Virus record (IMG/VR): IMGVR_UViG_3300010411_000010 | Coordinates: 1 to 29,152 of that record | Length of the DNA stretch: 29,152 bases | Origin: a virus | Strand: one strand, 5' to 3' | In this document: piece after piece, positions 1-29,152 of the stretch | Position numbering within the stretch: the first letter of the stretch is position 1 | How the letters are laid out: each line of letters opens with the position of its first letter | Notes under the pieces: model-generated | Told to the model about the DNA's origin: nothing | The model's input: the letters and a program-made list of their open reading frames with translations, nothing else | Database searches by the model: none | Translations under genes and position numbers: made by a program

Positions 1-23
1 AAGACATACTGCACCTCCGTCTA

Positions 24-52
24 TAAAGTTTCAAGACAAGACAAAGTATAAT
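24..52 (+). promoter_or_regulatory. Weak candidate sigma70-like promoter
   Basis: A perfect TATAAT lies at 47-52, 16 bases upstream of the first start codon and just ahead of AAGAAGG. The hexamer 17 bases further upstream (TAAAGT, 24-29) is a poor -35 match. It would serve the small gene at 69 and perhaps the tRNA cluster behind it. The -10 alone is the evidence, in AT-rich DNA, so this is a weak call. Confidence 0.3.
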
Positions 53-68
53 AGAAAGAAGGTACGAG

Positions 69-278
69 ATGGCGAGGAAAACTATTAGAGATTTATTTGC
101 AGAAAGTTTTGAACGTCGGCAAGAATTAGAGTCTGAAAATTATGCTCTTGATAATTATGAACAGTGTTTAAGAGACAATTGTTTACACTCAGAAGAGTAC
201 ACAATCTTAGACGGCAATGTGCTCTTGACATATTGTGGTATTTGCGATACTCTTCTTAATCATACAGACTTAGATTAA
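69..278 (+). CDS. Small cysteine-containing hypothetical protein (69 aa)
   Basis: Unrecognised. The start is supported by AAGAAGG six bases upstream of the ATG. The N-terminal half is charged and probably helical. The C-terminal half has two cysteine pairs, C-X4-C followed after about 17 residues by C-X2-C (around residues 33-59), which could bind one zinc ion. It directly precedes the tRNA cluster and is probably cotranscribed with it. It is one of several cysteine-rich small proteins in this operon. No function is assigned; only the coding call is confident. Confidence 0.75.
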   Translation: MARKTIRDLFAESFERRQELESENYALDNYEQCLRDNCLHSEEYTILDGNVLLTYCGICDTLLNHTDLD

Positions 279-283
279 CAACT

Positions 284-358
284 AGACCTGTCGCCAAGCG
301 GTAAGGCACAAGGCTTTGGTCCTTGCATCCCTAGGTTCGAATCCTAGCAGGTCTGCCA
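284..358 (+). tRNA. tRNA-Gln (anticodon UUG)
   Basis: Full cloverleaf. Acceptor AGACCTG (284-290) pairs with CAGGTCT (348-354), followed by discriminator G and encoded CCA (356-358). Anticodon stem CAAGG (309-313) pairs with CCTTG (321-325) around loop CTTTGGT, giving anticodon TTG (316-318), which reads CAA. The T-loop GTTCGAATC is present. First of four tandem tRNAs; a phage copy would supplement decoding of CAA codons. Confidence 0.96.
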
Positions 359-360
359 AT

Positions 361-443
361 GGGGGAATCGCATAGTGGCAATTGCGCGGCGCTGTAAACG
401 CTGTCCTTCGGGTTCCCTGGTTCGAGTCCAGGTTCCCCCACCA
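361..443 (+). tRNA. tRNA-Tyr (anticodon GUA), class II
   Basis: Acceptor GGGGGAA (361-367) pairs with TTCCCCC (433-439), then A and encoded CCA (441-443). Anticodon stem CGGCG (387-391)/CGCTG (399-403) closes loop CTGTAAA, so the anticodon is GTA (394-396). A long variable arm before the T-arm makes the gene 83 nt, as expected for bacterial class II tRNA-Tyr. It follows tRNA-Gln after two bases, so both are probably processed from one transcript. Confidence 0.96.
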
Positions 444-450
444 AATATTT

Positions 451-527
451 CAGAGTGTGGCGCAGTTTGGTAGCGCGCCTACCTTGGGCGTAGGATGTCG
501 GAGGTTCAAATCCTCTCACTCTGACCA
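451..527 (+). tRNA. tRNA-Pro (anticodon UGG)
   Basis: Acceptor CAGAGTG (451-457) pairs with CACTCTG (517-523), then A and encoded CCA (525-527). Anticodon stem CCTAC (478-482)/GTAGG (490-494) closes loop CTTGGGC, giving anticodon TGG (485-487). D-loop and T-arm are intact (GGAGG TTCAAAT CCTCT). Third member of the tandem tRNA array. Confidence 0.96.
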
Positions 528-536
528 AACTTGATC

Positions 537-623
537 GCGGGTATGGTGGAATTGGTAGACACCAGGGACTTAAAATCCCTTGGCAGCAATGCCGTGAAGG
601 TTCAAATCCTTCTATCCGCACCA
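537..623 (+). tRNA. tRNA-Leu (anticodon UAA), class II
   Basis: Acceptor GCGGGTA (537-543) pairs with TATCCGC (613-619), followed by A620 and encoded CCA (621-623). Anticodon stem AGGGA (564-568)/TCCCT (576-580) closes loop CTTAAAA with anticodon TAA (571-573), which reads UUA and UUG. The long variable arm (GGCAGCAATGCC) is typical of tRNA-Leu. Last of the four tRNAs; the next gene starts 30 bases downstream. Confidence 0.96.
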
Positions 624-652
624 ACTTTATTTAAACTTCATAGGAGAATTAA

Positions 653-883
653 ATGGATAATACATATAAACATGTTGATGATATGTCGATGGACGAGTTG
701 AAAGCTATTGTTAATTTGATCATTGAGCTTGACTCTTTGGCAGAAGACGAGCAGCCTGAAAAGCAGATGGAGCTGGTCACTGCACTTCAGACTCTCATTC
801 GTACAGAAGAAGCTATTGTTCTTACGAATACTGAAGTTCCGGTTGAGCCTAGTGTAGATAATGATGCTCTTGAAGTGGAATAA
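653..883 (+). CDS. Small acidic hypothetical protein (76 aa)
   Basis: Unrecognised. A clear ribosome binding site AGGAG (642-646) sits six bases before the ATG. The product is strongly acidic, with a predicted helical core (residues 13-55, regular Leu/Ile spacing) and an acidic, probably disordered C-terminal tail. It has no cysteines, membrane segment or catalytic motif. It is the last gene before the hairpin at 892-957 and therefore ends the first small transcription unit with the tRNAs. The coding call is supported by ribosome binding site and position; the function is unknown. Confidence 0.75.
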   Translation: MDNTYKHVDDMSMDELKAIVNLIIELDSLAEDEQPEKQMELVTALQTLIRTEEAIVLTNTEVPVEPSVDNDALEVE

Positions 884-891
884 ATAAATTT

Positions 892-957
892 GAAAGGCCG
901 GTCGTAGTTGCAGTTGAGCCTACCTCCTGTTCAGCAAATACTACTGACCGGTCTTTC
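892..957 (+). ncRNA. Long hairpin RNA element with CCUCC-containing loop
   Basis: Arm 892-903 pairs fully with 946-957 (12 bp, one G-U). Past a one-base bulge at 945, GTAG (904-907) pairs with CTAC (941-944), and TTGC (908-911) with GCAA (934-937) after an internal bulge. The roughly 22-base apical region holds CCTACCTCCTGT (919-930), which includes CCUCC, the anti-Shine-Dalgarno core. A weak T run (964-967) follows. It lies between the stop at 883 and the promoter at 966. It may be an intercistronic terminator, a stable 3' end or a small RNA. The structure is seen; the role is inferred. Confidence 0.55.
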
Positions 958-965
958 ATCCCGTT

Positions 966-993
966 TTGTTATGCGCGATCGCGCTAGGATAAT
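966..993 (+). promoter_or_regulatory. Predicted sigma70-type promoter with palindromic spacer
   Basis: TTGTTA (966-971) and GATAAT (988-993) are separated by 16 bases. Transcription would begin near 1000, leaving a very short leader containing AGGAAAG (1004-1010) ahead of the ATG at 1014. The position, just upstream of the nuclease gene and just downstream of a hairpin, fits the head of a second transcription unit. A TATACT at 998-1003 is an alternative -10, but it would place the start inside the ribosome binding site and lacks a -35. Confidence 0.5.
973..984. promoter_or_regulatory. Perfect 12-bp palindrome, candidate operator
   Basis: GCGCGATCGCGC (973-984) is a perfect two-fold palindrome lying entirely between the predicted -35 and -10 of the promoter at 966-993, in otherwise AT-rich DNA. 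That is a standard place for a dimeric repressor site. No second copy was noticed by eye. It contains a GATC site, so adenine methylation is another possible role. The symmetry is direct; operator function is inferred. Confidence 0.4.
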
Positions 994-1013
994 CATCTAT
1001 ACTAGGAAAGTAA

Positions 1014-1907
1014 ATGCTTACAAATCTGAATAATACACCGGACATAATGGTTGATGTCCTTAATGATCAGCCATACCATCATGCCGGGAGCGCAGATTAT
1101 TCTGCTACATCTTTGGTTATGTCACCACGCCAGCTTCAATTGAAGAAAAGGTATGGTGATAGGATCAAAGACGATGTTCAAGATCGTTGGTACATCTTTC
1201 TCGGCAATGCTCTTCATGAGTACATTGAGCGTGCTCTCGCTAAGATGCCCAACAAATATATTGTTGAACGTAAAATAACAGAGTTCATTAAAGATCGTAA
1301 AGTCGTAGCTAAACTCGATGCTTATGATGTGGAAAATGACATACTCTATGATCATAAATCTGCAACGCATTGGGCATGGGGCGATCCTGCTAAAGAAGAA
1401 TACGAACAGCAGTTGAATATCAATGCGTGGTTCATGCGCCAAGCTGGATACCAACCAGTTAAAGCTATATTAAATATGCTGACCAAAGATTGGTCTGCGG
1501 GTATGGCTAAATTCAAAGGCGAAGACGAGTATCCGCCGAACCCAATGTGGGAACTTGATGTACCCCTCTGGTCTGAACAAGAACAAGAAGACTTTATTAA
1601 TCAGCGTCTTGATATGCACATGGAGCATGAAGAAACTTCAGATGAAGATCTTCCGTTCTGTACTAATGATGAGATGTGGGCTAAAGATTCGACTTGGGCA
1701 GTTAAAGCTCCCGGTGTGTACAAAGCGAAACGTGTACTTAAGACTAAGAAAGAAGCTGAAGATTGGTTGGCGGCAAGTCGTACGGCTAGACCAGACTGGT
1801 ACATTGAAGAACGCCCAGGTGAGCGCACTAGGTGTGCGCAGTACTGTAATGTAAATAAGTTTTGTAATCAGTACCAAGAATATTTGGACGCCAGTAAGGA
1901 TGGATAA
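1014..1907 (+). CDS. PD-(D/E)XK (RecB/Cas4-like) nuclease
   Basis: Probable DNA exonuclease of the PD-(D/E)XK superfamily. Visible motifs in order: conserved His/Glu helix (LHEYIERAL, 68-74), E86, D102 in the KLDAYD strand, then D113-H-K115 (the D/ExK pair) and the QQL helix (Q132-Q133). Cysteines C216, C274, C278 and C284 (the last three CX3CX5C) are arranged like the C-terminal metal or Fe-S cysteines of Cas4/AddB-like phage nucleases, although the usual N-terminal cysteine is absent. Start supported by AGGAAAG. First gene of the second unit; the next gene begins immediately after its stop (TAAATG). It could act in recombination or host-DNA degradation. The C-terminal coding sequence is partly duplicated at 2120-2166. 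Confidence 0.85.
   Translation: MLTNLNNTPDIMVDVLNDQPYHHAGSADYSATSLVMSPRQLQLKKRYGDRIKDDVQDRWYIFLGNALHEYIERALAKMPNKYIVERKITEFIKDRKVVAKLDAYDVENDILYDHKSATHWAWGDPAKEEYEQQLNINAWFMRQAGYQPVKAILNMLTKDWSAGMAKFKGEDEYPPNPMWELDVPLWSEQEQEDFINQRLDMHMEHEETSDEDLPFCTNDEMWAKDSTWAVKAPGVYKAKRVLKTKKEAEDWLAASRTARPDWYIEERPGERTRCAQYCNVNKFCNQYQEYLDASKDG
1846..1892 (+). repeat. Direct repeat, source copy in the nuclease C-terminus
   Basis: Positions 1846-1892 encode the cysteine tail of the PD-(D/E)XK protein (residues NVNKFCNQYQEYLDA). They match 2120-2166 at 43 of 47 bases by manual alignment, in the same reading frame. This looks like a partial gene duplication about 274 bp apart. Confidence 0.85.
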
Positions 1908-2084
1908 ATGTTTGAGACAGTAAAAATAACTGAAGAATTGGGGCTTGAGTATGCAAAATACTTAGAGTCTGTCAGAATACATAATTCTACTCAGTCAATA
2001 AATATTGATATGGATGATGTTCAAGATCTCATCAAAGGTCTTATAGACTTACTTACACCACCATTTATAAACGGAGATGATTAA
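1908..2084 (+). CDS. Small acidic hypothetical protein (58 aa)
   Basis: The ATG directly abuts the stop of the nuclease gene, with AAGGATGG inside that gene's end acting as ribosome binding site. The 58-residue product is acidic and predicted helical, with a leucine/isoleucine-rich stretch (DLIKGLIDLL, about 40-49) near the C-terminus, and ends in a short PPF segment. No known domain is visible. Its position between the nuclease and the chimeric microgene suggests coupled translation. No function is assigned. Confidence 0.65.
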   Translation: MFETVKITEELGLEYAKYLESVRIHNSTQSINIDMDDVQDLIKGLIDLLTPPFINGDD

Positions 2085-2085
2085 A

Positions 2086-2181
2086 ATGCGAATCAAACAA
2101 CACGCATGTGAATACTGTGGTAATGTAAATAAATTTTGTAATCCGTATCAAGAATATTTGGAGGCCGAGAATGAAAATTAG
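2086..2181 (+). CDS. Chimeric cysteine-rich microprotein (31 aa)
   Basis: A 31-codon ORF with GGAG (2073-2076) at good spacing. It has three visible sources. Residues 1-12 (MRIKQxxCExCG) match the start of the Zn-ribbon gene at 2400. Residues 13-26 match the nuclease C-terminus (NVNKFCNxYQEYL). The last six residues (EAENEN) match the end of the gene at 2171. Cysteines C8, C11 and C18 could bind metal. Its final codons carry the GGAGG and ATG of the next gene, so it may serve mainly as a translational-coupling leader. It could be a functional microprotein or a duplication relic; the sequence cannot decide. Confidence 0.55.
   Translation: MRIKQHACEYCGNVNKFCNPYQEYLEAENEN
2120..2166 (+). repeat. 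Direct repeat, second copy inside the microgene
   Basis: Matches 1846-1892 at 43 of 47 bases, in frame. A second, shorter repeat unit, GAGGCYGAGAATGARAATTR, occurs at 2161-2181 and 2390-2410 (18 of 21 bases). Each copy contains a purine-rich ribosome binding site, the start codon of the following gene and the stop codon of the preceding one. Confidence 0.8.
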
Positions 2182-2410
2182 ATTAGACCAAATTACTTTA
2201 ACTCCAACAATGAACGGTTGGTACTTAGAGGCTACAGCTATAATGGATGAGTGTGGTGTAGAAACTTCTTTCGTAATTGAGGATGCTAAAGAGTCGCATA
2301 CAGATTTGCCTAGCGTAGTTGACACGATTAGAAAAAATCCAGGTGCTTTTAAATGGTATATTTATAATCGTGCAGGTGCAGTAAATACAGAGGCTGAGAA
2401 TGAGAATTAA
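2171..2410 (+). CDS. Hypothetical protein (79 aa)
   Basis: Starts inside the end of the microgene at 2086, with GGAGG (2159-2163) at ideal spacing. The pattern suggests a small mixed alpha/beta protein: a strand-like N-terminus (MKIRLDQITLTP), a central W-Y-L-E segment and a helix near residues 45-56. It ends with EAENEN, the same last six residues as the upstream microprotein, because the coding ends are repeats. One cysteine; no membrane segment. Function unknown. It overlaps the next gene by 11 bases, so translation is probably coupled. Confidence 0.7.
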   Translation: MKIRLDQITLTPTMNGWYLEATAIMDECGVETSFVIEDAKESHTDLPSVVDTIRKNPGAFKWYIYNRAGAVNTEAENEN

Positions 2411-2555
2411 ACAGCGTGTGTGTGAAAATTGTGGTTACGTGTACAGCTTTACAGGTCCGTTGAAGAACACGGTGTGTCCTGAGTGTGGTGAAAAACCTAA
2501 ATGTACAGGTTCTAATTATAAGCAGATGGGCTACCGGTCAACATCAGAGAGGTAG
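2400..2555 (+). CDS. Zinc-ribbon microprotein (51 aa)
   Basis: The ATG lies inside the last codons of the preceding gene, with AGAGG upstream. Cysteines C8-x2-C11 and C26-x2-C29 form a classic rubredoxin-like zinc ribbon (CENCG ... CPECG), with a further cysteine at 35. A basic, polar tail follows (residues 36-51). The first 12 residues match those of the chimeric microprotein at 2086. Such small zinc ribbons in phages may bind nucleic acid or RNA polymerase, but nothing here specifies the partner. Fold likely; role unknown. Confidence 0.7.
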   Translation: MRIKQRVCENCGYVYSFTGPLKNTVCPECGEKPKCTGSNYKQMGYRSTSER

Positions 2556-2559
2556 TCGT

Positions 2560-2670
2560 ATGCAAAAGTTTACCTGTTTAAATTGTGGTAGCATATTTTA
2601 TTATGACACTTCAGTTTGTGAACGTCCGTGTCCTCATTGTGGGCATTGGCATGATTGTAACGATAGTTAG
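2560..2670 (+). CDS. Zinc-ribbon microprotein (36 aa)
   Basis: The start at 2560 is chosen over an upstream in-frame ATG at 2485 because AGAGAGG (2546-2552) precedes it and the upstream extension would lie inside the previous gene. The product has C6-x2-C9 and C24-x2-C27 (CLNCG ... CPHCG), a minimal zinc ribbon, plus a His/Cys-rich end (HWHDC) that might join a metal site. It follows the 51-residue zinc ribbon after four bases, and the pair may be paralogous. Function unknown. Confidence 0.65.
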   Translation: MQKFTCLNCGSIFYYDTSVCERPCPHCGHWHDCNDS

Positions 2671-2678
2671 GAGATAGT

Positions 2679-2921
2679 ATGTTTGGAAGTTATAGTTACC
2701 CATTGGAAACGGATTCGCGTAAGCCAGATTATGCGCAGTTAATTCTTAATGAGGAGAGGACAATCAAACGTTGTACTGAAATACTCGATCAGTTTAAAGA
2801 ACTTGAGGATTTGCACTGTTCTATGGACTGTACTACAGCTGTCATTGGCTCATTGCACATACAAATTGTAGAACGCCAAAGTAAAATTGATCACTGGATT
2901 AAAGAACAAGAAATAAAGTAA
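2679..2921 (+). CDS. Hypothetical helical protein (80 aa)
   Basis: Start supported by AGGAG shortly upstream. After a polar N-terminus, the protein is mostly charged helix, with heptad-like Leu/Ile spacing from about residue 20 to 76, consistent with a short coiled coil. Two cysteines lie mid-chain. The stop overlaps the HNH gene start as TAATG (2919-2923), so the two are probably translationally coupled. No known family is recognised; it may be an accessory to the nuclease, but that is only positional. Confidence 0.65.
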   Translation: MFGSYSYPLETDSRKPDYAQLILNEERTIKRCTEILDQFKELEDLHCSMDCTTAVIGSLHIQIVERQSKIDHWIKEQEIK

Positions 2922-3325
2922 TGTCATTAAAGGTTTTAATTGATCCGGTACCATACAGAATAACACCCAAAGAAAGAGGAATGATCCTTGGTGGAATACG
3001 TACAGCGTTCTCCCGCAGTAGATGGGCGGCACGAGTTAGAGAACGAGCACTCAGTACCAAGCGAGGCCCGCGTGGTGGTAAATTATACCACTGCGCAAAC
3101 TGTGGTGGACTGGCAACTGCTTCCGGCATTAACGTTGATCATATTACTCCTGTGGTCGACATTGGGTTAAAGTACACAGACTATACTTGGGATCAATTAA
3201 TCGGCAGACTGTGGTGCGATGAATCAAACCTTCAAGTCTTATGTAAGAAGTGCCACGATAAAAAATCGAAAGAAGAAAGAAATGCCAGAAAAAAAATACG
3301 ACAGTGCATTAAAAAATTTAACTAA
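2921..3325 (+). CDS. HNH endonuclease (134 aa)
   Basis: Metal-dependent DNA endonuclease. The HNH signature is complete: C58-x2-C61 knuckle, D73-H74 with following I-T-P, N103, and C108-x2-C111-H112 closing the structural zinc site. The basic N-terminus (residues 18-54) and C-terminus (112-134) suit DNA binding. HNH proteins in phages often assist terminase or behave as homing nucleases. This one lacks an obvious extra DNA-binding domain and sits in the early operon, not next to terminase, although the genome ends are not visible here. Translation is coupled to the preceding gene by TAATG, and its end overlaps the next gene by 44 bases. Confidence 0.9.
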   Translation: MSLKVLIDPVPYRITPKERGMILGGIRTAFSRSRWAARVRERALSTKRGPRGGKLYHCANCGGLATASGINVDHITPVVDIGLKYTDYTWDQLIGRLWCDESNLQVLCKKCHDKKSKEERNARKKIRQCIKKFN

Positions 3326-3548
3326 AGAGAAACTATATAGAATGTTTAGAGGTACGAAATCAAATTACCCAGCATACTCTGAACACGATGTCTGCAAGGC
3401 TGTCGGTGAAGCACTAGAGAATATGGCATATCATGTAAACTGTTATGACGAAGAACAGTATGACGCTGCGATGAAAAAATTTAACTTCTGGAGAAGCTTC
3501 CATGAAGAGCGCGGAACGTATGACGACAGAGCATACGGAGAAAGGTAA
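3282..3548 (+). CDS. Hypothetical protein (88 aa)
   Basis: The start at 3282 is preferred over an in-frame ATG at 3219 because the purine-rich GAAAGAAGAAAG precedes it and the longer form would overlap the HNH gene by over 100 bases. The product is charged and aromatic-rich, probably all-helical, with a basic N-terminal third (residues 1-30) and an acidic centre. No motif is recognised. It overlaps the HNH gene in a different frame and the next gene by 47 bases, typical of the compressed layout here. Confidence 0.6.
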   Translation: MPEKKYDSALKNLTKEKLYRMFRGTKSNYPAYSEHDVCKAVGEALENMAYHVNCYDEEQYDAAMKKFNFWRSFHEERGTYDDRAYGER

Positions 3549-3696
3549 GCTGTTAAGCATGGCTGAGTTTAAAGCTAAACAGCTTGCTGAGCATACTAAA
3601 GATATAGCAGATGTGGCTATGCTTCTTATAGAAGAAAGAATATCTCTTTGGACTAGTATTAATAAATTTAGAGCAAAGCTATATGACAGAAAATAA
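3502..3696 (+). CDS. Hypothetical helical protein (64 aa)
   Basis: The start at 3502 is supported by GGAGA (3490-3494) at good spacing; 3520 and 3559 are in-frame alternatives with weaker sites. The protein is predicted almost entirely helical. Residues 20-62 have amphipathic spacing and a hydrophobic patch (VAMLLIEERI), but this is too short and charged to be a membrane segment. It overlaps neighbours at both ends (47 and 14 bases). No family is recognised. Confidence 0.55.
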   Translation: MKSAERMTTEHTEKGKLLSMAEFKAKQLAEHTKDIADVAMLLIEERISLWTSINKFRAKLYDRK

Positions 3697-3877
3697 AGTT
3701 ATAAATCTTATGGCACACAAGCGTAAGAAAGAAGCAGAAGAGGAAGCTAGATTGACAGCTGATATCATCGCGCACTCAAAAGCTTTAAACTGGGAAGGGA
3801 CATCTCAAGAATACTTAGACTGCTTTAAAATATTTGCTCCTCCACGAGGGGATAAAGGAACACAGCACGATGAGTAG
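3683..3877 (+). CDS. Hypothetical protein (64 aa)
   Basis: The ATG lies in the last codons of the previous gene with only a weak GAG upstream, so translation probably depends on coupling. A lysine/glutamate-rich helix (about residues 12-35) is followed by a short W/Y-containing segment. No cysteines, signal or membrane segment. Its end overlaps the MazG-like gene by eight bases. Function unknown; the coding call rests on tight packing and frame. Confidence 0.55.
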   Translation: MTENKVINLMAHKRKKEAEEEARLTADIIAHSKALNWEGTSQEYLDCFKIFAPPRGDKGTQHDE

Positions 3878-4223
3878 TTTTGGAACAAGAGAATGGTTGT
3901 ACCTCAATGACTATCAAAGTAGAGCTTGCTCCTTTAATGACACCTTCGATAAAACTTTTAGAGGGGAAGTAGGTCTACTCTCAGGTATAGCAGCAGAGGC
4001 TGGTGAAGTTTGTGCTGTAATGCAGAAGAAAATACGAGACAATACTTCTATAGAAGAAGCCAAGCGTGATCGCATGAAAGAGCTAGGCGATCTGCTCTGG
4101 TACATATCCGTATATGCAAAGCACATAGGGTTTGACTTAGAAGACATTGCACGTTACAATATACGTAAGTGTACTGATCGTGCAGCCAGGGGAGTTGTCA
4201 ATGGTTCCGGCAATAACAGATAA
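3870..4223 (+). CDS. MazG-like nucleotide pyrophosphohydrolase (117 aa)
   Basis: All-alpha NTP pyrophosphohydrolase, which converts nucleoside triphosphates to monophosphates and pyrophosphate with Mg2+. The family metal-binding pattern is visible: E43-x2-E46 (AEAGE) and E71-x2-D74 (ELGDLLWY), followed by a helical C-terminus. The length fits single-domain phage MazG-like proteins. The start at 3870 is chosen because AAAGGA precedes it and the homologous core begins soon after; an upstream in-frame ATG at 3834 lies inside the previous gene. Proposed roles in phages include dNTP pool cleaning and altering host (p)ppGpp. The substrate cannot be read from sequence. Confidence 0.85.
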   Translation: MSSFGTREWLYLNDYQSRACSFNDTFDKTFRGEVGLLSGIAAEAGEVCAVMQKKIRDNTSIEEAKRDRMKELGDLLWYISVYAKHIGFDLEDIARYNIRKCTDRAARGVVNGSGNNR

Positions 4224-4392
4224 GGTTCTTGAAGCAAAGATGTTTTATTTACTATACCTGCATAGGCCAAATAAATTTCTGGACTATAGTAAATTTGGAC
4301 AGGACTACCCGTTACCATCTAGTGTACGATGCAGTCCGTGTGAAGATCGTAAAGAACGCGGGGTTGTGCGTGGAACAGGTGGAGATCTGTAG
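4201..4392 (+). CDS. Hypothetical protein (63 aa)
   Basis: The start is set by AGGGGAG just upstream of the ATG at 4201; an in-frame ATG at 4147 lies deep inside the MazG-like gene. An N-terminal helix (residues 5-20) is followed by a basic, aromatic-rich middle and a glycine/arginine-rich tail. A single CxxC (CSPC, around residues 43-46) is present without a second pair. No family is recognised. It overlaps MazG by 23 bases, implying coupling. Confidence 0.55.
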   Translation: MVPAITDKVLEAKMFYLLYLHRPNKFLDYSKFGQDYPLPSSVRCSPCEDRKERGVVRGTGGDL

Positions 4393-4395
4393 CTG

Positions 4396-4818
4396 ATGAG
4401 ACAAAGCATAGTTATGAAAGTTATTATAGCGGGTTCTAGAGATCTAGATTTAAATCAATGGTCAGATAAAGAAGAGTTAATTGAATTCGCAATTAAGCGT
4501 AGCGGGTTTGATATAACTCAAGTTATAACCGGGTGCGCTCGCGGAATTGACCGAGTTGGGGCAGGTCTCGGAGCGTATCTGTACGGAGATGATAATGTCA
4601 TAGGTTTTCCAGCTGACTGGACAAAGCATGGAAAGTCTGCCGGATTTATTCGAAATGTAGAAATGGCGAAAGAGGCTGACGCATTGATCCTTATTTGGAA
4701 TGGACGTAGCTCTGGGTCGGCGCATATGAAATCAGAGATGGTAAAATTAGGGAAACCAATCTACGAAATTATAGAGAATAAATCTAACAATGCAGAAGAA
4801 CACAAATTTAGAATGTAA
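4396..4818 (+). CDS. SLOG-superfamily (YspA/DUF2493-like) protein
   Basis: Rossmann-like nucleotide-binding protein of the SLOG superfamily. The signs are the first strand with IIAGSRD, a central strand and glycine turn (VITGCARGIDRVG, about 61-73), FPADWTKHGKSAG with the charged pocket, the RNVEMA helix and a late strand (DALILIWNG) followed by GSAHMK. The length, 140 aa, fits the YspA-like group. The canonical start could be the internal Met at 4414 (MKVIIAGSRD); 4396 has GGAG at 11 bases, so either is possible. SLOG proteins bind nucleotide-derived ligands and occur in Thoeris and other defence or signalling systems. A sensing or sponge role here is inference. Confidence 0.8.
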   Translation: MRQSIVMKVIIAGSRDLDLNQWSDKEELIEFAIKRSGFDITQVITGCARGIDRVGAGLGAYLYGDDNVIGFPADWTKHGKSAGFIRNVEMAKEADALILIWNGRSSGSAHMKSEMVKLGKPIYEIIENKSNNAEEHKFRM

Positions 4819-4933
4819 TTTTTATAAAAAAGGATACTGCATCCATCCGGATGGACCTAGGTGGTGCAGATACAAAGGTCTTGGTAAAACGAGATGTAAA
4901 TATTTTGGAGATAGCAATGACAAAAATGAATAA
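4790..4933 (+). CDS. Basic four-cysteine microprotein (47 aa)
   Basis: A 47-codon ORF spanning the gap between the SLOG gene and the one-TM gene, overlapping both (29 and 17 bases). Cysteines C9, C17, C26 and C36 (C-x7-C-x8-C-x9-C) sit in a basic, aromatic context. The regular spacing suggests one zinc site. The ribosome binding site is weak (AGAGAA about 13 bases upstream), so it may rely on coupling. The absence of another gene in about 100 bases and the cysteine pattern support coding. Function unknown. Confidence 0.5.
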   Translation: MQKNTNLECNFYKKGYCIHPDGPRWCRYKGLGKTRCKYFGDSNDKNE

Positions 4934-5180
4934 AGATATAACGCAAGAACCATTGACACGTAGGGACATCTACGAGATTACAGCAGCGTCTGCTAAGATC
5001 GCAGCTACTGAGTTGCTTAAAGAAATCTCTCCTGTTCAAATCAAAGCTGATGCTAAAGGTTTAATGGAGCTTGGTCTGACTCGACTTGGTTTCAAGCCGA
5101 ATTGGAAAGAACGTATTTTCTGTGGCGCAGTAGGCGCTGCCGGAGCTTCCATCGTATGGTTGAACTTCATTTCTTTTTAG
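4917..5180 (+). CDS. One-TM protein upstream of the endolysin, possible holin or pinholin
   Basis: The start at 4917 is supported by TTGGAG six bases upstream; an in-frame ATG at 4851 lies inside the overlapping microgene. The first 60 residues are charged and helical. The last 20 (RIFCGAVGAAGASIVWLNFI) form one hydrophobic segment rich in Gly/Ala, with a charged cluster before it and no cytoplasmic tail after it. It lies nine bases before the M15 endolysin, so a lysis role as a small holin-like or accessory membrane protein is plausible but unproven. The competing holin candidate is at 8265-8693. Confidence 0.6.
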   Translation: MTKMNKDITQEPLTRRDIYEITAASAKIAATELLKEISPVQIKADAKGLMELGLTRLGFKPNWKERIFCGAVGAAGASIVWLNFISF

Positions 5181-5188
5181 GATATAAT
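5160..5188 (+). promoter_or_regulatory. Near-consensus promoter overlapping the endolysin start
   Basis: TTGAAC (5160-5165) and TATAAT (5183-5188) are separated by exactly 17 bases. This is the best sigma70 match noticed in the window. Transcription would start near 5195, inside the first codons of the endolysin (ATG at 5190). It could drive an internally started endolysin (Met at codons 17 and 19) or the downstream genes. The AT-rich ribosome binding region could also produce this by chance. Confidence 0.35.
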
Positions 5189-5189
5189 A

Positions 5190-5597
5190 ATGAAATACTT
5201 TAAGCCTTCTGAATTTAATTGCCCGGATGGTTCGGATATGTGCATGAGTCAAGACTTCCTTGGTTTTTTGGACTTGTCTCGTGATCTGTCAGGTGTCAGC
5301 TACAAGTTGAACTCTGCATATCGCAGTGTTGAACATAACGCTGAGGTCGGTGGCAAGCCTGACTCGGCGCATACTCGTGGTCTTGCTGTAGATATTAGGA
5401 CTAGCAATAGCCGTGAACGTTACAGGATCTTAGTCGGTATGATTATCGCTAGTCTTGTACGTACTGGTCAGATCAGTGATGGGTCTGCCGCCATGGATGC
5501 TTTGACTAATGATGTTACTCGATTCGGAATTGATAAGAACTTTATTCATGTTGATTGCGATACAACGAAAGATCCAGAAGTTATCTGGATGTATTAA
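5190..5597 (+). CDS. Endolysin, peptidase M15 (D-Ala-D-Ala type)
   Basis: Predicted zinc peptidase that cleaves peptidoglycan stem peptides for host lysis. The M15 signature is complete: R45 in SAYRS, the first zinc ligands H61 and D68 in SAHTRGLAVDI, and the C-terminal HVD with H120. The 135-residue length matches single-domain M15 endolysins. There is no signal peptide, so it would depend on a holin to cross the inner membrane. Start supported by AGGATA. It follows a one-TM protein. A near-consensus promoter (5160-5188) overlaps its start. The family call is confident; the exact bond cleaved is not determined. Confidence 0.9.
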   Translation: MKYFKPSEFNCPDGSDMCMSQDFLGFLDLSRDLSGVSYKLNSAYRSVEHNAEVGGKPDSAHTRGLAVDIRTSNSRERYRILVGMIIASLVRTGQISDGSAAMDALTNDVTRFGIDKNFIHVDCDTTKDPEVIWMY

Positions 5598-5615
5598 TTA
5601 TACACAGGTGTTAAC

Positions 5616-5831
5616 ATGGCCAATAAAGAAATTCAGTCACCAAAACAATTCATGTGCATTGATGGTAAAATGCACATAGTTGAAGCAGGACAATTTGTAT
5701 TTGTTCATGACTATAATAACCTCTTGAAGAGGTACAAAAAATTGTTGAAGCTTTGTCGAATTAATGGTTTATTTGATAGCATTAAAAAGACAAAAGAAAA
5801 AGTTCAGCGCATATTTGGAGATAACGTATAA
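5616..5831 (+). CDS. Hypothetical basic protein (71 aa)
   Basis: Start supported by AGGTG upstream. The N-terminal half looks beta-rich (MCIDGKMHIVEAGQFVF), and the C-terminal half is a lysine-rich amphipathic helix (about residues 30-67). No metal motif or membrane segment. It follows the endolysin and is coupled to the next gene by TAATG at 5829-5833, so it may belong to the lysis cluster. The family is not recognised. Confidence 0.6.
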   Translation: MANKEIQSPKQFMCIDGKMHIVEAGQFVFVHDYNNLLKRYKKLLKLCRINGLFDSIKKTKEKVQRIFGDNV

Positions 5832-6127
5832 TGATAGATATTCAAACTTTTGTAGCTGGCTATGTCGTAGCTACTTCTGTTTTATTTACAGCGGCTGTTC
5901 TTTCGATCCCAGTTTTTGCTTGGTTTGATCGTAACAATACTTACACTGCAGACTATTATCCGAGTGCTACTATCAGTAAGCTAAAAAATCCTGAAGAATA
6001 TGCGTGGCTTAAGACCGCCCAATTATACTACCTTGTTAAGGACGTAGCTAAGAAAGAGAATCCTGAGATCACGGATCATGAATTAAAAATGCTTTGGCGA
6101 GAAATCTCTGCAAAGAGGATTGCATAA
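5831..6127 (+). CDS. Single-pass membrane protein (98 aa), possible spanin or holin-like accessory
   Basis: The N-terminus forms one hydrophobic segment (about residues 6-33, GYVVATSVLFTAAVLSIPV) followed by a charged, mainly helical domain, the layout of an N-anchored membrane protein. GGAGA (5817-5821) and a TAATG overlap with the preceding stop support the start. Its location three genes after the endolysin region makes an i-spanin-like or lysis-accessory role conceivable, though the C-terminal part is short and no lipoprotein partner is seen. It ends in a TAATG overlap with the next gene. Confidence 0.6.
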   Translation: MIDIQTFVAGYVVATSVLFTAAVLSIPVFAWFDRNNTYTADYYPSATISKLKNPEEYAWLKTAQLYYLVKDVAKKENPEITDHELKMLWREISAKRIA

Positions 6128-6276
6128 TGATACCAGTGACTAGACTTGAAGAATGGCAGCACTTCTGCCCTGTCGTTGAAGACCATATTGAAAAGTATGC
6201 TAACGCTCAATACGGGGACAGAGGTATCGAGGAGATAGATAAAGATGCAAATAGAAGACAAACTCAAGATTGCTAA
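6127..6276 (+). CDS. Small acidic hypothetical protein (49 aa)
   Basis: The start at 6127 is fixed by the TAATG overlap and AGAGG upstream (6114-6118); the longer in-frame form from 6094 lies inside the previous gene. The product is acidic and mostly helical, with two isolated cysteines and no recognisable motif. Its end overlaps the next gene by 32 bases, which adds to the coupled chain 5616-6463. Function unknown. Confidence 0.55.
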   Translation: MIPVTRLEEWQHFCPVVEDHIEKYANAQYGDRGIEEIDKDANRRQTQDC

Positions 6277-6463
6277 TGATCTTATTTGTAGAACTTGTGC
6301 ACATGTCCGGAGACGAATGAAAGCGTGCAGTAGTTGTAAGCTACACATGAATTATACAGCAGACGATAGAGTAGATATCTTCGATGTGCGTTATAACAGA
6401 TGGTGCCGCGTACCAAAGACAGGCGCAAGAATTTGTGAACTAAAAAGACGACGAGGGTTTTAA
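6245..6463 (+). CDS. Zinc-finger-like cysteine-rich protein (72 aa)
   Basis: GAGGAG lies upstream of the ATG. Two CxxC knuckles (C15-x2-C18 and C28-x2-C31) close together in a strongly basic setting form a likely zinc site; two later cysteines in the C-terminal half may add a second. The spacing resembles phage zinc-binding proteins that touch nucleic acid, but no named family is evident. It overlaps the preceding gene by 32 bases and ends directly before the DHH gene (TAAATG), so translation is probably coupled. Confidence 0.6.
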   Translation: MQIEDKLKIANDLICRTCAHVRRRMKACSSCKLHMNYTADDRVDIFDVRYNRWCRVPKTGARICELKRRRGF

Positions 6464-7393
6464 ATGATACATTGTTTTTACCATAACGATATGGACGGCC
6501 ATTGTGCTGGTGCTATCGTTAAGATGAAACATCCCGATGCTGTAATGCATGAGATTACTTACGGATATGACTACGAGAAAGATGTCATTGCTAACCTTGA
6601 CGGGAATGACGCCGAGATTTTTGTAGTGGATTTCAGGTTTGAAACATCTGAGTTCCAAGACTTGATTGCTAGAGGTTGCATCATTCATTGGTGCGACCAC
6701 CATGAAACAGGAATTAAGATAGCAGCAAAGTCGAAACTGAATGACGCAGATAGCGTATACCTCAGCATTGATGGTATGCAGAATAAGAGGAAAGCTGGAG
6801 CACAGCTGACCTGGGAGTATCTCTACCCAGAAAAACCTCTGCCCTTGATTGTTCACCATGTATCTCAGTGGGATATTTGGAATCATTCAGATCCGCATAC
6901 GATTCCATATCAACGTGGTCTTGAACTCTCCGGTCGTACAAATCCAGTGGATGCCGATGCCGTGAAGTTGTGGAAGGCGTACATTGAAAATAGTCGAGAG
7001 GGTAATCGTCGAGACTTTAATGAGCTCGACGCGTTGTTAAATATGGGTCTGACTGGTGAAGCTATGAAAGCACAGTATGATACGTTCATAGGTTCTTCTG
7101 CTTATTATATCCCAGAATGGGAAGGATTTCGTACTGTAGCGCTTAACTCTCGTGCGTTAGATAGTTATGTGATCTTTGAGCACGCAGATAAGTGGGAAGA
7201 ATTTGATCCGGAAGTTCTTATCTGGTATCATCAATCACCAACTGGTCAATGGAAATATTCGATTAGGAATTATCCTGGAACAGACACATCCGTGATTGAA
7301 CTTGCCGAAAAATACAATGGCGGTGGGCATAGAAAAACTGCTGGGTTCACAACTGACGAGCTTATCATATTCCCTATACAGGAGGACGCGTAA
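6464..7393 (+). CDS. DHH-family phosphoesterase (NrnB/oligoribonuclease-like)
   Basis: Metal-dependent phosphoesterase of the DHH/DHHA1 superfamily. Visible motifs: H7-N-D9-x-D11 (motif I), D56 (VVDF), D78-H79-H80 (the DHH triplet), D137 in SQWDIW, and the C-terminal GGGH (286-289) with K-T-A-G-F of DHHA1. Order and length (309 aa) match NrnA/NrnB-type enzymes that hydrolyse oligoribonucleotides or linear and cyclic dinucleotides. Start: TAAATG after the previous gene with GAGGG upstream. It could recycle short RNAs or destroy a signalling nucleotide; the substrate is not evident. It is coupled to the next gene by TAATG (7391-7395). Confidence 0.88.
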   Translation: MIHCFYHNDMDGHCAGAIVKMKHPDAVMHEITYGYDYEKDVIANLDGNDAEIFVVDFRFETSEFQDLIARGCIIHWCDHHETGIKIAAKSKLNDADSVYLSIDGMQNKRKAGAQLTWEYLYPEKPLPLIVHHVSQWDIWNHSDPHTIPYQRGLELSGRTNPVDADAVKLWKAYIENSREGNRRDFNELDALLNMGLTGEAMKAQYDTFIGSSAYYIPEWEGFRTVALNSRALDSYVIFEHADKWEEFDPEVLIWYHQSPTGQWKYSIRNYPGTDTSVIELAEKYNGGGHRKTAGFTTDELIIFPIQEDA

Positions 7394-7584
7394 TGTCAAT
7401 TACAGTTAATTGCCCATACTGCTGCACTGTAGCTCAAATGGATGAAGACGGGTGCTGCGATCACTGTGGTCGATACCTCGATGAGGATGATGCTCCTGAA
7501 TTTGAAGATGAAATAAAACCTTTTGAAGATACATGCATCGGGTGCAATTGTAATTGCGATGGTGAATGTGATCATGGAGAATAG
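7393..7584 (+). CDS. Acidic double-cysteine-cluster protein (63 aa)
   Basis: A strong AGGAGG precedes the TAATG overlap start. The N-terminal zinc ribbon has C7-x2-C10 and C22-x2-C25 (CPYC ... CDHCG). A glutamate/aspartate-rich linker follows, then a second dense cysteine cluster near the C-terminus (CIGCNCNC ... C, about 48-60) that could bind another metal. Acidic overall, so less likely to bind DNA directly than the basic zinc proteins nearby. It directly follows the DHH enzyme and may be its partner or a transcription accessory. Function unknown. Confidence 0.7.
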   Translation: MSITVNCPYCCTVAQMDEDGCCDHCGRYLDEDDAPEFEDEIKPFEDTCIGCNCNCDGECDHGE

Positions 7585-7588
7585 TACT

Positions 7589-7849
7589 ATGAGTTTTAAA
7601 ACCCCCGCACTTCCTACTCTGCCAAAGATTAAGTCGGCATGGGAGATGGCCCTCTGGATGGCAGCATTGAATATCTCTTACGCACTGATCGTAGGCAGTT
7701 TCTCTGCCGTTGCCCATAAGCTGGCCGCATGGAAACATGCACGAGACGCAAAGAAGATGCACGCTAAGATCATGGAGCAGATGAAGACTCCAGAGGTTAT
7801 GAACCAGACAGCTGAAATCAAGTTTGAAGAGGTGGAAGCTAATGCGTAA
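7589..7849 (+). CDS. Hypothetical protein with one hydrophobic segment (86 aa)
   Basis: The start at 7589 follows GGAGA at 7575-7580; a longer in-frame form from 7523 would lie inside the previous gene. After a proline-rich N-terminus, residues 15-40 form a hydrophobic helix (MALWMAALNISYALIVGSFS) that may be a transmembrane segment. A lysine/histidine-rich, then acidic, helical tail follows. It is a possible membrane protein near the operon end and overlaps the next gene by eight bases. The family is not recognised. Confidence 0.6.
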   Translation: MSFKTPALPTLPKIKSAWEMALWMAALNISYALIVGSFSAVAHKLAAWKHARDAKKMHAKIMEQMKTPEVMNQTAEIKFEEVEANA

Positions 7850-8123
7850 TGAATTGCTTAACGATGCGCGGCGCGAGCAGGAACTTATTGAAGAACTTCG
7901 TGAAGAAGCTGCTCGAGCCGAACGACTCTTCATTGAGCTTAGCGACGTCATGAACTCTCGCGACCAAAAACTGAGTGCTCTTAACAATCTGCAAGGCGAC
8001 ATGAACGCTAAAATGCAGAAGGGCGCTGATGAAATCCTTGATGATATCCGCACTGGTAAGGTTGGTCTGGTCGATGTCGAGACTGGTGAACCCATTACTG
8101 TTACACTCTTTCAACGACGTTAA
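7842..8123 (+). CDS. Coiled-coil protein (93 aa), last gene of the plus-strand operon
   Basis: GAGGTGG precedes the ATG at 7842; an upstream in-frame ATG at 7824 is internal to the previous gene and would displace that site. Residues 5-70 have charged heptad-like repeats (RREQELIEELREEAARAERLF) typical of a coiled coil; the last 25 residues look like a short beta hairpin. No enzyme motif. It ends 27 bases before the major terminator. It may be structural or an oligomer partner of the preceding membrane protein; function unknown. Confidence 0.65.
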   Translation: MRNELLNDARREQELIEELREEAARAERLFIELSDVMNSRDQKLSALNNLQGDMNAKMQKGADEILDDIRTGKVGLVDVETGEPITVTLFQRR

Positions 8124-8137
8124 TAACTGTCTATAAT
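8109..8137 (+). promoter_or_regulatory. Promoter-like element aimed at the terminator
   Basis: TTTCAA (8109-8114), 17 bases, and a perfect TATAAT (8132-8137). The start near 8144 would transcribe only a few bases before the hairpin at 8150. The -10 is strong and the -35 weak. It could give a roughly 40-nt terminated RNA or, on read-through, antisense to the late genes. It may also be a chance AT-rich match. Confidence 0.25.
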
Positions 8138-8149
8138 ATAGATACAAGG

Positions 8150-8184
8150 AAGCCCCTAGGAACATAAGTTCTTAGGGGCTTTTG
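8150..8184 (+). terminator. Rho-independent terminator of the plus-strand operon
   Basis: A 14-bp stem: 8150-8163 pairs with 8168-8181, one G-U, loop ATAA, with GCCCC/GGGGC in the core and TTTT ending the 3' arm (8180-8183). It lies 27 bases after the last plus-strand stop. On the minus strand the T tract is poor, so it mainly stops rightward transcription at the convergent boundary. Confidence 0.9.
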
Positions 8185-8188
8185 CTTT

Positions 8189-8254
8189 AACTAGTATAAG
8201 CTAGTTCTCTCACGGTTCACCCGTGTATTGTTATCTCCGGGGGAGACATCCCGG
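8189..8254 (-). terminator. Tandem small hairpins at the end of the minus-strand late unit
   Basis: Three short stems lie between the late-gene stop (8265) and the main terminator: AACTAG/CTAGTT (8189-8194, 8201-8206), CACGG/CCGTG (8211-8215, 8221-8225) and CCGGG/CCCGG (8237-8241, 8250-8254). None has a good T tract on the minus strand. Together with the 14-bp hairpin they make about 105 bases of structured boundary that could stop or stabilise the late mRNA 3' end. Confidence 0.45.
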
Positions 8255-8264
8255 TATATGAGAT

Positions 8265-8693
8265 TTATTTTAATCTTGATCCAAACCAACTACCGACTAA
8301 AGTCCAAGCAGGAATGGCTGCTCCTGTTGGTGGTGTGCCCATCACGAACGAATAAGTAGAATCAGCGATAGCAACACCGCAGCACATAGCTGTGACTACA
8401 GGGCGTATAGCTGCACGAAGTGATACGACCCATTGATGTGGTTCTCCAACTACATCACGATTAAAGTATTTAATCTGTGCTTCCATTTGTTTGGTTTGCG
8501 CATCGACATATTTAACCATCACTTCAGGATTAGTCGTAGCAAGAGTAGAAAGAGTAGCTTCTGGTGTATCAGTACCAGCAGGTAAGAATTTCTTTTTAAT
8601 AAAGTCAAAGGCAGGAGGAATGATCATTCCGGCTACTGCCCCAACTGGGCCAAGTAAAGAGCCGACAGCTCCAAGTACAGATTCAAATCCCAT
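8265..8693 (-). CDS. Holin-like protein (GTA_holin_3TM-like)
   Basis: Predicted membrane protein for timed lysis. A glycine/hydrophobic N-terminal segment (residues 4-30) precedes a polar middle. RAAIRPVVTAMCCGVAIAD (about 93-111) and the C-terminal region (from about 115, ending in WTLVGSWFGSRLK) make two further hydrophobic stretches, giving the three-segment pattern and R-x2-IRP motif of the GTA_holin_3TM family. The 142-aa length fits. The start overlaps the giant gene's stop as TAATG, with GGAGG upstream. Last gene of the late operon and best holin candidate. The family call is by pattern only. Confidence 0.65.
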   Translation of the reverse strand: MGFESVLGAVGSLLGPVGAVAGMIIPPAFDFIKKKFLPAGTDTPEATLSTLATTNPEVMVKYVDAQTKQMEAQIKYFNRDVVGEPHQWVVSLRAAIRPVVTAMCCGVAIADSTYSFVMGTPPTGAAIPAWTLVGSWFGSRLK

Positions 8694-11600
8694 TAGTCCT
8701 CCAGCGCCTTAACCTTACGGATGGCGTCTTTAATAATTTGCTGTTCACGTTTTTCAATTTTCTTCAAGCGCTCAGATTCTTTTAAGACACGATCACTGCG
8801 CATGATACTGTTCTTCAGCTTACGATATTTTCGAAGTTGTTTGTCAGCCGACTTCATGATTGAAACTTTACGAGCATAGCCCGGGTTATCTTCACGGAAA
8901 GCTTGAAACTTTTTAGCTCCACCTTGCTTTGCTCTCTTTGCAGCTTCTTCAATACCGGCTACATCAGAACGAATATCAGTATACTTATGCAGTGTACTAT
9001 AAAAGTTAATCGTTCCAAGATATCTACGTACGATTGGAAGTTCAGGTAAGAACTCTTTCGTTCCTTTAAACTCTGTGTCTGTGAACATGGCATCAGCGAT
9101 ATGCCCAGCAGCTTGAGTAGTTCTCAGAGCTGTCTTACCAACACCACCGAAGTACGATTCGACAAAGTGTTCGATGGACTCTGGACTGATATCGATTACA
9201 CCTTTACTAGTTTCAGTAGTACCGCCAAGCGAGTTGAGCATATTTGCGATCATCAATGCTGGAGGGCTAATCGTAGACCAGTATCGTTCAGCATCCGGAT
9301 AGTCATACTTAACCCAGGAAGGAACATCAGGCATAATCTTCTGACCAAAGAATCCTTTGTTAGCTTCAAGCTGAAGTGGCGGACGGAAAATAGTTGGAAC
9401 TAAAGTTGTCCAACCAGCCTCCGGTGAACCAACTGGGCTGAAGTTATCGAACATCGAGTACACAACTTCTGTCGCAGCTCCGAGCGGCTTCTTGTCAGAG
9501 AATAGTACTTGATCAATTTGCTGACCAAGAACAGTCAAAACGTTATAGCCATAAGGGAGTGGAATCTTAACGTACATTCCGTCAGTGCCCGGGAGCATAA
9601 ATACCATGTTGGTATTTTTTACCCAGTCGGGAAGTTTATCGTAGTACGGGATACCATCATCATCATCACCGCCCATAAGTCTGCCGAGCTGCGCCATTAT
9701 CATAGAACTACCTACGAGCATAGGCAGAATGCGATTGCGCATCTTAGGATTGCGAAGGATGGTCTTCATCATCCGCGCAGTACCCTGTATAGAAGCGTTA
9801 CTAAACATGTACAGAGGGCCGAGTAGAGGGCCGAGAGCGCCCCTTCTAGAGAAGTTAACAGTAATGTTTCTAGCAGCACTAGCCGCACGCTCTAAAGCTT
9901 CTTCTTTAGGCATGCCCACTTTCTGCCATGCGTCGGACAGTGTTTTAAACGTAGAGAGGCGAGTCATATTTTCTAGTGTATTACCATACATCTCCATCAT
10001 TTGAATGATGCCGAGTGTAACATTTCTAGGGACATGATAAATTTCACTTTTCCGCGTAGCAGCTTTAACTTCTTTCGTCATTTTATTAGCCAATGATTGA
10101 TAATCATTAAGCCCATATTGTTCTGAAAAGCCACCTCGGAATTGAAATTCGGCTAAAGCCCTCCACCAGTCTTTGTCTAAACTACCGTGCTTATTCTTCG
10201 CATCAGCGTGAATAGTTTTCATAGCTGGTATAAAGTTCTTCCAGAGAGTTCTTCCAACCTTTTGTTTCTCGACCCTGTATTTATTACTAAGACCTTTTTC
10301 ATCCATGATGTTCAATGACGCAGTCATGATATCTCGGATAGGGTTCGTCAGAATAAATGCAGGGTTCAATGTAGTAGCCGCTCTAGCCATAAGACGAGTG
10401 AGCTTACCAATAAATTGAACAACTGGTCCGGCGACATACAGATTATTACCTGTGAACGCCGTCGCCACATTGTGGTCTGCAGCTTTCAGTCGAACCTGAT
10501 AACCATCATTATCAATTACAGTGATAGCATTAGGATCATTCTGGAAAGGATCAGAAGGTTTTTTAAACTCGATACGTCCAGACTTAGAGTTGTACGTCCA
10601 TTTAGGTTTAAGCTTTTCTTTTGTGCCCAGCTCGAAGAAGAAGTTCTCACCCTCGAGATTCTTGTTGTCCTCAATAAGTTTGAGTAAAGCTCGACCAGCC
10701 TCAACTCTAGCGCTTAGAGAGATAACATCTTTAACCTGCTGAATAGTATTAATTGTAGGACTGTCAGGCCTAGAGTCTTCAGTACGACCTAGTGTGCGCT
10801 TAAGCTTAAGCTTTGGACCTTTGACTCTGTTCTTATATCTAGAGTCCATAGACTCCATCATATTTTCCCAGCCCTTCAAAGCAACATAATGATCAAAGGA
10901 GTTTTCAATATTTTTAATTTGATCTTCAGGAAGAAGACGAGAATCGCGCATGATCTCAATCTGCTTACGGCCAATCTTATCCATCTGTTCACTGGCGGCC
11001 TTAAGATTTTTAGTGACTTTAATACCGCCATTCCCGGATAAGATCTTTTCCGCCTTCTCTGTGGACATGCCCGAAGGAGCAGGATCTGTGTTGCCCCGCT
11101 TAGCCAAATGCTCATTACGTTCTTTAGCATGTCGAGCTATAAGGTATGTGTCGATGTCGTATTGAACTTGTTTAGCAGAACCACCGTGCTCTTTGGTATA
11201 CGCCTGCATATGCTCGATAAGAGGTTTCACAAACTTACGATCAAAATCTTTAAGAAGTTGACTCTCAATGTTAGGAATAGCTTCTTCAATAGCGTATACA
11301 TTAGAATCAATATTTACTGTGCCACCTTTTTCTTTAACGGCCTGCACCATCATACGAATAGGATGATAGTAGTCTTGAAATAAAGTCTTGACTTTATCCG
11401 GCCACCTATAATCAAGAATACCTTCTGGAGTAAGGAAAGATTTACTGCTCTTGTTCATAGCTCTGAGCAGCGCAGTCGAAGCTGTATCAGTAAAATCTTC
11501 TACTGTCTTTTTAACCTTGGTAGAATAAGCTTCTTTCTGAGCAGCTGTTTGTTTATGAACTATACCTTCTTTAACTGAAGGTTTAGCTTTGGGCTTAGCA

Positions 11601-14600
11601 ATATATTCATTACGTCCTTTTTCAGGAACAAGCATATTCCTGTACACGCGCATGGCCGCAGGAGAAAGCTTTACATCTAATGCTTCAGCAGTCTTATAGA
11701 TGTCCTTCAACCATTTACGAACTAGCTCAAAGAACTTAGCCAGCTTTGAGTTTGGAGCTTTACCTGTCATCAAGTACTTTTCAAAACCACGGGCGAACTG
11801 TTCATGCTGCTCGCGAGAGAAAGTACCATCTTTAGACTTAGGTTGACCAAGCCATTCAGTAACAAGATCGAGGTCAGTAATATCTCGATTAGTTCCAAAA
11901 CCTTCGTTGATTCGAATAACTAAATTATCAAGATAAGCATGAGCCGTCTCATGAAGGAAGGTAGACTTATCCGCAGCTTTGAGCAGACTAATAATGATAT
12001 TACCTTGCTTCCTGATATAGGCACCACGTACGTGTTTTGCGTTGTGTGTTTCTCCACCTTGAAACAAAGCTTTGTTATATTTGTCAAACTCAGAAAGAAT
12101 CGTTTCTTTATTTTCCCAAGTAAGAGGCATGACGTTCTCAATACCGAGTCGTCTAGTATTCGAATACTCACCGGAAAGTGTGGGACCTTCTTGGAGGTTA
12201 ACGCGCGCCTGAGGACTACGATACCGCACTGTTACGGGCACGTATTCGACACCGGCTTCAGCAAGTGCTGCCATGCGATGTCGGCCTTCGTGGCCAACGA
12301 TCTTATCATGCACTCGATTAAGTTCTTTCTCTGAATAAATGTCAGAGAGAACTTTTTTCTCGCGCGCGGAGTATACAGGATCACCTTCTTCAATTATAAT
12401 GAAGGGCGTTTGAGTCTGCGCACGAAGCTCATTCACATCTAAAGCTTGCGCTTCAGCCTTAATACTTTGTTCTTGTGCGCTATCTTCTGTAGTTGCGCGG
12501 ATAAAAGATTCAGGGCGTACCCAAGCAATAGCACCTTTCGATGTACCGTCAGGATAAGCGTTATCTTGAATCTCACGATCAAGTCTTTCCTCTGTCCAAC
12601 CAGTAGCTTTTCTAAGTGTGTTAAACTCAGAATCAATGGCAGGCTGAAATAAAGACTGCTCAGCTATAAGATTCGGGACAACAAATAAACTGTTACGTAA
12701 CCACCTTGCGCCTTCAGTAGGCTTAAGATTCAATGCGTTGGGTAAAAGAACTTCAAGTACAATACGAGCTTCTTCTCTGGTATAAGGCATATCCTTACCG
12801 GAGATCTTCTTAGCCAAATGCTTAATAAGATCATTCATAGTCTTTGCTTTCTGCAGAGACTTATCTTTAAACACCTTAGAAAGTTTATCTATTCTTTTCT
12901 CTTCGATGGGAGCTTCGAACTCCTGAGTACGAATTTCACGTGCTTTTTCAGAAGCATCAAAGGCTTCTTTAACTGCCAAGTCGCGTTGAATCTTTTGCGC
13001 TCGAGCAGCTTTACGAACAGCAACTTCTTGCTGAACAGCCTGCCCAACAGCAGCAGCCTCTACAGGTGCAATCTCTTTAGCCGCAGCTCGTTCGAGTTGA
13101 ACATCCGCTTCTCGCATAATGAGATCAGATCGTAATTCTTTTCTCTTATCTTGGAATCCACGACGAACTGCTCGGCGTTGATTTTCGATTAGTTCATTTT
13201 CGTCTGGAGCGTAGTCATTGAAAATACTTTCAGCTTTCTGCTTAAGCTCAGCTACTTGAACCATCTGGTCTTGAACGTAAGGAGGAATTCTATACTGTTC
13301 ACCGAGTGGAATCTTTGTTTCGATAGTTTCAGTAGTCTTGGCTGCCAAGGCTTGAATACGATTTTCGATGCTATCAAGTTCTTGTACTTTAGACTTAGGA
13401 GCACCATTTTGGTATAACTTTCTGCGCATGTTGCCAATTGCAACGTTCGCAGTTTTTGTCTCCCGTGTAATAATAGAATACACAGACTCTTTAAGTTGCG
13501 CACTCTGTACTTTATTCTCAGCCAGTACTGCTTCGTCAGATTGCAACCCAACCAGTTTAGTCTGAACATCGATCTGCGCGGCATGTAGATTATTTTGTGC
13601 CGTCTCTCGCTGCTTCTTAAGCTTATCCTTTTGCTCGTTAAGCTTCGCCTCTAGAGCCCAAGCATTCATGACAAGACGTGTGCTGTCCTGAGCAGATTGA
13701 CCCTGAGGAGTAAACATCGCTGAAGCAGCTTGTTTCTTAATCATACCCAAGTCGTTATCGACAAGAGTCATCTGCTTATCTATTTCTTTAAGTTCTAATT
13801 CGAACTTATTAAATTTCTTTACTTCGGGAGAATTATTAATCTCCTGTCTCTTCTTTTCTACTTCAGCTTCTTGAATAGTTTTAGCATAATCTCTAGCATT
13901 AAAGATTCTGCCAACAGAAGAAGGCGAGCCAAACATGGCACCGCCTATAGAACCAGCAACAGCAGCCTCGGCTACTTGCTTAAAGGTGTCTTCGGTCATT
14001 ATGGCGTCAATAGAATTAGCAACAAAGTACTGATTCATTTTACCAATAATTTCTTGAACTCCTTCTTGGAGACCTTCACCAAGCATTGCTTTACTGATCT
14101 CACGCACGGCAAGATTAGCAAAGTTACGCTCAACATCCTTCGCCGCGTTTGCACCGAACTTAGATACAAGGCGCTTACCAACGTTCTTACCAAACACAGA
14201 AGAGATTAGCAGCCCTTCTCCGCCAGCAAGATCAGTAAGACCAGAAGCCACACCAAACATTAAATCGCCAACTGGACTAGTCCCATCTCCGTTGGTCTCA
14301 TAATCATCGATCCAGTTTCCACCAGATTCGACAGTACTAGAAAATCCTACAACGCCAGCTTGCGCGCCAAGCTTTGATGCCTTTTTAATGGCCATCTTTT
14401 TCGCTGCTTTCTGGATAGCACTATACGTAACTTTACCAGTAGCTGTACCACCAAATTCTTTAAGGCTAGCAGCGAGAGCATCCTGAGGCTTTAACCCGGC
14501 TGCTAAATTTTTACGAACCGAAGATTTAATCTCAGTACGAAGATATTTTTTAAGACCTTCTTTCCCGATCTTTCGTGCGCCAGCTGCAACTGCCCCGCCA

Positions 14601-15034
14601 ACTCCACCGGAGATGACAGCCCCAATAACAGACGGTGCTACAGATCCAGCAGTACCGGCGACCCAATCGATAAAAGAATCAACAGAGTCAATGTCGTACA
14701 TAGACTCAACTGCCGGGGCATACTGCCCGGCCTCTTCCATCTGCTCTTTATAGTAGTCATATCCAAAATCACGAATAGTATCAAGACCTGTGATATCACC
14801 TATAAGGCCAAGTGCGCCACCTGCTAAAGCTTGGGTCTCATCGATACCTCGATTAAAACCTTTTCTAAATTCACCCATTTCCTCTACTGCAGAAACAGGA
14901 CCGATATCTGTCCCAGTTGGGCCACCAATGTAGCTCCCAGTCTGGGCACCCTCAGACACTAAACCAAACTCAGACGTTTCCGCCTGATTAGAAATCAGAG
15001 AGAAATCTGGAATGGTCGAATAAACATCCGGCAT
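8693..15034 (-). CDS. Giant internal virion protein (polyvalent type, 2113 aa)
   Basis: Largest gene, 6.3 kb, probably packaged and ejected with the DNA. Residues 1-380 are Gly/Ala-rich with hydrophobic segments (WVAGTAGSVAPSVIGAVISG; later LTDLAGGEGLLISSVF), possibly membrane-active. About 390-715 is a long charged coiled coil. GHEGRHR (914-920) with following VPVTVRY is a motif seen in polyvalent proteins. HETAH (1028-1032) is an HExxH zincin motif. NPAFILTNPIRD (1557-1568) resembles the LPD38 domain of large polyvalent proteins. A hydrophobic segment precedes GGDDDDG (about 1787-1793). The C-terminus is basic and helical. It sits after the ejection proteins and before holin. The start has AAAGG upstream. 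Protease activity and ejection are inferred. Confidence 0.85.
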   Translation of the reverse strand: MPDVYSTIPDFSLISNQAETSEFGLVSEGAQTGSYIGGPTGTDIGPVSAVEEMGEFRKGFNRGIDETQALAGGALGLIGDITGLDTIRDFGYDYYKEQMEEAGQYAPAVESMYDIDSVDSFIDWVAGTAGSVAPSVIGAVISGGVGGAVAAGARKIGKEGLKKYLRTEIKSSVRKNLAAGLKPQDALAASLKEFGGTATGKVTYSAIQKAAKKMAIKKASKLGAQAGVVGFSSTVESGGNWIDDYETNGDGTSPVGDLMFGVASGLTDLAGGEGLLISSVFGKNVGKRLVSKFGANAAKDVERNFANLAVREISKAMLGEGLQEGVQEIIGKMNQYFVANSIDAIMTEDTFKQVAEAAVAGSIGGAMFGSPSSVGRIFNARDYAKTIQEAEVEKKRQEINNSPEVKKFNKFELELKEIDKQMTLVDNDLGMIKKQAASAMFTPQGQSAQDSTRLVMNAWALEAKLNEQKDKLKKQRETAQNNLHAAQIDVQTKLVGLQSDEAVLAENKVQSAQLKESVYSIITRETKTANVAIGNMRRKLYQNGAPKSKVQELDSIENRIQALAAKTTETIETKIPLGEQYRIPPYVQDQMVQVAELKQKAESIFNDYAPDENELIENQRRAVRRGFQDKRKELRSDLIMREADVQLERAAAKEIAPVEAAAVGQAVQQEVAVRKAARAQKIQRDLAVKEAFDASEKAREIRTQEFEAPIEEKRIDKLSKVFKDKSLQKAKTMNDLIKHLAKKISGKDMPYTREEARIVLEVLLPNALNLKPTEGARWLRNSLFVVPNLIAEQSLFQPAIDSEFNTLRKATGWTEERLDREIQDNAYPDGTSKGAIAWVRPESFIRATTEDSAQEQSIKAEAQALDVNELRAQTQTPFIIIEEGDPVYSAREKKVLSDIYSEKELNRVHDKIVGHEGRHRMAALAEAGVEYVPVTVRYRSPQARVNLQEGPTLSGEYSNTRRLGIENVMPLTWENKETILSEFDKYNKALFQGGETHNAKHVRGAYIRKQGNIIISLLKAADKSTFLHETAHAYLDNLVIRINEGFGTNRDITDLDLVTEWLGQPKSKDGTFSREQHEQFARGFEKYLMTGKAPNSKLAKFFELVRKWLKDIYKTAEALDVKLSPAAMRVYRNMLVPEKGRNEYIAKPKAKPSVKEGIVHKQTAAQKEAYSTKVKKTVEDFTDTASTALLRAMNKSSKSFLTPEGILDYRWPDKVKTLFQDYYHPIRMMVQAVKEKGGTVNIDSNVYAIEEAIPNIESQLLKDFDRKFVKPLIEHMQAYTKEHGGSAKQVQYDIDTYLIARHAKERNEHLAKRGNTDPAPSGMSTEKAEKILSGNGGIKVTKNLKAASEQMDKIGRKQIEIMRDSRLLPEDQIKNIENSFDHYVALKGWENMMESMDSRYKNRVKGPKLKLKRTLGRTEDSRPDSPTINTIQQVKDVISLSARVEAGRALLKLIEDNKNLEGENFFFELGTKEKLKPKWTYNSKSGRIEFKKPSDPFQNDPNAITVIDNDGYQVRLKAADHNVATAFTGNNLYVAGPVVQFIGKLTRLMARAATTLNPAFILTNPIRDIMTASLNIMDEKGLSNKYRVEKQKVGRTLWKNFIPAMKTIHADAKNKHGSLDKDWWRALAEFQFRGGFSEQYGLNDYQSLANKMTKEVKAATRKSEIYHVPRNVTLGIIQMMEMYGNTLENMTRLSTFKTLSDAWQKVGMPKEEALERAASAARNITVNFSRRGALGPLLGPLYMFSNASIQGTARMMKTILRNPKMRNRILPMLVGSSMIMAQLGRLMGGDDDDGIPYYDKLPDWVKNTNMVFMLPGTDGMYVKIPLPYGYNVLTVLGQQIDQVLFSDKKPLGAATEVVYSMFDNFSPVGSPEAGWTTLVPTIFRPPLQLEANKGFFGQKIMPDVPSWVKYDYPDAERYWSTISPPALMIANMLNSLGGTTETSKGVIDISPESIEHFVESYFGGVGKTALRTTQAAGHIADAMFTDTEFKGTKEFLPELPIVRRYLGTINFYSTLHKYTDIRSDVAGIEEAAKRAKQGGAKKFQAFREDNPGYARKVSIMKSADKQLRKYRKLKNSIMRSDRVLKESERLKKIEKREQQIIKDAIRKVKALED

Positions 15035-15057
15035 GAATTAAATACCTTTATGCGTTA

Positions 15058-16152
15058 TTAATAAATTTTAGGTGTAACTACAACACCAGGAATACGCGGA
15101 TCAACGGGTATACCTTGAGGCATTTGAACTCGAGATCGAATACCTTGTACTTTATCGAGAGACTTTAAAAACTCTTGTTCCTGTGCAGTGGCACGAGCCG
15201 CGTTCTCCTGCTGTTGAATTACCCTCGGGTCAAGTTCAACCTTAGGCTGAACAGCAGGGATACCTGCAGCTTGGGACTGAGAAAGACCTTGACTTTTTAA
15301 AATATTTTCAAGCGTAGACTTGCGGTCACGAAGTTTATCCATGACATCCGCGCCTTCACGGATGGCCTGCTTAGCCGCACCGAGGCGCTGTTCACGCCAT
15401 TGCTGTTCAGCACTAGCTGGACTAATTTTTATTCCAGACTCGTAATATTTTTTAGCCGCACCTTGAGCTATTGCAGTAGCTTGTTGTTTAGCCGAATCTT
15501 GATCGTCACTAGTCCAGCGCTTACCTTCGGTATCAATCCAAATTTTATCTCCCTCTGCGCCATTGGGGTCTTGAACTTCTCTAAAATTTCGATCAGTTTT
15601 AATTCGATCAATAATCTGCTGCTCAACTTCAGTACGTACATCCTCTGCGCCCTGCCTACGAAGACGGTCTTTTTCCTGCGCTTCTATAGACCGGAGCCGG
15701 GCTGCTTCTTGAGCTGTAGCTGCAGCGGACCCGAACTGCGGAGTACTCTGAAACTTAGTTGCTGCTCGAATCTTAAGAAGATTTGGACTCGACTCTACAA
15801 GTTTTCCATTCGGCAACTTAATTGTGTATCGAGATATGCGGCCAGTACTATTATCTCTAGTAGACGATACAATCTTAGAACCTTCCGGCAAAGCTTGGTC
15901 AACTACGCGTTGCGCAGCAGCTTCGTCAACGTCTACTAAAACTAAATCACTACGGATTTTATCATCGAGCGCTTCTACATCTTCTTTTTTTAACGCTCCG
16001 CGTTCAGCCCTAGCAATAGCCGCCCTCTCAGCATTGGCGCGAGCTTGCCGTAAATCAGTCTGATCAATGTATTCTTCACGTTTCCGAGAAGCTAAATCAT
16101 GAGCTTGGCGATAGAGATCACCTTGCATTCCAGCTAATGTAATACTAGCCAT
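15058..16152 (-). CDS. Ejection/internal virion-type coiled-coil protein (364 aa)
   Basis: Start supported by GAGGAG nine bases before the ATG. Very rich in Ala, Gln, Arg and Glu. Long predicted helices (about 20-65 and 160-185) flank a small beta-like domain around residues 70-140 (VDQALPEGSKIVSSTRDN and following); more helix (about 240-340) leads to a proline-rich end. No signal, membrane segment or catalytic motif. It lies between the giant protein and another internal-type protein, the position of short-tail ejection proteins. Role by position and composition only. Confidence 0.6.
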   Translation of the reverse strand: MASITLAGMQGDLYRQAHDLASRKREEYIDQTDLRQARANAERAAIARAERGALKKEDVEALDDKIRSDLVLVDVDEAAAQRVVDQALPEGSKIVSSTRDNSTGRISRYTIKLPNGKLVESSPNLLKIRAATKFQSTPQFGSAAATAQEAARLRSIEAQEKDRLRRQGAEDVRTEVEQQIIDRIKTDRNFREVQDPNGAEGDKIWIDTEGKRWTSDDQDSAKQQATAIAQGAAKKYYESGIKISPASAEQQWREQRLGAAKQAIREGADVMDKLRDRKSTLENILKSQGLSQSQAAGIPAVQPKVELDPRVIQQQENAARATAQEQEFLKSLDKVQGIRSRVQMPQGIPVDPRIPGVVVTPKIY

Positions 16153-16154
16153 TG

Positions 16155-17033
16155 TTAAACTCCTCGGTACTGCTGATTTGTAGGATTAGTATAGTTTGTT
16201 AAATTCCCAAACGCGGCAGATGCTCCAGCAAAACCAGTGTTCGCAGCTTGATTGGCGAGATTCGCACCAGAGACTAAACTAGATGTAAGGCCTTGCAGAC
16301 CTTGTGCAGCTTGAGAAGAAAGACTAGAACCAGACTGCGGGGCCTGTGTTTGAGTTAAAGGAATACCAGAAAATAAATCAAGAGCTTGACCTTTACGCTG
16401 AATATCGAGATCTTCAGCAAGTCTAGAAGCTTCAGTTCTAGCTCCAGCTAAAGATGCAGCCCGAGATAAAGCACCTTGATTAATTAAATTTTGAGCAGCT
16501 CCGCTATTAGGATTTATACCCATTTGGCTGTAAGCTCTTTGAGCTTCACCAAGAGATTTATCATACGCTTGTTGAACATCAGTTGAAGCAATGTCCATAT
16601 ATTTTTGGGCATCTGCTCCTTGAGCGAGCTGTGTAATAAGACCTGATCGCGTAGGATCTACTGTGCCCTGAGCTAAAGCAATGTCATCGAGGCCGCGTTG
16701 TAGTCCGTACTGCTGTTGTGCAGTTTGAAGCGGACGCAAAGACTGTATGTCTTCTAGCGCATATTGCGCCTGAAGATCTTCGATAGGATAATATAAGTCT
16801 TCAGCTCTTGTCGCCTGCTTACGCAAAAGCTCATCAGATAATGCTGTAGACCCAAGCAACTGGTTCATGTAATCTTGATACATGCCTTGAGATTGTATGC
16901 CCTGATAAAGGTCATACGCCCCGCCCAATCCTGTTCCAATATTGCCAATCGAATTTAGTGTGCTTTGTGCCCCAGAACCGAGACCTAAAAGTCCACCAAT
17001 ACCGCTGGCGAGGTTGCCAAATAAATCAGCCAT
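16155..17033 (-). CDS. Ejection/internal virion-type protein (292 aa)
   Basis: AAGGA precedes the ATG. The N-terminal 45 residues are Gly-rich and hydrophobic (LASGIGGLLGLGSGAQS), resembling membrane-active N-termini of ejected virion proteins. The rest is Gln/Ala/Ser-rich helix (about 48-230) and a low-complexity Ser/Gly/Asn tail. Such composition is common in podoviral DNA-ejection proteins (P22 gp7/gp20-like in role, not shown to be homologous). It is spaced two bases from the next gene, so probably translated together with it. Confidence 0.6.
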   Translation of the reverse strand: MADLFGNLASGIGGLLGLGSGAQSTLNSIGNIGTGLGGAYDLYQGIQSQGMYQDYMNQLLGSTALSDELLRKQATRAEDLYYPIEDLQAQYALEDIQSLRPLQTAQQQYGLQRGLDDIALAQGTVDPTRSGLITQLAQGADAQKYMDIASTDVQQAYDKSLGEAQRAYSQMGINPNSGAAQNLINQGALSRAASLAGARTEASRLAEDLDIQRKGQALDLFSGIPLTQTQAPQSGSSLSSQAAQGLQGLTSSLVSGANLANQAANTGFAGASAAFGNLTNYTNPTNQQYRGV

Positions 17034-17052
17034 GTGTGTTCCTTAATTTAAA

Positions 17053-18243
17053 TTAAGCTATATAGCCCAGGCCAAAAGAATCTGTAGGATCGGCTTTTTT
17101 CCTGGCTTGTAAAATTTTCCACCGCTGAGCCCTAAGTGCAGGGTCTTCTTCAGCAGCATACGTTGCAGTGTTGTCGTCTAAAAAATTTGAATAGTAAATA
17201 GAATCAGAATCTCCGATAGTACTTGGCAGATCGCTCCAATCACGAGGCGCTGTCAAACCGAGCGCAATTTCTATCTGATTAATATTAGCAAGTTCAGTCA
17301 TATCCGCTATTTGCTTTACTGCAACATTGGGACTAAAAGTCATTGCAGCTGGTATACTAGAAAGACCAGAAACTAATCCGGAAGCAAGCGGATTTTCAAT
17401 TTCATCACTAGCTATGGCACCCAAACCTTTTGCAGCCAGCGGTGTAGCATAGTTTTGAACAATCCCACGCATATCTTCACGAGCAGTTTTGTTTAAGGCC
17501 TGCCTCGCAGCCATCGTAGCTGGAGTTTGAAGATCAATTGCACTCAATGCTCCAAATGCACGGCCAACGAATGGATCGTTATAGCCTGTGTCGTACATCC
17601 CAGTACCAACCATAGCGTCACGAAGAGTGCTGATCTCGTCTTTATGTACTTCTTGAACTGCATCCGGAAGATCTGAAAATTTACCTGCTTGAAGATCATT
17701 AAACGCTTGAAAAGCTTCTTCGGAAGTAATTGTACCAGCAGCTAATGCTGTTTCTATACCACGAAAAACTTTAGGCTGCACTTGACCCCAAACTGCATCT
17801 CCACTCAAGATACCCTTATTACGAGCTTGAGTATGCGCGTCTCTATAAGCTTGATGTCCTGGATGTGAAAGAGAAGATAACCCGGAATAACCTAAATTAT
17901 AAGCTCCCACGTTTCCAAGATTCATTCCTGCCCTATATCCAGCAGGTGTTGTCATGGTACCGCCTAACAATGACCGAGTGCCCCAATGTTCTACTTCTCC
18001 AGTTCTAGGATTCCGACCATAGACTTCAGAGAGACCACCACCAGCAGAAGCTCTGCCACCGTAACCGCTCTGACCGGCTGCTGACATCGCGGAATCAAGC
18101 CCTGCTTTAGACCCGTATCCACCCCATGAAGCATTGGCAGACCAACCATCGTTAGATGAGATATCGCCGTTGCTCTGTGGACCAAACCCATTACTACCGT
18201 CGCTTGACCCACTACCCATATTTCCTGCTGCACCCCACGCCAT
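17053..18243 (-). CDS. Putative internal virion/ejection protein (396 aa)
   Basis: AAAGGA is close to the ATG, after a 78-bp AT-rich intergenic leader. Residues 1-110 are low-complexity Gly/Ser/Asn with repeated GGxG and SxGYG; the rest (about 125-395) is a mostly helical domain with acidic and alanine-rich stretches. No membrane segment is evident and no known motif was recognised. It is the first of three consecutive ejection-type genes upstream of the giant protein. Virion location is inferred from context. Confidence 0.55.
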   Translation of the reverse strand: MAWGAAGNMGSGSSDGSNGFGPQSNGDISSNDGWSANASWGGYGSKAGLDSAMSAAGQSGYGGRASAGGGLSEVYGRNPRTGEVEHWGTRSLLGGTMTTPAGYRAGMNLGNVGAYNLGYSGLSSLSHPGHQAYRDAHTQARNKGILSGDAVWGQVQPKVFRGIETALAAGTITSEEAFQAFNDLQAGKFSDLPDAVQEVHKDEISTLRDAMVGTGMYDTGYNDPFVGRAFGALSAIDLQTPATMAARQALNKTAREDMRGIVQNYATPLAAKGLGAIASDEIENPLASGLVSGLSSIPAAMTFSPNVAVKQIADMTELANINQIEIALGLTAPRDWSDLPSTIGDSDSIYYSNFLDDNTATYAAEEDPALRAQRWKILQARKKADPTDSFGLGYIA

Positions 18244-18321
18244 ATAATATTCCTTTATTTGATAATGCTTAATTTATTTTATAAACTCAGAAATTAAACT
18301 AAACGGTATATTGTAAAATCA

Positions 18322-19032
18322 TTATTTTGAATACTCTTCTGTAGAACCAAAAGAGTCTATTTGATAATGGATATCAAATTCTTTTAACAGAGCTGGCCCA
18401 CTGTATGTATCGGAACCAGAAAATAATGTACTGGTATTCGCCGAGTCTCTATATAATTTAACATCTAAAATAGAAGATACAGATTCTCTTACGGGGGCTG
18501 GAATTTCTGGGAATGTAGTAATTTGCTGTAAATTACCAGACACATATGGGAATACATTAGAACTGTGCGCAGACAGTTGATAAGTCCCACGTAATTCCCC
18601 ATTATTAACCCAGCGCCACTCCAACAACCAATTCGGAGTGTCTGCAGAATTTTGTTCCCAATGAATATGAGGCTTAAGCGCAGTACCGAATTGTTTATTG
18701 TGCGGAATCTGCACCACATGACATAACGGCTCTTCAGAATATCTGGCATTAACTGCAAAATTAATACCGCAATTAATGTAGTCATAATCTAAACGACCAC
18801 TGCTGGTATCAACCTGTTGTCCCACTGCTGGAAATCTCAAATCATCCCATCTCGTAGTGCTTAACCCAAGCGTCAATAAATCACCAAAGGTTAAAATTCT
18901 CTCCGAAGATAAATTTTCTCCAGACATTTTCTTTAATACGCGCTTAAGCTGCATTAAAAAGTTGTACACTCCCTGGTCCGCACTAGGCGGTACGTCAGGA
19001 AGTTTAGTATATGTAAGTGCGGATAAAGACAT
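18322..19032 (-). CDS. Conserved phage structural protein (WDDLR/HIHW family), probable tail-associated
   Basis: Belongs by eye to a recurrent phage virion protein pattern: an N-terminal helical segment (residues 20-40), then WDDLRFP (62-68), PHIHW (121-125), and a C-terminal LKEFDIHYQIDSFGSTEEYSK-like ending in which FDIHY and GSxxEY are conserved. The core looks like beta sandwich and may be a jelly-roll-like appendage on capsid or tail. The start is coupled to the tail hub gene by TAATG at 19030-19034. Exact virion role is unknown; a fibre or decoration role is possible. Confidence 0.65.
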   Translation of the reverse strand: MSLSALTYTKLPDVPPSADQGVYNFLMQLKRVLKKMSGENLSSERILTFGDLLTLGLSTTRWDDLRFPAVGQQVDTSSGRLDYDYINCGINFAVNARYSEEPLCHVVQIPHNKQFGTALKPHIHWEQNSADTPNWLLEWRWVNNGELRGTYQLSAHSSNVFPYVSGNLQQITTFPEIPAPVRESVSSILDVKLYRDSANTSTLFSGSDTYSGPALLKEFDIHYQIDSFGSTEEYSK

Positions 19033-20912
19033 TATTGTAATTCTCGCATGCTGGTTGCAAAATCAATCTGATAAACAGGAAAATTACTTTCCACTTCTAT
19101 CTCAAAGTAATCACCGACAATTCCGGCTGGAAGTCTGAACGGTTTCATCGAGGACACATCTTCTTCTGTATGGATCAGAGCTTCGTCAACATAAAACCTA
19201 ATATCTAGTTTAGGAACTAAAACATAACTTCTATCGAATGCTGTGTAAATATCACCATTAAACGTAAGAACATTAAATGGTACTTCATTAACAGCGCCCT
19301 TTAATCCAGCTTTAGCAAGCTCAGCTTGCTCTTCGAGTATCGCATTAATGGCATCGATTTCTGCTTGCGTAAGGTACATTGCTCGCACACGACAAGCTGC
19401 TAAATTAGCTGGCCCAATCTGCGAAGTAAATATTTTAGACTTCCAAGTCAAAGTTCGAAAAGAAGCCAATCCTTCCCATTGTAATATTTGCCAACCTTGT
19501 GCATCATCATATTGTATGAAGTATAAAGTATCAGATCGTTTATCTGCATAAAAACAAGACACTCCGAATACTTCTGTGGAGATAGCAGCAAGCGCTTCTT
19601 CTAGATCAACGATTAAAAATCCAGTGTTGTTAGCGGCACTGTTCTGGTAAAAACCGAAGTAGCGTCCATCTTGAATAGCAGCCTCAAATGTGCTGGGATA
19701 ATAATCTAACCACTCATCGGCTGTAAACGCTGTCTGCGTAACATTTTGTATGCCTTCACTGGACACAGCAATTAAGCCATCAGATGACGGAAAATAAACT
19801 GTGTTCTCGTAATTAACAATACCGCGTTTACTAAGACAAGGAGCAGTGGCTTGCGTAGGTTGTGCTATGATAAGACTTGGGTCTTGAGCATTTAACAGAA
19901 TAGGAAATTTATTAGTTAATGCAACTACAGTATTACCGAAAGCACCAAGCCCGATAATGTTTTGATCAACAATTACTTGATACTCAACAGGCCATGCATG
20001 AAGTTGATAAGGCTCAGAAAAATGAATAACGTTATCTACAAATCCAACAAGACAACCGTTTCGAAGAGAAATTAAACCCTGCAGATTATCGTCGGGTGCT
20101 GTCCAAGTAGCAGAAGGAAGCGAAGTACCTAGTTCACCATCAGTAAGATCATCGTCATAAGAAAATGTAGATGTCCCAGCATTCCAAGTTACACCGGAAA
20201 CTGTTCCTGCTTTTGCGTCATCGATGTTAAAGTCGATAACAAGCTGGTACGTGGCGTCAGAAGTACCTACAGCTGTACGATAGACTGCAATACGGTTGAC
20301 ACCATTATCTGCTTGATCTGGCGCATCTTCAATATAAGATATAGTAACAGTTTCGCCAGTTTGAACATCAATATATTCTGTGCTACTACCAACATTTTCA
20401 GCCGGAGCCGAAGGGGCACCCTCATCAAATTTAGTGTCTGCCCAAGTTCTGATATAAGTATACACATAAGCCCTGGACGTAATCTCTCCAGTACCAGTTC
20501 CACTAGTGGCGAGCAAAGCCGCATCACCTACTGGTATAGCTAATTCGTAAGAGTTCGTTTCATCAATTGTAGCATCAGTGCTAGCAACCAAGCTAGTGTC
20601 GAACCCTCTTGGCTTATCCAAACCAGTAATGTAAGTCCTATTATATTGGTCATTCGCCACAGGTCCTTTTACTATGTCAACATCATTTTCAAATGTTAAG
20701 AAAATATCTTCTGCTGTGTGCTCGTATTGGTATAATGTTCGGTATACATCTGTTGGAGAATCGAGTTGCTCAAGGATTGACGGAGCATTAAACGGTACAA
20801 GAGATCCAGACCTGAGCTTCGTACCAGTAGCCACTTGAGCGTTCTGATCTTGAAGTAATCTCGGATTTACTCTTGGCAACATGCCGCCAAATGTTTTGAT
20901 TGAATACAGCAT
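19032..20912 (-). CDS. Tail hub/nozzle-like protein (626 aa)
   Basis: Probable short-tail hub or nozzle, comparable in role to P22 gp10 or T7 gp12 (homology not shown). The N-terminus carries a common podoviral tail pattern, PRVNPRLL...AQ.A...KLRSGSLVPF (residues 13-42). A mid segment (YVYTYIRTWADTKFDEGAPS, about 150-170, followed by RIAVYRT) looks like the fibronectin-like or beta-sandwich module of such tail proteins. The rest is beta-rich. The start is seven bases after the tail fibre in this strand's order. Late operon position after the fibre and adaptors supports the call. Confidence 0.7.
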   Translation of the reverse strand: MLYSIKTFGGMLPRVNPRLLQDQNAQVATGTKLRSGSLVPFNAPSILEQLDSPTDVYRTLYQYEHTAEDIFLTFENDVDIVKGPVANDQYNRTYITGLDKPRGFDTSLVASTDATIDETNSYELAIPVGDAALLATSGTGTGEITSRAYVYTYIRTWADTKFDEGAPSAPAENVGSSTEYIDVQTGETVTISYIEDAPDQADNGVNRIAVYRTAVGTSDATYQLVIDFNIDDAKAGTVSGVTWNAGTSTFSYDDDLTDGELGTSLPSATWTAPDDNLQGLISLRNGCLVGFVDNVIHFSEPYQLHAWPVEYQVIVDQNIIGLGAFGNTVVALTNKFPILLNAQDPSLIIAQPTQATAPCLSKRGIVNYENTVYFPSSDGLIAVSSEGIQNVTQTAFTADEWLDYYPSTFEAAIQDGRYFGFYQNSAANNTGFLIVDLEEALAAISTEVFGVSCFYADKRSDTLYFIQYDDAQGWQILQWEGLASFRTLTWKSKIFTSQIGPANLAACRVRAMYLTQAEIDAINAILEEQAELAKAGLKGAVNEVPFNVLTFNGDIYTAFDRSYVLVPKLDIRFYVDEALIHTEEDVSSMKPFRLPAGIVGDYFEIEVESNFPVYQIDFATSMRELQ

Positions 20913-20918
20913 ATTAAG

Positions 20919-22202
20919 CTACTGCCAATAAATTTTTACAATGCCGTCTGAACCAGTACCACCATTATTACCATAGCTTCCACAGCCGCCTCCACCACCC
21001 CCGTAACCGGTAGCGTTTACTCCGTCTCCAGTTCTTGGAGAGACGCCCCCAAAGCCTAAGACAGAATCACCACCCGGACCACCAGAAGCATAATAATAAT
21101 AGCCCCCACTAAGACCCCGCTGCCCGTGAGTTAACAAAAGAGTAACGTTAGTCGCAGCTAAGGTATAAGTACCGCGTGTGGCCGGAGTGCCACGGTAGAT
21201 ACCGCCAATTCCACTTACACAATATACATAGGCTGTTCCGGCACCACCCGCCCCAAATGCAGATACACCGCCAGTCGTACCCGTACCAGTGATTACAGTA
21301 CCCCCGGCACCTCCAGAACCCACAATGACATTAACAGTCTCTGAGCCACTTCCAGTAAAACCTTCTACTAAAGCTCGAACGAAAGTACCAGAGGCTCCCC
21401 CAGAAGCAATTTTTCCTGCACTTTGATAATCTCCACCTCCTCCAGAGCCACCTGAGAGAACTTCAACTATAACTTCTGTAACGCCAGAAGGAACAGTAAA
21501 AGTACCATTAGCAGTAAAAGTTTGGGAACTTCCAAAGTACATATCTGTACCGCCAGAAATATCCTGCCAAGAGACGTCAGTACCATTTGAAGTTAGAACT
21601 TGACCATCTGCGCCGATAGCTAATCTTTCGGGATCACCAGAAGCATCGCCGACAATAATGTCGCCCTGCGTTGTAATGACATCGCCCGGAACACTTGTCA
21701 ATGAAGAACCGTCACCGTCCGCACGAAGAAGATCACCAGTACCTCCAGTTGCAACATCCTCTACGGCAGCTGTGCCAAGCCCTAAGGCAGTACGCATCTC
21801 AGTAGCAGTATAAGCAGGATATTCAGTTCCGCTAAGGTCATAGTCGCCTATGAATTTGCCATCTTCCGGAGTGGGGAATCCTTCTACAGCAGCTACCGTA
21901 TCAACAAGGTCATCAAATGACCCTGCAGTCATTCTGTTTTCAATTGTAGCGCCAGCTGCGAACGGCCGCGCAATCGTGCCCTCTTGAGCGCGAACAATCG
22001 TAAAGACATCACCAGATCGAGCCGTAACCTTTACGATTTCGTTTGACCCGACACTATTAATAATAGTAGCATAGAAATATTCAGCACCTGTTATGGACGG
22101 AAATTCAGCACCGTCGCCAGTCGCTACAGTAAGAGAAAGATCTCCTGTAGAAATAGCAGAAGCTAGTGTGGTGCTAGCGTTATTAGAAAATTTAATTGCC
22201 AT
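20919..22202 (-). CDS. Tail fibre with glycine-rich C-terminal domain (427 aa)
   Basis: Receptor-binding candidate. Residues 1-105 are the N-terminal module common to phage tail fibres (MAIKFSNNASTTLASAI ... IVRAQEGTxA.PF..G). A linker with GDII/LTSNGTDVSW follows. From about 220 a glycine-rich domain begins with TFTVPSGVTEVIVEV and contains many GGxGG runs, ending GSDGIVKIYW. The last pattern is the common polyglycine adhesin-type domain of tail fibres. Start: TTGAGG before ATG. The tail hub follows and a 45-aa repeat protein precedes. Host target cannot be read from sequence. Confidence 0.8.
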   Translation of the reverse strand: MAIKFSNNASTTLASAISTGDLSLTVATGDGAEFPSITGAEYFYATIINSVGSNEIVKVTARSGDVFTIVRAQEGTIARPFAAGATIENRMTAGSFDDLVDTVAAVEGFPTPEDGKFIGDYDLSGTEYPAYTATEMRTALGLGTAAVEDVATGGTGDLLRADGDGSSLTSVPGDVITTQGDIIVGDASGDPERLAIGADGQVLTSNGTDVSWQDISGGTDMYFGSSQTFTANGTFTVPSGVTEVIVEVLSGGSGGGGDYQSAGKIASGGASGTFVRALVEGFTGSGSETVNVIVGSGGAGGTVITGTGTTGGVSAFGAGGAGTAYVYCVSGIGGIYRGTPATRGTYTLAATNVTLLLTHGQRGLSGGYYYYASGGPGGDSVLGFGGVSPRTGDGVNATGYGGGGGGCGSYGNNGGTGSDGIVKIYWQ

Positions 22203-22209
22203 TTAAACC

Positions 22210-22347
22210 TCAATTCCAATCAGAGATAATAATTTTTGTAGCACTTACGAACAGAACAGAATCCCATTCAGTAGTAGTAATTACAGTAGGACTAACTGGA
22301 GTTACTGCGCCCCAATCAGAAGTTTCAATTTTTACAGTACTAAGCAT
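22210..22347 (-). CDS. 45-aa microprotein with a 16-residue Trp repeat
   Basis: Its ATG (22345-22347) overlaps the adaptor stop as TAATG, so it is coupled. Tryptophans at 12, 28 and 44 are exactly 16 apart. V15/V31, V18/V34, S19/S35 and T21/T37 repeat, and K-I-x-x-S-D-W occurs at residues 6-12 and 38-44. The small beta-like repeats suggest a tail-associated or adhesive peptide, but the role is unknown. The ORF fills the otherwise empty 144 bases between adaptor and fibre. Confidence 0.6.
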   Translation of the reverse strand: MLSTVKIETSDWGAVTPVSPTVITTTEWDSVLFVSATKIIISDWN

Positions 22348-23000
22348 TAGAGCCTCAAAAAGTTTTGAGCAGCCATCGACTTAGAAGTAGTTAATCTTGA
22401 TTTTTGAGCTGCAGTTTTTGCTCGAGACACACCAGCTCTAAATTCGGAACGATGATAGGCTACGAGATTACCATCAGCCCACACGCGCCCGACCATAGCT
22501 TTTAGTCTAGCCAAAGCACCATGCGCTATTTCTTCTGCCCAGTTTTCCAATAAAAATGAAGGGCATTCAGTACTTGTTCTAGACGGCTTAAGCGCAACTT
22601 CTACATACAGACCGTCGTCAATATCTTTTGTGGGTGTACCAACTAAACGAATAGTCTCATTGGTGTCCATAAAACATTTAGTGGGAGAGCTCGATTCAAG
22701 ATTTCTCCAATCAGAAGCTAACTGAGACAAACTTTGTGCATCGATTAATTCAATTGGATTATTCGAAACGGCAGCGTATGCTACCGTAGTAACAATTGCA
22801 CCATCAGTGCGAGTATCAAAAGCATACCTGGAGTATCCATCTTTAATATCCGTTGTAGTTGAAGGCGCGGTCCAAATCTGGGTTTTATCGCAAAATTCTA
22901 TGGCCGCATCACGGATAGCATTTTTTGCTACGCCCTTAGGACAACCATGAACTTCAGGAAGAACATACTCGTAAAAGTTAGAGTAATCTGTATACGTCAT
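22347..23000 (-). CDS. Head-tail/tail adaptor protein (217 aa)
   Basis: Short-tail adaptor with the pattern of P22 gp4/T7 gp11-like proteins: an acidic N-terminal helix (YTDYSNFYEYVLPEV), a hydrophobic helix with NAIRDAAIEFC (about 26-37), then beta segments with SRYAF, RLVGTPT and DGLYVEVALKPS, and a C-terminal helical region (LENWAEEIAHGALARL, about 150-166; RSEFRAGVSRAK). This is the layout of adaptors that sit under the portal. Coupled with its upstream neighbour by TAATG (23000) and with the microgene downstream. The role is inferred from pattern and position. Confidence 0.7.
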   Translation of the reverse strand: MTYTDYSNFYEYVLPEVHGCPKGVAKNAIRDAAIEFCDKTQIWTAPSTTTDIKDGYSRYAFDTRTDGAIVTTVAYAAVSNNPIELIDAQSLSQLASDWRNLESSSPTKCFMDTNETIRLVGTPTKDIDDGLYVEVALKPSRTSTECPSFLLENWAEEIAHGALARLKAMVGRVWADGNLVAYHRSEFRAGVSRAKTAAQKSRLTTSKSMAAQNFLRL

Positions 23001-23692
23001 TATTGCTGAACCTCAACTTTAATTTTTGGCTGAACAAGCAGACTAGCCTGATACTCTAATCCAAGACCAGTATAAAATGTTTGTTCGTACTGTGCAGCAA
23101 TAGTCATATCATTAAGAGAGCTACTATCAGTAGAAAAACAAAGGTAGAGCATATACGCAATAAGCGCAGATCTAAAGATGTCTTCGATCGGTATGTCCAT
23201 ATCAAGAACATCTTCAAAGTCATCAGTAAGATCAGCATATGAATCAACTCCGTACGAGTAGTCCATTTCCACGTACACAGAGTCTGCAGTTGCAGGCGGA
23301 GGAGATACCCAAAAAGTTCTAGGACTCCTGCGGTCGTAAGCGAATTCATCAATATCTGTCACAACTTCTGTTGTCGTATGCCAATCAGAAAAGTAATCAA
23401 GATCTTTTCGTTCAACCTGCAGAATAGGGGCACCATTTGTATACGCGCCCCCACCTGCAGATTCTTTGTTCATATAGATATCAATAAGAGAATAACCATC
23501 TGAAGGAATTTCTTGCCTAGTTCCGGCACTAAGTCCTACAATAGCAGTTTGCACATGCGCATCAGGTCTAACGAGTATCAATTTCGAGATGGCGTCATCA
23601 AGAAATTTAAGGTACTCAGCACCTGTTAAACGCGTGTATCCACTATCATTATATCTGAGAGTTACACTCTCTAGAATATCTTTAACGAGCAT
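23000..23692 (-). CDS. Phage adaptor protein (DUF6682-like, 230 aa)
   Basis: Adaptor or tail-completion protein. Characteristic segments: N-terminal helix with LTGAEYLKFLDDAISKL, then SAGTRQEIPSDGYSLIDI (the RQ-IP strand), the LDYFSDWH element, and D-R-R-SPRTFWVSPPP followed by YVEMDYSYG, which match the DUF6682 pattern by eye. A final helix (about 168-205) has AYMLYLCFS. It lies between the 150-aa head protein and the gp4-like adaptor. The start has a weak ribosome binding site (GAAAAGAAATAA) and may depend on the upstream gene. Confidence 0.75.
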   Translation of the reverse strand: MLVKDILESVTLRYNDSGYTRLTGAEYLKFLDDAISKLILVRPDAHVQTAIVGLSAGTRQEIPSDGYSLIDIYMNKESAGGGAYTNGAPILQVERKDLDYFSDWHTTTEVVTDIDEFAYDRRSPRTFWVSPPPATADSVYVEMDYSYGVDSYADLTDDFEDVLDMDIPIEDIFRSALIAYMLYLCFSTDSSSLNDMTIAAQYEQTFYTGLGLEYQASLLVQPKIKVEVQQ

Positions 23693-23695
23693 AGT

Positions 23696-24148
23696 TTATT
23701 TCTTTTCTTCACCAGTAGTCATTTGCTTTTCGGTATCAACGAAACTCAAAATCGTATAGGGATAAAGTTTATGTTGAAAAGAGTCATGTGTAATTTGACC
23801 CATTGTAGATGTTGCAGATTGTTTATACGTAACTACAATAGCATCGTCACAGACACGCACAGCTGACTCTGGAAGAACAACTTCTTTATCAAACGGAATT
23901 TGGTATCCTCGACCATTGTGGCCGATGAAAACATATTCACCTTGAGTAGGATCTCCGGACTTATGAAAGATAACTTTCACTCGCCGATCTTCTTCATTCC
24001 TCAACATCTCTTGATATTTAGTAAGAATATCTACGGCTTCTCCACGGAGCAGTTTACCCTTTTCATTCTCAGGAACTTCCAGGCAGTAGTGCCTCAAATA
24101 TTTGTAAAGCTCAGCATCTGTCTGAGCAGCGAAATTAATTTTTTTCAT
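23696..24148 (-). CDS. Hypothetical virion-associated protein (150 aa)
   Basis: A very good ribosome binding site (AGGAGACAAAA) precedes the ATG. The N-terminal 55 residues are helical and charged (SDAELYKYLRHYCLE-like region). Residues 57-110 look like beta strands with GEYVFIGHNGRGYQIPFDKE, and a basic-then-acidic tail ends the protein. No enzyme motif. Position between decoration and adaptor genes suggests a head-completion or minor head protein, but the family was not recognised. Confidence 0.6.
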   Translation of the reverse strand: MKKINFAAQTDAELYKYLRHYCLEVPENEKGKLLRGEAVDILTKYQEMLRNEEDRRVKVIFHKSGDPTQGEYVFIGHNGRGYQIPFDKEVVLPESAVRVCDDAIVVTYKQSATSTMGQITHDSFQHKLYPYTILSFVDTEKQMTTGEEKK

Positions 24149-24173
24149 TTTTGTCTCCTAAATGTCTGAATGA

Positions 24174-24197
24174 GGGAGAGAGCAAAAGCCCTCTCCC
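24174..24197 (-). terminator. Hairpin downstream of the capsid-decoration pair
   Basis: GGGAGAGAGC (24174-24183) and GCCCTCTCCC (24188-24197) form a 10-bp stem with one wobble and a four-base loop. It lies in the 59-base gap after the decoration gene in minus-strand order. No T run follows, so it is more likely an mRNA-stabilising or attenuating structure between highly expressed head genes and later ones than a full terminator. Confidence 0.5.
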
Positions 24198-24207
24198 CCA
24201 AAAGAGC

Positions 24208-24714
24208 TTACGCCATTTCCTGTCCGGGGATCAGGAAAGAAGGTGTAAGATATGTAGCGGTAATATTAGTTGTGTCAAGAGCAGTCGTACCAACCGTAAA
24301 GGCGGAAGCTGTCGCATTAACAATTTTAATAACACCAATACAAGCTGTGGAACCAGCGGTAAACCACTTGTCGGCATCACCGTCAGCGTCCCAGCCGATC
24401 ACGTACGGAACGTGAGCGTCGTTGACTATAGAGGTAAACGTGACAGTAGCACCATCACTGTCCAACCAGCAGTAAACATAACCAGTCTGACCTGCAGGAA
24501 TAGCAAGAGTGCCTTCTGCGGTAGACAGATCCAAAGTAGTTTGCGCGGCCAATGTTTTCTGAGCTGTATCGAACATAACAACAGTATTAGCTGCTGTTTT
24601 AGCATCAGCAGAAGAGCCTGCTTTAATGGCCAAACCATTTACAGAGAAGACATGATTACGAGCATACTTAAAGCCAGTGTACAGGTCTTCGTGATTAAGG
24701 AATTTATTAGACAT
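24208..24714 (-). CDS. Head-decoration-like protein (168 aa)
   Basis: Strong GGAGG before the ATG. Almost entirely beta-rich Ala/Thr/Val/Gly sequence (TTLDLSTAEGTLAIPAGQTGYVYC and following) with few charges after residue 20, and no cysteine-ligand or catalytic pattern. It directly follows the major capsid gene in the transcript, shares its higher GC codon style, and is followed by a hairpin, typical of an abundant capsid accessory protein. Exact family was not recognised; decoration or cement is a positional inference. Confidence 0.6.
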   Translation of the reverse strand: MSNKFLNHEDLYTGFKYARNHVFSVNGLAIKAGSSADAKTAANTVVMFDTAQKTLAAQTTLDLSTAEGTLAIPAGQTGYVYCWLDSDGATVTFTSIVNDAHVPYVIGWDADGDADKWFTAGSTACIGVIKIVNATASAFTVGTTALDTTNITATYLTPSFLIPGQEMA

Positions 24715-24728
24715 ATTCTAATCCTCCG

Positions 24729-25727
24729 TTAGGCTGTAACAGCCACTTCGGCACGGACCATCCAAGCCTGATTCAAGATGACACAAGTCTGCATGGATTT
24801 CCAAGAGATATGGCCACGTTGAGCCAGCGGGTCGCTGTCGGTGGGTTTGGGGTTAACAACCATCGGGGACAGAGCAGTCTGGCCCTTCAGAGGAACAATA
24901 CCGTAGGCATCACGAGCGATGTAAAGGATCGGGTAAACGTCAGCATTCGTACCAGAAGTAGAAGTCATGGCGACACCAGAACCAGCGTAAGCGCCACCAG
25001 CATCTTCCCAAGGGGTGATGATGGTAGAATACACATAGCGGACACCTTCAACGGAACCGATCTCATTTTCCCAAGCACTAGCAGAACCATAGTCGATAAC
25101 GTCTTTAAAACCAGACATGTCACGAATATCGGAATCGCAGTCAGGATGACACACAGCCACGAAGGACGGAGCGACAGCCTGCGTACCATAGCGAGCATCA
25201 GACTTGACGATCTGTGTGATCATACGAGCCTTCTGGCCCTTCAGGAAACGAGTGATCTTGCGCTGCAGAGCGCGAGTAATCGGAGTGTTAACACCAGTAC
25301 GAGTGGTAGCGGTGCCAGCATAGTACACGTTTGTACCAGCTTTCAGAACACCGAAACGAACGTTCTCGATCATTTCAGCAGCCTGCTCACCGAGGACCTC
25401 GACACCATTCTTCAGAACGGGATCTTCATTGGTGTCGTTCACAACATCAGTAATAGTGATCAGATCACCATACTGAACAACCGTGCACTCAACGTCGGAG
25501 ACGGAGAGAGTCTTAGCGGAAGGAGTAACACCTTCAGTGAGAGTATTGGGAGTTGCATCCAGCGCTTCGAAGCGGCGGAATTTAGCAACCTTTGTGGAAT
25601 TATTGGGGAGGACATAAGTCTGGCCGAACTTCTCGAAAACGAGGAACGGAGTGGCGCGATAAAGCATGCGGGCCACTGCGTAAAGTGCAGTACGGTTACT
25701 GATATCCCCAGAAGTAGTCATAGACAT
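24729..25727 (-). CDS. Major capsid protein (N4-gp56 family)
   Basis: HK97-fold coat protein by family pattern. N-terminal helix (TALYAVARMLYRATPFLVFEKFG), then VAKFRRFEAL and the signature LTEGVTPSA followed by VVQYGDLITITDVVND (about 60-97), and later YIARDAYGIVPLKGQ with a hydrophobic end. The 332-aa length fits N4-gp56-type coat proteins. AGGTAAG precedes the ATG. The gene lies just after scaffold (10-base gap) and shows a visibly higher GC composition and more C-ending codons than the neighbours, suggesting selection for expression. Confidence 0.88.
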   Translation of the reverse strand: MSMTTSGDISNRTALYAVARMLYRATPFLVFEKFGQTYVLPNNSTKVAKFRRFEALDATPNTLTEGVTPSAKTLSVSDVECTVVQYGDLITITDVVNDTNEDPVLKNGVEVLGEQAAEMIENVRFGVLKAGTNVYYAGTATTRTGVNTPITRALQRKITRFLKGQKARMITQIVKSDARYGTQAVAPSFVAVCHPDCDSDIRDMSGFKDVIDYGSASAWENEIGSVEGVRYVYSTIITPWEDAGGAYAGSGVAMTSTSGTNADVYPILYIARDAYGIVPLKGQTALSPMVVNPKPTDSDPLAQRGHISWKSMQTCVILNQAWMVRAEVAVTA

Positions 25728-25737
25728 AATTACTTAC

Positions 25738-26679
25738 CTAAAATCCAAGTTCTTCCCGCATAACTTCTCTGGCGGCTGCCGCGAAAAGTTTTTCGGGATC
25801 TTCTTCTGCAGGAGTATTAGCATTGGCTCCGTTAGAAACCCTAGTGGGATCAGACGGGGTTGCCAAAGCACCCTTCAGTTTGTCAACAGTTTTGTTGTTT
25901 CTTGAATTTTTCTTTGTTGGAGATTTTTTAGCACTATCCGTAGATGTTGCATCTTTAAAACTATCAAAAAGACTAATCACTTCTTGCGCAGAACCAGAGT
26001 TACAAACTCTGTACGCTCCAACTTGTTGGTATTTAGGAAGTGTGTCAATCCATGCTTTAAGCGAACCATCTTCGATGCGTTCGTGAACATCAGGATGTGC
26101 GGAGAAAATGGCGTCATTGTGCGCCTGGGTCTCAGACTCTTGTACGTGAGTAGCTATAGGCTTCACGCGTTGCTCGATGAGTTGAGCAACACGCTCCTCA
26201 ACTCCCGAAACTTCTTTCGTTACCTTCTGATTGATGAGCGCTTGAACTTGAGGGATAAGATCCGGATATTCATCCAGAATATCTTCTAACTCAGGAGTCA
26301 TCTCGTAATCGGGCTTGTCTTCTTTAGCTCTAGAAGCAGCAGCTTCCTCGGCCTCACGTCGAGCAGCCTCTATACGACCTTCCCAAGATGCAAGTTTGTG
26401 TGTTGCATCAGCTAAGTTTCCCTGAAGAGATGCGTTAGTAGCAGTCATTTGATCATATAACGCTTTATAATCTACAGCTGCCTGCTCTTCTTCATCGTCA
26501 TCAATTATATCGGTATCGTCGTCAGCGATGTCATCGACATCATCATCGGACTCATCATCATTTGTAGAACCTTCATCAAGATCCGTGTCTTCAACGTCAG
26601 TATCGTCACCCATTATATCGGCAACGGCTTCGTCAAAGGCGTTCTCTTCGAGTTCTATATCATTAATTTGTTCTGTCAT
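25738..26679 (-). CDS. Capsid scaffolding protein (313 aa)
   Basis: Assembly scaffold for the coat. The start is set at 26679 (MTEQ) because AAGGAGA lies just before it; an ATG 15 bases upstream at 26694 would contain that site. The N-terminal 65 residues are extremely acidic (Asp-runs), a long charged coiled coil follows (about residues 75-115), then helix with VQALINQ and a basic C-terminal region (KKSPTKKNSRNNK, about 255-267), which could bind coat. Order portal-small protein-scaffold-coat is standard. No protease domain is apparent. Confidence 0.82.
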   Translation of the reverse strand: MTEQINDIELEENAFDEAVADIMGDDTDVEDTDLDEGSTNDDESDDDVDDIADDDTDIIDDDEEEQAAVDYKALYDQMTATNASLQGNLADATHKLASWEGRIEAARREAEEAAASRAKEDKPDYEMTPELEDILDEYPDLIPQVQALINQKVTKEVSGVEERVAQLIEQRVKPIATHVQESETQAHNDAIFSAHPDVHERIEDGSLKAWIDTLPKYQQVGAYRVCNSGSAQEVISLFDSFKDATSTDSAKKSPTKKNSRNNKTVDKLKGALATPSDPTRVSNGANANTPAEEDPEKLFAAAAREVMREELGF

Positions 26680-26932
26680 TGTTGTCTCCTTCAATATACT
26701 CTAGTTGAGTATCTGACAAAATTTGAATTAGGTCTTTCAAGCAAGCAGCTTCCCCACGAAGTCTTTCTGGATCAGCTTGTTCAACTCCGGCCAACCATTT
26801 AGTCATGGTAGTAGAAAATCGAAGCTTTAAATATTCCACAATTCTTGTCTGTTCAGTAGACAATCGACTGGAACGAATTAGCTTTTCAAGTCTATGCTTC
26901 TTTTGACTATCGAGTAACGGCCTGTTGGACAT
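26663..26932 (-). CDS. Small helical head-module protein (89 aa)
   Basis: A short gene overlapping portal (26 bases) and scaffold (17 bases) ends; AGGAAAG precedes the ATG. Basic N-terminal helix (residues 8-35), a central W and an acidic C-terminal helix (about 55-83). The family is not recognised. Position between portal and scaffold suggests a small head assembly or portal-accessory protein. The double overlap and ribosome binding site support coding. Confidence 0.65.
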   Translation of the reverse strand: MSNRPLLDSQKKHRLEKLIRSSRLSTEQTRIVEYLKLRFSTTMTKWLAGVEQADPERLRGEAACLKDLIQILSDTQLEYIEGDNNDRTN

Positions 26933-28994
26933 TTTGCTTTCCTGCTTGAATTTGATTTAACAAAGCTTGACCTTGATCAAGCATATCTTTCGGTGATACG
27001 CCGTGTTCTCTAGCAGTCTCAACAATACCAGACATGAACTGCTGCAATTCCTGCTGCTGCTGTGTCTGTTGCTGCCGTTCTGCGGCAACCTCTTGTTCAG
27101 TTTTAATCAGACCCTTATCATTCAAGTCTAAGACTTCAACAATGCTTCTGAGTAAATTGTCCTGCTTGACCAGTGGTGCAAACCCAGGATTAGCCGTAAG
27201 ATTAGCAAATTGCATTAAACTATTTGCATAAACTTCTTTGGCAATCAAAGAGCTAGAACCTCTGGCTTGTACAGAGTAATCACCTTTAACCTCTTCATCA
27301 TCTCCAAACTGCATGTTCCAATGGTACATAGCAGTAATAAACGGTTTTGTAATGCCGTCATCAAAATTCTTAACTTGGTCTTTAATCGTGATGTTGGCAG
27401 AGCCCATCATCATAGAAAGACCAGACGCGGTGCGCCCTGCTCCAGAACCTGGATTATCACCCCACATGTATCTGGGAATAGTTGTAACTTCATCACCGTA
27501 TTTTTCAAACGCTTCATTCATCGCAAGAAATTCAGGTGTGTGTGAAGGAACATCCATAACTCGAATAGCAGGATTGCTAGCATCTGCGCCAGCTCCAGTC
27601 CGAGGCCAGACTTTAAACGGATAAATGTCGTAGACGTCTTCATCTTCTGGCATCAGATCCATATTGACTTCAATCTGAGGACCAGCTGAAATCGCGGCAT
27701 TGTCGAGCATGCCTCTAAAAGAAGCATTAATTAGTTCTTGAACATCACGCATGATTGACGGTATGCCTTCTCCGAAGATGGAAGTCTCGTCTTTATCATA
27801 GTAATAGAAGAAATACGGCCACTTTACTCCATCGATAGGAGCAAGACCAGCTTTTATAACTCTATCGCCAATAACCCAGATACAAGCTGCAACTTGAACA
27901 GAACCAGACTTATCTTCTGGAACGTTTACTCCAGCTTCTTCAAGATCAGAAGCATCGAGATAACCCCAAAATTCTAGAACTTCGTACTTACGAGAATCTT
28001 TCTGTTCAGAACTACTAGCATCAGTTAATCCACCAAGAGACTGAAGTTCAAGATCGTAGTACTCGTCTTTAAAATCACCAGACTTATGTTCTTTCACATA
28101 AGTACTAATGGCAGCATTGTCAAAGTCACCACGCTCCGCGAGCTGCAATAATTTATGCTTGCTCATCTTGTGGCGTTGGATAATAAAATTACAATCCTCG
28201 ACTTTGGTCGCTGATAAATCTGGAAAAATATCCCAAATAGAAACAGTTTCGATGAATGGAGTAATATTATCGAACTCTTGTAACGACCAAGCTCCATCAT
28301 CATCCCTAGTGTAAGACGCAGCCTGTTTAATATTAACCATCGGGCCTTTTAAAATTCCAGTGCCGTACATATCACCATTATGAATAACTTCTTTCATGGT
28401 TTCTCTGTACCGAAGATCAGCCAGCTGGTCCTCAATTTTCACTGTCATCTTCTTAGCGTCTTCTTTCGCAGAAGAATCGATCATGAGCTGAAGTTGAGCT
28501 GGTGTAGGCTCTTGACCAGTCTGCTGCATGAATCCAGTAAGCAGCTGCTGAACTCGTTCTTGATCATACTGTGCTATAGGAGTAGGCGAGATATCCCAGT
28601 TTGTATCTCCAGTTGCTGGAAATAAGAAATCAGATAATCGGCTATCAACAGTCTTAACTTTAGTCCTCGTTAAACGAATAAAAGCTTTACTACGCTTAGG
28701 GTGCATCTTGGCCAGAGTATCTGGAGAGTACACACCGCGATACTGACGAATGTCTTCTAACCAAGACTGTTCAAGTTCATTACGTTGAGCTTTCACATCG
28801 TCGTATTTACCTCGAACTACGCGGGCAAGATCAGAAGAATCATCGTTCTTATTTGCAGCTTTCTCGTTTAAAGGAGTAGCGTCTTTGATTTCAGCTTCTA
28901 CTGCTTTTTGGAATGTGGCGTTATCTTCCGGAGACAAAATAGTCATCGGAGAATCGTCAACTGTGCCAGTAGATTCAATGTTAAGAAGAGCCAT
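26907..28994 (-). CDS. Portal protein (P22/N4-like, 695 aa)
   Basis: Dodecameric portal that anchors the tail and DNA-packaging motor. Size (695 aa) and pattern fit large podoviral portals: an acidic N-terminus, then LEQSWLEDIRQYRGVYSP (about 75-92), DSRLSDFLFPATGDTNWDISPTP (around 120-145), a long central mixed segment with NGDMYGTGILKGP, YFFYYYDKDETSIFGEG (about 385-401) and RTASGLSMMMGSAN. The C-terminus is Gln-rich (QQQTQQQQELQQ, about 650) and helical. The ATG has GGAGG about 11 bases upstream. It follows terminase immediately, as expected. Confidence 0.9.
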   Translation of the reverse strand: MALLNIESTGTVDDSPMTILSPEDNATFQKAVEAEIKDATPLNEKAANKNDDSSDLARVVRGKYDDVKAQRNELEQSWLEDIRQYRGVYSPDTLAKMHPKRSKAFIRLTRTKVKTVDSRLSDFLFPATGDTNWDISPTPIAQYDQERVQQLLTGFMQQTGQEPTPAQLQLMIDSSAKEDAKKMTVKIEDQLADLRYRETMKEVIHNGDMYGTGILKGPMVNIKQAASYTRDDDGAWSLQEFDNITPFIETVSIWDIFPDLSATKVEDCNFIIQRHKMSKHKLLQLAERGDFDNAAISTYVKEHKSGDFKDEYYDLELQSLGGLTDASSSEQKDSRKYEVLEFWGYLDASDLEEAGVNVPEDKSGSVQVAACIWVIGDRVIKAGLAPIDGVKWPYFFYYYDKDETSIFGEGIPSIMRDVQELINASFRGMLDNAAISAGPQIEVNMDLMPEDEDVYDIYPFKVWPRTGAGADASNPAIRVMDVPSHTPEFLAMNEAFEKYGDEVTTIPRYMWGDNPGSGAGRTASGLSMMMGSANITIKDQVKNFDDGITKPFITAMYHWNMQFGDDEEVKGDYSVQARGSSSLIAKEVYANSLMQFANLTANPGFAPLVKQDNLLRSIVEVLDLNDKGLIKTEQEVAAERQQQTQQQQELQQFMSGIVETAREHGVSPKDMLDQGQALLNQIQAGKQNVQQAVTR

Positions 28995-28997
28995 GTA

Positions 28998-29152
28998 TTA
29001 GTAACCTCCGACCATGCTGGCTATATGCCGAACAGGCCGCTTGAAATTTAGTTTGCGTTTTGGTATGCTAAGTTCTAAAGCTGCGTATTGAAGAGCGTCA
29101 TGAACATGTGAATAAATATTCTTCATAGGCTTTTCTTTAAACATGCCAGAAG
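28998..29152 (-). CDS. Terminase large subunit, C-terminal end (partial)
   Basis: An ORF runs off the window's right end and stops at 28998-29000. The last 50 residues include MKNIYSHVHDALQYAALEL, matching the C-terminal SHxHDALQY pattern of phage large terminase (nuclease half), then a basic end. Only about 50 residues are visible, so the ATPase and the nuclease active-site aspartates lie outside the window. It directly precedes portal in transcription order. Confident as a terminase tail by motif and context. Confidence 0.75.
   Translation of the reverse strand, partial: SGMFKEKPMKNIYSHVHDALQYAALELSIPKRKLNFKRPVRHIASMVGGY

Follow-up and report, generated by a model that had tools for sequence, protein, structure and literature searches.

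Intergenic hairpins in related phage systems

The RNase III sites of bacteriophage T7 are stem-loops of about 60-70 nt that lie between genes and consist of a lower helix, an internal loop, an upper helix and a short loop. One of them, R1.1, is described in excerpts of PMC6121014 as a 60-nt RNA that originates between genes 1.0 and 1.1 and has an asymmetric internal loop of 4/5 nt. Cobaviruses are T7-related phages whose two arms run in opposite directions and are split by a bidirectional terminator (PMC6775973, in part). In the alpha-r14/cuckoo family of anti-Shine-Dalgarno small RNAs, which includes NfeR1, three hairpins each carry an identical ultraconserved CCUCCUCCC, according to sections of PMC10746234. 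For the element analysed here, no description was found in titles and abstracts of the literature on anti-Shine-Dalgarno or cuckoo RNAs and phage-encoded anti-Shine-Dalgarno small RNAs, nor in those on RNase III processing in T7 and lambda and on non-coding RNA of Zobellviridae and cobaviruses.

We analysed a hairpin in a viral IMG/VR record, 29,152 bases long, which was covered in full and is referred to as the window. The hairpin has the general layout of the T7 sites, but its lower helix is longer (18 bp) and its internal loop is symmetric (4x4). With Rho-independent terminators, such as the one between the cobavirus arms, it has in common that a strong stem lies between genes of a phage whose two arms converge; it differs from them by the 40 nt between the arms of its continuous 14-bp stem, a poor U tract and a negative terminator score. 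Like the alpha-r14/cuckoo RNAs it exposes CCUCC in a hairpin loop and has variable stem sequences, but it is one hairpin instead of three, carries ACCUCCU (CCUCCU, not CCUCCUCCC), and its loop is not kept in relatives. According to our analysis, the hairpin is real, strong and recurrent within a phage lineage, and is most likely an ordinary intergenic element of RNA processing or stability.

Genomic setting

Genes of the right arm of the window lie on the minus strand and code for a portal-type protein with matches to phrog_332 (head-tail adaptor) and phrog_1216 (portal), a major head protein (phrog_1357), structural proteins and an internal virion protein (phrog_511). The left arm, on the plus strand, carries four tRNAs, small ORFs, a Cas4/PD-(D/E)XK exonuclease (phrog_2139), an HNH endonuclease, an endolysin-like protein and a DHH phosphoesterase. 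The window phage is a T7-supergroup-like podovirus, and it resembles T7 in its virion genes. The named phages nearest by portal are 29.6-33.4% identical (best 15 of 52 matches), and the group probably belongs to the family Zobellviridae. A terminator-like hairpin (8148-8183) with a 4-nt loop and a TTTT tail is found close to where the convergent arms meet, in line with the arrangement in cobaviruses.

The hairpin sits on the plus strand in a 130-nt gap (884-1013) before the exonuclease gene (1014-1907, plus strand; phrog_2139, E 7.9e-41), which starts 55 nt past it. The tRNA genes for Gln, Tyr, Pro and Leu (284-623) lie upstream in the same direction, the last of them 267 nt from the hairpin, with a 76-aa ORF (653-883, plus strand) in between that has an AGGAG site and no PHROG match. 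The initial annotation had considered a role in stabilizing or ending the tRNA transcript; the hairpin could indeed stabilize or process such a transcript, but it is this ORF and not the tRNAs that directly precedes it. Reading frames of at least 20 aa across the hairpin encode just 21-41 aa and none is longer than 41 aa, so a coding explanation was set aside. In the remainder of the gap, between the hairpin and the exonuclease start, there is a perfect 12-nt palindrome, GCGCGATCGCGC (973-984), which holds the sole GCGATCGC of the window (0.23 expected).

Predicted fold of the hairpin

RNA folding predicts a stem-loop at 891-958 whose two helices comprise 25 bp, with one bulge, an internal loop of 4x4 and an apical loop of 9 nt. 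In the lower helix, the 5' arm (891-908) is predicted to form 18 pairs, including U891-A958, with the 3' arm (940-958), with a single bulge at U945. The internal loop (909-912/936-939) parts it from an upper helix of 7 bp (913-919/929-935), which spans 913-935 with its loop and contains two of the three G-U pairs of the stem (914-934 and 918-930; the third is 897-952). The apical loop CUACCUCCU (920-928) contains CCUCC at 923-927 and has an unpaired probability of 0.93-1.0. The minimum free energy of 880-970 is -36 kcal/mol (z -7.2), none of 200 shuffles being equally stable, and a second shuffle set gave z -7.4 for the hairpin. Among distinct 80-nt tiles of the window it takes second place, and just one other non-coding stem there has a score of at least 26. 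In these models the hairpin is confirmed as a genuine, strong structured element. Rfam 15 returned nothing above the gathering threshold in the whole window except the four tRNAs, and at E<=10 gave three chance matches within 630-1030, none of them covering the hairpin.

Folding had been proposed as a check when the locus was first annotated, and a stable hairpin with z of about -7 was obtained. The 12-bp stem with one G-U pair noted there is present (892-903/946-957, with G897-U952), and U891-A958 is an additional pair. The bulge noted there is of one base, and the extension behind it has 5 pairs (904-908/940-944) and not 4. The apical region was said to be open and to present CCUCC; this motif is unpaired with a probability near 1, but the open part is just 9 nt, the upper helix having been missed.

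Hairpins at the equivalent position in relatives

Four records with related exonucleases (35-41% identical) and portals (52-56% identical) were used as relatives (G017, G032, G008 and G007). In three of them a stem-loop is located directly before the orthologous exonuclease, with sequences and loops that differ from those of the window. These are a stem-loop with a 20-bp arm in G017 (28829-28920), one with an 18-bp arm in G007 (31414-31525), and three in G008 (15771-15950), two of which are within 100 nt of the exonuclease. As whole elements, the G008 hairpins reach z values of -3.4 to -3.7 and that of G007 only -2.2, and the apical parts of the G007 and G017 hairpins are shaped differently. 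G032 has no gap, the exonuclease start adjoining the stop of the upstream gene, which from its sequence is presumably thyX. Further upstream of the G032 exonuclease, a non-coding tRNA region (L053 2300-3906) holds several long stem-loops, both between the tRNAs and behind them. Rfam 15 found three tRNAs and nothing else at the four loci.

As a background rate, we counted hairpins of score at least 28 within 100 nt upstream of a gene, which were present for 10 of 75 genes in G017, 5 of 79 in G032, 5 of 66 in G008 and 9 of 77 in G007. On these all-gene rates, occurrence at three of four exonucleases has a P of about 0.003, for a comparison of only five genomes. Genes were called with a simple home-made program that picks ORFs greedily; it overlooked the G032 exonuclease, which was counted as a miss, and the left neighbour of the G017 hairpin is a doubtful minus-strand ORF. 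Among genes with gaps of at least 100 nt, three of three has a P of 0.011, or of 0.005 if the exonuclease is excluded from the rates. The exonuclease is the only one of the 35 window genes called that is preceded by hairpins in the window as well as in relatives.

A wider set of 80 exonuclease loci was reduced to 47 distinct ones by merging those with an identical 30-aa exonuclease stretch and dropping L085, which is G032. Such a hairpin precedes the exonuclease in 3 of the 47, again G017, G008 and G007, and is absent from the other 44; for other genes with gaps of at least 60 nt the count is 8 of 202. Such a hairpin is therefore tied to the phage lineage and does not accompany this type of exonuclease as a rule. 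The exonuclease gene was found in none of eight named phages chosen for a related portal. In a ninth, Baldr, chosen for its exonuclease, the upstream reading frame reaches the start and leaves no hairpin gap. Extending the portal scan turned up no additional carrier of the exonuclease in the 23 records listed, many of them short fragments, from among 80 new loci and the earlier ones. Bacterial and archaeal genome contigs contributed three exonuclease loci (28-35% identical), and a scan with the DHH phosphoesterase revealed no relative.

No copy of the hairpin sequence was detected in any record searched. The loop 16-mer matched 13 stretches in viral contigs, none with a surrounding hairpin, the 18-mer of the 3' arm matched none, and for the 5'-arm 11-mer the window's own locus was the only one among 183. 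A nucleotide search of 640-1010 in named phages gave a single 41-nt match (E 0.1), and a DNA search of 640-1020 in the records of 36 relatives yielded five chance-level matches of 14-22 nt.

Termination and ribosome-site binding

Given the strong stem, the hairpin might terminate or attenuate transcription in part, so that less of it would continue from the tRNA region into the exonuclease gene. An in-stem UCUUUCAUC puts some U directly after the G+C-rich part, and a promoter-like TTGTTA/GATAAT follows at 966-993, which we rejected as indistinguishable from chance, such sites being no commoner in 1-9000 than in shuffles. Against this reading, a d'Aubenton-Carafa-type score is -43 to -63 for three stem limits compared with -1.6 for the plus-strand hairpin at 8150-8181. 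The hairpin also scores badly on the minus strand (two stem limits), and a terminator scan for loops of 3-8 nt did not return it. Rho-independent terminators are marked by a G+C-rich stem, an immediate U tract and a positive d-score, and this combination is not found here, the tail being UCCCGUUUUG. Both the weak T tract and the statement that the hairpin is not a simple terminator were thus well judged in the initial annotation. In addition, the stem ends 11 nt before the start codon in G007 and 21 nt before it in G008, which leaves no room for a promoter, so that an efficient terminator is unlikely there, as it would silence the exonuclease gene. We therefore consider partial termination unlikely.

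One function first put forward for the hairpin was the binding of AGGAG sites, as a small RNA or 3'-UTR element. As an anti-Shine-Dalgarno RNA similar to alpha-r14/cuckoo, it would bind AGGAGG-type ribosome sites in cis or trans through its exposed ACCUCCU. Folding does leave CCUCC unpaired, and duplexes between the loop and translation starts average -6.4 kcal/mol; the corresponding values are -5.5 if the loop is shuffled and -4.1 for random 28-mers of the genome. The target prediction proposed for CCUCC accordingly showed pairing with ribosome sites, as any CCUCC can, but 24 of 300 shuffled loops pair as well with translation starts. Of the 66 loop strands of non-coding hairpins, 9 contain an anti-Shine-Dalgarno 5-mer, where 5.0 would be expected. 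The motif is single and not threefold, and a promoter of its own was not seen. Lack of loop conservation had been named beforehand as grounds for giving the idea up, and CCUCC is missing from all five stem-loops of the equivalent gap in the three relatives (one in G017, three in G008 and one in G007), two of which contain a partial 5-mer (CTCCT in G008, ACCTC in G007). Since the loop is not conserved and its pairing barely exceeds that of shuffled loops, the anti-Shine-Dalgarno reading fails, and we regard it as highly improbable.

RNA processing and stability

The recurrence of a hairpin with unlike sequence suggests an ordinary RNA-processing or stabilizing element, not a special RNA that binds ribosome sites. 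T7-type RNase III signals are intercistronic stem-loops that have an internal loop and some 20 bp or more, and the hairpin, with 25 bp and a 4x4 internal loop between the ORFs at 653-883 and 1014-1907, agrees with this description. The T7 sites have the same general build, a long RNA duplex between genes that is interrupted by an internal loop, and we therefore favour processing by RNase III, with passive stabilization in second place. That the hairpin is an intercistronic processing or stability element of a polycistronic phage transcript, like the T7 sites, is a tentative reading to which we give nearly even chances. Folding of T7 sequence at the presumed R-site coordinates gave a similar layout at several of the ten sites. 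By eye, the upper-stem sequence of several folded T7 sites (AAGGTC..GGCCTT) does not occur in the window hairpin, where the upper stem is GUUGAGC/GUUCAGC. To our knowledge, such a sequence is not required of sites in other phages. The symmetric loop, the longer lower helix, the weaker and unlike elements in relatives and the gapless G032 argue against processing.

We posit that one transcript may run from the region of the tRNAs and small ORFs into the exonuclease gene, and that the hairpin would fold on its own there into a long RNA duplex with an internal loop. Most likely it would be cut by RNase III of the host or by a related type of nuclease, which would separate the upstream RNA of tRNAs and small genes from the exonuclease mRNA, and the defined or structured ends left by the cut may set the stability of each part. 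Structure and position alone would be kept, while stem and loop sequences could drift freely between relatives. The short distance between stem and start codon in G007 and G008 indicates that the hairpin belongs to the leader of the exonuclease mRNA.

The same evidence of position and structure would fit a passive hairpin at a 5' leader or 3' end, which is not cut and shields RNA from exonucleases or degradosome entry, stabilizing the upstream RNA or the exonuclease mRNA. The ribosome site of the window exonuclease is equally accessible with and without the hairpin (0.57), which agrees with such a role, but passive protection alone leaves the internal loop unexplained, and we consider it somewhat unlikely. 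Masking of this ribosome site was rejected on these values for the window only; access is likewise unchanged in G017 (0.43), and rises without the hairpins from 0.48 to 0.67 in G008 and from 0.27 to 0.38 in G007. A fast-evolving leader RNA, so far unrecognised and tied in this lineage to the recombination exonuclease, acting as a timing or dosage switch through processing or contact between loop and ribosome site, with structure and place but not sequence being kept, seems distinctly unlikely to us. Very unlikely is a DNA-level element (a cruciform, replication start or recombination site) with an incidental RNA fold. The inverted repeats would form in DNA too, and the adjoining gene is a recombination-type exonuclease, but the G-U pairs in the stem suit RNA better than DNA and the relatives have no arm sequences in common.

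If RNase III processing is true, T7-style RNA processing by structure alone would extend to a T7-like phage lineage that is uncultivated. What recurs is the position and the pairing but not the sequence, and homology searches would therefore miss such an element. A short CCUCC loop without conservation should not be read as an anti-Shine-Dalgarno RNA.

Other stem-loops were seen in the same genomes. In the window, a strong short hairpin (GGGAGAG..CTCTCCC, 24173-24197) separates two minus-strand ORFs close to the gene for the major head protein and is part of the most stable 80-nt tile. G008 has very long stems at 448-531 and 5913-6050, with arms of 23 and 29 bp and loops of 38 and 80 nt, the latter being absent from the list of non-coding hairpins. 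Intergenic stem-loops in G017 (37275-37338) and G007 (20321-20379) have GGCACGTT and CGTGCCTTA in common in their arms.
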